The notes beneath the pieces are model-generated. The model saw only the letters and a program-made list of their open reading frames with translations, did no database searches and had not been told where the DNA came from. Below are positions 1-56,253 of a DNA stretch of 56,253 bases, piece by piece (position 1 is the first letter of the stretch; each line of letters begins with the position of its first letter). A program made the translations under genes and the position numbers. The stretch is from a virus, in IMG/VR virus record IMGVR_UViG_3300030451_004176, positions 1-56,253 of that record; one strand, written 5' to 3'.

Positions 1-266
1 CTTAATATTCCAGCAGATAAAGCATTTAATTGAACTAAATAACACCTTCCAGAAAGATTAGCATCTTTAGAAACTATTGCACTTGAACTTGAACTTGAGC
101 TTTTAAACCAGCCTGAAATACTAAAACTATCTGTAAATTGTAATTCTGTAGGATTGCCACAATTTATATACTCACTCCCATCAAAGGTTAGCCCATAGTT
201 ATCATTCTTACTACTATTCTCTTGGTTAGGTAATCTCCAGTTGCTTGCTATGTATTTTGTACTCAT
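1..266 (-). CDS. LamG-domain tail fibre/adhesin, N-terminal part (runs off the window)
   Basis: The frame is open from the ATG at 266 down to base 1, giving about 88 residues with no stop, so the 3' part is missing. The N-terminus MSTKYIASNWRLP closely matches that of the 1228-residue fibre at 1924-5610 (MSTNYIAPMWRMP). A LamG-like start follows (LTFDGSEYINCG, then SISGWF). By analogy with its paralogues it is a virion adhesin with a jelly-roll carbohydrate-binding domain on an N-terminal anchor; the role is inferred. Its C-terminal part is probably the partial gene at the other end of the window (55724-56253). It follows the gene at 270-1217 by 3 bp. Confidence 0.7.
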   Translation of the reverse strand, partial: MSTKYIASNWRLPNQENSSKNDNYGLTFDGSEYINCGNPTELQFTDSFSISGWFKSSSSSSSAIVSKDANLSGRCYLVQLNALSAGIL

Positions 267-269
267 AAT

Positions 270-1217
270 TTAATCTCCTAATCTGTTCCAGTATTGTAAT
301 GAACTTGAATTTGTATAATTTCCTGTATCTGTGCTTAAATCTAATGCCTTGCCTGTGTTGTTGTTAGTAGCATTGTAAATCTCTGTAACTGCATCTGAAG
401 AAAGTGCTGTATTCCAAATGGCTACTTCATCTATCTTGCCATCCCATTCTGCTGTAGTTCCTCCACTATATATATAAGCTCCTATTACACCATTGCCATC
501 ACTATTATATAATTGGCTTGGATTAGTTCCTCCACCTGTGGAAAGTGTTTGTGCTACTCCATCTAAATAAATTTTAATTTTATCAACGTGTCCTGACTGT
601 GTACCATCATAAGTAAATGCAAGATGACGCCAACCATTTTTATAAAATACTTCTCCTGATGTTCTAACATATCCAACAGATGATGAATTTGCTCTAATAC
701 CTACCATTAACCCTATAGGTGATACACTACCTCCTAAATTATTTAATGTAAAATCAAAATGACCAGCATTATCTGCATTGTCCATTATTATACGCTGATT
801 TATAACTGTGCCATCCCAATAAACCCAAGCACTTACTGTCATAGCTGTTTGATTATTTAAGAAAGGCAGCCCACCTAATGCAACATAATTAGTTCCATCA
901 AATTCCATAGAATAGGTATTAACCAAGAATGGAGAAGCTGTAATACCTACTGTTTGGTTTGCTTGTACACCTCCAACAGTATAAGTTATTATATGACTAT
1001 CTATAGTAGAAGCGCTTAAATCAATCTGCCCTGTAGAGCTTGCTGTATTTGTTCCACTATCTACAAAAATAGTTCCAGTAGTACCTACAAAAACACCTCC
1101 TGGAGTTCCTGTAATTGTAGGAGTAGGATCAGCTTCATCTTGATGATAAGAACTCTTAGCATAACTAAATGCAGCCGAAGTTAAAACATTTAAAAGGCTG
1201 TGGTAGTGTCTGGACAT
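270..1217 (-). CDS. LamG-domain tail fibre/adhesin
   Basis: This 315-residue protein starts with MSRHYHSLLNV, the same 11 residues that start the fibre at 54966-55724. I take this as a virion anchor. A Thr/Gly/Ser-rich linker (about residues 28-105) has the look of a beta-rich shaft. One concanavalin/LamG module follows (about 105-285): YSMEFDGTNYV, AMTVSAWVYW, WRHLAFTYDG, KIYLDGV, GKIDEVAIWNTALS. This is the standard strand order of phage LamG proteins that bind host surface glycans. It lies in a run of LamG genes at 1-6290. LamG assignment is firm; receptor-binding role is inferred. Confidence 0.75.
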   Translation of the reverse strand: MSRHYHSLLNVLTSAAFSYAKSSYHQDEADPTPTITGTPGGVFVGTTGTIFVDSGTNTASSTGQIDLSASTIDSHIITYTVGGVQANQTVGITASPFLVNTYSMEFDGTNYVALGGLPFLNNQTAMTVSAWVYWDGTVINQRIIMDNADNAGHFDFTLNNLGGSVSPIGLMVGIRANSSSVGYVRTSGEVFYKNGWRHLAFTYDGTQSGHVDKIKIYLDGVAQTLSTGGGTNPSQLYNSDGNGVIGAYIYSGGTTAEWDGKIDEVAIWNTALSSDAVTEIYNATNNNTGKALDLSTDTGNYTNSSSLQYWNRLGD

Positions 1218-1226
1218 AATACAAAA

Positions 1227-1634
1227 TTATGTAGATACTATCCAATACTCTACTCTAGTTCCACCCGCCCATTCTGCAAAAATGAGATTCAAAGCTGATG
1301 TGGTATATGTTCCACTTCCTATTAAAACCCACCCTGCTGGTACAGTAGGACCTGTGCCTGCATTGTGATAAATTTTTTGAACTATTCCTAACTGTGCGCC
1401 AGTTAAATCATTAGTGATGTTTCCTGTTGCAGGTGCTGATGAAGTATTGTATATTTCAGTTTGTGTAAAGCTAATTGCAGTTCCTGTAGTTTGAACAGCA
1501 GGTTCAACCGATGCTCTTATATCTGAAATAGTATATACTGGAGCCGTAGCATTAGCTTGACTAGACCTTCTATTAAGATCATCATTACTTGTAGGTATTC
1601 CTTGAAATTTTGTTCCTGTTGGTATTGTTGCCAT
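1227..1634 (-). CDS. Small virion/fibre-like protein, unknown function
   Basis: This 135-residue protein has a Thr/Ser/Ala-rich, low-charge, probably beta-rich sequence typical of tail-fibre material. It starts MATIPTGTKFQGIP and ends with an aromatic segment (FAEWAGGTRVEYWIVST). It lies between two LamG fibre genes and is co-directional with them, with gaps of 9 and 12 bp. No domain was recognised. A fibre tip, a fibre-associated protein or a minor tail protein are all possible. Confidence 0.6.
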   Translation of the reverse strand: MATIPTGTKFQGIPTSNDDLNRRSSQANATAPVYTISDIRASVEPAVQTTGTAISFTQTEIYNTSSAPATGNITNDLTGAQLGIVQKIYHNAGTGPTVPAGWVLIGSGTYTTSALNLIFAEWAGGTRVEYWIVST

Positions 1635-1646
1635 TGTATTATTTTT

Positions 1647-1895
1647 TTATTCTTCTGGTTCTGGTGCTGTCCACTCTGGAGTAGCTAATAACGCGAGGGC
1701 CTCTTCGTGATTAAGGGTAGATACAGGAACTAAAATTCCATTGGTTATAAAGCTAGGTTCTACTTGGTATGAAAGCATACTTTGAGAGTTAGCTACATTT
1801 CGTCTCATTGTCTGTGAACTTGTTGTATTGATCTGACTAAAATCTACTAAAGAAGTTTGCGTTTGAATATCTATTACTATGTAAGTTGTTGCCAT
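1647..1895 (-). CDS. Conserved small fibre-associated protein (paralogue of 54705-54956)
   Basis: This 82-residue protein is similar along its length to the 83-residue product of 54705-54956. Shared features are IDFSQ/VDFSQ, a Thr/Ser segment followed by RKNV/RRNV, IxxGxxxPxxTxNHxxxLxLxxTxxW, and an acidic C-terminus. Both copies are transcribed just after LamG genes, so the pair looks like part of a duplicated fibre cassette. A fibre assembly factor or a small tail protein would fit; neither is shown. A TAAATTTG promoter motif lies just upstream. Confidence 0.65.
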   Translation of the reverse strand: MATTYIVIDIQTQTSLVDFSQINTTSSQTMRRNVANSQSMLSYQVEPSFITNGILVPVSTLNHEEALALLATPEWTAPEPEE

Positions 1896-1909
1896 TATTT
1901 AGTTTTTTA

Positions 1910-1917
1910 CAAATTTA
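1910..1917 (-). promoter_or_regulatory. Putative Bacteroidetes-type -7 element
   Basis: The minus strand reads TAAATTTG, matching TAnnTTTG, 15 nt upstream of the ATG at 1895 and followed by an A-rich leader. No TTG at the right distance is obvious, so only the -7 half is supported. It would drive 1895 and the genes below it. Confidence 0.4.
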
Positions 1918-1923
1918 ATAAAA

Positions 1924-4900
1924 TTAAGGGACATTTGTAGAACGTCCTGAGTTTGCTGGATTAGTTACCCCATCAGCGTAGTCACCCATATTAATGCTAT
2001 ATGCGTTTTTATCACTGCTAGACATATTACCTTTTAAATCTGCAATGGTTAAATTAGTTCCAGTTCCACTAGCTTCTGAACCAGGTGCGTTACCTACTAA
2101 ATCATCTACGTTACCTGTATTAGCTCCTTGTCCATCATTACTATTTTCAAGATCTCTAACCACCCAATCCGTTCCATCATAATAAGAACTATGCTCATCT
2201 AACGGCCACCAAGCCATTGGAGTTATTCTAAAGTTATTTAAATCTTGCGTAATACCATTGTTATATAAATTTATAATATCGTCTGATGAAAGAGCAGAAT
2301 CCCATATAGCTACATTAGATATTTCACCGTTATAAAAATTACCTACAACTCCAGTACTTGCATTCATTCCTGCGCCTATAATTAAAGGATCTGTAGAATC
2401 AATGTTACCAGTTGTATCAGTTTGAGTACTTACTAATGACCCATCTAAATAAAGCTTTATATTTCCACTTTCTCTAACTCCTACTACGTGATGCCAATTT
2501 CCATCTGCTACAGAACCTGAACTTTGTGCAGGTGTTGTTGGTGAAGAATTATCATCTAAAGCAAATCCAACTTTTTCACTAGAATCTAAATATAAAATAT
2601 ATGCTTTTCCTCCAGTACTAAATCCACCATTTATTACTAAATCCGCAACACTAACTACGTTTTGTGTAGTTTTAAACCAACAAGAAACACTACCATTTCC
2701 TGTACCCCAATTTAAAGAAGTATCATTACCACAATCAAAATAATCAGATTGAGCTGAATCAAAATTAAAACTATAGTTACTATACGGCTGTGTTCTAGTT
2801 AAATTACTAGTCACTAAGTTTGTAGTGTTCATACCTACGCTCTCACCATTTAACACAGAAACATTATTGTTTACTAAATTTTGTTCTGTCATCCCTGAAC
2901 TTAAAGCACTTTCTGCTGATACTGGTACATTGTCTACAATTATTGTAGAAGAATTAGCAATGCTTTGAATAGAAACTGAATTACCAGATTTATCATATAA
3001 ACCACCGCCAATAGTTTCTGTTTTATTTTCTAAAGTATTCCAAAGAAGCATACTTGAATTTTGTGGTATAGATTCTTTAGTTAACAAAGGTGTTCCATTG
3101 TTATATAATGTTGTTAATTCACTTGGTGTTAATGCTTTGTTCCAATATATAACATTTGACATTCTCATACCGTTAGCAGAACCATTACCATCTCTTATAG
3201 ATTGATTGTAATTTCTTGAGCCGCCTATATAAGGATTTAAATCGTACACTGTTCCTGTAGCTGATAAAGAATCAACTTCTTCATTATTGACATATGCTTT
3301 TATTACACTACCATTATAAGTCACTGTTAATAACCTCCATCCTACAGTAGGTGTACTAATATTCCCAAAATACAAGTTATTATTAACAAAACCTCCAGCA
3401 CCATCATTTGTTCTTAAAAGAATACTAACATTTGGTGCACCGCTTCTACTAACATTTACATAAAAGTTATAAGCCACATTATCACGGCTACCAAGTACTC
3501 TATCAAATGAGTTTATTGAATTATCGTGTAAATACCAAAACGATACAGTTAATTCTGGTTCGTTAATTAAGTTAAAGTTGTCATATGTTATAGCGTTATT
3601 ATTAGCAAATAATAAACACTTATCTACTGAAGCTGGGTATTTTTGATTTTCAACCAGCCAAGCTTCATATAAATTTTGAGTTTGGGAAGCATCTGGTTTT
3701 AGGTAAGTTTCTGTATTATCAAGTTTGTACCACGCTTTTAGGTTATCAGTGGCTATAGCAGTTGTTAAGGGTACTCCGTTGTTGTATAGTGTTTCTACTG
3801 AATCTGCACCTGTTGCTGGTAGTGAACTATTAAAAAGCATTACGTTGCTCATTTTGCCATCCCATTCATATGTACTATATTTTCCAATAATTAAATCACC
3901 ACTACCAGAAGGAATTGAAGTAGGAATAGAACCTAATGTAGTGAAAGCAACATAATTACCATCAGCGTAAACTTTTAATCTATCTGCATCAGTTGCACCA
4001 TTTCCGTCATAAACAATTGCAATATGCAACCATTTTTCTTCCCCAAGTGTTCCAAATTTACCAAGTGACCACGTACCTGCTATTTGACCAATGGCACTAC
4101 CTATCTTTACGTAAAATCGACCGCCACTTCCAGACCAGAAATAAAATCCAAAATTATCAACAGTACTTGTATAGGCAAGACCACTTTGTTGGTTTAATGA
4201 TGTAGGATTAACCCAAACTGAATAAGTTAAATTTGTATAGTTATCAACGTTAAGATTAGTATTTATAAAGTCATTACTCCCATCAAAATCAAAACTCTGT
4301 GGATATGCTGAAACTGCATCTGGTATCTGCCAATTGCCTGAACTATCTGCTTCCCAGTTTGCAGATTGGTCTAACTTATACCAAGCTTTTAGATTAGCTT
4401 CTTGAGGTTGTGTTCCTGTTAATGGCACTCCTGAATTGTAAAGTGTAGTAACTTCTGAAGCTAATAACTCTGTATCCCAAATTTGAACATTTGAAAGTTC
4501 TCCTTCAAAATAATGACCATTATAATCTCCATATCTACCTATAGTATAATTTTGTGTTCCTGCTGTACCAGCACTAATTGATGATGTATAAGTTCGTACT
4601 AAAGAACCATCTAAATAAAGTTTTTGACTTGTTCCATTAATTGCTAATGTTATATTATGCCAATTGTTATCATATGCAGCAGAAATATTATAGCTTGATA
4701 AATCATACCAAGAGGAACTGCCATTACCCATAATAGCAAAAAAGAAATTTTGATAAAAACCTAATTGTGCTCTTTGACTTCTTGATTGACCTGCTGAATT
4801 AGCATCAGCAAGAATAATTGAATCAGCTGCTGGTGCTGAAGCTATTTTAAACCAAGCAGAAAAACTATAAGCTGTTTCTGTTCCTATTTGAAAATTTGTA

Positions 4901-5610
4901 TTTACATAATCATTCCCATCAAACTCAAAAACACTATCTGCTCCAACTGAAATGTTAGGATAACCAGCATTTGAATTTGGATTTGAGTTGTCACCTAGTG
5001 GCCAATACGCTACAGGTTCTGCACCTGTTATAGCCATTGGATTGTTTAAGTTGTATAGGTAATTTCTTTGATCAGTAGATAATGTATAATCAAAAAAACA
5101 TACTTGTGAAATTTTACCACTAAAAGTTGCTGTTGTACTATGATATTTTCCTATTCTGAATGGATGTGTAGTGTTTAAAACTGTACCTGTTAGTGATGCT
5201 GTATCTTTTAAAACACCATCTAAATATACTTTAACATTAGTACCATCATAAACACCTATTACATTATACCAATTTCCTGTACTCCAGTCAGAAGTATTAA
5301 TATAAGTTGATACAGCAGTTTGGCTGCTATTTCTAACAACAAATCTTATATTACCACTTGTTTCAAGATTTAATGCAAAACTTCTATCTGTACCGCTTAA
5401 CCATTTTCCTAAAATACCTCTATCTTGACTTTTTAAATCAGAGTTAAACCAGCAAGAAAAAGAAAAAGAAGTTAAATCATCAAACAAAGATGGACTACCG
5501 CAGTCTATATAATCAGTACTTCCATTAAAGTTTATGCTATAATTACTTAACTTATCTTTGTTAGTGTTTCTTGGCATTCGCCACATTGGTGCTATATAAT
5601 TTGTACTCAT
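1924..5610 (-). CDS. Giant multi-LamG adhesin (about five LamG modules)
   Basis: This 1228-residue protein has the MST(N/K)YIA..WR(M/L)P anchor shared with the partial gene at 1-266. About five LamG-like modules follow, near residues 22-195, 225-400, 440-635, 665-850 and 960-1120. Each shows FxFDG..Y(V/I)(N/D), (S/A)(F/C)WF, W(H/Y)N(I/V), (V/L)YLDG and a terminal (L/I)YNxG. The C-terminus (WWPLDEHSS, then VRDLE) matches the end of the partial gene at 55724-56253. It is probably a long receptor-binding fibre recognising several surface glycans (inferred). The module repeats could mislead assembly, so the copy number should be treated with care. Confidence 0.75.
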   Translation of the reverse strand: MSTNYIAPMWRMPRNTNKDKLSNYSINFNGSTDYIDCGSPSLFDDLTSFSFSCWFNSDLKSQDRGILGKWLSGTDRSFALNLETSGNIRFVVRNSSQTAVSTYINTSDWSTGNWYNVIGVYDGTNVKVYLDGVLKDTASLTGTVLNTTHPFRIGKYHSTTATFSGKISQVCFFDYTLSTDQRNYLYNLNNPMAITGAEPVAYWPLGDNSNPNSNAGYPNISVGADSVFEFDGNDYVNTNFQIGTETAYSFSAWFKIASAPAADSIILADANSAGQSRSQRAQLGFYQNFFFAIMGNGSSSWYDLSSYNISAAYDNNWHNITLAINGTSQKLYLDGSLVRTYTSSISAGTAGTQNYTIGRYGDYNGHYFEGELSNVQIWDTELLASEVTTLYNSGVPLTGTQPQEANLKAWYKLDQSANWEADSSGNWQIPDAVSAYPQSFDFDGSNDFINTNLNVDNYTNLTYSVWVNPTSLNQQSGLAYTSTVDNFGFYFWSGSGGRFYVKIGSAIGQIAGTWSLGKFGTLGEEKWLHIAIVYDGNGATDADRLKVYADGNYVAFTTLGSIPTSIPSGSGDLIIGKYSTYEWDGKMSNVMLFNSSLPATGADSVETLYNNGVPLTTAIATDNLKAWYKLDNTETYLKPDASQTQNLYEAWLVENQKYPASVDKCLLFANNNAITYDNFNLINEPELTVSFWYLHDNSINSFDRVLGSRDNVAYNFYVNVSRSGAPNVSILLRTNDGAGGFVNNNLYFGNISTPTVGWRLLTVTYNGSVIKAYVNNEEVDSLSATGTVYDLNPYIGGSRNYNQSIRDGNGSANGMRMSNVIYWNKALTPSELTTLYNNGTPLLTKESIPQNSSMLLWNTLENKTETIGGGLYDKSGNSVSIQSIANSSTIIVDNVPVSAESALSSGMTEQNLVNNNVSVLNGESVGMNTTNLVTSNLTRTQPYSNYSFNFDSAQSDYFDCGNDTSLNWGTGNGSVSCWFKTTQNVVSVADLVINGGFSTGGKAYILYLDSSEKVGFALDDNSSPTTPAQSSGSVADGNWHHVVGVRESGNIKLYLDGSLVSTQTDTTGNIDSTDPLIIGAGMNASTGVVGNFYNGEISNVAIWDSALSSDDIINLYNNGITQDLNNFRITPMAWWPLDEHSSYYDGTDWVVRDLENSNDGQGANTGNVDDLVGNAPGSEASGTGTNLTIADLKGNMSSSDKNAYSINMGDYADGVTNPANSGRSTNVP

Positions 5611-5612
5611 AA

Positions 5613-6290
5613 TTAATCTCCCATTCTATACCAGGCAGCAGGTGCGCCTTCAGGTGTTTCACTTAAATCAGCTACCTTACCAGGATTATTTGCTGTGGCA
5701 TTGTATATAGCTTGTATTGTTTCTTCAGAAAGTTTTGTGCTCCAAATAGCTGCCTCATCAAGCTTACCAAGAAAAAAGTTACCTGTACCATTATAAGAAC
5801 CTATATGTAAATCCCTACTTGCTGCCTTAGTTCTTGTTGAACCTACTATTGTTTCTGTAAGTTGCCCATCAAAAAATTGCTTAATTGTATTTGTTGATTC
5901 TTCATATGTGAAAGCTATATGATGCCAAGTGTTTGTTGTAAGTCCTACAACGTTATAACCAGTATCAGCACTTAGTGTTCTTGTTTTTCTAAATGTTCTT
6001 ACACTACCATATCTATTAATAGAAATATCAAATCCAGCGATTGTAGAAGAACCAGAATTACCAAAAAAATAATCTGTATTTGTTCTTGTGTTTGATGTAT
6101 TAACCCAAATACAAGCTGACACATCTCCATTATCTAGATCTTGAAAAAGCCCAGCATTAAACGTACTAGCCACACCATCAAACTCCATTGAAAAACTATT
6201 ATCAATAGCAGTGTAAGCAAATGCACCACCGCCAGCGCCAGGTGTTGACTTAAATATAGTCGCTATGCCTACACCAATTGTTGTAAACAT
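5613..6290 (-). CDS. LamG-domain tail fibre/adhesin
   Basis: This 225-residue protein has a short hydrophobic, Gly-rich N-terminus (MFTTIGVGIATIFKSTPGAGGG) and then one LamG module, about residues 30-205: FSMEFDGVASTF, DVSACIWVNT, WHHIAFTYEE, QFFDGQL, GKLDEAAIWSTKLS. It ends WYRMGD, the same closing motif as the fibres at 270 and 54966. The N-terminus differs from both anchor types seen elsewhere, so it may attach differently. It directly follows the gene at 6291-6767. Confidence 0.72.
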   Translation of the reverse strand: MFTTIGVGIATIFKSTPGAGGGAFAYTAIDNSFSMEFDGVASTFNAGLFQDLDNGDVSACIWVNTSNTRTNTDYFFGNSGSSTIAGFDISINRYGSVRTFRKTRTLSADTGYNVVGLTTNTWHHIAFTYEESTNTIKQFFDGQLTETIVGSTRTKAASRDLHIGSYNGTGNFFLGKLDEAAIWSTKLSEETIQAIYNATANNPGKVADLSETPEGAPAAWYRMGD

Positions 6291-6767
6291 TTACCAAAGA
6301 GCTATGAAGTCAGCTGCAGTTGCAGTACCAGTGGCTTTTACAACTTTAGTCTGTACAGGTAAAAAAGAAGCGTTTGCGATGTTTTTAAATAAAACAGTGT
6401 TTTCGTCTGCAGTAAATAGGTTAACGTCTCCCCCTGTGCCCACAAATATGATGCAAGGTTCTTTAGCTACTTGACTATATATGATGTAAGCTTTAGAAGT
6501 TCCCGTAAATATATCTGCACTTAAAGTAAGTGTAGTGTCATTGTCTACTGCTTTAACTATTGCATAAGACCCGTCTGTACTATTTTCTACAATGTATCCA
6601 GTTTCTACTGTAGTTGTAAAACTAGTTCCAGAAGCCACTAACTTATTAGATGTAACAGAAGCGTTAGTCCCTGATGTAGCTATTCGAGAAGGATCTGGAT
6701 AAGCATTGATGTTATCCGTAGCAAATACTTTTAATGCTCTTGATGTTTGTAATTTTTGATATGCCAT
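6291..6767 (-). CDS. Decoration-like virion protein carrying a repeated beta module
   Basis: This 158-residue protein contains a segment (about residues 35-100) that closely resembles one in the protein at 42145-42651. Both run SNKL/ANKL, GTSFTT/SATFVT, GYIVENSTDGSY/GDIVHNSTDNTY, a V.AVD.{2,3}TLTLS-like strand and SKAY(I/F)I. The remainder is Val/Thr-rich and unrelated to known enzymes. The relation to a protein made beside the capsid gene suggests a structural, perhaps decoration, role. That is inference. It starts the LamG fibre run. Confidence 0.6.
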   Translation of the reverse strand: MAYQKLQTSRALKVFATDNINAYPDPSRIATSGTNASVTSNKLVASGTSFTTTVETGYIVENSTDGSYAIVKAVDNDTTLTLSADIFTGTSKAYIIYSQVAKEPCIIFVGTGGDVNLFTADENTVLFKNIANASFLPVQTKVVKATGTATAADFIALW

Positions 6768-6770
6768 TTT

Positions 6771-6929
6771 TTATTCTTTTGTAAAAGGATATTTTCGATT
6801 TAATGTATCTCGTCTTTCTTCACATCCACACGGTTTTCCTGTCATTTTAGAAACTGCTTTTACTCCAGCTTTTACTCCAGTAACCGTTGTGGCGAGATTA
6901 ATCACATCTCCTAATCCTTTCATTTTCAT
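6771..6929 (-). CDS. Small Cys-containing phage protein
   Basis: This 52-residue protein is basic, with a Gly/Ala/Val-rich N-terminal helix (GLGDVINLATTV) and a C-terminal GKPCGCEERRDTLN motif. The CxC pair with the following Arg/Asn-rich stretch recalls small proteins of other Bacteroidetes phages (from memory). Function unknown. It lies 4 bp after the gene at 6934 and 3 bp before 6767, as in a tight operon. Confidence 0.6.
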   Translation of the reverse strand: MKMKGLGDVINLATTVTGVKAGVKAVSKMTGKPCGCEERRDTLNRKYPFTKE

Positions 6930-6933
6930 ATTA

Positions 6934-7089
6934 TTACTTTTTAAACGCTAGTAAAAATTCTCTTGCAGCGACACCAAAAGCAAAGCCCCCATATAATGGG
7001 TGAGATTCTAAAATCATCAGTGCCCCAATCCCAACTGCACAAGCAGACTTAAATATGGGGTGTGCTATAATTAATGATATTTTTTTCAT
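6934..7089 (-). CDS. Small membrane protein
   Basis: This 51-residue protein begins MKKISLIIAHPIFKSA, and has a hydrophobic Gly/Ala stretch (ACAVGIGALMIL) with a second hydrophobic stretch (GGFAFGVAA), so it has one or two membrane segments. It overlaps the stop of the upstream gene at 7086 (ATGA), which indicates translational coupling. Function unknown; a small holin accessory or other membrane peptide is possible. Confidence 0.6.
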   Translation of the reverse strand: MKKISLIIAHPIFKSACAVGIGALMILESHPLYGGFAFGVAAREFLLAFKK

Positions 7090-7304
7090 TTTTTTATTAA
7101 TTTTCCTATATGTGATTTTACGCTTTTAGGGTAGTGCTTGTCTTCTTTCATTGAATGATCTCCAGAGTAAGCGTGACCTGTTAGATGTTTAGAATCTCCT
7201 TTAGATTCGTCTCTTCTAGCTTTCAAATCTTGCTTGTACTTTTTTCCTTTATGCTTCATTCCTAAAGACTCGTCTAATCTGTCGTTGTAACCTTGGTGTT
7301 TCAT
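7086..7304 (-). CDS. Small Lys/His-rich protein, unknown function
   Basis: This 72-residue protein starts MKHQGYNDRLDESLGM and is very rich in Lys, His and Asp. The opening motif recurs in small proteins of other marine phages (from memory). The charge pattern would allow nucleic-acid binding or a role as a packaged virion protein, but nothing proves either. It lies 3 bp below the gene at 7308 in the operon of tiny genes. Confidence 0.65.
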   Translation of the reverse strand: MKHQGYNDRLDESLGMKHKGKKYKQDLKARRDESKGDSKHLTGHAYSGDHSMKEDKHYPKSVKSHIGKLIKK

Positions 7305-7307
7305 TTT

Positions 7308-7415
7308 TTATTTTTTATATGGGTTTGATATTTTAACTAAAGTTTTTTTTGGTTTTATTGTTTTAACTCCACTCTTAACATATTGCTTAGAGGTTTTTTT
7401 TAATGTTTTTGGCAT
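7308..7415 (-). CDS. Lys-rich micropeptide
   Basis: This 35-residue peptide (MPKTLKKTSKQYVKSG at the start) is about one third Lys. It sits in frame with normal spacing, 5 bp after the gene at 7421 and 3 bp before the gene at 7304. The neat fit supports it as a real gene in spite of its size. It could bind DNA or RNA by charge; function is unknown. Confidence 0.5.
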   Translation of the reverse strand: MPKTLKKTSKQYVKSGVKTIKPKKTLVKISNPYKK

Positions 7416-7420
7416 TTTAT

Positions 7421-7606
7421 TTATTTTTTAAATAAGTTAATATTAGCATTGGCTAGCTCTTGAGCTTCTGCCATCATCTGTACTTTGTCGTACCTTTTCA
7501 TTTGTTTTTTCATTCTAGCTAATTTAGAAATTCCCATTTCTGGTTGTGGTCTTAAATTAACTTCTCGGCCATCAATCATTCCGAGTCCGTCCATAAAATT
7601 TTTCAT
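7421..7606 (-). CDS. Small helical protein, unknown function
   Basis: This 61-residue protein has an N-terminal segment MKNFMDGLGMIDGREVNLRP and then a basic, Met-rich helix (ARMKKQMKRYDKVQMMAEAQ). No family was recognised. A TATATTTG promoter motif stands 15 nt upstream of its ATG, so it may start a sub-operon within the tiny-gene cluster. Confidence 0.6.
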   Translation of the reverse strand: MKNFMDGLGMIDGREVNLRPQPEMGISKLARMKKQMKRYDKVQMMAEAQELANANINLFKK

Positions 7607-7621
7607 AGTGATTTATTTTTA

Positions 7622-7629
7622 CAAATATA
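7622..7629 (-). promoter_or_regulatory. Putative Bacteroidetes-type -7 element
   Basis: The minus strand reads TATATTTG (TAnnTTTG) between the genes at 7634 and 7606, followed by an A-rich leader. The -33 TTG is not clear. It would drive the genes from 7606 downward. Confidence 0.45.
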
Positions 7630-7633
7630 CAAA

Positions 7634-7927
7634 TTAATATTTACCCCTTCTTGATTTAGGAGAACTCTTAGTAGATCCTCCTTTGCCAGCCCACAAGTGT
7701 TTACACGCCCAATACCGAGCTGTCAACTTCGATGTAGCCGTGTCACACTTATGTCTAGCTCTAAAACTTGTTCTAGCTGCCTTTGAGTAATTGTGACCGT
7801 ATCCTTTAGCGCCAAAGTGAATTAGCTTTTCTTTACCACCTTGACAAGCTTTTACCATTTTTTTCTTACCAGGTCTTGTGCTAGCACGTACTACATTGCA
7901 CTTCATATTTTTTTTACTCGTAGCCAT
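7634..7927 (-). CDS. Small basic Cys/Gly-rich conserved phage protein
   Basis: This 97-residue, strongly basic protein contains KLIHFGAKGYGHNYS, ARTSFRARHKCD, ARYWACKHLWAGKGG and a C-terminal SSPKSRRGKY. This combination of an RARHxC motif and a WACKxLW motif is found in short proteins of many marine phages (from memory), with unknown function. The Cys and His positions could bind zinc. It overlaps the upstream gene by 1 bp at 7927 (TAATG), which indicates coupling. Confidence 0.65.
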   Translation of the reverse strand: MATSKKNMKCNVVRASTRPGKKKMVKACQGGKEKLIHFGAKGYGHNYSKAARTSFRARHKCDTATSKLTARYWACKHLWAGKGGSTKSSPKSRRGKY

Positions 7928-8331
7928 TACCTTCTTTTTTTCTTTTCTACCTCTACTTCCTTCACAATTATAGTTGGTTTATTTTTTTTGTTCTTTAACT
8001 CTTCCAACTGTCTATTAAGTTCTTCTAGTTTACCATCACTTTCTGATCCTTCTTGAATTAATATAGACAATACTTTTAATTCTTCAAACAAAACATCATC
8101 TACCTGCTCTAACATATCTACTCTTTCTTGAAGATCTTCTATATTTTCTTTATTCCACTCTTCTTTTAGGTCATATTCTAGCCTTTTTACCTCTGTAGGC
8201 GGCAACATCTTTGCTTCTGCAATATCTTCCTGTAATGTATAATACATACCTACAAAAGAAGATGTTATCATTATTATTGCTATTACTGTCTTAATATCTA
8301 TTTTAAATTCTGTCGATTCAGATACCTTCAC
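7927..8331 (-). CDS. Membrane-anchored coiled-coil protein
   Basis: This 134-residue protein has one N-terminal membrane segment (about residues 14-32, VIAIIMITSSFVGMYYTL). A long acidic coiled coil follows (about 45-115, EDLQERVDMLEQ then KLEELNRQLEELKNKK) and then a Lys/Arg-rich tail. This single TM plus periplasmic-type coiled coil is the general form of inner-membrane spanins, but there is no outer-membrane partner in sight. A lysis accessory or membrane scaffold are alternatives. Confidence 0.6.
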   Translation of the reverse strand: MKVSESTEFKIDIKTVIAIIMITSSFVGMYYTLQEDIAEAKMLPPTEVKRLEYDLKEEWNKENIEDLQERVDMLEQVDDVLFEELKVLSILIQEGSESDGKLEELNRQLEELKNKKNKPTIIVKEVEVEKKKRR

Positions 8332-8333
8332 GA

Positions 8334-8582
8334 TTATGTGTATTTTTTAGTTACTTTACCCTTTTTTGTGTTGGATACATAGGTTTTCCCCTTGCTTCCT
8401 TCTCTTTTCTTTTTCCTTGCAGTAGCTGCTCGTTCTGCTTTTGTCATTGACATAGCTTTTTTATACGGTAAACAACGGTCTGGATTCTTTTTGTCTTTGC
8501 TCGTACCACACTCACCCTTTATAGATCCATCAGTTCCTATACGAACCCAACGTTGTTGTCTCCATTTTTTTAAAGCTCCCAT
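8334..8582 (-). CDS. Small basic phage protein with the WVRIGTDG / CGTSKDKKNPDRC motif
   Basis: This 82-residue protein has ALKKWRQQRWVRIG, then GECGTSKDKKNPDRCLP, then MTKAERAATARKKKREG. The pattern matches a small uncharacterised family seen in many aquatic phages (from memory, DUF5872/DUF6321-like). Two Cys could bind a metal. I chose the ATG at 8582, which overlaps the previous stop as ATGA, over an upstream TTG. Function is unknown. Confidence 0.65.
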   Translation of the reverse strand: MGALKKWRQQRWVRIGTDGSIKGECGTSKDKKNPDRCLPYKKAMSMTKAERAATARKKKREGSKGKTYVSNTKKGKVTKKYT

Positions 8583-8752
8583 CAATAACCCATTTCTGTT
8601 TTACCTTTCCCTGGGTTCATTTTTATTGTAGCACCCATTTCTTTATTTAAATTATAAAACTCAACTGCTTGTGGTATTCCCACAGCATTGTATGGAAATT
8701 CTTTTGTTTTCATCTTTCCTGTGTCTCCACATTTATATTTTACTGTTGGCAT
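8582..8752 (-). CDS. Small conserved protein, unknown function
   Basis: This 56-residue protein begins MPTVKYKCGDTGKMKTKEFP and ends PGKGKTEMGY. There is a single Cys and no membrane segment. It starts inside the end of the upstream gene (8733-8861), overlapping it by 20 bp, and its TGA overlaps the next ATG. The tight coupling supports it as a gene. No function can be assigned. Confidence 0.55.
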   Translation of the reverse strand: MPTVKYKCGDTGKMKTKEFPYNAVGIPQAVEFYNLNKEMGATIKMNPGKGKTEMGY

Positions 8753-8861
8753 TTTTTTTCTTTTTTATCATTTTTAATACTTTAAAATCAGCTCCTGTGA
8801 TTTTATCGAAAGGCATAGCTGCTCTTGCAATCTTTCTTTGTGCTTTACTTAACTTACTCAT
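8733..8861 (-). CDS. Small Lys/Ala-rich protein, unknown function
   Basis: This 42-residue protein begins MSKLSKAQRKIARAAMPFDK and continues ITGADFKVLK. The SKAQRKIARAA..FDKITGADF core recurs in short marine phage proteins (from memory). It is basic and helical. It overlaps the upstream gene by 4 bp (ATGA) and the downstream gene by 20 bp. Confidence 0.6.
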   Translation of the reverse strand: MSKLSKAQRKIARAAMPFDKITGADFKVLKMIKKKKNANSKI

Positions 8862-8977
8862 TTCTTCTTTTTTGAAAGTGATTTAATTAGTCTGTCAATT
8901 TTACCTGCTTGAGCTTTATGCATAGCTGATGCTTTTTTTAATTGACTAGATATTTCTCTTAATTTTTTTGCGTCCAT
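8858..8977 (-). CDS. Lys-rich helical micropeptide
   Basis: This 39-residue peptide (MDAKKLREISSQLKKASAMH at the start) is an amphipathic, strongly basic helix ending in KKKK. It overlaps both neighbours (TAATG at 8977, ATGA at 8858-8861), as expected for coupled phage genes. Function unknown; nucleic-acid binding is possible from charge alone. Confidence 0.55.
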   Translation of the reverse strand: MDAKKLREISSQLKKASAMHKAQAGKIDRLIKSLSKKKK

Positions 8978-9141
8978 TATTTCTTTTTTCTTTTAGCACC
9001 CTTAGCGTAATTAGGATCTTTACAATATTTACTTGCCGCCATATTAGCATATGCACCAGGGTAAGTGTCAAAGGTTCTCTTTGCCCAAGCTATTCCAGCA
9101 GCACAAATTTTATTTTTCTTTTTGGTTTTTTTACGTGCCAT
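8977..9141 (-). CDS. Small basic Cys-containing phage protein
   Basis: This 54-residue protein has KICAAGIAWAKRTFD, YPGAYANMAASKYC and a Lys-rich tail. The CAAGxAWAKxxFDxYPxAYANxxASKxCKDP arrangement is known from small proteins of other phages (from memory), with unknown function. The two Cys flank a helical core. It overlaps the next gene by 1 bp. Confidence 0.6.
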   Translation of the reverse strand: MARKKTKKKNKICAAGIAWAKRTFDTYPGAYANMAASKYCKDPNYAKGAKRKKK

Positions 9142-9143
9142 AT

Positions 9144-9287
9144 TTACACTTTTAAATGGTTTAATTTACCATTTAATTTATCTTTAGTATCTCCAATAGC
9201 TTTGATAGCTGATTCGCAAACTGCATTAACACATTTTTCTAGTGTTTCTTTTAAAAGAGGCTTGCCGCATTTTTCACATTTGTCCAT
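9144..9287 (-). CDS. Zinc-ribbon-like micropeptide
   Basis: This 47-residue protein begins MDKCEKCGKPLLKETLEKC, with a CxxCGKP knuckle and two more Cys (residues 19 and 24) that could complete a zinc site. It is the first gene after a promoter at 9316-9342 on this strand and starts a run of about twelve tiny genes. It may bind nucleic acid or protein; the function is not known. Confidence 0.6.
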   Translation of the reverse strand: MDKCEKCGKPLLKETLEKCVNAVCESAIKAIGDTKDKLNGKLNHLKV

Positions 9288-9315
9288 TATAATTTAGATT
9301 AATTTATTAATTTTA

Positions 9316-9342
9316 CAAAGATATGAAAAAGATTTTACGCAA
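9316..9342 (-). promoter_or_regulatory. Promoter for the tiny-gene operon, overlapping the 9323 (+) gene start
   Basis: The minus strand has a -7 TATCTTTG at 9316-9323 and a TTG at 9340-9342, 16 nt apart, slightly short of the usual 17-23. The -7 element covers the first base of the ATG of the opposite gene at 9323, and the -33 lies inside that gene. Transcription of one should interfere with the other. Confidence 0.55.
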
Positions 9343-9796
9343 ACCTAAGCAACGAATCACCCCTTCTCATAATTATTTAAAGTACTGGCGAATCATTCGC
9401 TACTGGGCTAAAGCCAAGTATGGTTTTAGTGTGGGTGATCTGGATATGATGCTGTTTCTATACAGCGAAAACTTTTTTAACAAAAAAACATTTCACCAGT
9501 ATGCCGAGATGATGTCTTGGGATAGAACTCGTTTTAAAAAACTAATCGACAGAGGTTATATTAGATTATGGAGAGAAGGAAAGGGTAGAGAAGGAAATAT
9601 ATATGAACTGTCTTTTAAGGGTAAAAGAGCCGTCAGCTCTATCTATGCCAAACTAAATGGTGAAGAAATAGGGGAAGACCCAAGAGTAAATCCTTTATTT
9701 AAGGATGATGTGAAGTATATGGATAAGGTTTATCGAAATGCGATTATAGAACTAAACAAGTCTATAAAACAACCACCACGTCACGCTCTTGAATAA
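9323..9796 (+). CDS. Winged-helix-like putative regulator, opposite to its neighbours
   Basis: This 157-residue basic protein has a helix-rich N-terminal half: YLKYWRIIRYWAKAKYGFS, DLDMMLFLYSENFF, then MSWDRTRFKKLIDRGYIRLW and a wing-like IYELSFKGKRAVSSIY. This is the pattern of MarR-like winged helices and of a small family in Bacteroidetes phages (from memory). It lies between two leftward blocks. Its start overlaps their promoter, and its 3' end overlaps groES by 35 bp. A transcription regulator is the likely role, inferred from fold and position. Confidence 0.65.
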   Translation: MKKILRKPKQRITPSHNYLKYWRIIRYWAKAKYGFSVGDLDMMLFLYSENFFNKKTFHQYAEMMSWDRTRFKKLIDRGYIRLWREGKGREGNIYELSFKGKRAVSSIYAKLNGEEIGEDPRVNPLFKDDVKYMDKVYRNAIIELNKSIKQPPRHALE

Positions 9797-10019
9797 CTAC
9801 GTAAGATTTATCTAAAATAATTACTTCGTGTGCTTGCGCCTTGTCGTAATAGATCTCGTCTCCTTTATTAATCGTTTCCACTAGGTCACTAGTCTCTACC
9901 ACATTTGCTTTCTTGTATCTGAGTTGATTCTTATCGTCACTACTTAACAAAAGCCCAGAGTTAGTCTTTACTTCTTCTGTAATCGGATCAATCAGTATGT
10001 ATTTATTTACCGGCTTCAT
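9762..10019 (-). CDS. groES: Co-chaperonin GroES (Cpn10)
   Basis: This 85-residue protein follows the Cpn10 pattern: KPVNKYILIDP at the start, a mobile-loop-like segment (about residues 15-35) with a hydrophobic SGLLL, then KKANVVE, INKGDEIYYDK and a final strand VIQERDVVVVL. It should cap the phage or host GroEL ring in the cytoplasm and help fold phage proteins, as T4 gp31 does. It is about 10 residues shorter than cellular GroES. Its ATG lies inside the 3' end of groEL (17-bp overlap), so the order is groEL-groES, the reverse of most bacterial operons. Confidence 0.85.
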   Translation of the reverse strand: MKPVNKYILIDPITEEVKTNSGLLLSSDDKNQLRYKKANVVETSDLVETINKGDEIYYDKAQAHEVIILDKSYVVIQERDVVVVL

Positions 10020-11619
10020 AATTACTGCTTACTTCTCTCGCCATTGTAATAATAGCGTTAGTGCTTAATATAGTCGTAGCCACTGATACAGCATTGACTA
10101 GTGCGTTCTTAGTTACTTTAAGTGGATCTAATATCCCCATCTTATACATATCACCCCACATATTGTTCTTCACATCGTATCCCATATTTACCTCACTGTT
10201 CTGGATCAACGTCTCTATCTCCGCAATCTCCATATCCTCCATCCCTGCGTTTTTACATATATTAAAGAAAGGCTCGGTAATACAATACCTATACAGCAAT
10301 ATCTCTCCAAAACTAGCACCAGTATCCATTAATTTAGAAGACGCCCTATATAAACTAACTCCTCCTCCTGGAAGAACCCCTTCTTCAAGTGCTGAACTCA
10401 CAGCACACACCGCATCCTCGATGCGGTCAAATTTTTCTTTCTGCTCAATGTCAGAGTGCGCACCCACAAAGATTACTCCTATCCCACCTTTCAAACTAGC
10501 TATACGCTCTGTTACAAAGTCTCGCTCACCCTTAGCCGTTAAACTACCGTGCTGTATCTTGAGCTCCTTAACCCTTTCCTCAATAGCTACCTTATCACCT
10601 TTGCCACCAATCATCACGGTGTCTTCTCTACTTACTATTACCTTCTCTGCTATACCAAGCTGGTCTAACGATATCATATTTAAATCATCACCCGTAGACT
10701 CGCTTATATAACTACCGCCAGTAGCCAAAGCAATGTCGCCCATTATCTCCTGCTTCTTATAGCCAAACTTAGGTGGAGTAATATTACATATCTTTAAACC
10801 ATTTCTTGCTGCATTAGCCGCAAGCGTATTCACTACGTTCTGGCTGCAGTCTGCAATAATAAGCAGCTCCTTGCCCTGATTAATAATTGGTTTTAATATA
10901 TTCTCAATTTGCAATACATTATTAATAACGTGATCCGTAATTAGCACATAACAGTTCTCCAGCACACACTCGTCCCGCTTGTGATTATTGATAAACGCAT
11001 TGTTGGTATATCCCCTCTGCAGTTTAATACCATCATATACCTCAGCATAAGTCTCTGAAGTCTCCGAGTTCTCTACCGTCACCACGCCATCAGCACCCAC
11101 CTTCTCGTAAGCCTCCGCAATGATCTTTCCTATCTCCCTGTCGTTATTTGCCGATATAGAAGCCACATCAAGCAGTCTCTTTTTATTTAGCTTCTTAGCC
11201 ATTCTCTCCAGCTCTTTGACTACTTTATCCCTTCCTTCGTTGATCTGCTTTACAAGCTTAGGAATATTGATATCTGGCTGCTCCTCCAACTCCTCCAACC
11301 CCTGTTCTATCAATGCTTCCGCCAGAACGATGCTCGTTGTCGTACCATCTCCAGCCGAATCTGCAGTGTTTTGAGAAGCCTCTCTAATCATCTGAACCGC
11401 TAGATTTTCTACCGGATCTAACAAGTAAACCGACTTAGCTACAGTCACTCCATCCTTTGTAACTGTAATACCACGGGTATGATTAGGGGATTCTATAACT
11501 ACTGTTTTACCAGCCGGACCAAGCGTGCTCTTTACTGCGTTGCAGATTTTAGTAATACCGCTTTTTAACTTGCGCTTGGCCTTCTCATCAAAGACCAACT
11601 CTTTAGGGGTGTAGGACAT
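10003..11619 (-). CDS. groEL: Chaperonin GroEL (Cpn60)
   Basis: This 538-residue full-length chaperonin has the ATP-site motifs LGPAGK (33-38), TKDG (54-57) and AGDGTTTS (89-96). It also has DRIEDA (398-403, with the catalytic Asp), EEGVLPGGG (412-420) and MGILDP near the C-terminus. The Gly/Met-rich tail of many bacterial GroELs is absent; it ends SSNYEAGK. It should form a folding ring with the GroES encoded next. The gene leads the leftward arm behind a canonical TTG-N19-TATATTTG promoter and the conserved control element. A host-derived origin is plausible; the phage carries it as a complete gene. Confidence 0.93.
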   Translation of the reverse strand: MSYTPKELVFDEKAKRKLKSGITKICNAVKSTLGPAGKTVVIESPNHTRGITVTKDGVTVAKSVYLLDPVENLAVQMIREASQNTADSAGDGTTTSIVLAEALIEQGLEELEEQPDINIPKLVKQINEGRDKVVKELERMAKKLNKKRLLDVASISANNDREIGKIIAEAYEKVGADGVVTVENSETSETYAEVYDGIKLQRGYTNNAFINNHKRDECVLENCYVLITDHVINNVLQIENILKPIINQGKELLIIADCSQNVVNTLAANAARNGLKICNITPPKFGYKKQEIMGDIALATGGSYISESTGDDLNMISLDQLGIAEKVIVSREDTVMIGGKGDKVAIEERVKELKIQHGSLTAKGERDFVTERIASLKGGIGVIFVGAHSDIEQKEKFDRIEDAVCAVSSALEEGVLPGGGVSLYRASSKLMDTGASFGEILLYRYCITEPFFNICKNAGMEDMEIAEIETLIQNSEVNMGYDVKNNMWGDMYKMGILDPLKVTKNALVNAVSVATTILSTNAIITMAREVSSNYEAGK

Positions 11620-11647
11620 ATTGTATTTAATTAAATTAGATTCGAAA

Positions 11648-11677
11648 CAAATATATAAATAAATATTATACTACCAA
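11648..11677 (-). promoter_or_regulatory. groEL promoter (TTG-N19-TATATTTG)
   Basis: The minus strand has TTG at 11675-11677, a 19-nt spacer and TATATTTG at 11648-11655. This matches the Bacteroidetes primary-sigma consensus exactly. The ATG at 11619 is 29 nt below. The TTG stands a few bases from the end of the conserved control element at 11683-11791, so a bound factor could touch RNA polymerase. Confidence 0.75.
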
Positions 11678-11682
11678 ACTAA

Positions 11683-11791
11683 AGTGCCGATGTGACGATT
11701 TTTACTATGTTTCAAGCTACTTATAAAAAAAAGCACTTATATATACTTTTATTTTTTTTTATTTATTTTCTTATAAAAAACGTCACTATAG
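11683..11791 (-). repeat. Control element A (inverted partner of 18867-18977)
   Basis: On the minus strand this reads ACTATAGTGACGTTTTTT, an A/T-rich centre, then AAAATCGTCACATCGGCACT. The same ends occur in element B on the plus strand upstream of the primase. In both, GTGACG and ATCGTCA lie 82 nt apart. A second GTGACG occurs 19 bp away at 11800-11805. The internal GTGACG...CGTCA forms an inverted pair. It is probably a shared operator or phage control site. Confidence 0.65.
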
Positions 11792-11805
11792 TACTAAAAC
11801 GTCAC

Positions 11806-11821
11806 AAAATAGACCTATTTT
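11806..11821. promoter_or_regulatory. Near-perfect 16-bp palindrome AAAATAGACCTATTTT
   Basis: AAAATA and TATTTT pair perfectly around a GACC centre. It lies beside the extra GTGACG copy of element A. This is typical of a dimeric repressor site, but no binding protein is proven. Confidence 0.4.
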
Positions 11822-11832
11822 AAAGAAACTAA

Positions 11833-11905
11833 CCCCAGGACACTGCTGATGGTAGGCTTTAACTACAGCTGGCTTTTCACTTCTCAGCAGAAAAACGTCC
11901 CAAGG
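11833..11905 (+). ncRNA. Candidate structured RNA in the control region
   Basis: The segment can fold with GGAC (838-841)/GTCC (897-900) as the outer helix, CTGCTGA (843-849)/TCAGCAG (884-890) as a perfect 7-bp helix, and an inner GTAG (852-855)/CTAC (863-866) hairpin (last three digits of 11xxx). It is far more GC-rich than its surroundings. No promoter or U-run flanks it clearly, and the reverse strand could fold equally well, so the strand is a guess. Replication-origin structure is an alternative. Confidence 0.35.
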
Positions 11906-11987
11906 ATCTTACTGTAGTAACATACAGTATATATAAAGATACTATATATATATTAGATATGTAGAGGTAGGGGGTTATATATTGATA

Positions 11988-12113
11988 TACGTCTACGTGT
12001 GCGCATACGAAAACGATTTTTTTTGACATAGGGGGGTATAAAATAAATTTTTTTTTGTAGGATTTTTTGGCGTTTTTACGTGTGTGCGTGTGTGCGTAGT
12101 TAGTGCGTAGTGG
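11988..12113. repeat. Two TACGTGTG/GTGCG-rich blocks
   Basis: Block 1 (11988-12009) contains TACGTCTACGTGTGCGCA. Block 2 (12077-12113) contains TACGTGTGTGCGTGTGTGCG followed by further GTGCGTAG copies. They flank T-rich tracts. Such short GT-rich repeats in AT-rich DNA suit iterons or an unwinding element; this is inference. Confidence 0.4.
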
Positions 12114-12189
12114 TTAACGTTATATCTACGTTTAGTCCACGTAATAAATTTAAAATTTAAATCAAAGTAAATTCAATAATTTATTTTTC

Positions 12190-12422
12190 GTTTAACGTAT
12201 TAAACATTAACCTGATCAACAGATTAAGTTTAAATCTTAAACCTTCCCTTCAAGACATTCAGAGGGAAGGAATAGAATCTATCCCACAAATAATTAACCT
12301 AAACAAAAATATTTTTTATTGTTGTTTTACAGGTGCTAAAATCAAACAAAAGTTTATTAATTTTTTTTTCATCTCTGTTTAACAGGTTAGAAAACTTTGT
12401 TGTTTTGTTTAACGTGCTAAAC
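12190..12422. repeat. Cluster of GTTTAAC-type palindromic sites
   Basis: Related short palindromes occur at 12190-12205 (GTTTAACGTATTAAAC), 12324-12341 (GTTTTACAGGTGCTAAAA), 12377-12395 (GTTTAACAGGTTAGAAAAC) and 12407-12422 (GTTTAACGTGCTAAAC). The last three lie 53 and 30 bp apart, just upstream of the first rightward promoter. They could be operators for early transcription or iterons of the origin. Confidence 0.45.
12242..12270. other. Isolated hairpin with 8-bp perfect stem
   Basis: CCTTCCCT (12242-12249) pairs perfectly with AGGGAAGG (12263-12270) across a 13-nt loop. There is no T-run on either side, so it is not a clear terminator. Position in the non-coding region suggests an origin or regulatory structure. 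Confidence 0.4.
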
Positions 12423-12482
12423 TTTTTTTTCTTATCTGTTGTTTCCCTGTTATGTTCAAAATCAAAAAGGTTAAACAAAATT

Positions 12483-12514
12483 TGGATTGTATTTGTTTTA
12501 TTGCCTATAATTGT
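12483..12514 (+). promoter_or_regulatory. Putative first rightward (early) promoter
   Basis: TTG at 12483-12485, a 21-nt spacer and TATAATTG at 12507-12514, which differs from TAnnTTTG at one base. It lies 56 nt before the first rightward gene (12571) and just after the palindrome cluster. Confidence 0.5.
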
Positions 12515-12570
12515 ACCAACGAAACGCAAACGAATTGCAAACAAACAAACTTAAATTAAAATAAACAATT

Positions 12571-12672
12571 ATGAATAAATATCAAAAAAACATCTTATGG
12601 TTTAACTTGAGTAAAATCATAACATTAACAACAATCCTAATAATAACAATATCAGTGCTTGCACAGGTATAA
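12571..12672 (+). CDS. Membrane micropeptide, paralogue of 13305-13493
   Basis: This 33-residue peptide starts MNKYQKNILWFNLSKII and then forms one hydrophobic helix (TLTTILIITISVLAQV). It follows AAACAATTATG, the start context used by neighbouring genes. The N-terminal half matches the protein at 13305 (MDKYTKNMIWLNLSQII). It is the first gene of the rightward arm, so it is probably expressed early. An effect on the host membrane or on superinfection is possible but unproven. Confidence 0.6.
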   Translation: MNKYQKNILWFNLSKIITLTTILIITISVLAQV

Positions 12673-12678
12673 AAACAA

Positions 12679-12694
12679 GGGGGCGAAAGCCCCC
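12679..12694 (+). terminator. GGGGGC-GAAA-GCCCCC hairpin
   Basis: A 6-bp GC stem closed by a GAAA tetraloop, 6 nt after the stop of the micropeptide gene. It is followed by AATAAAAACA, not a U-run, so on this strand it may be an attenuator or an mRNA-stabilising end. On the opposite strand it is followed by TTGTTTTT, which is more terminator-like and could stop leftward readthrough. Confidence 0.5.
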
Positions 12695-12710
12695 AATAAA
12701 AACAAATAAA

Positions 12711-13082
12711 ATGCTAAGAACTAACTCAAAGAAATATTTAGATAATATTCAAACCTATTTATTAAGTGCAATAGATGGAAAAGATTACGGAATAAAAACA
12801 GATACACCAAAAGAAAAATTAGATTTTTTATTTGATTGTTTTGAAAGTGAATTTAATTATAAAAATAATCAACTGAGATATCCAAATTTTCAAAACAGGT
12901 TTGCAAATTGGTTGCAAGGTTTACCTTCTGCTATTAATATTCCATACCAATACAATAAAATTTTAGAACTATCTAAAAACTTATTAGAAGTGGATACCTT
13001 GAGCGAAAAATTAGAGGATCAAATTATTAAAAACTACTGGTCATTTATGGCGTATCACATAATCAAATTAAAAAACAAATAA
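12711..13082 (+). CDS. Conserved hypothetical early protein
   Basis: This 123-residue protein contains FDCFESEFNYKNNQLRYPNF, then RFANWLQGLPSAINIPYQ and a C-terminal helix ending KLKNK. The LPSA/NIP segment recalls a small uncharacterised family in Bacteroidetes phages and prophages (from memory). It is likely cytoplasmic and mostly helical. The gene follows the GAAA hairpin and precedes a promoter region at 13233. Confidence 0.65.
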   Translation: MLRTNSKKYLDNIQTYLLSAIDGKDYGIKTDTPKEKLDFLFDCFESEFNYKNNQLRYPNFQNRFANWLQGLPSAINIPYQYNKILELSKNLLEVDTLSEKLEDQIIKNYWSFMAYHIIKLKNK

Positions 13083-13232
13083 AAAAGAGTATTGAAAAAA
13101 GAAAAAAATAAAACGGAAACGCAATCCGAAAAAGACATTTAACAGATGATAAACCACTAAATTTTTGGGGATTTTGACGAAATGAAAGAAAATTTATGAG
13201 GATTGAAACAATACTTTTTTTTAAAAAAACAT

Positions 13233-13262
13233 TTGCACATTAAAAAAACTTTAATATCTTTA
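13233..13262 (+). promoter_or_regulatory. Rightward promoter (TTG-N19-TATCTTTA)
   Basis: TTG at 13233-13235, exactly 19 nt, and TATCTTTA at 13255-13262, one base from TAnnTTTG. It lies in the 222-bp gap between 13082 and 13305, in which I see no other feature. It should drive the second membrane peptide and probably the structured RNA after it. Confidence 0.6.
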
Positions 13263-13304
13263 CCAACGATTAACAAACAATAAACAAACAAAAAACAAAT
13301 AATT

Positions 13305-13493
13305 ATGGATAAGTACACAAAAAATATGATTTGGTTGAATTTGAGTCAAATCATTATAACAACAACAATTTTTATTTTAACAATCATTGTAATGGTTCAA
13401 TGTACATCAACACAAAATGTACATACAAACGATCTACATAAATACAACAAGAAAAGTTTATATAACGATTGTTACATATTCGCAAACAAATAA
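13305..13493 (+). CDS. Small membrane protein, paralogue of 12571-12672
   Basis: This 62-residue protein has an N-terminus matching the 33-residue peptide (KNxIWxNLSxII) and one membrane helix (about residues 15-32). A polar tail of about 30 residues follows with three Cys or Tyr-rich patches. An MVQC after the helix weakly resembles a lipobox, but charge and spacing do not convince. It has its own promoter and is followed by a structured RNA with a U-run. Function unknown. Confidence 0.6.
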   Translation: MDKYTKNMIWLNLSQIIITTTIFILTIIVMVQCTSTQNVHTNDLHKYNKKSLYNDCYIFANK

Positions 13494-13501
13494 AATAAAA
13501 T

Positions 13502-13576
13502 AAATAGGGTTAAAGTTAGGAGAAACCAACTTTGTAAAATTATACTATTTGTCGTGTATAGTTCCCCTATTTTTTT
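13502..13576 (+). ncRNA. Candidate three-way-junction RNA ending in a U-run
   Basis: Three helices of 8 bp each can form. P1 is 13502-13509 (AAATAGGG) with 13565-13572 (CCCTATTT). P2 is AAAGTT(A)GG / CCAACTTT (13512-13533), with one bulged A and an AGAAA loop. P3 is 13538-13545 with 13556-13563, including one G-U, around a 10-nt loop. Linkers are 2, 4 and 1 nt. The P1 3' strand runs into seven U's, so the fold would also act as a terminator. It starts 8 nt after the stop at 13493 and ends 23 nt before gp88. It could be a riboswitch, an sRNA or an elaborate terminator. Confidence 0.55.
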
Positions 13577-13599
13577 AAAAATAAAACAAACAATTAAAT

Positions 13600-14325
13600 A
13601 TGGAAGCAATTACAAAGCAATATAAAGAAGTAAAAAACTTACTATCTAAAGGAGGTAATGCAAAACTAAATAAGAATGAAATTACGACATTCAATTTATC
13701 ACTTGCACCACACACACAGAACGCAAAGGGCATAAACTTATGCCCTAAAGCTTCAAAAGGCTGTGCATTAGCTTGTTTATTTACGGCAGGACGTGGTAAG
13801 TTTACCAACGTACAACAATCAAGAATAAATAAAACAAATTACTATTTATTTGATAGGCAAAAATTTATTAATCAACTAGCAAAGGAGATCAACAAAATAG
13901 CTATCAAAAGTAAATTGACAAATGAAATGTTTGCTTTAAGGCTAAACACATTGAGCGATGTAGATTTTGTATACCAATTAAAAAAGTATGCGAATTTAGA
14001 TTTATTAAATGACGATACATACAAAAATATTATAGTGTATGACTATACGGCAATACCTGGAAAAGTGAAAAAGTATTTGGGAAGCAGGTATCACGTAACA
14101 TTATCACGAAAGGAAGACAATGAACAGGACGTTATGAACGTATTAAATGCAGGTGGCAATGTGTCGATAGTATTTAGAAATAAATTACCCGATACTTACA
14201 AAGGATTTAAAGTAATAGACGGAGATAAAACAGATTTAGAAATGACTAAACATAAAAATGTAGTATTAGGATTGAAGGCAAAAGGAGATGCCAAAAAAGA
14301 TAGTACTGGGTTTGTAGTAAATTAA
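13600..14325 (+). CDS. Phage gp88-like protein
   Basis: This 241-residue protein matches the 'gene product 88' pattern known from mycobacteriophages and Bacteroidetes phages (from memory). It has TTFNLSLAPHT, then NLCPKASKGCALACLFTAGRG, then QQSRINKTNYYLFDRQKFIN and LRLNTLSDVDF. The three conserved Cys near residues 48-61 suggest a metal or Fe-S site. The biochemical role is not established. It follows the candidate structured RNA at 13502-13576, which may control it. Confidence 0.75.
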   Translation: MEAITKQYKEVKNLLSKGGNAKLNKNEITTFNLSLAPHTQNAKGINLCPKASKGCALACLFTAGRGKFTNVQQSRINKTNYYLFDRQKFINQLAKEINKIAIKSKLTNEMFALRLNTLSDVDFVYQLKKYANLDLLNDDTYKNIIVYDYTAIPGKVKKYLGSRYHVTLSRKEDNEQDVMNVLNAGGNVSIVFRNKLPDTYKGFKVIDGDKTDLEMTKHKNVVLGLKAKGDAKKDSTGFVVN

Positions 14326-14342
14326 AAATAAAACAAATAATT

Positions 14343-14618
14343 ATGGAGCAAAATAAACTAATAGCAGAATTTATGGAAGTGCATCAAATAATGCACGATG
14401 GATATAGTGAGTATGACTTTGACGATAATACATTAGATGTATTACACGAAGAAGAACTACAATACCACTCCTCTTGGGATTGGTTGATGCCAGTAATTGA
14501 CAAGTGTTATCAAGAGCATATGAGTAAGCGTATTTCTGATGCAGTTATGACTTGCGATATAGACACCACTTACAAAGCAGTAGTAGAATTTATAAAAGAA
14601 TATAATAACTATAACTAA
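14343..14618 (+). CDS. Conserved acidic hypothetical protein
   Basis: This 91-residue acidic protein begins MEQNKLIAEFM and contains LQYHSSWDWLMPVIDK, a motif common in short proteins of Flavobacterium and related phages (from memory). Its function is unknown. It starts after ACAAATAATTATG, like its neighbours. Confidence 0.7.
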   Translation: MEQNKLIAEFMEVHQIMHDGYSEYDFDDNTLDVLHEEELQYHSSWDWLMPVIDKCYQEHMSKRISDAVMTCDIDTTYKAVVEFIKEYNNYN

Positions 14619-14630
14619 AAACAAACAATT

Positions 14631-14882
14631 ATGAAAACATATATATTTGACCAACTAAATACAGCTGATGGATACGAAATCTATTGGCTACACGATGAGC
14701 GACACGATGCCATTGATCCTAATGACTTGTACTATTACAAAGATGAATTCGAGGAAAAATGTAGAGAGATTGTATTTGATGAGGACGTTGACTACATCGA
14801 CTACGTATTTGAAGAAGAAATACAAGAATGGATACGAGAAGCAGAAGCAATACAGAAAGACCAAGAAAACTTTTACAGATAA
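14631..14882 (+). CDS. Strongly acidic small protein
   Basis: This 83-residue protein is rich in Asp, Glu and Tyr (DPNDLYYYKDEFEEKCREIV, then EEIQEWIREAEAIQ). The net charge is strongly negative, which is a feature of DNA mimics and of many early phage inhibitors, but no family was recognised. It starts after ACAAACAATTATG. Confidence 0.6.
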   Translation: MKTYIFDQLNTADGYEIYWLHDERHDAIDPNDLYYYKDEFEEKCREIVFDEDVDYIDYVFEEEIQEWIREAEAIQKDQENFYR

Positions 14883-14904
14883 ACAAACAATAAAACAAAC
14901 AATT

Positions 14905-15099
14905 ATGAACAAACAAAATTTAATAAATGACATAAAGATCCAAGCCACAAAACTTTTCAACAAGAATGTAACTAATTTACATTACTCAGAGAATAGGTTG
15001 AATGCTTTGGAGTTAGACCAACTAATAAATTTATTGGTGTGGTTCAAAAAAGAAAATGACAAAATACTAACAATTAAAAGATTAGATAAAGATGAATAA
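14905..15099 (+). CDS. Small hypothetical protein
   Basis: This 64-residue protein begins MNKQNLINDIKIQATKLFNK and continues with a helical NALELDQLINLLVWFKKEND. I chose the ATG at 14905 because it follows the local start motif ACAAACAATTATG. The same frame is open further upstream, but that part lies inside the previous gene. Function unknown. Confidence 0.6.
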   Translation: MNKQNLINDIKIQATKLFNKNVTNLHYSENRLNALELDQLINLLVWFKKENDKILTIKRLDKDE

Positions 15100-15274
15100 A
15101 AAAATAAATCAGAAAGACGTAGAGAAATACGCATTGTGGGTGCTGAATGATTGTATGCAACCACACGATGAAATAGAATGGTTGGTTAACACAATACTAA
15201 ATAGCGATGATGTGCACCACGTGATTGAAGAAGTAATAACAGATATTGCTCAATCAACCAAAGATGAAATTTAA
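15092..15274 (+). CDS. Small acidic hypothetical protein
   Basis: This 60-residue protein begins MNKKINQKDVEKYALWVLND and has an acidic helical C-terminus (VHHVIEEVITDIAQSTKDEI). It overlaps the end of the previous gene by 8 bp. No family recognised. Confidence 0.55.
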   Translation: MNKKINQKDVEKYALWVLNDCMQPHDEIEWLVNTILNSDDVHHVIEEVITDIAQSTKDEI

Positions 15275-15309
15275 TCAAAAAATAATAACAATTAAAAACG
15301 ATAAGTAAT

Positions 15310-15540
15310 ATGACACAACTAAAAGTAACAAACGTAAGATACTTTGAGACACGGAGAGGTCTTGGGTATGAATGCCGAACAAATCACAAAGGAATAAGCA
15401 TTTGGAATGACGGCAACGGTGGTATGACATTCATAGATGGAAATGAATACACCAAAGATTATAGAGAAGTGAAGTTATATAGTAAAATATATACAGACAC
15501 AATGTTAGAAAAATTAATTGATGATTATGAAAATGTATAA
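15310..15540 (+). CDS. Small hypothetical protein
   Basis: This 76-residue protein begins MTQLKVTNVRYFETRRGLGY and has a beta-rich core (GISIWNDGNGGMTFIDG) and a helical end. The N-terminal pattern recalls short phage proteins of unknown function. Its end overlaps the next small gene. Confidence 0.6.
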   Translation: MTQLKVTNVRYFETRRGLGYECRTNHKGISIWNDGNGGMTFIDGNEYTKDYREVKLYSKIYTDTMLEKLIDDYENV

Positions 15541-15685
15541 AGTATATAGATATTATGGTGGTGAATATCCACAAGATGTTTCTTGGTCTTGTACCTATGA
15601 GGGGGCAAAACTGCTTGGATCAGTAGCAGAACATTTTGAAATAGAAGAAGTTAAACTAAAAAAATACAGTAATGAAACTATTTAA
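15527..15685 (+). CDS. Small hypothetical protein
   Basis: This 52-residue protein begins MKMYKVYRYYGGEYPQDVSW and ends KLKKYSNETI. The start is ambiguous (ATGs at 15521, 15527 and 15533). It overlaps the previous gene's end and the next gene's start by 14 bp each, which is normal in this packed segment. Function unknown. Confidence 0.45.
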   Translation: MKMYKVYRYYGGEYPQDVSWSCTYEGAKLLGSVAEHFEIEEVKLKKYSNETI

Positions 15686-15848
15686 AAAATACACCAGATG
15701 TATGAGACACAAGCAATACCTCGAAGAAAGGGTGCACAGATTACATTATCAAATATGTATGGATGCCGTTGAACGGGGTATGGTAGACCCACTAAAAAGA
15801 GAATTATTAATTAAATATAATGAAAGGCTAAAGAAATGGAAATCATAA
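15672..15848 (+). CDS. Small basic hypothetical protein
   Basis: This 58-residue protein begins MKLFKKYTRCMRHKQYLEER and ends RLKKWKS. It is basic, helical and has two Cys. It overlaps both neighbours. Nothing shows its function. Confidence 0.45.
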   Translation: MKLFKKYTRCMRHKQYLEERVHRLHYQICMDAVERGMVDPLKRELLIKYNERLKKWKS

Positions 15849-15949
15849 AAGAGATAAAAAAACAATTAAAAGAACTTGACAAAGAGATCAAGAGACAAAA
15901 AAGAATAGAACAAATAATTAAAAATAAAATAACAAATGAAAAAAGATAA
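15836..15949 (+). CDS. Lys-rich helical micropeptide
   Basis: This 37-residue peptide (MEIIKEIKKQLKELDKEIKR at the start) is a heptad-like charged helix, probably a short coiled coil. It overlaps both neighbours by 13-14 bp. Function unknown. Confidence 0.4.
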   Translation: MEIIKEIKKQLKELDKEIKRQKRIEQIIKNKITNEKR

Positions 15950-16049
15950 ATTAAAAGAAAAGCTAATCGAGAAGGGAGTTTCTAAAGATTGGTTAGAAAA
16001 AAACTTTGTTCACATAACAGATGAAGAAGATGACGAACAGAGACATTGA
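15936..16049 (+). CDS. Small hypothetical peptide
   Basis: This 37-residue peptide begins MKKDKLKEKLIEKGVSKDWL and ends with an acidic ITDEEDDEQRH. It overlaps the next gene by 29 bp. The KxxLIEKGVSKDWLEKNF pattern looks like a genuine short helical domain. No function is known. Confidence 0.4.
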   Translation: MKKDKLKEKLIEKGVSKDWLEKNFVHITDEEDDEQRH

Positions 16050-16245
16050 AATAATAAACGGCATCGCGGATCTAAAAGAATTAAATACGCAATTAAAAGA
16101 ATTAAAGTGGTGGCAGTACATACAAAAAAAAGAAATAAAAGCCACCATTGATGCCATAAAATTTATATATAAATTAAATAAACCAAACGATGAACTTAGA
16201 AAAATTTATACAAACGCAAAGAGAAATGGCAATGGAACTACTTGA
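16021..16245 (+). CDS. Small hypothetical protein
   Basis: This 74-residue protein begins MKKMTNRDIEIINGIADLKE (an alternative start is the second Met at 16030) and has a basic helical middle (LKWWQYIQKKEIKATIDAIK). It overlaps the next gene by 56 bp. No family recognised. Confidence 0.5.
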   Translation: MKKMTNRDIEIINGIADLKELNTQLKELKWWQYIQKKEIKATIDAIKFIYKLNKPNDELRKIYTNAKRNGNGTT

Positions 16246-16333
16246 CTTTGGAAACTCAAGAGAAAAAGCCGAAGGCATAGGAATGCTTAGAGTGTTACAA
16301 GATTTAGATATTTTAATAAAAGCTAAAAAATAA
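16190..16333 (+). CDS. Small hypothetical protein
   Basis: This 47-residue protein begins MNLEKFIQTQREMAMELLDF and continues GNSREKAEGIGMLRVLQDLD. It is an amphipathic helix pair. It overlaps the previous gene by 56 bp in another frame. Function unknown. Confidence 0.45.
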   Translation: MNLEKFIQTQREMAMELLDFGNSREKAEGIGMLRVLQDLDILIKAKK

Positions 16334-16347
16334 TTCACCAACATTTC

Positions 16348-16378
16348 TTGCATATTTTACTAACAATAATTATATTAG
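16348..16378 (+). promoter_or_regulatory. Possible rightward promoter
   Basis: TTG at 16348-16350, 20 nt, then TATATTAG at 16371-16378, one base from TAnnTTTG. It sits in the only clear gap (49 bp) in this packed segment. The -7 lies 4 nt before the ATG at 16383, so the transcript would be almost leaderless. Confidence 0.35.
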
Positions 16379-16382
16379 CACA

Positions 16383-16559
16383 ATGGGAAAAAGTAAAGAT
16401 ATGTATATGTTTTATCATCAATTGATGACCATTGATGACGTATACTTACAACAAGAGTATTTATTAAACGAACAAGAATATGACGAAAACAGAATCAATA
16501 CAAAGTCTACTAAGGAAGGTCTGCAACAGGCTGAGAGTAGCACAATCAAATATATTTGA
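16383..16559 (+). CDS. Small hypothetical protein overlapping the next gene
   Basis: This 58-residue protein begins MGKSKDMYMFYHQLMTIDDV and contains YLQQEYLLNEQEYDENRIN. The last 80 bp overlap the DnaA-like gene at 16480 in a different frame. That is longer than other overlaps here, so either the C-terminal part of this gene or the start of the next one may be misassigned. Confidence 0.4.
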   Translation: MGKSKDMYMFYHQLMTIDDVYLQQEYLLNEQEYDENRINTKSTKEGLQQAESSTIKYI

Positions 16560-16779
16560 TAAATCCAAAAAAAGAAAAAATATTGATGCTCGACATATGT
16601 TCTTTTACATATGTAAGCAAAACAATATAAACATTCATTACATACAGGAGTATGCTAATGATAAGTACGATCAGTATATTGATCACTCTACTATTATATA
16701 TGCACAAAATAAGATGGCAGAAAAAATAGATGATGATGCTGACTGGAGAAATCTTTATAACGAAATAACCAATAAATAA
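16480..16779 (+). CDS. DnaA domain-IV-like DNA-binding protein
   Basis: This 99-residue protein contains KKRKNIDARHMFFYIC, then IHYIQEYANDKYDQYIDHST and IIYAQNKM. It resembles the C-terminal helix-turn-helix of DnaA (basic loop, the (V)ARQxAMYL-type helix, and a D/N-HST/HAT-V signature), which binds DnaA boxes. The AAA+ part is absent. A second such protein is encoded at 24224-24598. It may bind the origin or compete with host DnaA. The resemblance is moderate and the role inferred. Confidence 0.6.
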   Translation: MTKTESIQSLLRKVCNRLRVAQSNIFDKSKKRKNIDARHMFFYICKQNNINIHYIQEYANDKYDQYIDHSTIIYAQNKMAEKIDDDADWRNLYNEITNK

Positions 16780-16786
16780 ATAAACA

Positions 16787-17038
16787 ATGAAAAAAAAACA
16801 CACGTATTTAGATCAGTTAATGGAAGAAAGTGAGTCTAGTTATAAAAATGTATTAATAGCTTTAGAAATGTTACATAAAAAAGAACTGGAAGCAATAGAA
16901 ATGTTGCAAAGCAATGGTTACAAAGTAATTCATCCAAAATATAAATCAAATAAGGTAACAAAAGAAGGATTTAAAAAATACTGGGAAGATAAATATATAT
17001 ATTATAAAAAGCTTATAAATAAAATAAACAATAAATAA
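16787..17038 (+). CDS. Small helical hypothetical protein
   Basis: This 83-residue protein begins MKKKHTYLDQLMEESESSYK and has a Glu/Met-rich helix (ALEMLHKKELEAIEMLQ) and a basic C-terminal part (VTKEGFKKYWEDKYIYYKK). No family recognised. It is spaced 7 bp from both neighbours in the replication and recombination operon. Confidence 0.6.
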   Translation: MKKKHTYLDQLMEESESSYKNVLIALEMLHKKELEAIEMLQSNGYKVIHPKYKSNKVTKEGFKKYWEDKYIYYKKLINKINNK

Positions 17039-17045
17039 ATAAACA

Positions 17046-17606
17046 ATGAGTAAATTAAATTTAATACAATCGGAGTTGAAGGCTCCTAAAAACCAATACA
17101 ATAGTTTTGGCAAATACAAGTATCGTTCTTGTGAGGACATACTTGAGGCCGTAAAGCCTATACTAAAGAAACACAAAGCATCTATAACACTATCTGATGA
17201 GGTGGTAGATATGGGTGGTATCGTAACTATCATAGCCACAGCTACTTACAGAGAAGGATCAGAAGAGATCAGTGTAAGTTCTTGTGCTGGTGTAGATCCA
17301 AATAGAAAAGGGATGGACATAGCACAAAGCTTCGGAAGTTCTTCATCGTATGCAAGAAAGTATGCTTTGAATGGTTTATTACTAATAGATGACACCAATG
17401 ATCCTGATGTTACCAATACACACGGAAAGACACAGGTGGTTGTAAACAAAGGCGTAATAGACATAGGAGATGCAAAATGGTCGGACTGCTTAAAGTATGT
17501 AGTGGCTAATAAACATCTTGGGTTTGATGCTGTGGTAAATGCTTTGAAAAAGAAGTATGACTTTACTCCAAAGGCATTAAATGCTATTAAAAAAGAAGTT
17601 AAGTAA
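17046..17606 (+). CDS. ERF-family single-strand annealing protein
   Basis: This 186-residue protein shows the ERF pattern: KNQYNSFGKYKYRSCEDILE (residues 15-34), VKPILKKHKASITLSD, and RKGMDIAQSFGSSSSYARKY followed by ALNGLLLIDDTNDPD. ERF proteins anneal single strands and pair with a 5'-3' exonuclease in phage recombination. The neighbouring gene, overlapping by 1 bp, encodes such a PD-(D/E)XK nuclease. The C-terminal tail (about 130-186) is variable and may bind a partner. Confidence 0.85.
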   Translation: MSKLNLIQSELKAPKNQYNSFGKYKYRSCEDILEAVKPILKKHKASITLSDEVVDMGGIVTIIATATYREGSEEISVSSCAGVDPNRKGMDIAQSFGSSSSYARKYALNGLLLIDDTNDPDVTNTHGKTQVVVNKGVIDIGDAKWSDCLKYVVANKHLGFDAVVNALKKKYDFTPKALNAIKKEVK

Positions 17607-18340
17607 TGGAGGCGATATTAAAACGCCTTGAGAATGATAAAGATTATTATGGAGAGTTCGGTAAAAAATTCTTATCGAACTCAGACATATACACTTTATT
17701 AAATAATCCTAGAGGGTTTAGGCAACCCGTACAAGAAACAAAAGCGTTGATAGAGGGTAGATACTTTCATACTTTTATGTTAGAACCCGACAAAATAGAG
17801 ACGTTTAAAATTAGCACATCAAGATCAAGAAATAGTACAGCGTATAAAAAAGATTTATATGACTATGATGAAAAAATGCTTATACTACAGCACGAAGTTG
17901 ATCACTTAGTAGAACTATGTAGCGTAATGAAAGCTAACTTTAAATTCTTTGATGACATCTATGCCAACACAAACAAGTATGAAGTACCTGGTGTAGTGTT
18001 TTTAAAAGGTGAGCAGTGGAAGGGAAAGGCAGATGTACTATGTGAGGATAAGATTATAGATCTAAAAACCACATCAGATATATCCAAATTTCATTTATCA
18101 GCAAAGAAATACAACTATGATAGTCAGGCATACATATACCAACAGATATTTGGAGTGCCTGTACATTTTTACGTCATAGATAAAACAAGTATGTTGCTTG
18201 GTATTTATAAACCAACTGAATCATTTTTAGAAAGCGGAGAGAGAAAAGTAGAGAGAGCAGTTAATATCTATCGTCAGTTTTTTTCTGAAGATTCTGAGAT
18301 ATCTATTGATGATTTTTATTTTGATGAATTACTAAATTAA
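17606..18340 (+). CDS. PD-(D/E)XK recombination exonuclease (RecE/YqaJ-like)
   Basis: This 244-residue protein has the active-site run WKGKADVLC (138-146; GKAD at 140-143) and IDLKTT (151-156, the D-x-K pair). It then has YDSQAYIYQQIFG (171-183), with the helix and Gln of phage-type nucleases. An EGRYFHTFML segment near residue 50 carries the first acidic residue and His. It should make 3' single-stranded tails for the ERF protein encoded just upstream. The overlap TAATG indicates coupling. The fold is well supported; polarity is inferred from the pairing. Confidence 0.8.
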   Translation: MEAILKRLENDKDYYGEFGKKFLSNSDIYTLLNNPRGFRQPVQETKALIEGRYFHTFMLEPDKIETFKISTSRSRNSTAYKKDLYDYDEKMLILQHEVDHLVELCSVMKANFKFFDDIYANTNKYEVPGVVFLKGEQWKGKADVLCEDKIIDLKTTSDISKFHLSAKKYNYDSQAYIYQQIFGVPVHFYVIDKTSMLLGIYKPTESFLESGERKVERAVNIYRQFFSEDSEISIDDFYFDELLN

Positions 18341-18404
18341 TTCCAGGTATGCTCACACTCTGGATTTATGTATAGATAAGTTGTGAGTAAATTAAAAACA
18401 AATA

Positions 18405-18638
18405 ATGATGACAAAAGAAAAAATATTTGCATCAGGTTTTTCTTTTAAGAGAAACGAAACAGCTCCTGAATTTGTAGTAGGGAGGCAGTCCATCAAGGTT
18501 GATGAGGCGGTAGCATTCTTAACATCACACGCTAAGAATGGTTGGGTAAACTTAGATATCAAACAAGCAAAAGGTGGTAACTACTACTGCGAGTTGGATA
18601 CTTACGAGCCCAAGAAAACTGAAGAAGTAAATTTCTAA
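18405..18638 (+). CDS. Small conserved protein, possibly ssDNA-binding
   Basis: This 77-residue protein begins MMTKEKIFASGFSFKRNETA and contains APEFVVGRQSIKVDEAVAF and GWVNLDIKQAKGGNYYCELD. The VVG..S(I/L)KVD.A..F pattern recurs in short proteins in the replication regions of Bacteroidetes phages (from memory). Its place after ERF and exonuclease suggests a role with single-stranded DNA. This is inference, and no OB-fold was proved. A 6-bp stem (CTCACA/TGTGAG) lies in the 64-bp gap upstream, and a terminator follows. Confidence 0.6.
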   Translation: MMTKEKIFASGFSFKRNETAPEFVVGRQSIKVDEAVAFLTSHAKNGWVNLDIKQAKGGNYYCELDTYEPKKTEEVNF

Positions 18639-18685
18639 CAATATGGATTTAGCGTTGATCCAAAAGAGGACAATGCTTTATCTTA

Positions 18686-18728
18686 GGGGGGTGTAGGGTA
18701 AAGTTTTGGGTGCCGCACCCCCTTTTTT
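18686..18728 (+). terminator. Rho-independent terminator
   Basis: GGGGGTG (18687-18693) pairs with CACCCCC (18716-18722), with a smaller GGGTG-CCG-CACCC alternative, followed directly by TTTTTT. It ends the ERF/exonuclease operon after the stop at 18638, 15 nt before the micropeptide at 18743. Confidence 0.7.
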
Positions 18729-18742
18729 ATAAAGAAACAATT

Positions 18743-18874
18743 ATGAAAACAATACAACACTTTTTTATAGAATTTTCAAGTAACTATTTATTATTACTAC
18801 TTATATACTTAATATTTATATTTCCATCTTTATGTTATGTTAAGTATACAAAAAGAAATAAAAAGACACTATAG
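18743..18874 (+). CDS. Single-pass membrane micropeptide
   Basis: This 43-residue peptide begins MKTIQHFFIEFSSN. It has a Leu/Ile-rich membrane helix (about residues 15-32) and a basic C-terminus (KYTKRNKKTL). It follows GAAACAATTATG, the local start motif. The stop codon TAG lies within the CACTATAGTG palindrome of control element B, which ties the gene end to the regulatory site. Function unknown. Confidence 0.5.
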   Translation: MKTIQHFFIEFSSNYLLLLLIYLIFIFPSLCYVKYTKRNKKTL

Positions 18875-18977
18875 TGACGTTTTTTTTAAAAAAAAATAAA
18901 AAAAATAAAAACTATATAAATGAATGTATTTTATATATTTACGCTAGATTTTATAACAAAATCGTCATTTCGGCACT
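18867..18977 (+). repeat. Control element B (inverted partner of 11683-11791)
   Basis: On the plus strand this reads CACTATAGTGACGTTTTTTT, an A/T-rich centre, then AAAATCGTCATTTCGGCACT, 22 nt before the primase ATG. Element A carries the same ends on the minus strand, with the same 82-nt distance between GTGACG and ATCGTCA. CACTATAGTG is a perfect 10-bp palindrome. A TATATTTA in the centre (around 18933) could be a -7 element. It is probably a shared operator. Confidence 0.65.
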
Positions 18978-18998
18978 AACAATTAAATTAATTTTAAA

Positions 18999-21485
18999 AT
19001 GGATAAGAGGTACATTACACTATTTAAAAACATTAAAGAAACAAGTCAACCTTTTCATAGAGGAGTAGAAGTGGCTTTACATAGAATACAAAATGGTAAG
19101 TCAAAAGATTTAATCGAAAAGATTAGATCGTTAAAACAAAAAAATAAAATAAACGAACTAAAGAAACAACTACCTGCGATTTGCTTTAGTGGAGTATTTA
19201 GTAAAAGAAACGATGCTTCCATTCAAGAACATAGTGGTTTGATATGTTTGGACTTCGATGAGTTTTCAAGTGATGAAGATTTACAAAAGTTTAAAAAAGA
19301 CATATGCAAGGATGAGTACGTGTATAGTTGCTTCATATCACCATCAGGTAGAGGATTAAAAGTGTTGGTTAAAATACCTAATGAAATAGATTCACACGTT
19401 TTTTTCTTTGAGGCATTGAACGATCACTTTAATTCAACTCATTTTGATTTAACTTGTAAGAACTTATCAAGGGTTTGTTATGAAAGTTATGATCCAGAGA
19501 TTTATATAAACGAAGAATCAAGACTATGGGTGGAGAAGTTAGAAAGAATAACTCCCGTAGAAGTAAAGACCAGTGAAGTATCTATTCCTATTACAGATGA
19601 AAGTAAGATTATTGAAATACTTACTAATTGGTGGGATAAAAAATACCCTATGCAAGAAGGGCAAAGAAACAACAACCTGTATATTTTGGCTGCAGCTTTT
19701 AACGATTTTGGTATAAGTAAATCTTTAGCTGAGTTTGTTGTGAAAAGATACGAGTCGGAAAGTTTTAGCGCAAAAGAAATTAAGCAAACTATTGACTCAG
19801 CTTATTCACAAGTGGCTAACTTTGGATCTAAATCATATGAAGATACTCAGAAGATATCTGAAATAAAATCAAAGATAATACAGGGGAGGACAAAAGATTC
19901 TATCGTTGCAGAACTAAGAGAAGAGTACGAAGAAGATAAGATTAAAGAAGTAGTAAACAAAATTAGCCTGGAAAATTCTAATGCTGACTTTTGGACAAGA
20001 TCTTCCAAAGGTGTTATTAAAATATTTCATTTAAAGTTTAAAAACTTTTTAGAAGAAGCAGGGTTTTACAAGTATAATCCACAGGGGAGTACAAGTTATG
20101 TGTTTGTAAGAGTAAAGAATAATTTGATTGATAACACCACTGAGAAAGAAATTAAAGACTTTGTTCTTAATTATTTAATGGAGGTAAATGATGTGGATGT
20201 TTATAACTATTTTGCGGAGAACACAAAATATTTTAGGGAAGAGTTTTTAACTTTACTATCTTCCGTAGATGTTCTTTTTATGCAAGACACAAAAAATATT
20301 TCTTATTTGTATTATACAAATTGTGCAGTTAAGATATCTCCTAATAAAATTGAATCCATAGATTACATAGACTTAGGTGGTTTTGTATGGAAAGACCACG
20401 TTATACCACGTAAGTTTGCTTTTTGTGATTATGATGATTGTGATTATCAAAAGTTTATATCTAATGTTTCTGCGGCTAACATTGAAAGAGTAAGGTCAAT
20501 GGAAAGCACTATTGGATATTTAATGCACGGATATAAAAATTTATCTTACTGCCCAGCTGTCATACTCTATGATGAAGTCTTGAGTAATGATCCTGAAGGA
20601 GGTACAGGTAAAGGTATATTTATGAATGCATTACAACATATGAAAAAGTTAGTGGTAATAGATGGTAAAGCTTTTCATTTTGAAAGAGCATTTCCTTATC
20701 AATTAGTTTCGGCAGATACTCAGCTACTTTGTTTTGATGACGTTAGAAAGAACTTTGACTTTGAAAGATTGTTTAGTGTGATTACAGAGGGACTTACTTT
20801 AGAGAAGAAAAATAAAGATGCAATAAAAATTCCTTTTGACAAATCTCCCAAAGTTGCTATCACTACTAACTACGCTATAAGAGGTGATGGTAATTCTTTT
20901 GAAAGAAGAAAGTGGGAATTAGAATTGGCACAACATTACAATTCAAGTTACACGCCATTAGATGAGTTTGGTAAATTGTTATTTGGCGATTGGGATAAGT
21001 CTGAGTGGTGTCAGTTTGACAACTATATGATTCATTGCTTACAGCTTTATATGAATAACGGATTAATTAAAAGTACTTTTGTTAATCTTAAAATTAAGAA
21101 GCTAGCACAAAAAACTTGTCACGAATTTATTGAGTGGCTTGGCTTAATAGACGGAAACATACCTAATGAAGATTTTGAGAATGGAGGTAAGGTTTATAAA
21201 CAAGATTTATATTTTGATTTTATATCTGACAACCCTGACTTTGCGCCAAAAGCAAAGAGAACGATTTCCAGGACTGAGTTTTATAGATGGTTGAAATCAT
21301 ATGGTGTGTATAAAACAAGTGTAAACCCATTAGAAGGAAAAGACGGCAGTAAGGGAAGGTGGATACAAATAATAAACAAACACGCAAGAGAGGAAGTAAA
21401 AGAAATACCTTTTGAAAATCCGGAAACAATTATAGAAGATGATCTATTTGTAGATGGAAATTCAATAATAGAACCACCATTTTAA
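18999..21485 (+). CDS. Primase-helicase (BT4734-like prim-pol plus SF3-type helicase)
   Basis: This 828-residue replication protein has an N-terminal BT4734/VirE-N-like domain (about 15-180). It shows GLICLDFDEF (80-89, the acidic pair), SPSGRGLKVLVKI (114-126) and DLTCKNLSRVCYESYDPEIY (150-169), as in prim-pol-type primases. A PriCT-like helical linker follows (about 205-275). The C-terminal helicase has a Walker A PEGGTGKG (532-539), Walker B QLLCFDD (575-581) and an ERRKWELEL sensor/Arg segment. It should unwind and prime the phage origin. Control element B lies directly upstream. Confidence 0.85.
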   Translation: MDKRYITLFKNIKETSQPFHRGVEVALHRIQNGKSKDLIEKIRSLKQKNKINELKKQLPAICFSGVFSKRNDASIQEHSGLICLDFDEFSSDEDLQKFKKDICKDEYVYSCFISPSGRGLKVLVKIPNEIDSHVFFFEALNDHFNSTHFDLTCKNLSRVCYESYDPEIYINEESRLWVEKLERITPVEVKTSEVSIPITDESKIIEILTNWWDKKYPMQEGQRNNNLYILAAAFNDFGISKSLAEFVVKRYESESFSAKEIKQTIDSAYSQVANFGSKSYEDTQKISEIKSKIIQGRTKDSIVAELREEYEEDKIKEVVNKISLENSNADFWTRSSKGVIKIFHLKFKNFLEEAGFYKYNPQGSTSYVFVRVKNNLIDNTTEKEIKDFVLNYLMEVNDVDVYNYFAENTKYFREEFLTLLSSVDVLFMQDTKNISYLYYTNCAVKISPNKIESIDYIDLGGFVWKDHVIPRKFAFCDYDDCDYQKFISNVSAANIERVRSMESTIGYLMHGYKNLSYCPAVILYDEVLSNDPEGGTGKGIFMNALQHMKKLVVIDGKAFHFERAFPYQLVSADTQLLCFDDVRKNFDFERLFSVITEGLTLEKKNKDAIKIPFDKSPKVAITTNYAIRGDGNSFERRKWELELAQHYNSSYTPLDEFGKLLFGDWDKSEWCQFDNYMIHCLQLYMNNGLIKSTFVNLKIKKLAQKTCHEFIEWLGLIDGNIPNEDFENGGKVYKQDLYFDFISDNPDFAPKAKRTISRTEFYRWLKSYGVYKTSVNPLEGKDGSKGRWIQIINKHAREEVKEIPFENPETIIEDDLFVDGNSIIEPPF

Positions 21486-21766
21486 TGAAAAAAATATCAG
21501 ATCAACAACGAGTAAAGCAAGCCTTTGTAAATTCTTATAACATAATCGTTTCAGGAAAAGACCTGGAAGAATATTTAGATGAGTTAGAGGTTAGTTTAAT
21601 AAACTTAGATATAATATTTGCACACGATCCAACCACTAAGCTTACAAAGTTTGAGTTATTATTTTTGCTCACCTACTTTGAAGACGAAGAAGATTACGAA
21701 AGGTGTGCTGTATTGGATAAAATGTTAAGAGATGGAATTAAGAACGTACCAAAAACAAATAAGTAA
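21485..21766 (+). CDS. Small hypothetical protein
   Basis: This 93-residue acidic helical protein begins MKKISDQQRVKQAFVNSYN and contains KLTKFELLFLLTYFEDEEDY. It lies between primase and helicase, overlaps the primase end by 1 bp and the helicase start by 35 bp, so it is probably co-translated and may be a replication accessory. No family recognised. Confidence 0.6.
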   Translation: MKKISDQQRVKQAFVNSYNIIVSGKDLEEYLDELEVSLINLDIIFAHDPTTKLTKFELLFLLTYFEDEEDYERCAVLDKMLRDGIKNVPKTNK

Positions 21767-22967
21767 AAAAGCAACAAGCATATTAAATCATTATAAGTTT
21801 GTTTACTTAGCAATGGAAGTAAGAACAGGCAAAACATTAACAAGCCTGGATATAGCAAATAATTTTTTAAAAATTCACAATGTATTGTTTATAACTAAAA
21901 AGAAAGCTATACCATCCATTGAAGAGGATTATGAAAAGTTAAATCCCAAGTATAGTATTCGTGTAACTAATTACGAACAGCTTCATAACATTGACAAAAG
22001 GGCGTGGGACGTGGTTATAGTTGATGAAGCACATTCATTGGGCGCTTTTCCTAAACCAAGTAAAAGAGCGAAACAAGTGAAAGATATTATAATCACATCA
22101 AACCCTTACGTAATATTTTTATCAGGCACTCCTACTCCTGAAAGTTTTTCGCAATTTTATCACCAGGTGTATGGTTGCCCGAACAACCCTTTCAGCAAAT
22201 ATAAAAACTTTTATCGCTTTGCTGATGATCACGTAACTAAAAGAGATAGAATGATAAACGGGTTTAGGGTAACTGACTATAGTAAAGGAAGAGAAACTAT
22301 AAAACATTTGATGCAACCATTTACGATATCTTACACTCAAAAAGAAGCTGGATTTACATCCGAGATAAAGGAAAGGTTTTTGAATGTAGAAATTGACGAA
22401 TACATTTATGCGATGTGTGAGGAGTTAAAGCGTGAAAGAGTAGTTCAGGTAGGAGAAGAGTTTATATTGGCTGACACACCCGTTAAATTAATGTCTAAGC
22501 TACATCAAATGTATAGTGGCACGGTTAAATTTGAAAGTGGAAATACAATGGTGTTAGATACCAGCAAGGCTGAGTACATAAAAAAAACATTTCAAGGTAA
22601 AAAGATTGGCGTGTTTTACAAGTTTAAAGCAGAGCTTGATGCACTTAAAAATATTTTTGGCGATAAGCTTGTTACTGATCTGCCTTCTTTTGATGATAAT
22701 AAAGGGAATGTTATAGCACTTCAAATAGTAAGTGGAAGGGAAGGTATATCTCTTCGTAATGCAGACTACATTGTGTATTATAACATAGACTTTAGCGCGA
22801 CTAGCTATTGGCAAAGTAGAGACAGGATGACTACTAAGACAAGGCTAAACAACAAAGTATATTGGGTGTTTTCAAAAAAGGGTATTGAGCCTAGAATATA
22901 CAAGGCGGTTTCTAACAAAAAGGATTACACGCTAAGACACTTTAAAAGAGATTTATTAAGTTTGTAA
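21732..22967 (+). CDS. SF2/SNF2-like DEAH helicase
   Basis: This 411-residue helicase has a Q-like LRTYQKQI (3-10), motif I MEVRTGKT (28-35), motif II VDEAH (97-101), motif III FLSGTPTPES (about 133-142) and a late motif SYWQSRDRMTTKTR. It is smaller than cellular SNF2 proteins and matches the compact helicases of phage replication modules. It should translocate on DNA in replication or recombination. It starts inside the end of the previous gene. Confidence 0.8.
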   Translation: MELRTYQKQISKKATSILNHYKFVYLAMEVRTGKTLTSLDIANNFLKIHNVLFITKKKAIPSIEEDYEKLNPKYSIRVTNYEQLHNIDKRAWDVVIVDEAHSLGAFPKPSKRAKQVKDIIITSNPYVIFLSGTPTPESFSQFYHQVYGCPNNPFSKYKNFYRFADDHVTKRDRMINGFRVTDYSKGRETIKHLMQPFTISYTQKEAGFTSEIKERFLNVEIDEYIYAMCEELKRERVVQVGEEFILADTPVKLMSKLHQMYSGTVKFESGNTMVLDTSKAEYIKKTFQGKKIGVFYKFKAELDALKNIFGDKLVTDLPSFDDNKGNVIALQIVSGREGISLRNADYIVYYNIDFSATSYWQSRDRMTTKTRLNNKVYWVFSKKGIEPRIYKAVSNKKDYTLRHFKRDLLSL

Positions 22968-22969
22968 TT

Positions 22970-23116
22970 ATGAAAGACGTAAGAGACATAGCTGATAAAA
23001 TATCTTTTAAGTTGTTAGCAACTAATAAACATCCTGATTATGAGTGGCTTGTAAGTTATTTAATAAAACAATTAATAGATGAAAGAGAAGGAGATCAAAT
23101 TTATAGAGAACCTTAA
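22970..23116 (+). CDS. Small hypothetical protein
   Basis: This 48-residue protein begins MKDVRDIADKISFKLLATNK and contains DYEWLVSYLIKQLIDERE. It starts directly after the helicase stop (TAATTATG) and overlaps the next gene by 38 bp. No function can be assigned. Confidence 0.5.
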   Translation: MKDVRDIADKISFKLLATNKHPDYEWLVSYLIKQLIDEREGDQIYREP

Positions 23117-23477
23117 TAAAAGATTCAATAAGTATTTAGTACCATCTGAAGATGATTTCGATGTGTATGATGCATACAACGAAAACTCGATTCTGGAAAT
23201 AAAGATAAGAGATAAAGCATATGACACTAAATTTCTACAAGTAGACAAATGCTTTCAACTCTTAATGGTAGGTGAAGCAAATAAGAAAAGACCATTTTAT
23301 GTGGTCAGTGATCCTGAAGGTATATATGTGTACGACCTATTTGATCTGAAAGAAAATTTGCTAAAGAAACCAATCCATAAAATAAAATGTCCTTACAGAA
23401 CGGAATTTGCAAATAATATTTTTGTAGAGAAATATTTTTATGAATTAACAAAAGAAGAAGGGAGGTATTTTAAGTGA
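23079..23477 (+). CDS. Putative PD-(D/E)XK-like nuclease, weakly supported
   Basis: This 132-residue protein contains NSILEIKIRDKAYDTKFLQV, an E-x-K motif preceded by an Asp/Glu region and followed by a basic helix and DKCFQLL. This resembles the core of small restriction-like nucleases such as resolvases. The match is short and could be chance. A Holliday-junction or processing nuclease would fit the context. Confidence 0.45.
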   Translation: MKEKEIKFIENLNKRFNKYLVPSEDDFDVYDAYNENSILEIKIRDKAYDTKFLQVDKCFQLLMVGEANKKRPFYVVSDPEGIYVYDLFDLKENLLKKPIHKIKCPYRTEFANNIFVEKYFYELTKEEGRYFK

Positions 23478-23623
23478 AAAAAAGATCATTAAACGAGTAT
23501 CGACAATCAAAAGATTACGGTTATAAAAATCCAAAACGTAAGAAACTATCAATCAAAGAGTTATGTAAGATGTATCCGAACAATGCTGATTTGGGAGCTG
23601 CAATAAGAGAAATGTTTTTATAA
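23474..23623 (+). CDS. Small basic protein with GTG start
   Basis: This 49-residue protein begins with GTG, whose bases overlap the TGA of the upstream gene (GTGA). It is Lys-rich (KNPKRKKLSIKELCKMY) and ends AAIREMFL. The overlap suggests coupled translation. It could bind nucleic acid; function unknown. Confidence 0.45.
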   Translation: MKKRSLNEYRQSKDYGYKNPKRKKLSIKELCKMYPNNADLGAAIREMFL

Positions 23624-23629
23624 TTTTCA

Positions 23630-23637
23630 TAACTTTG
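23630..23637 (+). promoter_or_regulatory. Possible -7 element directly before 23643
   Basis: TAACTTTG matches TAnnTTTG and ends 5 nt before the ATG at 23643. Transcription would start near the ATG itself, giving a leaderless mRNA. No good TTG lies upstream, so this is tentative. Confidence 0.3.
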
Positions 23638-23642
23638 TTTTT

Positions 23643-23891
23643 ATGAAAGAATCTGAGATTCAGAATAAAAGAATAAAAGAATTAGAGCAGAAGGGATATT
23701 ACGTAATCAAATTAAAATTAACTAACAAAAACGGGATACCAGATATATTAGCTATTCCGAAGGGATCAAATGTTTTGTTCTCTGAAATAAAAAAACCTGG
23801 TAAAAAATTATCTGGACTTCAAAAGTTTAGATTGCAAGAGCTAGAACGTTATGGATTTAGAACAGAAGTATACACAGGAGATGATCTATGA
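23643..23891 (+). CDS. VRR-NUC domain nuclease
   Basis: This 82-residue protein is a minimal VRR-NUC: QNKRIKELEQKGYYVIKL, GIPDILAIPKGSNVLFSEIK (D, then E-x-K), and KKLSGLQKFRLQELERYGF with the late Gln. Such phage proteins cut DNA structures in replication or recombination, or act with methyltransferases. Size is typical of stand-alone phage forms. It precedes the gene at 23881 with an 11-bp overlap. Confidence 0.8.
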   Translation: MKESEIQNKRIKELEQKGYYVIKLKLTNKNGIPDILAIPKGSNVLFSEIKKPGKKLSGLQKFRLQELERYGFRTEVYTGDDL

Positions 23892-24282
23892 AGTAGAGGA
23901 CTACTTTATGAAAAAACTACAAAATGATTTTCAGCTAGATGTTTCTTTAAAAATAGCTGAATTAATTAATCAAACTGTGCACCAAATAAAACCAAACTCA
24001 AAAGTAGTAGAAGGTCACGATGATTTAAAAACAGCTTTACAAGAAGATATATATACGGTAGATTATTATGGAGGTGTTATCCACACTGAAAAAATTCCTA
24101 CCTTTTTTGAGTTGGAGGTAGAAACTTTACTTACAGAAGACCAGCCTCTTGTTGCTTTAATAGATATAAAAGAAGTGGAATGTGATAGATACTTAGATTT
24201 AATCAACAAAAAAAAATATCTAAATGAATCAATTAAATATAATAAAACAGAAGATAGAAGAGTTATACGATCTCAATCTTGA
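23881..24282 (+). CDS. Conserved phage protein of unknown function
   Basis: This protein is 133 residues from the ATG at 23881 (MIYEVEDYFMKKLQNDFQLD). The frame is also open from 23851, but the later start fits the end of VRR-NUC better. It is acidic, with a helical N-terminus and a beta-rich middle (EDIYTVDYYGGVIHTEKIPT, then FFELEVETLL). It overlaps the next gene by 59 bp. Function unknown. Confidence 0.55.
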   Translation: MIYEVEDYFMKKLQNDFQLDVSLKIAELINQTVHQIKPNSKVVEGHDDLKTALQEDIYTVDYYGGVIHTEKIPTFFELEVETLLTEDQPLVALIDIKEVECDRYLDLINKKKYLNESIKYNKTEDRRVIRSQS

Positions 24283-24598
24283 AAAAAAAACTCGAAAAAG
24301 AGAATACGTAGAGGCAAGAAGTTTATTTTGTAAAATCTGTAGAGACACACTCAATGTTACTTTTCAACAAATAGGAAATGTTATCAATAAAAACCACGCC
24401 ACAGCAGTTTATTATAAAAAAACTATAGAAAACTTAATGACATACGATAAGGATATCGTAAATAATTACAATGAAATTTTACAAAAACTGCATTTGGAAG
24501 AAGAAAATTTTGATCATCTTGACAAAGATGAACTAAAAACCTTAATAAAAAGTTTGAAAAAAGAAAATAAATTATTAAAATTACAACTACAAAAATGA
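24224..24598 (+). CDS. DnaA domain-IV-like DNA-binding protein with coiled coil
   Basis: This 124-residue protein has a DnaA domain-IV-like region (about 22-70): KREYVEARSLFCKICRDTLN, VTFQQIGNVINKNHATAVYY and KKTIENLM. This keeps the basic loop, the A-R-x-x-x-C/M-Y helix and the NHATAVY signature of the DnaA-box-binding helix-turn-helix. No AAA+ domain is present. A C-terminal charged coiled coil (about 85-124) could mediate self-association. It may mark the phage origin or interfere with host DnaA (inferred). Confidence 0.75.
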   Translation: MNQLNIIKQKIEELYDLNLEKKTRKREYVEARSLFCKICRDTLNVTFQQIGNVINKNHATAVYYKKTIENLMTYDKDIVNNYNEILQKLHLEEENFDHLDKDELKTLIKSLKKENKLLKLQLQK

Positions 24599-24837
24599 GA
24601 GAATTGCCCTACACTTACGATGACATAGAAAAAATAATGAACTTTTCTTCTTGGTCTAATCGAGAAAAGATTGACGAGATGTTAAGAATTGATTGTAATT
24701 TATATGCTCATTTAGGAAAAGACTCCACCAAAACAGACAAAGAAAATGTAAAGAAAAAATCTCGTAATATATATAGATCTATTAAAGCCATAGATCATTC
24801 AATGGGCGAGAGTTTTTTACAGGCTATGGATAAGTAA
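24595..24837 (+). CDS. Conserved small phage protein
   Basis: This 80-residue protein begins MRELPYTYDDIEKIMNFSSW and contains LRIDCNLYAHLGKDSTKTD and SRNIYRSIKAID. The DC..Y..LG.DST motif with the following basic helix is common in short proteins of flavobacterial phages (from memory). Function is unknown. It overlaps its upstream neighbour by 4 bp (ATGA). Confidence 0.65.
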   Translation: MRELPYTYDDIEKIMNFSSWSNREKIDEMLRIDCNLYAHLGKDSTKTDKENVKKKSRNIYRSIKAIDHSMGESFLQAMDK

Positions 24838-24838
24838 A

Positions 24839-24991
24839 ATGAATCAACACGTGACCTACGTTAACTTCGTTATGAAACAGATTAACGATTGCACTGATGC
24901 AATATATGAAGATCTTATGGATCAAGAACAGGTGGAGGTCAACAAACATTGTGATAAATTAATTAAACTTTTGCGAGACATTAAAGAATGA
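24839..24991 (+). CDS. Small acidic hypothetical protein
   Basis: This 50-residue protein begins MNQHVTYVNFVMKQINDCTD and is mostly one acidic helix with EDLMDQEQVEVNKHCDKLIK. It overlaps the HNH gene by 4 bp (ATGA). Function unknown. Confidence 0.55.
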   Translation: MNQHVTYVNFVMKQINDCTDAIYEDLMDQEQVEVNKHCDKLIKLLRDIKE

Positions 24992-25362
24992 AAGTCTGCA
25001 ACACTTGTCGCAAAAAAAAACCACTTGATCATTATTGGTCAGCAGGAATTAAAAACGGCAAGAAGTATTACAGAGCTAAATGTAAAGAGTGTTACAACAA
25101 AGTAAAAGCTCATCTTAGATATCGTAACAGAGACTGGCTCACATCTTACAAGGAGGACTTGTCGTGTTGCAAGTGTGGGTATTCTAAAAAGACTCACCCA
25201 ACCTTTAGCACCAGGGCTTTAGAGTTTCATCATAGAGAAGACAACAAAGAGTTCGAGGTAAGCAATGGTGTTCACAGCGGATTATCAATAAGCACTATCC
25301 AAGCAGAAATTGACAAATGCATTGTGGTATGCTCAAGATGTCATATGGAGATCCACTCTTAA
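24988..25362 (+). CDS. HNH endonuclease
   Basis: This 124-residue protein begins with a zinc knuckle (CNTCRKKKPLDHYW, then RAKCKECYNK) followed by CCKCGYS. The HNH core comes next: ALEFHHREDNKEFEV, a helical segment, and CIVVCSRCHMEIHS. It is a nicking or cutting endonuclease of the free-standing phage type. It could aid packaging or recombination or be a homing-like enzyme. It is the last rightward gene. Its TAA shares bases with the stop of the opposite gene at 25359. Confidence 0.8.
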   Translation: MKVCNTCRKKKPLDHYWSAGIKNGKKYYRAKCKECYNKVKAHLRYRNRDWLTSYKEDLSCCKCGYSKKTHPTFSTRALEFHHREDNKEFEVSNGVHSGLSISTIQAEIDKCIVVCSRCHMEIHS

Positions 25363-28300
25363 TTTTTGAATCTCATAAAATCTACTAAATCTACACCATT
25401 AAAATCTAATGTATCTACTGCATTTCTATACTCTTCTTCTGTCATTTTTAATGTGGCTAATCTTTTCTTTAAAGCTTCTCTGGCAGTCATTTTACTCTCT
25501 GGTGCCATTGGTATTCTTAATTTTTGACCTTTATAAAACTCATAAAATTTATCCAATTTTAACTTTTTTCTTCTAGCGTCAGACATTTTAGACACTTCAC
25601 TGTATAAAGAATTATAGAATTTTTTAGTAAGTTTTGTTTTTACATCTCTTGGTGCGTTTGAAATAATTTCTTGTTGTTCTTTTGCATTAAAACCTTTATC
25701 TGTTAATATTTGTAGAGCTTCTTTTTCAGGAACACCTCCAGCTTCAACCAAAGCTTTGTAATCTTTATGAAGCTCATTAACCATTTCTTTATACTTTTCA
25801 TTTTGATTAGTGAACTCTTCTTGAAAATCTCTAAATCTTAAAAATACTGAAGATCCTTTTATATCAGTTGGGAAAATATTTTTTAAATAACCATCCTCCC
25901 CTACAAATTGATCAAAGTTTTCAGCAAAATCATCTATTAAAACATCAAAGTTTTTTTCTAAATAATCATCAATATTATCATACCCTTCTTGCTGTAACCC
26001 TCTTTCTATAAAACTGCTGGCTGCATCTTCTATGTCTTTTTTTCTTCCACCATATTCAAACTTTCCAGCTTTATATCCAAATTGTTTTCTCATATCCACT
26101 TCAAATGGTTTAACGCCAGTCATTGATATAGCAATATCTTTAAACCCTTGATCTTTAGCTTTTTCTGCAAACTTTATAAAACCAGGTAGTATTTTTCTTT
26201 TTACATAATCAATTATAGCGTCCATTTTGACATCATCACTTGCTTCAGGTTCATATATATTTCCTCCATAATCACTTTGATTATTTATTACATTTGATAT
26301 TGTTCGAGCTAATATATCTCCTGATAAAAAGTTTTCTGCTCCACCCACTTTTAACATTTCAATTGTGTTTTGAACAATGTCTTTTTCAGGATCCCAAGCG
26401 TTCATCATTTTTATAGATGGTCCAAAAGGATTAGATGCTGTTGCATCTATATATTTATAAACACCATTTTCAATACTTAAAGGAATTATATCTGAATTTT
26501 CTTGCCAAGAAAATGTATATCTTTTAGATTGATCAAACTTGGCTTTTCCTTCTGGGGTGTTTCTATCCATATCTTCATCTTCTTGTGAAGATCCAACTAT
26601 AGCAGCAACTCCTGCAGTAGCAGCTGATATACCTGCTAATCTTTTTAACCCTATTGCTTTTATCATAGGATTAGGATCAGATATTTCTTGATAAGCTAAT
26701 TTTAAATTTTTTAATTGAATCCTAAAAGACTCATAGGTAAATGATAAGAAAGGAGAAGCTACAGGAACTGTCTTAAATCTTCTCACAAAATCAGAAATTT
26801 TAGAATAATTAGGATATATATCTTTTATTATGTCAGCTGCTTTTTTATTTATAATTTTCTTTTCTTCAGCATTTAATTTATTATAAGGTTTACCGTACTC
26901 CGCCAAAGAATATTGACCAGCTTCATTAAAGAATCCATATATTTTCCAAAAATTATCTCCAGCTTCATAAGTTTTTTTAGGAAATCCTTTAATTGCATTT
27001 ATCATTCTAGATGAAAAAGTATTTTTTTCGTTAGCAGAATCTAATAAAATATCTTCAGGAGATTTTTGTAATAAATCTTCAACCATTTCTAATCTAACAC
27101 TAGAATTTATTACACCTTCTTTTATTAAATAATTATATATATCTCTTCCATCTTTTTGAAATGTTTTAACAACATCTGGAAGTTTTAACAAATTAATATG
27201 ACCATTGTTAGCAGCTATCAAAGTGTTACCTGTAAAATTAATAGCTTGAGTTGTAGGAGATAGCACAGTTAATCCATACTTGTAATAACCTACCGATTTT
27301 TGCCACCCTCTAATTAAATTATCTTTTAACTTTTCAAACTCTGCCTTTTCTTTTATACCAGATAAATCAGGCTCGTTTAATTCGTAAGCCATTCCTTCAT
27401 TAGAATAATAAGTTTTTCCACCTACAATAAACACATTGTTATGACTTCCATCTGGATGTGCTTTTATAGCATCTTCTTGAGATTCAAATATCACATTTGT
27501 TTTTAACCCTAAATCAATAACATCTTTAATAGCTTTCATTGAAGCTACTTTTGCCGATTGAGATTGAATGGTTTGTGCAAATTGTTGTACGGCATCACCG
27601 TACTGCCCCATTAACATTCTTATTTTTAAAGGAACTCTCTTTTTTGATTTTTGTTTTACAGGATTCTTAATTCCTTTTTCTAGAATTTCTTTACCATTTT
27701 TAGAGGTATACGCTTCTATATCTCTTCTAGTGTTTTCTGCAGCTAACTCTGGGCTTTGCCCTTGCTCTATGTATTTATTAAATATATCCTGTGCTGCATT
27801 TGATAAAACATCATCTGTTACTTTTTTATACCAGTTTTTATCATTGAAAACCTGGTAACTTCTTTTTAAATAAGATCCTAAGTTTTCTTCCATTATATTG
27901 ATGGTTTCTTCATCAATCATACCTAGTGTTCTATTTAATTCAATAATATCTTTTGTGTTTTTATCAATTATAGATCTCAATTCCACACTAGCTTGAAACA
28001 CATCATCAGGCATAGATTCTGGAGTTAGTTGATCAAGTATTTTTAATTTTTCAAAAGCATCAATGGTTTCTAATCTGTCTTCTAGATTAGCTATTTTAGA
28101 ATCAATACCATCTTTTTGTTTTTGAGCTTGTTTAGATTTAGGATCTATTTCTGTTTTAGCTTTTTCTAAATCACTTATTTGATTTTCGATACTATTTTTT
28201 TCATTTTCTAAATCATTTATTACTTCTTCTTTAGTCTTAGAGCCTTCAAAAAATTCTTTTGGTACTAAGCCATTTAAGTATGCTTGAGAAGCAATTTTTG

Positions 28301-31300
28301 CTTCATTTTTATCTGATTCATTTTTTATTTTTCTTACAGCTGTATTGTAATCATTTATAGCATCAACACCTTGTTGAGATATGTAACTTCTATAACTTAT
28401 TTCAGAATCTACAATATTTTTAAATGCTTGAGGTAAAAATCTTTTACTAGTTAAAAGAACTCTATTTAAATACTCTATGGTTTCTTTAAAGTCTTTTGGT
28501 GTTGGGTTACCAGCTTTGTCTCTTCCCATAAACCAATTGTTTATTTTTCGGAATATGGATGTAAAATCAAATCCTGCTTTTTTTATTTCTTCTTCCTTTT
28601 CGATATCAGACTCCCGTACTTCTTCTTCCACTTCTTGTATACCTTCGGTTGGTTGAGCATCAAGTATATCTCCTGTTTCTTGCTTTTGAATGGCATAATT
28701 ATTAATTTTAGTTAGTAATTCATCTGCTTTAATATCTCTGTCTGTACTAATGTCAATATCTAAATCAGGTATTAATTCAGAAATTTGACTCAACTCCTCT
28801 AAGGTTAAGTTATTATCTCTAGACACAGCATAAGCAGCAATCTTTCTTGCTTCTATAATGCCGTCTTCTAGAGTTTCTTCTACCTCTTCCACTTCTTCTA
28901 CCTCTTCCACTTCTTCTACCTCTTCTGGTTTTTGTTGAGTTTCTTTGTCTTGGAGAGCTCTTTCTTTTAAAGCAGATACTTCTTTTTCAGATTGGTCAAT
29001 TATATCATCTATTTCTTGTTGCTTTGCTTTTATTAACCCATCGTACCCTCTTTGCATTCTTTTATTAGTAGCATTAGATTTTTGTTCTTCCAGCTTATTA
29101 AGCTCTAATATTTTTCTTGCAATGTCTGATTTCTGTTCTGGATCTAACCCAGGATAGGCGTTAGTTTGTTCGTAGGCATTTTTAATATCCTCAATGCGTT
29201 GCATTATATCGTTAGCCTCATCAGCAGTTAATTCTCCTTTTGCAATTTCTACTTTTAACTTAGTTTCAAAACCTTGTTTTATATCTTCGTCTTCAGCAAT
29301 AATTAAAGCCGCAGCTATTTGTTCATCTGTCGCTATGTCTGACGGACCATTTTGAGCTAGAGTAACTGCAGTGCTTACGATACCACCCGCTGCAAAACCT
29401 AAGCTACCTTCTAAAGCGGTGTCTTTCCAAAACTGTTTAGTAGATGGATTAAACTGTTCGCTTTCAGTAAACAACTCTCCTTCAGTGTTGCCTGCCAGCT
29501 TTTCCATTTCATTCAATATTTCCTGAAGCCCTTTTTGAGTCCACCCCTGTGATATTTCTGTAACAGCTTCTCCAGTTGCTCCAGTAAAAAGTTTTGCAAC
29601 TTTGTAAGGATTGCTAAATATTTCTTCAATGTGTCTAAAAAATCCACGTAAGGTAGATTTCTTTCCAGCATCCATAAAGTATTTTTTTAAAAGCTTTTCT
29701 AATACAGCACCTATTTTACCAGTAGAAAATTTAAGACCTAATCTGTCTAAATAAAAAATAGCAATACCAACTGCTGTTTTTAAAGCTAACTTGTGACTTT
29801 CTGGAATATCATCAAATAAAGGATCTGTATCCATTCTTTCTGACAACCTTTCATAAACCATTGCTGCAGAAGAAGCAGGTAATGCATTCATCATAATACC
29901 CGCAGCTGATGGTCCTAATACTAGAAAAGCAGCCGTAATGTTTCCAGCTAATTCATCAAGAACAGTTAATAACTGTCTTCCCCAATTGCCTTGTCTTCTT
30001 ATAGCTTCTATTTTTTCTTTTGGTATATCTCCTTCCAGTCCTAAAAAATCTCTTAAATCATCTGCATCTTTTCGTATTTGATTTCTTTGATCTTCATCTA
30101 ACCCGCCAAAGGGAGTCTGAAGTAAATCCAACATATGTATGTAAGCACCAAGCAAAGGATCTTGAATAGCGTCTATAAAAATTTGCGTCCAATATGCGTA
30201 TTCATCAGACAAGTTCATTTCATATGGACCTGTTTCAATTTGATACTTTCTATAGTACTCTATTTTTTGAGCAATCAAAGCAGTGGATTCATCTTGAAGC
30301 TCATCCATCACCTCTGCTTTAGCAATAATTTTTCTGCTAGTTTCTTCAATTTCTTCTTGCAGTTTCAGGTAATCATCAGCAGCTTGGTTTATTTCTTCAA
30401 ACGTTGAGTTAGGATCTCCAACAATTTTTTTTAATTCTTCTGCTTGTGTTGTTTGATCTTCTAGTTTTTTAATGTAATCTTCTCTTAAATCAAGTAGTTC
30501 TTTTTCTAATTGTACAATGTTTTTTCTAATTGCTTTTATCTCCTCTAAGTCTATTTGCTCATCTACTTCACTTCTTACTTTTTGTATTTCTGTTCTTTCT
30601 GAACGAGCATTTTTTTCAATGAATTTTTTTAACTTCTCTTTTTCCTTTTTTATTTTTCTTCTTTGCTTTTCAGGTTTTATTGGTTTTAAAGCTAAATCTC
30701 CATCTCCTCCACCTGTAAATATTTTCCCTATAGGACCCAAATCAACATCGGTTCTGGCTATATTTAAATCAATTGTTATTTCATCCGTTACATTACCATC
30801 TTCATCAACCGCCTTTACAATCATTGAGTCTCCAATACCTGATTGCTCCGCTTCAATACCATAGTCATTATAAATAGAGTTTACAAATGGAACTGAGTCT
30901 TCTTCATCACTGGTTATTATCTGATCTCCAATAGGTGTATCCAAAACTTTTGTGGGGGCTTCACCTGATTCTGTTTCATCAAAAGCTTTGTCAATTTCAG
31001 CTGTACTATATCTAGTGGTTATGTCTGAGTCAGGGTGTAATCTACGATGGGAATTTACTTTTTCTTTAAACTCATCTTTCTTTACTTCTTTGTCTACTCT
31101 TTTCGTTTCTTCTAATACTGTTTTCTGCAGCTCTGTAGGTTCCTTTCCTTCTGCAGTAGGTAATACTATAGACTCCTCAATGACAACTTCTTTTTCATTT
31201 CCTTCTGGGTCGGTGTATGTAGCTTTAACTACATCTTTCATTTCTTCAACTTCACTAACGTCTTTATAAAGCTCTAACTGTTGTTTCTTATCTTCTCTTC

Positions 31301-32339
31301 TGACTATTTGTTGTTGTAACCCTGGATCTGTATTTGGATCTTTTCCTAATGCTGTTTCATTTTCTATAACTACATCTAAGTCTTCAATTTCTTTTTCCAG
31401 TTCTTGTATTTCTTGACTAGTTGTTTTACCTGTTTCTGTTTCTGGGTCAATAGCAGTAGGTACACTAAAATCCCCTGTAGTTGTTTTACCTGTCTTTTCT
31501 TGTGTCTTGGTAACAACTACTACTTCATCTAACAATATACCATCAAAAGATGGGTCTTGCTCTTTGATTTTGTCTAAGACTTTTTGTTGATCTTCATCTT
31601 TTAATTCAGATGGTTTGGTAGGTGTATTTTGATCTATCTCAAAAATTGTTTTTCGATCATCTGCCTCTGCGTCTGGAGTTGGTGTTGGTGCTGGGGCTGC
31701 TGGAGGAGGTGTTTTTGTAATTTCCTCTTTTAAAGATTCTTGAGCAGCTTCATAGTTTTCTTTGTAGTATATCCCGCTTTTAGCAAATATTTCTCCACCT
31801 GGGGACTTAGATGCTCTTTTTAAATCATTTCGGGCTTTTCGATTAGTGGTTTTATATGAATACTTACCTATGTCATATCCAATTCCTTTAAATTTTACAT
31901 TCGTAGGAATATATCCTTTCTCAGCTTGTTCAAAAGTAATACCTTCTACGTCTGGGTCTAAGCCAGTTATTCGTTTATACTTCTCTTTCCATTTATCATC
32001 TGTGGGTTGTTGAGCAGCAGGTGGTTGTTGAGCAGCAGGTGGTTGTTGAGCAGCAGGGGAAGAAGCTTCTTCATCATTATCAACGGGAGAAGGTGGTTCA
32101 ACCTCCGTTGGAGAAGGCTCCGATGAGGTAGGCTCTTGATTTTCCACGATAGTGGATTCCATACTTTCCTCTGGAGAAATAGAAGTTGAATCTTTTTTTT
32201 TTAAAACAGATTTTTTTATTGACTCTAATTCTTCTACTCCGTCAATATCATCAAACCTTTCTAGTAAGTCTTGATTACTTACATCAGAATTATCTTGTAA
32301 TACTTTAGTAACTCTTCTTAATGTTTTTTCACTTGCCAT
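25359..32339 (-). CDS. Giant internal virion/DNA-ejection protein (T7 gp16-like by position)
   Basis: This 2326-residue protein has a long acidic, Pro/Glu-rich, largely disordered N-terminal part with two tandem repeats. A helical, coiled-coil middle follows, with several hydrophobic segments (NITAAFLVLGPSAAG, LGFAAGGIVSTAV). The C-terminal half contains SPTTQAINFTGNTLI, FWKIYGFFNEAGQYS and PVASPFLSFTYESFR and resembles large phage ejection proteins (from memory). It is the third of three genes (180, 595, 2326 aa) arranged like T7 14-15-16. It probably enters the cell with DNA. No catalytic motif was seen, neither lysozyme nor DxDGD-type polymerase. Confidence 0.6.
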   Translation of the reverse strand: MASEKTLRRVTKVLQDNSDVSNQDLLERFDDIDGVEELESIKKSVLKKKDSTSISPEESMESTIVENQEPTSSEPSPTEVEPPSPVDNDEEASSPAAQQPPAAQQPPAAQQPTDDKWKEKYKRITGLDPDVEGITFEQAEKGYIPTNVKFKGIGYDIGKYSYKTTNRKARNDLKRASKSPGGEIFAKSGIYYKENYEAAQESLKEEITKTPPPAAPAPTPTPDAEADDRKTIFEIDQNTPTKPSELKDEDQQKVLDKIKEQDPSFDGILLDEVVVVTKTQEKTGKTTTGDFSVPTAIDPETETGKTTSQEIQELEKEIEDLDVVIENETALGKDPNTDPGLQQQIVRREDKKQQLELYKDVSEVEEMKDVVKATYTDPEGNEKEVVIEESIVLPTAEGKEPTELQKTVLEETKRVDKEVKKDEFKEKVNSHRRLHPDSDITTRYSTAEIDKAFDETESGEAPTKVLDTPIGDQIITSDEEDSVPFVNSIYNDYGIEAEQSGIGDSMIVKAVDEDGNVTDEITIDLNIARTDVDLGPIGKIFTGGGDGDLALKPIKPEKQRRKIKKEKEKLKKFIEKNARSERTEIQKVRSEVDEQIDLEEIKAIRKNIVQLEKELLDLREDYIKKLEDQTTQAEELKKIVGDPNSTFEEINQAADDYLKLQEEIEETSRKIIAKAEVMDELQDESTALIAQKIEYYRKYQIETGPYEMNLSDEYAYWTQIFIDAIQDPLLGAYIHMLDLLQTPFGGLDEDQRNQIRKDADDLRDFLGLEGDIPKEKIEAIRRQGNWGRQLLTVLDELAGNITAAFLVLGPSAAGIMMNALPASSAAMVYERLSERMDTDPLFDDIPESHKLALKTAVGIAIFYLDRLGLKFSTGKIGAVLEKLLKKYFMDAGKKSTLRGFFRHIEEIFSNPYKVAKLFTGATGEAVTEISQGWTQKGLQEILNEMEKLAGNTEGELFTESEQFNPSTKQFWKDTALEGSLGFAAGGIVSTAVTLAQNGPSDIATDEQIAAALIIAEDEDIKQGFETKLKVEIAKGELTADEANDIMQRIEDIKNAYEQTNAYPGLDPEQKSDIARKILELNKLEEQKSNATNKRMQRGYDGLIKAKQQEIDDIIDQSEKEVSALKERALQDKETQQKPEEVEEVEEVEEVEEVEETLEDGIIEARKIAAYAVSRDNNLTLEELSQISELIPDLDIDISTDRDIKADELLTKINNYAIQKQETGDILDAQPTEGIQEVEEEVRESDIEKEEEIKKAGFDFTSIFRKINNWFMGRDKAGNPTPKDFKETIEYLNRVLLTSKRFLPQAFKNIVDSEISYRSYISQQGVDAINDYNTAVRKIKNESDKNEAKIASQAYLNGLVPKEFFEGSKTKEEVINDLENEKNSIENQISDLEKAKTEIDPKSKQAQKQKDGIDSKIANLEDRLETIDAFEKLKILDQLTPESMPDDVFQASVELRSIIDKNTKDIIELNRTLGMIDEETINIMEENLGSYLKRSYQVFNDKNWYKKVTDDVLSNAAQDIFNKYIEQGQSPELAAENTRRDIEAYTSKNGKEILEKGIKNPVKQKSKKRVPLKIRMLMGQYGDAVQQFAQTIQSQSAKVASMKAIKDVIDLGLKTNVIFESQEDAIKAHPDGSHNNVFIVGGKTYYSNEGMAYELNEPDLSGIKEKAEFEKLKDNLIRGWQKSVGYYKYGLTVLSPTTQAINFTGNTLIAANNGHINLLKLPDVVKTFQKDGRDIYNYLIKEGVINSSVRLEMVEDLLQKSPEDILLDSANEKNTFSSRMINAIKGFPKKTYEAGDNFWKIYGFFNEAGQYSLAEYGKPYNKLNAEEKKIINKKAADIIKDIYPNYSKISDFVRRFKTVPVASPFLSFTYESFRIQLKNLKLAYQEISDPNPMIKAIGLKRLAGISAATAGVAAIVGSSQEDEDMDRNTPEGKAKFDQSKRYTFSWQENSDIIPLSIENGVYKYIDATASNPFGPSIKMMNAWDPEKDIVQNTIEMLKVGGAENFLSGDILARTISNVINNQSDYGGNIYEPEASDDVKMDAIIDYVKRKILPGFIKFAEKAKDQGFKDIAISMTGVKPFEVDMRKQFGYKAGKFEYGGRKKDIEDAASSFIERGLQQEGYDNIDDYLEKNFDVLIDDFAENFDQFVGEDGYLKNIFPTDIKGSSVFLRFRDFQEEFTNQNEKYKEMVNELHKDYKALVEAGGVPEKEALQILTDKGFNAKEQQEIISNAPRDVKTKLTKKFYNSLYSEVSKMSDARRKKLKLDKFYEFYKGQKLRIPMAPESKMTAREALKKRLATLKMTEEEYRNAVDTLDFNGVDLVDFMRFKN
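28874..28926. repeat. In-frame Glu/Val tandem repeat
   Basis: Minus-strand codons read EEV repeatedly (about 14 residues) inside the giant virion gene. The DNA repeats in 9- and 18-base units (CTTCTACCTCTTCCA). Slippage here would change copy number without shifting frame. Confidence 0.6.
32005..32058. repeat. Three 18-bp direct repeats (PAAQQP)
   Basis: GGTTGTTGAGCAGCAGGT occurs three times in tandem, coding PAAQQP in the disordered N-terminal part of the giant virion protein. Near-identity at DNA level suggests recent duplication. Confidence 0.75.
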
Positions 32340-32349
32340 TAATTATATT

Positions 32350-34137
32350 TTAAATAATATCAACTACACCATCACCTAGTGTAGCATCTAACTCAGCTTG
32401 AAATAATTTTAAAAATTCAGGTCCTCTTGTTAGGGTTGGATTTTCCCATAATATTTTATTCAACGATTCAATAACTTGCCTGTGTTGAGTTGGAGCTAAA
32501 TTAGCAGGTATTTTAAAATTAACAGGATTATTTCTAAACGGTGTTCTTTTACCCATAGAAATTTCTAAATTTTCTGCAGTTTCTTTTACGCCTACATTAC
32601 CCCTAAATGATTCAGGAACATAACCAGGCATATCTGTTCCTAAGTTTTCAAAGTTTGTAGAGTAAGCAACTTGCTTCTTAGCATCAGACCTATTTAAATA
32701 TTCTTCCAAAGGAACTGCTCTTATACCCACTCGTACAGTAACATCTGAATCTCTTTCCCCTGGATCTGCCTTAAATACTTCTGCTTTTCCTGGGTTATAA
32801 TCTGTTGTAGTAGTAATATTGCTTTTTCTCCAAACATCAGTAAAAGAAGATTTATCATTAGTAGCTTTTTGATAAATACTATATAAATCCTGTGTTATTT
32901 TTTCATTTGAAATTGGTTGCCCATTCTGCCTAACATTTACTATAGTTCTTTGTATTTTACTTTTTTCTGGGAAATCAAAAACATAAGCAGTTATTTCTCC
33001 ATTTTGATCTAACTCATAATTAACATCATCTGCACCTAGTGTTGTAGCTATTGATGACATAGAAGATTGAAAATCCGTTCCAGTTGTTAAAACATTATTT
33101 ACTGATTTAACAAAATCGCTTCCTGTTTTTAATTTATCTACTGCTGCTTGACCCTTATCACTACCTACTCCAGACACACTTTCAAAAGGAAGTGTTCCTT
33201 TTACATCTTCTGCAAAAGCTTTAATAGCATCTTCATTTATTTTTTCAATTTGTTCTGGCACAACTGATATGATACCATCTTTTATTGTCATAAAAATACT
33301 TTCGGTATCGTTAGAATCGTAAGTATCAAAGTTTACTTTTTTATAACCACTTTTATTATTTTGAATTAAATAATTAGTAGCACTTATTTGTCCTTGATCT
33401 GTAAATTGAGCAGCAGATAAATCCTCAACAGTTTTTTCAAAATTAGGGTTGTTCCTTGGATCGAGTATAGTAGTTCTTCCATCTGCGCTAGTTTTACTTG
33501 ATGCCTTTTGAACAGCCTTACTAACATTAGAGACTTTGGTAGTGGTATCAAACTTATCAGACTTAAATAGCATTAAACCATTTAAATCCTTCATAGTCAT
33601 CGATTCTCCAATAGGTTGATTGTTACCATCATATCTTTGAAAAACTAATCTCCCATTTTGAAACTTAGGCTCCAAATTGTCAACTTGACCAAACCTTTCT
33701 AATAAATCTCCAGCAGCTGAATTAACAGGTCCCATATCTCCTGTTTGAACACCTTTTTGATATTTTTGATATGAGGTGTTGTAGTTTTGATTAAAACTTT
33801 TAAATAAATTGTATTGACCTTTTAAGTCGGCATAAGCAATGTTGTAATCCTTTTGAGATATCTCTTTAGATAACATTTGATCTTTTAAGGCTTCATTAGC
33901 ATTTGCTAAAGAATAACCTACATTAGATACAAAGACTTGATGAGATGCTCTTTCTGAACCTTTTAAACCCTCTATTCCTTCTTCTAACTCTTTAGCAGCA
34001 GATATTACTCCACTTCTTTCTTCTAGTCTAGCTTTCTCTCCCTCCTCTAATTTATCAGTTATTTTTTTAGTTACATCTGACCAATTTACAGCGGTAGGTC
34101 TTTCTCTTTCAACATATCCGTAAAATTCTTTTGCCAT
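32350..34137 (-). CDS. Internal virion protein (T7 gp15-like by position)
   Basis: This 595-residue protein has a long charged, helical N-terminal half (EGEKARLEERSGV, then YKKVNFDTYDSND) and a mixed C-terminal half. It is the middle member of the three-gene set between 25359 and 34683, read in the 14-15-16 order of T7-like ejection complexes. No enzymatic motif was seen. A structural role in the capsid core or ejection tube is inferred from order and size. Confidence 0.5.
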   Translation of the reverse strand: MAKEFYGYVERERPTAVNWSDVTKKITDKLEEGEKARLEERSGVISAAKELEEGIEGLKGSERASHQVFVSNVGYSLANANEALKDQMLSKEISQKDYNIAYADLKGQYNLFKSFNQNYNTSYQKYQKGVQTGDMGPVNSAAGDLLERFGQVDNLEPKFQNGRLVFQRYDGNNQPIGESMTMKDLNGLMLFKSDKFDTTTKVSNVSKAVQKASSKTSADGRTTILDPRNNPNFEKTVEDLSAAQFTDQGQISATNYLIQNNKSGYKKVNFDTYDSNDTESIFMTIKDGIISVVPEQIEKINEDAIKAFAEDVKGTLPFESVSGVGSDKGQAAVDKLKTGSDFVKSVNNVLTTGTDFQSSMSSIATTLGADDVNYELDQNGEITAYVFDFPEKSKIQRTIVNVRQNGQPISNEKITQDLYSIYQKATNDKSSFTDVWRKSNITTTTDYNPGKAEVFKADPGERDSDVTVRVGIRAVPLEEYLNRSDAKKQVAYSTNFENLGTDMPGYVPESFRGNVGVKETAENLEISMGKRTPFRNNPVNFKIPANLAPTQHRQVIESLNKILWENPTLTRGPEFLKLFQAELDATLGDGVVDII

Positions 34138-34140
34138 TTT

Positions 34141-34683
34141 TTATGCTAAATAATTAAATAATCCAGCACCTACTTCACCAAAAGCTTCAAAACCTCCTTG
34201 CATTTGACCTGTTCTTTGTTGTTCGTATTGTGCAGCAGCTATTTGAGCACCTTTAGCTCTTTCTAATTGAATATCCTGAATTCTTTTTGCAACAGCTTGT
34301 TCTTCAGTTGCTATATCAGATTCGAGTTCTTGAATGTCTTTTTGTCTTTGAGCAAATATATCTTGCTGAGTCTTACTAACTTGCTGTTGTAAACTAGGGG
34401 CTAAAGCTAAAGCTGTTCTAAAATCACCACCTACGTTTTCTAATATTTGAGAAGCTGCTTGTGATGTGGCTTCTATTTGTGGTGTATATATATCTTCGTT
34501 TACTGTTCTTAATTTTTCAGCATTTATTTTAGCTTGCTTCATAGCTTCTTCTACAGCTAAACTTGCTTGATCCTCAGCATCCTGCATATACTCTCTTGAT
34601 TTGTTTGCACTAATTAGATCTCCAATACCGCTAGCAGCTTGAAGCCCTAAAGTAATTAATATCTTAGCTGTGAGTGGATCCAT
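34141..34683 (-). CDS. Internal virion protein (T7 gp14-like)
   Basis: This 180-residue protein has one hydrophobic helix (LITLGLQAASGIGDLI, about residues 9-24) and then a long Gln/Ala/Glu-rich helical rod (AEDQASLAVEEAMKQAK, EQAVAKRIQDIQLERAKGA). It ends with a Gly/Phe-rich tail. This is the common shape of gp14-type ejection proteins that insert in the outer membrane. It leads the 14-15-16-like set behind a TATATTTG motif. Confidence 0.6.
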   Translation of the reverse strand: MDPLTAKILITLGLQAASGIGDLISANKSREYMQDAEDQASLAVEEAMKQAKINAEKLRTVNEDIYTPQIEATSQAASQILENVGGDFRTALALAPSLQQQVSKTQQDIFAQRQKDIQELESDIATEEQAVAKRIQDIQLERAKGAQIAAAQYEQQRTGQMQGGFEAFGEVGAGLFNYLA

Positions 34684-34714
34684 AAAGAGTTTGTTTTTAA
34701 TTAAGCTTTAAATG

Positions 34715-34722
34715 CAAATATA
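34715..34722 (-). promoter_or_regulatory. Putative Bacteroidetes-type -7 element for the internal proteins
   Basis: Minus-strand TATATTTG lies in the 40-bp gap between the genes at 34724 and 34683, 31 nt before the ATG. It would drive the three internal-protein genes. The TTG half is not clear. Confidence 0.45.
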
Positions 34723-34723
34723 G

Positions 34724-35524
34724 TTAATTTTTACGTAAAGTAGGGTTGCTCATCATCATATCTGAAACCACAGAAAACAATTCTGAAGCAAACCTATCAT
34801 CGCTTGTTAATGTGTATTTCATATAATGACCTCTTATTCCGTGTGATTCAGCCACTGTATTTTTAACATACATTATAAAATCTCCATTATTCGGAGGAGT
34901 TATAGGTAGAGTAGCATTAATCGTAATTACATTGGTTGCTCTATTTACATCTGTTACAGTTCCAGAATCTTTCACTCCAGAGGGGCCTATTCCCGGAGAG
35001 AAGATAGTGTCTCCTATGCTTAAAATAGAATCTATTTCAACGTTAGAGGCAAAGGCAATGTCAAAAACATTAGGCGCTGTATTAGTAACAGTAGTGCAAT
35101 TAGCAATACCATTGGCGTATCTAATTAAAAAATTAATATCAGTACTTACATAACGGATAAAAGAAAATTGATTACCTTCCTTTGTTTCAAAATAAGCTTT
35201 ATCAATTGAAGCTACTTGCGGTAATCCGCTAGCTCCCAATAAATCTGTTTCCAAATCCACTTTCCATTTGGTATCGGATTGTATTTCTATGGTCTTAAAA
35301 AGTTTATTTTCAAGAGGAGATTTATTAAATACACTCGTTACCTTAGATTCATATTGTACGCCATAAAAATTAGCTCTATTTGTATTAGTATTATGCCTGT
35401 ATAGTTGTCCATTTTTAAATGAATAAAAATAATTATTCAAACCAAGCATTGACTCAGGTATAAAAGAATAAAAAGAAGGCCATCCTTTATCGCTAGGGCT
35501 ATATGTTAAAGTATATTCTGACAT
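34724..35524 (-). CDS. Virion structural protein
   Basis: This 266-residue protein contains KGWPSFYSFIPESM near the N-terminus, GQLYRHNT, KLFKTIEIQSDTKW and a C-terminal half with a beta module (IGDTIFSPGIGPSG, VTDVNRATNVITI) related to that in 42145-42651. The GWPSFYSFIPE.M pattern is a recurring feature of crAss-like and Cellulophaga podophage structural genes (from memory). It overlaps the stabilisation gene by 1 bp. Confidence 0.6.
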   Translation of the reverse strand: MSEYTLTYSPSDKGWPSFYSFIPESMLGLNNYFYSFKNGQLYRHNTNTNRANFYGVQYESKVTSVFNKSPLENKLFKTIEIQSDTKWKVDLETDLLGASGLPQVASIDKAYFETKEGNQFSFIRYVSTDINFLIRYANGIANCTTVTNTAPNVFDIAFASNVEIDSILSIGDTIFSPGIGPSGVKDSGTVTDVNRATNVITINATLPITPPNNGDFIMYVKNTVAESHGIRGHYMKYTLTSDDRFASELFSVVSDMMMSNPTLRKN

Positions 35525-38500
35525 TATGAAAAGTAATCATATATAATATAAAGATAATTTAATGATGGTGGTGGCGCAGAAGGGTTAAAATTAAAACTAC
35601 CTGAGTAAACTCCCGTGCTAGTGGGTGACACAGTAGTAATGTTGTTAGCAGCTGTAAGCAAAGCATTAATGTTTGATGGGTTATTTTGGTATAGTATATT
35701 ACTCCAAAAATACATTTGTCTGTTACTAGTAGGATCAAAATCATAAGTATCAGAAGTTTCTTTGGAAGTAATAACATCCACCACTGAAGAAACAGATCCT
35801 GTAACCAAACCTGTGGTTGGTATCATATTAACACCTTCTTGACCTGATATAATTTCATACTGAGCTACATAGTTTCCAGCTGTTTTACCAGGGATAATAT
35901 CAGTTTCAAAAATAATGGTATCCGAATACAATGGGCTTGAATAAGGTTCTGCATTAGACCATCTAAACTTATTTGTTATTTGTTTCCCAGCATCAGAAGG
36001 ATTATAAACAGTTACTAAAACAACTGCAAATTCAGCAGCATTAATGCAAGTATTTGTTAATTGAAAAGTAGCTGGTGTTACAGTTGGATTACTTACAACT
36101 ACCTCAACATTAGCTTCTTCTACAGACGCTTTGTCTTTTGTAAAATTTAAAGTTCCACTTCCAGTAATAGCTCCTGTGGTAGCAGTAATCCCATCATAAG
36201 TTACATTTAATGTAATCTCACCTGCAGAAATATCATATCCAAGACTTCCTGAACCTATGCCAGTTCCGTAATCTAAAATGTAATTTACATTATCTTTTCT
36301 TGTTGTAAAAGTTAATATATTTCCACAATTGTATAGTTTTATCTCTTGGGGTAAATTAATTTCATTAGAAGATAAAACATATTCGTCAATAAAAGGGTCG
36401 TAAGCTCCTATTTTTTGTGTGTTTGGATATTCAATAAATAAATCCCTAAACCAACTTCTCAACCCAAAATTTGAAGCTACACTCAGCTGTTCGTTGCTGT
36501 ACGAATCTCCACGAAGCTCTATAACAGCTCCTCTTGATGAATCAGTAAAATATTTTCCAATACCATATTGAACATAGCTTTCTGGATTTTTACTTATACC
36601 ATATTCCTCTACTCTTGCTATTTGAGTGCCTAATACATTAGTACTAGCTGAAACATTAGCACTTCCATCAGAGTTCAACAGTTGAGTTTTCTCCGCAAGC
36701 ACATAAGATATTTTGTTTTCTTGAAGGGTTAATAAGTCCGACTTTCTACCATCTAATATTTGTATATCTCCATACCTATTGTCTAAATCTTTAAAGTTTA
36801 AGGTTCCTAGATTAAAAGAGTTTAAACGGTTAATATTACCTTCTAAGTTAAATAACCCACTATACGTTATAGAAGCCCCTCTATCAGCTTCTTTAAACTC
36901 TTCATCAGACACACCATAAACTCTGTTTCCTATAGTAAAGTTTTGTTTTTTAATAGAGTCTAATATTCTAATACTTTCTACTCCATTTCTAAATGTAAAA
37001 CAGTCATAAAACTCATTTATTACAATAGCTGGTGAATTAGCTGTACCCGGTTGAACTGGAGTTGAACCAGCAAAAGCAAGTTCGATACAAATCGTGTAAA
37101 CATCTGGCACTTCTACCACAGTATGTTCTCCTTGATAAGCCGTGTGTGTAAAAGGTAAATTCTGATTTATAATTACAGTGTCTCCGACAGTATAAGAGTG
37201 TGGTGTGTTAGAGCCACCAAATATAGAGTTATCTGTAAAAACTACATTGTTACCATAACCATTGGTTGAAGCAGTTAAGCCAACGGCAGTTCTATAAGCG
37301 TTGTTTTGACCATTATCAGCAAAGCTCCAATCAAATTGATTTTGAAAATTACCTTGATGTTTATTGTTAATTATTTCATAAGACTCTTCTCCTTCAAAAA
37401 AGAAATTAGGATTTGATTCAACTGGTTCTGTTTCAAAAACAAGTGGTTGAGATACTTGTTCTTCTATTGTAATACTAGCCGAAACTTTACTAGGAGCAAA
37501 ATCAAGTTGTATAGGGCTAACTGCACTAACGCAAGCTTGGTAATTACAACGAAATCCAATAGCTGGTGTCCCTGGACTATTCAATGGGTTTAAACTAATT
37601 ACGTGATAATCTCCAGCTGGCTTCAAAACTGAAGGTGTTTGAATAGATTCTCCAATAAATTTAATAGGAAACTCAGGTTCTGAGTTTGGTCCATAAGATA
37701 TGTTTAATACTGGAAACTCATTATTAATTCCAGAGACAAACTGATCAGTAATCATTTGAGATAAGTTTGTTCTAAAGTTTTGAGAAGATGTTCCTGTTGT
37801 TACATTATAATTTTTATTAGCTCTTTTAGTAATTTTTAAATGTTGATAACCCACCTCTTTACAAGCAGTAAAAAGATAAGTATCAGCCTTTTCCCTCTCA
37901 TATAAAACATCAATTGTAATGTAAGTACCTACAGGAATAATGCCTGTTGCCCAGGGACCTGTAAGCATAGGCGATAAATCTAAACACAAATTAGCATATT
38001 GAGCAGATAAAGAAGATCCTTGCTGAGATTCTACCCCTTCAACAGTTACTGACTCAAACCCTACTCCTAAAGGATCATAAGTAGTGGTTCTTTTCAACTT
38101 AATATAAACTCCAGCAGGAGGATTAGGGGTGGATGTCACATTAGGTTGTGTGCTTTTTGTTACAACAACTACTTCTTCGTAATTACTTTTTGGTGAGTTA
38201 CCATCGTTTTTAGCTATTAGTATTTGACCTTCAGTAACTTTAGCAGCTTGCTCACCTTCTAATAAACACCAAAAAAATTGATTTTCATCATTATCTTCAT
38301 ATGCTCTCACAGCATATATAGTATCATACTCTAAGCCAGATGGCTTGATAGCAAACTTATATTTTTTCGCCCAAGAAGGAGGATTCATTGATGGGGGAAT
38401 AGTAGTTTTTGCTTTGTTTTGTATAACAGAATTTGAAGCTGGTACTTTAAAACTACTGTTGTTACTTAATAATGGAGTAGAAGACCTGTTGTATTCATCC

Positions 38501-40407
38501 ATATATATAAGACCAATATCAAAATCTCTGTTACTATGTAAACTTTTTTTATCAGAAAGACCATTTATTGTGAAAAACGGAGGTGATGAAGCCTGATACC
38601 TAACACCTTCAAAAGAAAAAACTCCACCTGCACTCCCTGGTGTGCTGTAATAAACAGGCATAGGAAGTTGCATTGTTATTTTGTTTGTATCGTTATTTGG
38701 AGGTGCAACAGTAGTTATTTTAAAACCTGTTTGTCCAACAGGATAACTTGGAGGCGATACAGAAGTTCCATCTTGACATCCTGAAGGGTTGTTGGGCGAT
38801 GCAAAATTAGCAGCTGAGTTTACGGGAGTTGCAGCAGAACTTGTTACCGTGTTCTCAGCCGGATTAACTAAAGACCCATTATTTATAAAATCTGTAACTG
38901 TAGCTGGAGAAGCACTTGCCGCACTAGTAAAAGAAATAAAAGATTTTGTAGGTGCAATATTAGCTGGGCCAATTCCAAAAGCTCTTTCAAACTCATTACT
39001 ATTAAAGAAGTCATATGCGTTGGCATAAGAATCATTTATATAAAAAGAAAATCCAACGTTTGCTATAACTGGATTTGATCTAGTTACATTTAGATTTAAA
39101 ACTGCAGCATTATCATTAACTACTTCTGACTGTAATCCAGAAACAATAGAACAACTAAATGTAATTAAAGTTCCAGCTGTAAACTGAACTCCTGTAAAAT
39201 CAAAAGTAGCTTCAGTGTCACTAATAGTGTTTGTTACTCCAGGATTACCCATTAAGTAGTCAGAGTCTGTTATTGTCCCTACAATACTTGAAGAAGAAGA
39301 TGTATTTGTTAATTGAGTTTCTTGACTAGGTTGAAAAAGCTCTGAAGTAAAATTAATATTTATATCGTTTCCATCAGAGTCTTTTATATCATATCCATCT
39401 ACATAGTTACCATACATCAATCTATTAGACTGAAAAGTCTGAGCTTTAGCGAATCTAGGAACATTGTCAAAAAGTCTTAATATTTCTGAAGTAGCTAATA
39501 TGTTTTTAATCTTCTTATCCTTAAATAAAATACTTTGTGTGGCATTATTTACCCACCCATTGTCAGCTTTATTGTAACTGTCTATAACTTTTATAACATC
39601 ATTATTAGAATCTTTAAAACAAAGCTCTATATCTGTAACTCTTTTATCCCCAGTATTAAACTGAAGAGTTAAAGAGTTAAATTTATTTTGCATTGAATTA
39701 TTTAAAGATGTAGCAAAATCAAAATCAAATTCATCTTGAGGTCTGAACGCAGGAGAAGTAAACTGTGATAGAGCACTGTACTCACCATCTAAATATCGGT
39801 ATCTGTAGGCAAAACAAAGAAAATTATCAAAAACATAACCTTCTTCTAAAGGAGGAGATTGTGTTAAAATAACAGTAGGTTTTTCTGAAGGTGGTTTTAC
39901 AATGACAGATAAGTCGTTTTCTACAATAGTGTCAATACCACCGGTAGGTAAACCATAAGTTCTTTTTACGTTTATTTTTCTAGGTGGATTATAATCGTCT
40001 GTCCAAAAAAGTAAATCACCAATTAAGTTAACACCAGTTATATGGTAAGTTTTATTGAAGTTTAAAATACTAACAGACACAACGTGGTATATTATATTTC
40101 CTGTTACTACATTATAAGAAACAATTAAATCACCATTAATTGGGTCATTAATAAACCAGTATATATTGTTATCTATTTGATCAGCATAACTACCAATGCA
40201 AACTGCATTAGAAGATAAGGCTGTTCCCTGAAAGTTAATGTCAGTTAGTTTTTCGTTTCCTTTTGCTTTTTCTAATGAACCAACTTCTGAAACTGCTGTA
40301 GACCCAGTACGTAAATTTAAAGCATCAATGTATTCTCCTGGAGCTAAAATCCTTTCATCATCGGACTTATTCATTACGCCCTTTAAAAAAGTACTTACTG
40401 CCTTCAT
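35524..40407 (-). CDS. Tail stabilisation protein (P22 gp10-like N-terminus)
   Basis: This 1627-residue protein begins with MKAVSTFLKGVMNKSDDERI and LAPGEYIDALNLRTG, the N-terminal signature of the phage stabilisation (gp10-like) family. The region includes YWFINDPINGDLIVSYN and TGVNLIGDLLFWTDD, which suits a beta-propeller-like tail nozzle. The rest is long, Ser/Thr/Asn-rich and beta-rich and probably extends the tail hub. It lies between tail-connector genes and the internal proteins, as in many podoviruses. Confidence 0.7.
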   Translation of the reverse strand: MKAVSTFLKGVMNKSDDERILAPGEYIDALNLRTGSTAVSEVGSLEKAKGNEKLTDINFQGTALSSNAVCIGSYADQIDNNIYWFINDPINGDLIVSYNVVTGNIIYHVVSVSILNFNKTYHITGVNLIGDLLFWTDDYNPPRKINVKRTYGLPTGGIDTIVENDLSVIVKPPSEKPTVILTQSPPLEEGYVFDNFLCFAYRYRYLDGEYSALSQFTSPAFRPQDEFDFDFATSLNNSMQNKFNSLTLQFNTGDKRVTDIELCFKDSNNDVIKVIDSYNKADNGWVNNATQSILFKDKKIKNILATSEILRLFDNVPRFAKAQTFQSNRLMYGNYVDGYDIKDSDGNDININFTSELFQPSQETQLTNTSSSSSIVGTITDSDYLMGNPGVTNTISDTEATFDFTGVQFTAGTLITFSCSIVSGLQSEVVNDNAAVLNLNVTRSNPVIANVGFSFYINDSYANAYDFFNSNEFERAFGIGPANIAPTKSFISFTSAASASPATVTDFINNGSLVNPAENTVTSSAATPVNSAANFASPNNPSGCQDGTSVSPPSYPVGQTGFKITTVAPPNNDTNKITMQLPMPVYYSTPGSAGGVFSFEGVRYQASSPPFFTINGLSDKKSLHSNRDFDIGLIYMDEYNRSSTPLLSNNSSFKVPASNSVIQNKAKTTIPPSMNPPSWAKKYKFAIKPSGLEYDTIYAVRAYEDNDENQFFWCLLEGEQAAKVTEGQILIAKNDGNSPKSNYEEVVVVTKSTQPNVTSTPNPPAGVYIKLKRTTTYDPLGVGFESVTVEGVESQQGSSLSAQYANLCLDLSPMLTGPWATGIIPVGTYITIDVLYEREKADTYLFTACKEVGYQHLKITKRANKNYNVTTGTSSQNFRTNLSQMITDQFVSGINNEFPVLNISYGPNSEPEFPIKFIGESIQTPSVLKPAGDYHVISLNPLNSPGTPAIGFRCNYQACVSAVSPIQLDFAPSKVSASITIEEQVSQPLVFETEPVESNPNFFFEGEESYEIINNKHQGNFQNQFDWSFADNGQNNAYRTAVGLTASTNGYGNNVVFTDNSIFGGSNTPHSYTVGDTVIINQNLPFTHTAYQGEHTVVEVPDVYTICIELAFAGSTPVQPGTANSPAIVINEFYDCFTFRNGVESIRILDSIKKQNFTIGNRVYGVSDEEFKEADRGASITYSGLFNLEGNINRLNSFNLGTLNFKDLDNRYGDIQILDGRKSDLLTLQENKISYVLAEKTQLLNSDGSANVSASTNVLGTQIARVEEYGISKNPESYVQYGIGKYFTDSSRGAVIELRGDSYSNEQLSVASNFGLRSWFRDLFIEYPNTQKIGAYDPFIDEYVLSSNEINLPQEIKLYNCGNILTFTTRKDNVNYILDYGTGIGSGSLGYDISAGEITLNVTYDGITATTGAITGSGTLNFTKDKASVEEANVEVVVSNPTVTPATFQLTNTCINAAEFAVVLVTVYNPSDAGKQITNKFRWSNAEPYSSPLYSDTIIFETDIIPGKTAGNYVAQYEIISGQEGVNMIPTTGLVTGSVSSVVDVITSKETSDTYDFDPTSNRQMYFWSNILYQNNPSNINALLTAANNITTVSPTSTGVYSGSFNFNPSAPPPSLNYLYIIYDYFS

Positions 40408-40408
40408 T

Positions 40409-41341
40409 CTACTTAATTATTTTATCTTGACCCCTCAAGTTCATCAATAATCTACCAGGGTGAATGTTGCTCATTCTTATTTTCGCATTTCTTAATAACG
40501 CACTTTTGTTTCTTCTAGCTCTTTGCACTTGGTATTCAGGAATACCTAATTTAGAATTTAACAATGAATATGTAATATAAGCATATATAAATTCTTCAAA
40601 TAATTTATTGACCGTTATTAAAGAGTTATCTCCATTTTCCATACCATCAGAAACATACTCTAATATAACTATTTTACCACCAGCTCCACTGCTGAAATTT
40701 ATCACACCTCCCTTATTGTCAATTCTAAAAGTAGGTAAAGCATTAGCAGTTTCTGTATTTAATCCAAATCTTTTTCCAAAAGCATAGTCAAATGCCCAGA
40801 ACCCAGCTTCCTCAATATACCATCCGTAGTATCCGTGAAAAGGACTAGATTCATTTAGATATATGCTTTTCTTTCTTTTCTTAATTCTATCCATATCAAT
40901 GTTAGAATCATTTGGTTTTAATACGTTTCCGTTTTGATCAAATAAAATATTACAATCGTTATCTTGAAGATAAGCTTCTGCATAATTTGTTTGTATATTT
41001 TCTGTTAAAGGAAATAAAACACCGTCATAATAAATAGAAACACGAACCCAGTTTACATAGTCAGGAGGTAATATATATTTTAAAGTATCATCACATACCT
41101 CAAGTTCTAATATTTTAATTTCTTTAAAAGCATCATAATTTAATTCTTGAATAGCTCGTTTTGCGTGAAATAATATTTTGTATCTTTCTTCATTAGTAGT
41201 TAAATTATTGTTGTCGTGATACATCAACATATAATTATTAACCACATCCTTTAAAGAAACATATTGATAAGATCCCCAGTTTTTATCAAGAGGTAAATTA
41301 CCACCGTTTTCGTAATATTGGTATTGAGAAATATAAGCCAT
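40409..41341 (-). CDS. Tail tubular/ring-type protein
   Basis: This 310-residue protein has VVNNYMLMYHDNN, RYKILFHAKRAIQELNYDAF and LKYILPPDYVNWVRVSIYYD. The FHAKRAIQEL.YD pattern and the 'PPDYVNWV' strand match a tail-connector protein found in Bacteroidetes podophages and crAss-like phages (from memory). The C-terminus is basic (RARRNKSALLRNAKIRMSN). It probably sits between portal and tail hub. It overlaps the upstream gene by 1 bp. Confidence 0.65.
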   Translation of the reverse strand: MAYISQYQYYENGGNLPLDKNWGSYQYVSLKDVVNNYMLMYHDNNNLTTNEERYKILFHAKRAIQELNYDAFKEIKILELEVCDDTLKYILPPDYVNWVRVSIYYDGVLFPLTENIQTNYAEAYLQDNDCNILFDQNGNVLKPNDSNIDMDRIKKRKKSIYLNESSPFHGYYGWYIEEAGFWAFDYAFGKRFGLNTETANALPTFRIDNKGGVINFSSGAGGKIVILEYVSDGMENGDNSLITVNKLFEEFIYAYITYSLLNSKLGIPEYQVQRARRNKSALLRNAKIRMSNIHPGRLLMNLRGQDKIIK

Positions 41342-42066
41342 TAAGTTTCAGTTTGAGTGTTTAATATTTCCGAAGCGTTTGCGTCAGCTACAATCTCTTG
41401 CTCTCTTATAGATAAACCACTATATTTTAATATTCTAGTTACCAATTCAGCATAGTCCGACATTGGTAATTCAAAGTCTTGATAGTCAGGTTGTGATTGG
41501 TCAAATATTGGCTCTCCTAAAGTAAGGGTATTAAACGTCCATTTAGGGTCTTTAGGATATCTAATATATTGTAGCGTTAAGTTCCCTACTATAGTGTTGG
41601 GATAAACTCTTAATGAATTAGATAAGTTTGAAGCAGGTGATGGAGTAGGTTGAAAAACGTAAGCTGGAAACTCAGTAGAAGGAGCAGTTAGTAATGAAGA
41701 GTTTAATAAATTTATTTTAGACTCATTTACTCTTTCGACTATTGTACTTCCATTTAATAAATCCAATAACGTGTACCAGTCATTAGGAAGCGGATATACA
41801 CCTCCAGCTTGAGCAATACTAATTTGCATAGTAAAAGTGTCTATAACTTCTGCTAATTGCTTTTTAAGATCAGCTAAACCACTGCCAGACAATCTGCCTA
41901 ATCTATTGTTTTCTTTGTTTATTTGTCTATTGTAACCATAAAAATATTGTTCGAATATGTCTAGTTGAGCTTGTTTTGCAAACAAGTTAAAATCAGAGGG
42001 TGAAATATATCCGTAATTATTTTTATTTAAAATAGATAATACTGTGTTTCTTACTTCATTGATCAT
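41341..42066 (-). CDS. Tail tubular / head-tail connector protein
   Basis: This 241-residue protein contains NGYGYISPSDF-like NNYGYISPSDFNLFAKQAQL, YFYGYNRQINKENNRL, VYPLPNDWYTLLDL and LTLQYIRYPKDPKW. Helical N-terminal part, then beta-rich part, as in gp11/gp4-type connector proteins. The 'YPLPxDWY' and 'LxYxRYPKxPKW' motifs are frequent in this class (from memory). It has its own -7 motif and follows a terminator. Confidence 0.6.
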   Translation of the reverse strand: MINEVRNTVLSILNKNNYGYISPSDFNLFAKQAQLDIFEQYFYGYNRQINKENNRLGRLSGSGLADLKKQLAEVIDTFTMQISIAQAGGVYPLPNDWYTLLDLLNGSTIVERVNESKINLLNSSLLTAPSTEFPAYVFQPTPSPASNLSNSLRVYPNTIVGNLTLQYIRYPKDPKWTFNTLTLGEPIFDQSQPDYQDFELPMSDYAELVTRILKYSGLSIREQEIVADANASEILNTQTET

Positions 42067-42082
42067 CTAATTCTCTTTTTTA

Positions 42083-42090
42083 CAAAGATA
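42083..42090 (-). promoter_or_regulatory. Putative -7 element for the tail genes
   Basis: Minus-strand TATCTTTG, 17 nt before the ATG at 42066. It comes directly after the terminator at 42092-42123, so one transcription unit ends and a new one starts within 40 bp. Confidence 0.55.
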
Positions 42091-42091
42091 A

Positions 42092-42123
42092 ACAAAAAAA
42101 AAGAGCACTCATAAAGTGCTCTT
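42092..42123 (-). terminator. Rho-independent terminator after the decoration gene
   Basis: On the minus strand AAGAGCAC, a 7-nt loop and GTGCTCTT form an 8-bp stem, followed by a run of T's. It lies 22 nt after the stop of 42145-42651. Confidence 0.8.
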
Positions 42124-42144
42124 GTAGATAAAGTAAATGTAAAA

Positions 42145-42651
42145 TTATCCTATAGATATTCCAATAACTCTAAATGGATCAATTGTAATATCGTGAGCAA
42201 CGTCTTTCCAATGTGTTTGTAAAGCAGTTACAACAAAATCTTCTATTTGATCTCTTACATATTCGCTTCCAGCTGCCACAGGAGTATGAACTAAAGTGAC
42301 TACATCAACAGCTGCTACATCATCATAAGTGATAGTAACGGTAGATGTACTAGCTTGCTCAATTAAACCAATGTTTCCACAGGAAACTAATTGATTATTA
42401 CTAAGAGTGTCTGAGTGAATAAAATATGCTTTAGAAGTGGGAACTGTAGTTCCTACAGATAAAACTGTTTGGCTGTCTACAGCGGTAACAGTGGTGTATG
42501 TGTTGTCAGTAGAGTTGTGAACTATATCACCTACTTGAACATTATCAGTGACAAAAGTAGCACTACTATCTGTTAGCTTGTTAGCTGTTCCAGAAGTAGT
42601 AGTTCCATTGGCTAATAATTTGAATACAGGTACGCTTAAAAACTTTTCCAT
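42145..42651 (-). CDS. Decoration-like protein with an inserted beta module
   Basis: This 168-residue protein begins MEKFLSVPVFKLLAN and later runs NNQLVSCGNIGLIE, VTLVHTPVAAGSEYVRDQIE and VTALQTHWKDV. These parts align with the 99-residue neighbour at 42663-42962. Between them lies an extra segment of about 68 residues (GTANKLTDSSATFV, GDIVHNSTDNTYTTV) shared with 6291-6767. Position beside the capsid gene, small size and strong terminators suggest an abundant capsid accessory or decoration protein (inferred). Confidence 0.6.
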   Translation of the reverse strand: MEKFLSVPVFKLLANGTTTSGTANKLTDSSATFVTDNVQVGDIVHNSTDNTYTTVTAVDSQTVLSVGTTVPTSKAYFIHSDTLSNNQLVSCGNIGLIEQASTSTVTITYDDVAAVDVVTLVHTPVAAGSEYVRDQIEDFVVTALQTHWKDVAHDITIDPFRVIGISIG

Positions 42652-42662
42652 AATTGTAAAAA

Positions 42663-42962
42663 TTAAGCAATTACAATAGCACTTACTGCTTTCGGTAGTT
42701 TACCGACTACTTTTACAACGTCTCTCCAAGGTTGTTGTAAAGCTAATACAACTTCATCTTGAAGCAAATCTCTCATCTCTTCACTTCCTGACGCAACTGT
42801 TGCGTGAGTAAGAGTGATTTTTTTGCCTCCTCCATAAAAAATAGTAACATTGTCTAAAGGATCAGATCCTGAAGCATCTCCTACTTCGATCAACTTAACA
42901 TCTGATGCAGAAACCAACTGGTTTTGCTCACCTGTTACGGGTATACTTAAAAACTTTTGCAT
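42663..42962 (-). CDS. Decoration-like protein, short paralogue
   Basis: This 99-residue protein begins MQKFLSIPVTGEQNQLVSAS and has VKLIEVGDASG, TLTHATVASGSEEMRDLLQD and ALQQPWRDVV. I chose the ATG at 42962. The open frame above it has a hydrophobic run and lies across the promoter at 42994, so it is unlikely to be translated. It is the short form of 42145-42651. Its own promoter and the terminator just upstream mark it as a separate, probably highly expressed unit. Confidence 0.65.
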   Translation of the reverse strand: MQKFLSIPVTGEQNQLVSASDVKLIEVGDASGSDPLDNVTIFYGGGKKITLTHATVASGSEEMRDLLQDEVVLALQQPWRDVVKVVGKLPKAVSAIVIA

Positions 42963-42993
42963 AGTTAAAAAAATTAAGTGGGTTAATAAAAAA

Positions 42994-43001
42994 CAAAGGT
43001 A
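42994..43001 (-). promoter_or_regulatory. Putative -7 element for the decoration genes
   Basis: Minus-strand TACCTTTG (TAnnTTTG), 31 nt above the ATG at 42962, directly after the terminator at 43003-43030. Confidence 0.5.
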
Positions 43002-43002
43002 A

Positions 43003-43030
43003 TAAAAAAACCCCACTATAAGAAGTGGGG
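43003..43030 (-). terminator. Rho-independent terminator
   Basis: Minus strand CCCCACT (43030-43024) and AGTGGGG (43017-43011) form a 7-bp stem with a 6-nt loop, followed by TTTTTTTATT. It terminates the unit from 43832 downward or a short RNA from 43083. Confidence 0.8.
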
Positions 43031-43090
43031 CTTTGACTTAGGATAAGTGTTGAGTGATTATAAACAAACAATTAAATTACCACAAATATA
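43004..43090 (-). ncRNA. Candidate short RNA with own promoter and terminator
   Basis: Minus-strand TATATTTG at 43083-43090 is followed 50 nt later by the terminator at 43003-43030, with no gene between. A transcript of roughly 70 nt would result. The -7 motif is in AT-rich DNA and no TTG is clear, so chance is possible. It could also be just the 3' tail of the gene at 43098. Confidence 0.3.
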
Positions 43091-43097
43091 ATAATTT

Positions 43098-43832
43098 TTA
43101 TTTTAACATTTTGATTAATGCTTCATATATTTCTACATTATTTTCTTTTTTGAAAAAATCAGCTAACACTGTAGAAGGAGTTTCACCAAAAGGAATACTA
43201 CATAATTTAGTTTTTTTAGATTTTAAATTATAGTAAATTTCTTTATCATTGTTTCTGGTCTTTAATAAAGATTGACCAAACATTTTATCAATATTATCAA
43301 ATAAATCCAAGTCTGGATCTTCTAATGCATTTAAAAAGTCCTCTGGATTATTTCTCGCAAATAACAAAACATCTCTTTTTATTTCTGAAGAAGCTGCTAT
43401 TCTAGTGTCTACATTTAAATACACTCTAGCTAAAGATTCCATTTTATCAAAACTTAGTCCTGCGGCTTCTTGTTGTGCTTTAGCTTCTAATTCTAAATAC
43501 TGCACCTCTTCTTGAGCATCTTTCTCTCTATCTATTTCCTCAAAAATCTGTCCGTTTGCAGGGTGATAATACAAAAACTCTTGCAATACTGGATTTGTTT
43601 TTGGAACAAACAACATACCATCTTCAAAAACCACTGGCTCTAAAACTGAAGTGGCATCTTGCTCATCTTCAAAAGGTGATTTTTGATTTGAAGCATACCT
43701 AAGTGGTCTACTTGTTGTTCCATCAAAATGTAAAAGGGGTTTTCTTCGACTGTTTCTTGAGTTAAGAGTATAACTCAAAGGCTTTACATTATTACGTAGC
43801 CTATATGTTCTATCTTTTATTTCTTTTTTCAT
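43098..43832 (-). CDS. Conserved capsid-region protein
   Basis: This 244-residue protein has RLRNNVKPLSYTLNSR, GTTSRPLRYASNQKSPFEDEQ, LEPVVFEDGMLFVPKTNPVL, FLYYHPANGQIFEE and a C-terminal FGETPSTVLADFF. The VFEDG.L.VP..NPVLQ.FL..HP.NG pattern is common to a protein encoded next to the capsid gene in several Bacteroidetes and cyanophages (from memory); its role is unknown. I chose the ATG at 43832. The frame is open above it but crosses the capsid terminator. Confidence 0.65.
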   Translation of the reverse strand: MKKEIKDRTYRLRNNVKPLSYTLNSRNSRRKPLLHFDGTTSRPLRYASNQKSPFEDEQDATSVLEPVVFEDGMLFVPKTNPVLQEFLYYHPANGQIFEEIDREKDAQEEVQYLELEAKAQQEAAGLSFDKMESLARVYLNVDTRIAASSEIKRDVLLFARNNPEDFLNALEDPDLDLFDNIDKMFGQSLLKTRNNDKEIYYNLKSKKTKLCSIPFGETPSTVLADFFKKENNVEIYEALIKMLK

Positions 43833-43851
43833 TATATTAAATTTGATTAAA

Positions 43852-43880
43852 TTAAAAAAAGGGGGGCTAAAACACCCCCC
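43852..43880 (-). terminator. Rho-independent terminator after the capsid gene
   Basis: Minus strand GGGGGG (43880-43875) pairs with CCCCCC (43866-43861) across an 8-nt loop and runs into seven T's. It ends the unit containing the major capsid gene, 14 nt after its stop. Confidence 0.8.
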
Positions 43881-43893
43881 TCTTAAGTTACTA

Positions 43894-45315
43894 TTACTTA
43901 AATAACAAGAAGTTATTTGCACCCATAGTACAAAGTGCTCTTTCAGATAAGAAGTTAACAGTCATAACATCTTTATCGCTAGTAGCAGCACCACCAGCAG
44001 ATCCAGTTATCCACGACTTATATCTTCTATCTTCAGTTTCTGACGCTCTATATCTTACGTGTAAGAATGGTCTTTTAGCATTTCTACCTAATACTTGATC
44101 GTAAACATTAGTTGAACCAGCAGGTACTAATACACCTTCAACAGCTCCACCAACTAAACCACCTCGCATAGTAGGATCGTTTAGATATTTCCAATCTGAT
44201 TTGTAGAAATCATAACCTCTTCGGAATCCAGTAAATCCTAGGTTAAGTGCCATTTCTTCGTCATTGTCAAACAATCCGTAAGAAGTACCACCTGCACCGT
44301 AAGAGTTCTGAGCAGCTAACATATCATCAATAGCAAATGAAGTAGATCTATTTAAGAAAAGTACATTCTCTTCAATAGCTCCTTGCTTATCTAATCTTTC
44401 AACGATATCGTCAAAATCAGCTAATGCAGCTAAAGCTCCAGTCCAAACGTTTCCTCTTTGCTCTATAGCGTGGAAAAGACCTTCTGAACCTTTGAAAGAA
44501 TCTCCAATAGCTCCTGATGCAGCTTCTGCAGGAACAGCTTCGATCATTGCTGATTCTAAATAATCATCAAATCTCATTCTTGTTTCGTGCTCTGCTTTTA
44601 AATACCAAAGGTATCCATCAGCACCATCTTCAGTAGATACTTCGATCCACCCGATTTGTGCCATATCAGATCCATTTACTTCATAAGTATCTTTTAAGAT
44701 AATAGGATTGTTTTCTAAAATAGTGTCAAATGGCTCAAGAGATCCTGACATTCCATTTTGACCTTTTTTAAATTCAGATCCATAAATCCAAACAGTTACT
44801 TTTTCATTTGCATCAACTCCAGTACCAACACCAGTATATCCACCACCTTCGTAAAACTTAACAGTGAAAGTAGTAGCAGTAACAGCAGTTACGATACCTT
44901 TGTTAGAAATACCAGCGAAACCTGTGTTACCAGAAATCATAACTGTATTCCCTATTCTAATAGCAATATTAGAGGCATCAGCAGGATTAAATACCTGGTT
45001 AGCAGGAATCAAAACATCAGCTACAGTAAAAGTAGCAGTGTCGTCAGCAGCAGCAGCTGGTGTAGATACGCTTGTATATTTAATATGCAATCTTCCTTGC
45101 TCCGCCCATTTGATAAGGTCAGAGTTAGAAGGCATTTCAGCTCCCGTCATTCGAAGGAAACCGCTTATTGTTCTATTGCCATATCTTTCAAACTCCTTTT
45201 CATAGGTGTCAGGAAGATATTGGTTTAAGAAATTAAAATTGGCTAAGTAGTTAGTAGCACTAGGTACTTTAGTAGCACTAGGCTGTAACGCAAAGCCAGG
45301 TACATTTAAACTCAT
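43894..45315 (-). CDS. Major capsid protein
   Basis: This 473-residue protein lies after portal and scaffold-like genes. The N-terminus has VPSATNYLANFNFLNQYLPD, then EKEFERYGNRTISGFLRMTG, AEMPSNSDLIKWAEQGRLHI and a beta module (IGNTVMISGNTGF, TAVTATTFTVKF). Later parts have MAQIGWIEVSTEDGADGYLW and RGGLVGGAVEGVLVP. The SNSDLIKWAEQGRLH element recalls the major capsid protein of crAss-like phages (from memory). It should be HK97-fold. Strong terminator follows, fitting high expression. Confidence 0.75.
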   Translation of the reverse strand: MSLNVPGFALQPSATKVPSATNYLANFNFLNQYLPDTYEKEFERYGNRTISGFLRMTGAEMPSNSDLIKWAEQGRLHIKYTSVSTPAAAADDTATFTVADVLIPANQVFNPADASNIAIRIGNTVMISGNTGFAGISNKGIVTAVTATTFTVKFYEGGGYTGVGTGVDANEKVTVWIYGSEFKKGQNGMSGSLEPFDTILENNPIILKDTYEVNGSDMAQIGWIEVSTEDGADGYLWYLKAEHETRMRFDDYLESAMIEAVPAEAASGAIGDSFKGSEGLFHAIEQRGNVWTGALAALADFDDIVERLDKQGAIEENVLFLNRSTSFAIDDMLAAQNSYGAGGTSYGLFDNDEEMALNLGFTGFRRGYDFYKSDWKYLNDPTMRGGLVGGAVEGVLVPAGSTNVYDQVLGRNAKRPFLHVRYRASETEDRRYKSWITGSAGGAATSDKDVMTVNFLSERALCTMGANNFLLFK

Positions 45316-45326
45316 TTTTTATGTTT

Positions 45327-46400
45327 TTATTTTCGGTTTGACTTTATTACTAAACCTCGCCTTGAGGTCGGAGTCACCGCTTTAATTTTGAGCCCTTGTT
45401 TTACTGTGGTTTCTGGAGCAGATCTCATCTTCAAATCAATGTTTTTCATTTTTTTATTTTGATTATCTAATGCTTCACTTTTCCCTGCATCATAGAAAAA
45501 CTTTGCAAACTTATCAGGGTTCATAGCTAAAGCTAATGACCGGTGATATCCACTTACATCAGAAAGTTCTCCTTGATCATTAGTAAATTTGTTTAAAAAA
45601 TTACCAATGTCAGATTGAGATTTCATTAGTTCATTTCTATCTCCTGGAGTAAAAACATAATCCTTGTCTTCAATTTTGAACTTAAAACCTTTAAACTCTT
45701 CTCCGAAAAGATTGGTTGTTTTGTTTTTAAAACTTTCTGATCTTTTTTTAAGTAGTTCAGAATTTTTTAAATTCTCCTCTTTATATTCTAAAAAAGCTTT
45801 GTAGTCATCTGAAGATTTAAAAGAAGTTTCTTCTGTTGACTCAACAGGAGATTTATACTTACTTTTTTGGTCTTCAAAATACTTCAATGCTTTTGAAAGC
45901 TCTTTTTTCTTTTCAATGCCTTTTTGTTTTATAGCATATTCTGAATCAACATTTTCATCAGCTCTAAATTTAGAATCAATTAAAAACTTAATTTCTTCGT
46001 TATCTAATTCTGGCTCTTGTTCAGCATAATATTTAAATAAAACACTTTCTGGATCTTCCTGAGAGTAATCTTTATTTAAAGCCATAAAATCATCGTATCC
46101 TCTACCGGTTTCTTTTTTATAGTCTAAATAAGCTTTTATGTCTCCAGGCAATTCTTCATTGTTGTTTTTTTGATCCATAAGGTCATTTAAAGAATTAATC
46201 TCTTTATCGTACCTTTCTTTAATAAATGAAAGAACTTGTTCTTCTCCCAATTCAGGAGTAGTGTTTTCTACTACTACTTCCTCTTTTGGTTCTTCTATTT
46301 TTTCTTCTACCTGTTCTTCGTGTTTTTGAAGTAACTCTTCTTCCACTTGTTGAACAGATTTTTGTGGAACATCTTCCACGGCTTTTACTTTAATTTCCAT
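45327..46400 (-). CDS. Scaffold-like capsid assembly protein
   Basis: This 357-residue, highly charged protein begins with an acidic coiled coil (VQQVEEELLQKHEEQVEEK). Long Lys/Glu helices follow (ENLKNSELLKKRSESFKNK) and the C-terminus is basic (KIKAVTPTSRRGLVIKSNRK), as expected for a scaffold that contacts capsid. It lies between portal and major capsid genes, the usual position. There is no protease motif. Identity is based on composition and order. A TAACTTTG motif is upstream. Confidence 0.6.
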   Translation of the reverse strand: MEIKVKAVEDVPQKSVQQVEEELLQKHEEQVEEKIEEPKEEVVVENTTPELGEEQVLSFIKERYDKEINSLNDLMDQKNNNEELPGDIKAYLDYKKETGRGYDDFMALNKDYSQEDPESVLFKYYAEQEPELDNEEIKFLIDSKFRADENVDSEYAIKQKGIEKKKELSKALKYFEDQKSKYKSPVESTEETSFKSSDDYKAFLEYKEENLKNSELLKKRSESFKNKTTNLFGEEFKGFKFKIEDKDYVFTPGDRNELMKSQSDIGNFLNKFTNDQGELSDVSGYHRSLALAMNPDKFAKFFYDAGKSEALDNQNKKMKNIDLKMRSAPETTVKQGLKIKAVTPTSRRGLVIKSNRK

Positions 46401-46417
46401 TTAATTTAATTTTTTTA

Positions 46418-46425
46418 CAAAGTTA
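46418..46425 (-). promoter_or_regulatory. Putative -7 element before the scaffold and capsid genes
   Basis: Minus-strand TAACTTTG (TAnnTTTG) in the 42-bp gap between portal (stop at 46443) and the scaffold-like ATG at 46400. The TTG half is not at a good distance. Confidence 0.5.
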
Positions 46426-46442
46426 ATAAATATTTTATTATC

Positions 46443-48887
46443 TTATCGCGGTTCAAACTCAGCAAAATCAAAACCATCTAATGTGTCTTCATTAGACTCA
46501 AAGTTAATAGGAGCTAAATTATCTTTACGTTGTTGTATTAATTTTGATTGTTGGGTGTTTTGTTGGCTAATTCTTTTTGATTTACCTTCTTCTCTTTCTT
46601 TTTCTCTTTTATTTATAGCTTGTTCTTCAACGCCTTTTAATTGCATTTGCAAATTAAATTCGTGATCCATAAGCTGTTTTTTAAGGTCGGCTTCATTTTG
46701 CAACTTTTCAATCTCAAATGCAGCTTCCGCTTGTTTGGACTGAATTTTAATTTGCCCTTCCATTTGCATTTTTTGTTGAGCCGCTTGAGCAGCCATTTGT
46801 TGAGATTGAAATTGAGTCTGAGCTTGCATTTGCTGTTGCATAGCTTGATCTTCTCTGTCTTTTTGTTGCTTTTGTTTTCTTTTTAATTTTAATAATTGAT
46901 TAGCAACTTTAAGATTTTTTACTTCTCTAATGTCAATAGCGTCTTCTAAACTAATGTCAGTTTTTGACAAAGCCATTTGTATGTTAGCTTCTAGCTGGGC
47001 TCTTTGTTCTTCGTCTGGTGCTATTTCTATAAATATACCAAAATCATATATGTATAAATCTTTTATGTCATTTAATCTAGATACATTGTATTTTCCAATT
47101 TGATTTATAAACTCTTCTTTAAAATCTGAATATTCAAGAATGTCAGAAACTCTCATTGATATATTTTCAGCCATTGTTTTGCTCATATATAAAGTAGCAT
47201 CAAGTATGTGTCTAGTAGCTGTATTAGAATTAAGAGCAGCTAACTTTTGTAAGCCAACCAATGAATTAGGGTCTGGGGTGCTTCCGTCTCTAGCTTCATT
47301 TAATCCAGTTACGGTTCTAATCATATTTAAATAATGATTATAATTATTTATTAAAGCAGCCATTTTTCTTTCACCGGTATTACCTGTAAGTGGTTGGATA
47401 GGGACTCTAGCATTGTTAAACTCTCCATCTTGTGTGTAACTTCTACCAACTACACTACCAGTTTGAAAATATAACCTAAGTGCATCCTCTGGATTATAGG
47501 CTTGACCTGTTCCTAAATCAACTTCGTTTAATCCATCTGCATCAATAAACACCCCATCTGGAACCATTTTAGCTACGACTTGTTGTAATTTTAAATGAGT
47601 GATTTGTATTTGATCGGCAAAAGGAATCATTCTTCTCACTAAAGATTCAATACTTCCTTTATACATTCTAGGAGCACAAGCTACAAAAGATGGTCTAGCG
47701 TGTTGTGAAGCAGACTTTGGTCTAACCATATTTTTAGCTAACTCCCATTTTAACATAATATTAGAACCCATCACCATTATTCCTTCATACCAAACTTCAA
47801 TCTTTTTTTCTACTCTTTCAAAATTTCCTTCATCCATCATTTCTTGTGGAGGGTTGAAGCCTTCTTCTTTTTCAATTATTTTATATTGACCATTTTCAAA
47901 TTTCTTTTTCTTATATACAAACTTTTTAAATGTTTTGTAATTAAAATAAAGAAGTGTAGCAGTGTTTTTCTGAAATAAAGTGTTGTCATAAAATCTATTG
48001 AGGTTATAATAGTCATACCATAACTGACTGTGTTTAGCAATAGTTTCAAGTTCTTCATTAGTTAGTGATGGATCTATTTTTAATAATTCTGCGATAGGAA
48101 CTGTTTTTACTTCTCCCCAATAAAAACAATCTTTAAAATAAGGATCTTCAGTGTAACTGTATACCACGTTAGCTGGGTCAACATAATCTATTTTTATACC
48201 TTCTCCAGGTAAAAACTGTTGTTTCATTACGCCAATCCCTAAAACAGTCATATCATAATTTACTCTCTTTTTTATATCCAAGAATTGATTTTCTTCTAAT
48301 ATGGTGTTTATAGCTTCTTCTTCTGCAATCTCAATAGAAGGTTTGTAGTTTAATTGCATATGAAGCTGTAATTCATTGTCGTTTTCTGGTAAATCTTGAA
48401 CTCCACTAACAAATAAATCTAAACCAAAACTTTTTTGCATATCTTTAAAAAGCTCTTGGTTGTTCATATCATATTGAATTTGCTTTTGATATTCACTTCG
48501 CATATCCATTGACAAGGCATCTTGAGCATAAGCTTTTACTGTAAACAACCTATCTGCCATTCCGTTGACTACAATGTCTACAAACTTAGGTAAAACCGGA
48601 ATGGGTGTCCAATCTAAATTTAAATAAGATAAATCACCATCAACTGCTAATTCATTTTTATATTTAGCAACTGATTGTTCTCCTCTTGCGTATAGACGTA
48701 ATTGTAAAAATTTATTATATTGGTCATAAAAACGACAAGAGTAAACTCCTGCTCCTCCATTTCTAAACCATTCATATTGTATGGCTTGACCTATTTTTAA
48801 ACCATATTCTTGTGTTTCTTTTTCTGCGTCTGAAGCAAATTGATTAGGAAAACTTGTAGACTGTACTTGTATTTCAATGTTTTTCAT
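46443..48887 (-). CDS. Portal protein
   Basis: This 814-residue protein begins MKNIEIQVQSTSFPNQFASD and has YGLKIGQAIQYEWFRNG, ARGEQSVAKYKNELAVDGDL, SYLNLDWTPIPVLPKFVDIV and VNGMADRLFTVKAYA. That order recalls the portal of crAss-like phages (from memory). A long Gln-rich coiled coil follows (about 680-790: QKDREDQAMQQQMQAQTQ). It should form the dodecameric head vertex for packaging and ejection. It follows terminase directly (shared base at 48887). Confidence 0.8.
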   Translation of the reverse strand: MKNIEIQVQSTSFPNQFASDAEKETQEYGLKIGQAIQYEWFRNGGAGVYSCRFYDQYNKFLQLRLYARGEQSVAKYKNELAVDGDLSYLNLDWTPIPVLPKFVDIVVNGMADRLFTVKAYAQDALSMDMRSEYQKQIQYDMNNQELFKDMQKSFGLDLFVSGVQDLPENDNELQLHMQLNYKPSIEIAEEEAINTILEENQFLDIKKRVNYDMTVLGIGVMKQQFLPGEGIKIDYVDPANVVYSYTEDPYFKDCFYWGEVKTVPIAELLKIDPSLTNEELETIAKHSQLWYDYYNLNRFYDNTLFQKNTATLLYFNYKTFKKFVYKKKKFENGQYKIIEKEEGFNPPQEMMDEGNFERVEKKIEVWYEGIMVMGSNIMLKWELAKNMVRPKSASQHARPSFVACAPRMYKGSIESLVRRMIPFADQIQITHLKLQQVVAKMVPDGVFIDADGLNEVDLGTGQAYNPEDALRLYFQTGSVVGRSYTQDGEFNNARVPIQPLTGNTGERKMAALINNYNHYLNMIRTVTGLNEARDGSTPDPNSLVGLQKLAALNSNTATRHILDATLYMSKTMAENISMRVSDILEYSDFKEEFINQIGKYNVSRLNDIKDLYIYDFGIFIEIAPDEEQRAQLEANIQMALSKTDISLEDAIDIREVKNLKVANQLLKLKRKQKQQKDREDQAMQQQMQAQTQFQSQQMAAQAAQQKMQMEGQIKIQSKQAEAAFEIEKLQNEADLKKQLMDHEFNLQMQLKGVEEQAINKREKEREEGKSKRISQQNTQQSKLIQQRKDNLAPINFESNEDTLDGFDFAEFEPR

Positions 48888-51133
48888 TATCTTATTAATT
48901 CACTTAAATTTCCTTTATTTGTGTATCTTGCAAAGTTAATGCTTATTTTTGACTCTTTCACCACCGGCTGATACAGATGTTTTTGATTAGCCATTATAGC
49001 TAATCCTGAGCTAATTGTAGCATCAAACTTAGTTCTTTTATTTATATTAAATCGAGCCCAATCTTCAAGAGTTCTTGTAAAGTACATAGAACCAATACAA
49101 TCAGATTCTCGATGTATTCCTTCCAAATCAAAACCTACATATTTTTCAATGTAAGCTTCAATGGCGGCTGCGTGAGCTTGCTTTACATCTTCACTAGTAT
49201 TTGGAATACCGCCTAATTCTTTTTCCGACACGGAGAGTTTTGTATATCTTTTATCTGGTCTATTCATACAATATCCTCTGTAGCCTCTGTTTTTAAAATG
49301 ATACAATAACCTAGGCTTGTTATTTTCTACGAGTATAGGCATACCATAAAAAACGCAAGCCATTAAAACTTCTTCAAAAAATATCTCTGCTGTTTGAGGT
49401 CTAGCTACGTATTCTAAAAAAAATTCATTAGTAGGTGCTTCATCCATATGATACTTCGTCATTCCGTGTAAAGCACCGTTAGATCCACCTCCTCCTACTG
49501 TTCCAGAGATATCATAACTGTCACAACCAAAAGCACCTAAGTGCTCATTACCAGGATAATACCTCCCGTTACGACTTTCTTTTTTATTTCTTAAATTATT
49601 TTTAGGAACCCAACTAACTAAAAATCTACCTTTTGGATCGGGGGACCAAATTACTTTGGTGTCTTTAACTCCGTTCTGCCAATGAAAAGACCCTCTAGTT
49701 AAAAAATGTTCTTTAATTAAAGAATCATTATAATCTATTTGTTGATATATTTTTGTTAGATTGAAAAGAGATTGTTTGCTTTCATCTCTAAATGCGTGGG
49801 ATTCAGTTCTAGGAAACTGACGATAAAATTCATTAAGAGCATCAGCATCGTTTTTTAATGACGCTACTTCATTCTCCCAATAATTAACTGCTCCCATATA
49901 TATATACTCTCCATCGTTTCCAACAACTGGATTGCTAGGCGTTTCTAAAACAGGCATACCATAACGATCTATATATCCTTCGAAATTGTATTCCATAGGA
50001 ATGAATAAAGAATATAACCCACTCTTAGTCTGACCGTTAGCATTTCTTTTGGTAACGTCAGAGTCATAATAAAGTTTTTTAAAATTATCCCCACCTTTGT
50101 CTAATGCATTGGAAGTAGAGCCCATCATACACTTACCTATAATTTTACTTCCTAATCTTAAACACGTTTTGGTTACCCTCCAGTTATTTAGTATGTTATC
50201 TGGCTTATCCCACTTACCACTTTCATCGTGTATAAGGAGCTGTAATTTTTCTCCATCGTATGAGTTGTCTGAAGTGTTTTTCCAGTCTATAGTAGTATCA
50301 AGTCCTTCTAACTCAATATCTTCTGTTTCATACATATTCTTCTTTGTGATCTTACTGGCAGGAACCCTATACGCTAATTCTGTTTTTGGCTTGTCCATAC
50401 CATCTTGTATAGGCTTAAAAAAGAAAGGGTAGTTATTAGAAATAGGAACTACTTTGTCGGTAAATAATTTCTTAGCGTCTCCACCAGTTTTCGACAGTAT
50501 ACCTATCCTGGAATCTTTTGATATTGTACCTGTGTTTACCGCTTCACAAGAACCCATAAACGAAAAACCAGATCGTCTTATCTTTAAATAACACATTCCA
50601 AAACTTCTTTTGTCAGCTTTACAAGCTTCCCAAAAAATATAAAATACACGGTTTGCTTCTCTGTAATTAGGATATCCTACATCTATTTTAGTCCACTGCA
50701 GATAATTGTAATGCGTACCCGTAATGTAAGTAGGATTACCATTATTCATAAACCAATATCCTAAATCTCTTTTGTCAAATTCAGATTCAATATAATCTAC
50801 CCACTTATCTTTAAATTCAGCACTTCTTTCATTCCATTGAAATATAGAGTTTATGCGCTTTAGTTCTTTGTGGTGCTCTTGTCTTTCCCAATATTGTTCT
50901 TGTTGTTTTTTAGATCGAGTATATACTTTCTTAGGTTGTAAAGGTAATCCCACCAAAAGCCCTTGAATATTATATATTTCTCCTAACGTACCATCTTTTG
51001 ATATGACAACAATACCATACTTTTCATTATAGCCATATTCCCATTTTTTTGTTTTGTTTTTATTTACTAAAACATTTTTTGGAATAAGGCCATCTATAAC
51101 CTTATATAAACTATTTAGACCTTCTTTCTGCAA
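48887..51133 (-). CDS. terL: Terminase large subunit
   Basis: This 748-residue packaging motor has an ATPase region with IRRSGFSFMGS (185-195) where the Walker A normally is; there is no GKT/GKS. Walker B is LQLLIHDE (297-304) and a coupling-type MGSTSNALDKGG is at 337-348. The RNase-H-like nuclease has GAFGCDSYD (D538) and ILVENNKP (E603). The non-standard P-loop matches the deviant terminases of Bacteroidetes podophages and crAss-like phages (from memory). It acts with a small subunit at the portal. Confidence 0.85.
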   Translation of the reverse strand: MQKEGLNSLYKVIDGLIPKNVLVNKNKTKKWEYGYNEKYGIVVISKDGTLGEIYNIQGLLVGLPLQPKKVYTRSKKQQEQYWERQEHHKELKRINSIFQWNERSAEFKDKWVDYIESEFDKRDLGYWFMNNGNPTYITGTHYNYLQWTKIDVGYPNYREANRVFYIFWEACKADKRSFGMCYLKIRRSGFSFMGSCEAVNTGTISKDSRIGILSKTGGDAKKLFTDKVVPISNNYPFFFKPIQDGMDKPKTELAYRVPASKITKKNMYETEDIELEGLDTTIDWKNTSDNSYDGEKLQLLIHDESGKWDKPDNILNNWRVTKTCLRLGSKIIGKCMMGSTSNALDKGGDNFKKLYYDSDVTKRNANGQTKSGLYSLFIPMEYNFEGYIDRYGMPVLETPSNPVVGNDGEYIYMGAVNYWENEVASLKNDADALNEFYRQFPRTESHAFRDESKQSLFNLTKIYQQIDYNDSLIKEHFLTRGSFHWQNGVKDTKVIWSPDPKGRFLVSWVPKNNLRNKKESRNGRYYPGNEHLGAFGCDSYDISGTVGGGGSNGALHGMTKYHMDEAPTNEFFLEYVARPQTAEIFFEEVLMACVFYGMPILVENNKPRLLYHFKNRGYRGYCMNRPDKRYTKLSVSEKELGGIPNTSEDVKQAHAAAIEAYIEKYVGFDLEGIHRESDCIGSMYFTRTLEDWARFNINKRTKFDATISSGLAIMANQKHLYQPVVKESKISINFARYTNKGNLSELIR

Positions 51134-51389
51134 AACCTTGATTAGTTGTTTTTACTTCTTTTTTAGCTACCCCGTTTAAATTTTCTTTTTCAGTTTCTAT
51201 CTTGTTTAAAATATCAAAAGCATCTGTTATAGCCAACTTTTTAGTAGCTGCTGCGTTCTTTAATCTATCAGCGGCTAACTCATCTTCAGGGTTAGGCTTT
51301 ATAATATCTTCTTTAGCTACTTTAATAAGTTGCTCTACAGCTTTATATCCTGCTTCAATTATTTTTAATTTTATTTCATTCGATTCCAT
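51111..51389 (-). CDS. Candidate terminase small subunit
   Basis: This 92-residue helical protein begins MESNEIKLKIIEAGYKAVEQ and has ELAADRLKNAAATKKLAI and DAFDILNKIETEKENL. It lies just upstream of terL with a 23-bp overlap, the usual place for terS. The AADxxKNAAAxKxLAIxDAF helix is shared with short proteins at this position in related phages (from memory). The identity is inferred from place and size. Confidence 0.5.
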   Translation of the reverse strand: MESNEIKLKIIEAGYKAVEQLIKVAKEDIIKPNPEDELAADRLKNAAATKKLAITDAFDILNKIETEKENLNGVAKKEVKTTNQGFAERRSK

Positions 51390-51952
51390 TAGAGTTTTAT
51401 TGTTACGTTATTACATCTTACTCTGTAAAGTTTCTCTTCATCTATAGTAAACTCATATTCTGAATTAGGTTTAAAACAAACTTTATCTCCTTGGTCTACT
51501 CCTAGATTTTCAAGTATTTTATTATTAATACACACCTCCCCTGTTAAAGGTTGATAAGTATCATTACTAAATATAATAGATTTTTCTTTTAAAGAAGGTT
51601 TTATAAAACAATACTCTCCGTGAGAAAACCATTTGTTTTTTTGTTTGTAAGCAAAAAATTGACTTTCATCTACTAGAAACTCATTATCTTTTAAAAAACT
51701 TCTTCCGCTTTTTTCTCTGCCTTTCATATCGTAGTATAACTTAAATACATTATGATGAACCAGCAGAGTGTCTCCCTTTTTTATTGGCCCTTTGTAATTT
51801 ATAGGGGTTGAAACTACTTTAGCAAACCTGTTAGAAACAGTATGATCTTCTTTGGTAGAAGAAATAATAAAATCTACATCTCCTATTTTTTTAACATTAT
51901 CATACCTTTTATTGTTTAAAGGGTTTACCACAAAACAAAAAGGTGACTTCAT
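51389..51952 (-). CDS. Tandem Cpn10 (GroES)-like protein
   Basis: This 187-residue protein reads as two GroES-like halves. Half 1 (about 1-110) has FCFVVNPLNNKRY, FAKVVSTPINYKGPIKKGDT, LLVHHNVFKLYYDMKG and EFLVDESQFFAY. Half 2 (about 112-187) has YCFIKPSLKEKSIIF, QPLTGEVCINN, LGVDQGDKVCFKPNSEYEFT and IDEEKLYRVRCNNV. Half 2 follows Cpn10 order: VxxxP, xGxV, GDxV, xEYxx, xxxxILxV. No mobile-loop tripeptide is obvious in either. It may be a co-chaperonin, or a virion protein using the same barrel. Inferred fold. Confidence 0.5.
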   Translation of the reverse strand: MKSPFCFVVNPLNNKRYDNVKKIGDVDFIISSTKEDHTVSNRFAKVVSTPINYKGPIKKGDTLLVHHNVFKLYYDMKGREKSGRSFLKDNEFLVDESQFFAYKQKNKWFSHGEYCFIKPSLKEKSIIFSNDTYQPLTGEVCINNKILENLGVDQGDKVCFKPNSEYEFTIDEEKLYRVRCNNVTIKL

Positions 51953-51953
51953 A

Positions 51954-52178
51954 TTAAAAATCTAAATTATACTCAATAGCTAAAGGTATAGTGGAATTAA
52001 AAGATTTCCACAAAAAAACTTCATCTTCTTTTATGATCCATATTTTTATAGATCCTTCGTTTGTATCGTGTTTTATGTGGTGAATACTATATTTACCACC
52101 TAGAACATTTTGTCCAATTATATAATGCATTGATCCAGACTTATAGTCAGGCCCAACTGATATTTTTCTAATTTCCAT
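51954..52178 (-). CDS. Conserved small phage protein
   Basis: This 74-residue beta-rich protein begins MEIRKISVGPDYKSGSMHYI and has GQNVLGGKYSIHHI and IWIIKEDEVFLWKSF. The SVGPDYK...MHYI.GQ.VL.G.Y.IH pattern recurs next to structural genes in phages of this group (from memory). Function unknown. It precedes the Cpn10-like gene with a 1-bp gap. Confidence 0.65.
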   Translation of the reverse strand: MEIRKISVGPDYKSGSMHYIIGQNVLGGKYSIHHIKHDTNEGSIKIWIIKEDEVFLWKSFNSTIPLAIEYNLDF

Positions 52179-52194
52179 TTCATTAAATTAAATT

Positions 52195-53355
52195 TTACGA
52201 TTTCCAGAAATGCAAACAAATTCTTTTTACCGAATTAGCTTCAGCATCTGTAGGTAGGTCTGTGCTTAAATTTGAAGTAGGAGTAGCATCATATGCTGCT
52301 GTTGACTGTGATAAATTAACATCAGTTAAAGAAACAGTTTTTCCTAAAGGTCTGTAACTATTGGAAGAAACTCTTATAACAATATTTTGTCCATCTGTTA
52401 AATTAAACGGCTCTGAAAATGTTCCGGTATTTATTCCTGCTGTAGCACCGCTAATAGTTACACTACCTAATAAAGCTCCAGAGGCAGCAGTTAAGGTTCC
52501 GCTATAAATAGCTACATTTATATCTACGCCTGCATTTGTTGTAGAAGACCATAAAGAAACTCTATTTACTCCTGTAATATTCGCATCTGAAACAGCTTGT
52601 GTCCAAATAGTCCAATTTCCGTTTTGAGCTGAGTCTCCTGAATATATTTCTAAAGGGGAAAACCCATCATCTTCAGCAGCTGCCGAAACGGCTGCCCATT
52701 TCACACCTCCTGTTTGTGTGCTATCTGCTGTAAGCACGTGATTGTTTGTACCTACAGGCAAAGCTATAGGGTCTGTAACCCCATCACCTACTAATAAAGA
52801 TCCTTTGGCAGTAACGTCTAAAGCAGTAATAGCTGAAGTTCCGCTACCTAATAAAACAAAACCATCTGAAAAACTAGTGGCTCCAGTCCCTCCATTGGCC
52901 ACCGCTAGAGTTCCTGATACATTATCAACACTTATTTGTGCAAAGTTAGCATTGACGCCATTAGAAGTTAAAACATATCCTGTATCAGCAGCAGCAGCAT
53001 TAGTTAAGTTATCTATTGCAGCTTGGCGTGTAGCAGCTCCAGTTCCTCCGTCTGCAATAGCCAGTGTTCCTGTTATAGATGAAGCTCCTAAATCAACAGC
53101 CATCTCTGTGGCTTCAAATACAATTCCACCGTTTAATTTTAAATCAGCACTTATTGTAGATGGAACAGTTCCAAAATTAATATCTATACCATCTCCCGCC
53201 TGTATAGACGCACCTCCACCACCAATGAAGTTAGCTATGGATTGCATTGTTACCGTTTTAGTGCTGTTAGAATCGCTAACGTCTGTTAATACTAAATAGT
53301 CCCCAGCTGCTGGGGTTATAGAGGGGTAGGATGAGGTATCAGATATTTTAGCCAT
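52195..53355 (-). CDS. Tail fibre protein
   Basis: This 386-residue protein begins [20 protein letters not shown] and [20 protein letters not shown], a common N-terminus of phage tail fibres and spikes. A shaft follows with GTL(A/)(I/V)A(D/N)GGTGA(A/T) repeats (three copies near residues 90-165) and a Ser/Thr/Gly-rich stretch. The C-terminal part (about 230-386) is a beta-rich head with no recognised enzyme motif. It is probably a second receptor-binding protein. It lies between holin genes and terminase. Confidence 0.75.
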
Positions 53356-53581
53356 TTTCTTCTTTCTTTTTTACTTCTCCAGTTTTTAAATCAATTACAG
53401 AATCTTTACCATATTTCTCTATTAACTCTCTTTCTATGAGTTGAAACTTTCTTTTTATTTCTTGAATCTCTTCGATTATAGAAAGTTTTTGTAATTCTGC
53501 ATCTCCTAAAGAAACTTTTAAAGTGTTAAAATTCTTATTAAGTTCAGTTATGTTATTAAGTTCTTTTTCTTCTAATTTCAT
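53348..53581 (-). CDS. Small coiled-coil protein
   Basis: This 77-residue protein is a charged coiled coil ([19 protein letters not shown]-like [20 protein letters not shown], then [20 protein letters not shown]) ending [20 protein letters not shown]. The KYG...IDLKTGE ending is typical of a short family in phages (from memory) with unknown function. It overlaps the fibre gene by 8 bp and may help fibre assembly. Confidence 0.6.
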
Positions 53582-53609
53582 TGTATTAAATTTAAGTTGT
53601 GTATTATTG

Positions 53610-53617
53610 CAAAGATA
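53610..53617 (-). promoter_or_regulatory. Putative -7 element before the fibre operon
   Basis: Minus-strand TATCTTTG (TAnnTTTG) in the 37-bp gap between the holin-like gene stop (53619) and the ATG at 53581. Confidence 0.5.
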
Positions 53618-53618
53618 G

Positions 53619-54068
53619 TTATTTTTTGTCTTTCATAGTGGAACCATAAAAATATCCAGTTATGCTCAAAGCTATGCCTTCTGTGATACCAATTAAATGA
53701 ATCCAAATTTCTTTATTGTGTTCTGGTATTTGTAAAAACACAATAGCATATACTAAAAAACCAAATGCAGACAAGCCTACTAATCCAGTTAAGTTAAACA
53801 TAAAGTCAAACTTTTTAAATTTAGAAACCTCTATCTCTCTTTTCCTAGCTGAGTCTCTGTCTTCTACTTCAAGTTTATATACTTCTACTATTTGAGCGTG
53901 CAGAGCAGCTTTTTCTTCAGGTGTTAAGTCAGGGTCTTGTGAGATGAGGTTTTTGACAATTCCAAGACTGCCATTATCGGGGAGCACGTCTCCAATAACA
54001 TCTAAAATTTTGGGTGCTTTTTCTTTTAAGAATTTACCTACTTTTGTATCTTTTAATTTAGTTTTCAT
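53619..54068 (-). CDS. Holin-like membrane protein
   Basis: This 149-residue protein has a helical, charged N-terminal half (about 1-80: KFLKEKAPKILDVIGDVLPD, then LTPEEKAALHAQIVEVYKLE). Two clear membrane helices follow (about 90-112, NLTGLVGLSAFGFLVYAIVF; 122-143, HLIGITEGIALSITGYFYG). This matches the GTA-type holin family (holin_3TMs) in layout. It lies just after the endolysin-like gene, consistent with making holes for its release. Confidence 0.65.
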   Translation of the reverse strand: MKTKLKDTKVGKFLKEKAPKILDVIGDVLPDNGSLGIVKNLISQDPDLTPEEKAALHAQIVEVYKLEVEDRDSARKREIEVSKFKKFDFMFNLTGLVGLSAFGFLVYAIVFLQIPEHNKEIWIHLIGITEGIALSITGYFYGSTMKDKK

Positions 54069-54250
54069 TTTCCTATAAGACCTTCAATAAAAGTGGCAAG
54101 ACTTGCTCCAAAGATAGCTAGAGAAGTCCAGAATTTTTTCTCTAAGCTTCTGATTCGGTTTTCGTGATCATTCTTTTGCTTACTAATCTCTTCTAGCTTA
54201 GTTGTAATAACAGCTTGTCCCTCCAATAATTGATTTATTTTTTCTTCCAT
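54065..54250 (-). CDS. Small membrane protein, possible lysis accessory
   Basis: This 61-residue protein has an N-terminal coiled coil (EEKINQLLEGQAVITTKLEE) and one C-terminal membrane helix (WTSLAIFGASLATFIEGLIG). It resembles XhlA-type holin accessory proteins in layout (soluble helix then TM). It lies between endolysin and holin genes with overlaps of 4 and 16 bp, so a lysis role is likely but unproven. Confidence 0.6.
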   Translation of the reverse strand: MEEKINQLLEGQAVITTKLEEISKQKNDHENRIRSLEKKFWTSLAIFGASLATFIEGLIGK

Positions 54251-54708
54251 TGTTTGTAACGTGTTCTGTTCTTACTGTCTTTGTAAGCAACAAGTATTTG
54301 GTTTCTTTGTTTTTCGCCTGGATTATATGATATATGAACCCAATCGGGGTTTTCGTCTGTTCCGAACTCCCAAATCATTTGATCAAAATCCAAATTATCT
54401 TTTACAAAGATAAACAAATCTGAGTTATCTGGCTGAGAATGACCGTCTCTGTCCAGATCTATAGCTTGTCCTTTGCTATGTTGAGATGTTTTACTACCTC
54501 CTATAGCCTCATTAAGAGCTTTTGATCGGTATCCAGAAGATATATGAATAGGAACGCCAAAGTAATCTCTAATAGGTTGAAAGATGTTTTCTGCTAGGGC
54601 TTTCATATTCTCAATGTGCTCTGGTGTGGGAGTGTTGTCAATGCCTTTTCGTAAAGCAGTCCAGCTCTTAGTCATTTCTTTTAACGATAGGTTTTTAGAT
54701 AGTTTCAT
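54235..54708 (-). CDS. M15-family peptidase endolysin
   Basis: This 157-residue protein (ATG at 54708, chosen because it overlaps the previous stop as ATGA) has ISSGYRSKALNEAIGGS, SQHSKGQAIDLD (His and Asp zinc ligands) and WVHISY (third ligand His). These are the hallmarks of D,D- or L,D-carboxypeptidases of the M15_3 type. It should cut cell-wall peptides late in infection. No signal peptide is seen, so it needs the holin. It lies next to the holin-like genes. Confidence 0.85.
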   Translation of the reverse strand: MKLSKNLSLKEMTKSWTALRKGIDNTPTPEHIENMKALAENIFQPIRDYFGVPIHISSGYRSKALNEAIGGSKTSQHSKGQAIDLDRDGHSQPDNSDLFIFVKDNLDFDQMIWEFGTDENPDWVHISYNPGEKQRNQILVAYKDSKNRTRYKQWKKK

Positions 54709-54956
54709 TCTGATAGAGGTGTTTCTGGTGAGTTCCAAGCATCAGTAGACATTAAAACTAAGCAATCTGCGTGGTTCATAGTTTCTATTGGGGTTACAGT
54801 TCCATCCTTTATAAAAATAGGTGTTGAGGTGTATTTAATAACAAATTGTGATTCATCAACATTTTTACGAATTGTGTTTTCACTTTTTTCATATACCTGT
54901 GAAAAGTCAATGTTGCTTAAATCTGCTATATTTATTATTGAATATGTTTTTTCCAT
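54705..54956 (-). CDS. Conserved small fibre-associated protein (paralogue of 1647-1895)
   Basis: This 83-residue protein begins MEKTYSIINIADLSNIDFSQ and shares IDFSQ, ENTIRKNVDESQ, IKDGTVTPIETMNHADCLVL and an acidic end with 1647-1895. It lies just after a LamG gene and before the endolysin. Duplicated position next to LamG genes suggests a job with fibres. Unknown function. Confidence 0.65.
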   Translation of the reverse strand: MEKTYSIINIADLSNIDFSQVYEKSENTIRKNVDESQFVIKYTSTPIFIKDGTVTPIETMNHADCLVLMSTDAWNSPETPLSE

Positions 54957-54965
54957 TTTTATATT

Positions 54966-55724
54966 TTAAGTCGGTACATCTTCTACAATATCGCTTGATG
55001 ATGCGTTTATCATTGTTAAATTATATCCGCTTGTTCCGTGATCGATTAATGTAGGATATGTATCACCATCTCCCATACGATACCAAGTTGTAGGTGCGGT
55101 TAAACCGTTACTATTTAAATCGTTTGGCACCCCTGAATTATATATAGTTGAAGCATCATCCCTTAAATCAACACCAGACCATAAAGCAACTTCATCTAAA
55201 TTACCCTGAAAAGATTTATTTGCTTGTGTAGTACCACCAACTGTCAAAGTAGCTGGATGTGATGGAAAACTTGAGTTACCTATAGCTGAACTTAATGTTA
55301 CTTCGCTACCATCAACAAACAATTTTGTTTTATTTTCATTTGGTGATAAACTTAAATCTACACAAAATAAAATATGATGCCATAAACCGTCTTGCCTAAA
55401 ATTGCCTATGTCTACAAATACCTTTTTTCCAGATGTACCTTGTGCCAAAGTAAATATAAATTTTACTTGGCTTCCCATAGTTAATTCTATTTCAAATGTT
55501 TTTCTGCTATATGGTGGTCCAACTTTTACTACAGTATCGTGTTGGTTGCTATTATTTCCGTTGCATTTAAACCAAAAAGAAAAAGAACCTTTTGTTTCCC
55601 CATCAAATTCAGAATAATTCACTGATGTTTCCGTCCTTGAATCAATCCCATCAAAAAGAATTGATTTAGTGTTTGTAAAGGAGGGACCTGCTACATTTAA
55701 TAAGCTATGATAATGTCTACTCAT
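54966..55724 (-). CDS. LamG-domain tail fibre/adhesin
   Basis: This 252-residue protein has the MSRHYHSLLNV anchor of 270-1217 and then a LamG module (about residues 20-200): SILFDGIDSRTE, GSFSFWFKCNG, WHHILFCVDLS, KLFVDGSEVTL, GNLDEVALWSGVDL. It ends with WYRMGDGDTYP and a short tail. It is a probable glycan-binding adhesin on the virion. It overlaps the gene at 55724 by 1 bp (TAATG). Confidence 0.75.
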   Translation of the reverse strand: MSRHYHSLLNVAGPSFTNTKSILFDGIDSRTETSVNYSEFDGETKGSFSFWFKCNGNNSNQHDTVVKVGPPYSRKTFEIELTMGSQVKFIFTLAQGTSGKKVFVDIGNFRQDGLWHHILFCVDLSLSPNENKTKLFVDGSEVTLSSAIGNSSFPSHPATLTVGGTTQANKSFQGNLDEVALWSGVDLRDDASTIYNSGVPNDLNSNGLTAPTTWYRMGDGDTYPTLIDHGTSGYNLTMINASSSDIVEDVPT

Positions 55725-56253
55725 TACGGTGTATCTTCTACTCTTGCAGTTTCACTCATATTAATACTCCAACTATTGTTATCACTCCATTTAGTGCTTC
55801 CTTCTAAATTTGTAGGCACATCCATATTAGTGCCTGTTCCATTTGCTTCACTTCTTGGTGCATCTCCTACTAAACCATCAATTCCTATGTTCTGTCCTGT
55901 TCCATCATTTGAGCCACCTGTAGACATATCTCTTACAGTCCATTGGCTACCATTCCAAAAGCTATTACTTCCTAAAGGATACCAAGCTACAGGTTGAGGT
56001 GTGAAACTTGTAAGGTCTTGAGGTACACCATTTGAATATAGTTTTAGAACTTCTGTAGATGTTAACTCTTCATTGAATACAGATATATTTGACATCTTAC
56101 CATTTAAGTGTCTATTACCAAAACTTCTACCAATTTTAAAGGGTGCTGCCGTGTTTGTCATAGCTACATAAGTACCATTTACAAAGGTTGAAGTAGTCAT
56201 TTCATCTCCATTTAAATATATTTTTAAACCGCTTACACTTGCACTACCATCAT
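55724..56253 (-). CDS. LamG-domain tail fibre/adhesin, C-terminal part (runs off the window)
   Basis: The frame stays open beyond the ATG at 56200 to the window end (DGSASVSGLKIYLNGDEM precedes it), so this ATG is not the true start. The visible part has the second half of a LamG module (IYLNG, GKMSNISVFNEEL) and a C-terminus that matches 1924-5610 (WYPLGSN, VRDMST, LVGDAP.SEA.GTGTN). It is probably the C-terminal end of the partial gene at 1-266, separated by an assembly gap. Confidence 0.65.
   Translation of the reverse strand, partial: DGSASVSGLKIYLNGDEMTTSTFVNGTYVAMTNTAAPFKIGRSFGNRHLNGKMSNISVFNEELTSTEVLKLYSNGVPQDLTSFTPQPVAWYPLGSNSFWNGSQWTVRDMSTGGSNDGTGQNIGIDGLVGDAPRSEANGTGTNMDVPTNLEGSTKWSDNNSWSINMSETARVEDTP

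What the first reader, a model, noticed from the sequence alone, without database searches (positions are those of the whole stretch)
11683..18977. Two related ~110-bp control elements in inverted orientation
Minus-strand 11791-11683 (before groEL) and plus-strand 18867-18977 (before the primase) share ACTATAGTGACGTTTTTT at one end and AAAATCGTCAnnTCGGCACT (18 of 20 fixed) at the other. The distance from GTGACG to ATCGTCA is 82 nt in both, and the centres are A/T-rich. GTGACG...CGTCA is inverted inside each. They suggest one regulator that controls both arms or the origin, or an inverted-repeat boundary of the 7-kb early segment. I do not recognise this as a known element.
Basis: partly seen in the sequence, partly recalled or inferred. 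Interest (0 to 1): 0.75.

Follow-up and report, generated by a model that had tools for sequence, protein, structure and literature searches.

The report
Paired replication-origin modules of a phage
The two look-alike control elements are two copies of a conserved DNA module, most likely replication origins, that the phage's own primase-helicase recognises through a short letter code which changes from phage to phage together with two or three amino acids of that enzyme.

Summary
In about 150 related phage contigs the same two places, upstream of groEL and of the primase, carry a module: short tandem sites 8 or 9 bp apart, about 83 bp of very AT-rich DNA, then inverted tandem sites. The site is a 7-mer, [AG]TGNYNA, with genome-specific variable letters (window GTGACGA; relatives ATGTCGA, GTGTTAA and others). 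Letters 4 and 5 track residues 781/786 and 787 in a predicted winged-helix wing at the C-terminus of the primase-helicase (18999-21485). Among 40 protein families the best-covarying column for each letter lies in this protein. [quoted passage not shown] Best explanation: duplicated iteron origins bound by a D5-like primase-helicase; the groEL copy abuts a Bacteroidetes-type promoter and may double as an operator. Binding is inferred from covariation; origin function is untested. The window's own modules are degenerate (gap 88 bp; one clear forward site at the primase).

The parts
11799..11805 (-). outer forward site GTGACGT of the groEL module
   Evidence: 19 bp from the next site
11780..11786 (-). 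forward site GTGACGT of the groEL module
11699..11779 (.). AT-rich centre of the groEL module (86% A+T), candidate DNA-unwinding region
11692..11698 (+). inverted site 1 of the groEL module (GTGACGA)
11684..11690 (+). inverted site 2 of the groEL module (GTGCCGA), 8 bp from site 1
   Evidence: tandem spacing of 8 is the commonest in the family
11648..11678 (-). Bacteroidetes-type promoter TTTG-N19-TATATTTG of groEL, directly next to the inverted pair
   Evidence: in relatives TAnnTTTG lies most often 34-36 nt from the first inverted site (23 of 55 groEL modules)
10003..11619 (-). groEL
18874..18880 (+). forward site GTGACGT of the primase module
18881..18961 (.). AT-rich centre of the primase module (90% A+T)
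18962..18968 (-). inverted site 1 of the primase module (ATGACGA)
18970..18976 (-). inverted site 2 of the primase module (GTGCCGA)
18999..21485 (+). primase-helicase (828 aa): BT4734-like_N, PriCT_1 and DUF5906 domains, C-terminal winged helix; proposed protein that binds both modules
   Evidence: Pfam; covariation; model
21330..21368 (+). codons for residues 778-790 of the primase-helicase: beta-hairpin wing LEGKDGSKGRWIQ with the covarying residues K781, G786, R787

Best explanation
Each element is an iteron module, and the phage's own primase-helicase binds both copies. Its C-terminal winged-helix domain reads the 7-mer [AG]TGNYNA, and the wing residues 781/786 and 787 set letters 4 and 5. 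Copies of the protein assemble on the two facing groups of sites, melt the AT-rich centre and load as self-loading helicases, so each module is a replication origin or, as for ori and crr of phage P4, one of two cis elements needed together. Elongation would use the host polymerase. Because the inverted pair at groEL touches the -33 box of the groEL promoter, binding there should also switch that promoter, and at the primase it may autoregulate. Shown by computation: module layout, genome-specific letters, within-genome agreement, covariation with the wing. Inferred: binding, melting, origin function and any effect on transcription.
For: A scan blind to spacing and sequence finds tandem spacing 8/9 and a gap of 79-85 bp in 61 of 76 non-redundant hits; the register-corrected gap is 81-85 in 92 of 99 modules. 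The best words at groEL and primase agree in 18 of 55 genome entries (some entries near-identical) against 4.2 expected and a maximum of 11 in 2000 permutations; 10 of 12 where both calls are confident. Letter 4 = A goes with K781+G786 (13 of 13) or R781+A/M786 (10 of 10), and letter 4 = T with R781+G786 (29 of 29). Where letter 4 is not A, letter 5 C/T goes with R/K787 (15 and 17 of 33 non-redundant, one exception; Fisher 1.5e-8; letter 4 Fisher 1e-11; these ignore phylogeny). Over all columns of 40 protein families the best column for each letter is in the primase-helicase. Independent pairs on the tree go the predicted way 4 of 4 (letter 4) and 3-4 with none opposite (letter 5). New genomes: letter 4 right in 13 of 13, letter 5 in 9 of 13; 7 of 7 for both where the module score is at least 12. 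AlphaFold2 places 778-782 and 786-790 as the two strands of a hairpin (pLDDT about 85-90); structural neighbours of residues 49-152 of the model are mostly winged helices, RFX1 among them, which reads DNA with its wing (PMC4333399). In four further, essentially complete genomes and the window the clusters lie at these two places. No family A, B or C DNA polymerase found, controls positive. PICI origins have the same layout (PMC6092414), and SaPI Rep uses its C-terminal domain on iterons (PMC7581432).
Against: Origin function is untested; the GC-skew switch at about 12 kb coincides with the change of gene strand and proves nothing. The window's own modules are degenerate: gap 88 instead of 81-85, only one clear forward site at the primase. 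No PDB relative was found by sequence, and structural Z-scores are modest (at most 5.6). Neither independent-pair test is significant alone, because few independent changes exist; the sign test over 8 pairs (p 0.008) pools two tests and used the 56-genome tree. In 12 genomes with letter 4 = A, letter 5 is C although residue 787 is K, so the code for letter 5 holds only for the other genomes. The threshold of 12 in the held-out test was chosen after seeing the result; the four misses are one clade with weak module calls. Many primase loci give no clear module with this method.
Confidence: 0.72

Rival explanations
1. The modules are operators, not origins: the primase-helicase binds them to repress or activate its own gene and the groEL operon, and replication starts elsewhere.
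For: In groEL modules TAnnTTTG lies most often 34-36 nt from the first inverted site, so the sites cover about -47 to -33; extra sites overlap the primase start codon in relatives.
Against: The bound protein is a replication enzyme, the AT-rich centre and symmetric layout are those of PICI origins (PMC6092414), and 39 of 47 primase modules have no TAnnTTTG.
Confidence: 0.15
2. A dedicated phage regulator (the wHTH of 9323-9796 or a DnaA-like protein) binds both elements.
For: The wHTH gene lies next to groES in most groEL loci and DnaA-C domains are present.
Against: Their recognition helices stay the same while the motif changes; neither ranks among the best covarying families for letter 4, and the wHTH is only ninth for letter 5.
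Confidence: 0.05
3. ACTATAG marks promoters of a T7/SP6-like phage RNA polymerase.
For: CACTATAG resembles the core of T7 and SP6 promoters (own knowledge).
Against: The string is not conserved even in the nearest relatives; no RNA_pol match in the genome, but the control did not ring, so this is inconclusive.
Confidence: 0.02
4. The elements are an inverted-repeat boundary of an invertible or mobile 7-kb segment, or RNA hairpins in 5' UTRs.
For: GTGACG...CGTCA is inverted within each element.
Against: Both modules share one orientation in relatives; the sites also occur as direct repeats at 8, 9, 11 and 21 bp; covariation is with a protein.
Confidence: 0.03

Closest known systems
PICI/SaPI replication origins with Rep or Pri-Rep (PMC6092414, PMC7581432)
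   Same: Two sets of short iterons flank an AT-rich region; the replication initiator helicase binds the iterons with its C-terminal domain; iteron sequences differ between elements (own knowledge for the last point).
   Different: Here two modules per genome, upstream of groEL and of the primase rather than directly downstream of rep; the carrier is a full phage with its own virion genes, related to phages of Flavobacteriia; spacing is nearly fixed (8/9 and about 83 bp).
Phage P4 alpha protein with ori and crr (own knowledge; mentioned in PMC6092414)
   Same: Fused primase-helicase with a C-terminal winged helix; two iteron clusters kilobases apart; host polymerase used.
   Different: Sequence relation to alpha not shown here; both clusters have the facing layout; iterons vary between relatives.
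Rep-iteron codes of geminiviruses (PMC12548392)
   Same: Iterons of close relatives differ and pair with their cognate Rep protein.
   Different: Different enzyme (rolling-circle Rep), different genome type.
RFX1-type winged helix that reads DNA with its wing (PMC4333399)
   Same: Wing residues are proposed to read the bases.
   Different: Transcription factor; only a weak structural match (Z 5.3).

Membership tests
[quoted passage not shown]
PICI/SaPI-type origin | initiator recognises the iterons with its C-terminal domain | tested here: inconclusive
   strong covariation and predicted winged helix, but no binding assay
PICI/SaPI-type origin | origin directly 3' of the rep gene | tested here: not met
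   modules lie 5' of the primase and 5' of groEL
PICI (phage satellite) | satellite that depends on a helper phage for its virion | tested here: not met
   window is a 56-kb virus record; one search lists large proteins that look like terminase, portal, capsid and tail genes (own reading)
P4 alpha/ori-crr | primase and helicase in one protein | tested here: met
   BT4734-like_N, PriCT_1, DUF5906 in one 828-aa protein
P4 alpha/ori-crr | two separated cis elements with the same iterons | tested here: met
P4 alpha/ori-crr | homology to alpha, including its C-terminal domain | tested here: inconclusive
   no PDB match by sequence; winged-helix fold only
Replication origin | replication starts there | not testable with these tools
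   needs experiment; GC skew ambiguous
T7-like phage promoter | conserved promoter core | tested here: not met
   the ACTATAG string is not conserved in the nearest relatives
T7-like phage promoter | phage-encoded single-subunit RNA polymerase | tested here: inconclusive
   no match, but no control genome rang

The most novel reading that the evidence does not exclude
A large group of phages carries duplicated PICI-like origins that also act as the switch between early and late transcription, and initiator specificity drifts through a readable two- or three-residue wing code, so that closely related phages become replication-incompatible or mutually non-interfering.
Probability: 0.3. Interest if true: 0.8.

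Novelty: new variant of a known kind. Interest (0 to 1): 0.62.

Why it matters
[quoted passage not shown] Here the same layout appears, twice per genome, across a large group of full phages. The paired variation of iteron letters and wing residues gives a code that can be tested directly by swapping one or two residues, which would show how D5-like initiators choose their origin and how that choice changes during evolution. It also gives a way to locate origins in uncultured phages from sequence alone.

Tried and rejected
Search for the exact 18-mer and 20-mer in viral contigs: none and one near-identical relative, so the long strings were dropped as the conserved unit. The 9323 wHTH and DnaA-C proteins as binders: no covariation. 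Distances between inverted 6-mers without a motif model: too noisy from AT-rich words. First covariation ranking by adjusted mutual information: small families of about 20 genomes scored as high as or higher than the primase, an effect of clade structure, and letter 5 did not stand out; solved by calling motifs from the modules and by non-redundant sets. Letter 6 (G/A/C) and letter 1 (A/G): no clear protein partner; A and G mix inside one genome. PDB search by sequence with the whole protein and the C-terminal profile: no relative. Foldseek: no match below E 0.001. Rfam: nothing. GC skew: ambiguous.

Full report
What is there. The window is a whole 56,253-base virus record of a phage with groEL/groES, an ERF/exonuclease pair, a primase-helicase and a SNF2-like helicase. 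Its nearest annotated relative is MW202828, with 51-58% identity in GroEL and primase; hosts of similar phages are Flavobacteriia. The two elements of the finding are real, at the stated places, and far beyond chance at the TCGGCACT end.

What is conserved. I collected about 150 related loci in IMG/VR with the primase and GroEL as queries and later further pieces and genomes. Even in the nearest relatives the 18-mer has changed. What stays is a pattern: short sites of the form [AG]TGNYNA, tandem at 8 or 9 bp, then about 83 bp of AT-rich DNA, then the same sites inverted. It is found upstream of groEL and of the primase. A scan that was free to choose tandem spacing 7-11, gap 60-110 and any 7-mer found this geometry in 61 of 76 non-redundant hits above the null; in a common register the gap is 81-85 bp in 92 of 99 modules.

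The letters are genome-specific. Words include TGTCGA, TGACGA, TGTTAA, TGTTGA, TGTCAA, TGTTCA, TGACAA and TGCTCA. The best word at groEL equals the best word at the primase in 18 of 55 genome entries, against 4.2 expected by permutation and 11 at most; the 55 include a few near-identical contigs, which inflates the count somewhat, and in the 12 entries with confident calls on both sides 10 agree. In MW202828, the phages behind L107, L004 and L110, and the window, the clusters of sites lie at these two places, with scattered single sites elsewhere.

The window's version. Sites are GTGACGT (11805-11799 and 11786-11780, minus), GTGACGA and GTGCCGA (11692-11698 and 11684-11690, plus) at groEL; and GTGACGT (18874-18880, plus), ATGACGA and GTGCCGA (18968-18962 and 18976-18970, minus) at the primase. 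The gap is 88 bp in both, and one forward site is missing or degenerate, so the window's lineage (with L002/L082 and L003/L083) deviates from the family norm. The centres are 86% and 90% A+T.

Which protein reads the letters. Three candidates were looked at first. The wHTH encoded at 9323 keeps the same recognition helix (SWDEPRFHRLL) in genomes with seven different words. The DnaA-like protein of 16480 keeps SHSTIIHGYKK across motif classes. In the primase-helicase, columns 781 and 787 stand out for letters 4 and 5. With letters called from the modules alone, A at letter 4 goes with K781+G786 or with R781 and A/M786, and T with R781+G786, without exception in 52 genomes; where letter 4 is not A, C/T at letter 5 goes with R/K787 with one independent exception. 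The window fits: GTGACGA with K781 and R787. Among all columns of 40 protein families from these loci, the single best column for each letter is in the primase-helicase.

How solid this is. The Fisher values (1e-11 and 1.5e-8) ignore phylogeny. On a tree of residues 1-700 there are about 5 changes of letter 4 and 8 of letter 5; all 4 independent pairs for letter 4 and 3-4 of 4-5 for letter 5 go the predicted way and none the other way. Pooled over the 56-genome tree this is 8 of 8 pairs that differ, p 0.008. In 13 genomes not used before, letter 4 was predicted correctly in 13 and letter 5 in 9; the four misses form one clade with module scores near the null limit, and with a score of at least 12 both letters were right in 7 of 7, a cut chosen afterwards.

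Structure. The AlphaFold2 model of residues 645-828 (mean pLDDT 76.5, pTM 0.53) has helices, then a helix at 758-773 and a two-stranded hairpin at 778-782 and 786-790. The covarying residues lie on the two strands of this hairpin, next to its tip. The best structural neighbours are mostly winged-helix domains with Z up to 5.6, including RFX1, a protein in which the wing and not the recognition helix reads the major groove (PMC4333399). Z-scores of this size show only a common fold.

Function. A primase-helicase that reads two sets of iterons around an AT-rich centre is the arrangement of PICI origins; [quoted passage not shown] SaPI Rep recognises its origin with its C-terminal domain and appears to bind the iterons as two hexamers (PMC7581432). 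No family A, B or C polymerase was found in the window, with positive controls, so the host polymerase is the likely elongating enzyme. I therefore propose that the modules are origins bound by the phage's own initiator. At groEL the inverted pair lies directly upstream of TTTG-N19-TATATTTG (11678-11648, minus), a Bacteroidetes-type promoter, and in relatives the -7 box lies most often 34-36 nt from the first inverted site, so a role in transcription is also likely there. In relatives a conserved CTAACTTATTGAT stretch outside the modules shows that both point the same way along the genome.

What is not known. Binding, melting, origin use and the effect on groEL have not been shown. Letters 1 and 6 have no clear partner in the protein. 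Whether one module alone suffices, or both are needed like ori and crr of P4, is open.

Noticed in passing
16480-16779 and 24224-24598: Two small proteins with only the DNA-binding domain IV of DnaA (Bac_DnaA_C); conserved in most relatives, function unknown.
   Followed up: partly
9323-9796: wHTH-like protein (phrog_17028), convergent with groES and conserved next to it in nearly all groEL loci.
   Followed up: partly
L094, L085, L006 and others, upstream of groEL; mirrored at the primase: Conserved CTAACTTATTGAT(TATTAATACTT) stretch about 205 nt upstream of groEL (28 of 52 non-redundant regions, nearly all in one orientation); not found next to the window's modules.
   Followed up: partly
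18999-21485, residues 32-174: N-terminal part resembles CRISPR-associated primase-polymerase type B (NF040562, below its cut-off).
   Followed up: no
IMGVR_UViG_3300030101_004148 (L024, L176, L178): A 105-kb contig with two primase genes about 60 kb apart; two phages joined or a chimera.
   Followed up: no
L004, L005, L006, L011: Nearly identical phages differ in letter 1 (A or G) at many of their sites together, without a visible partner change in the primase.
   Followed up: partly
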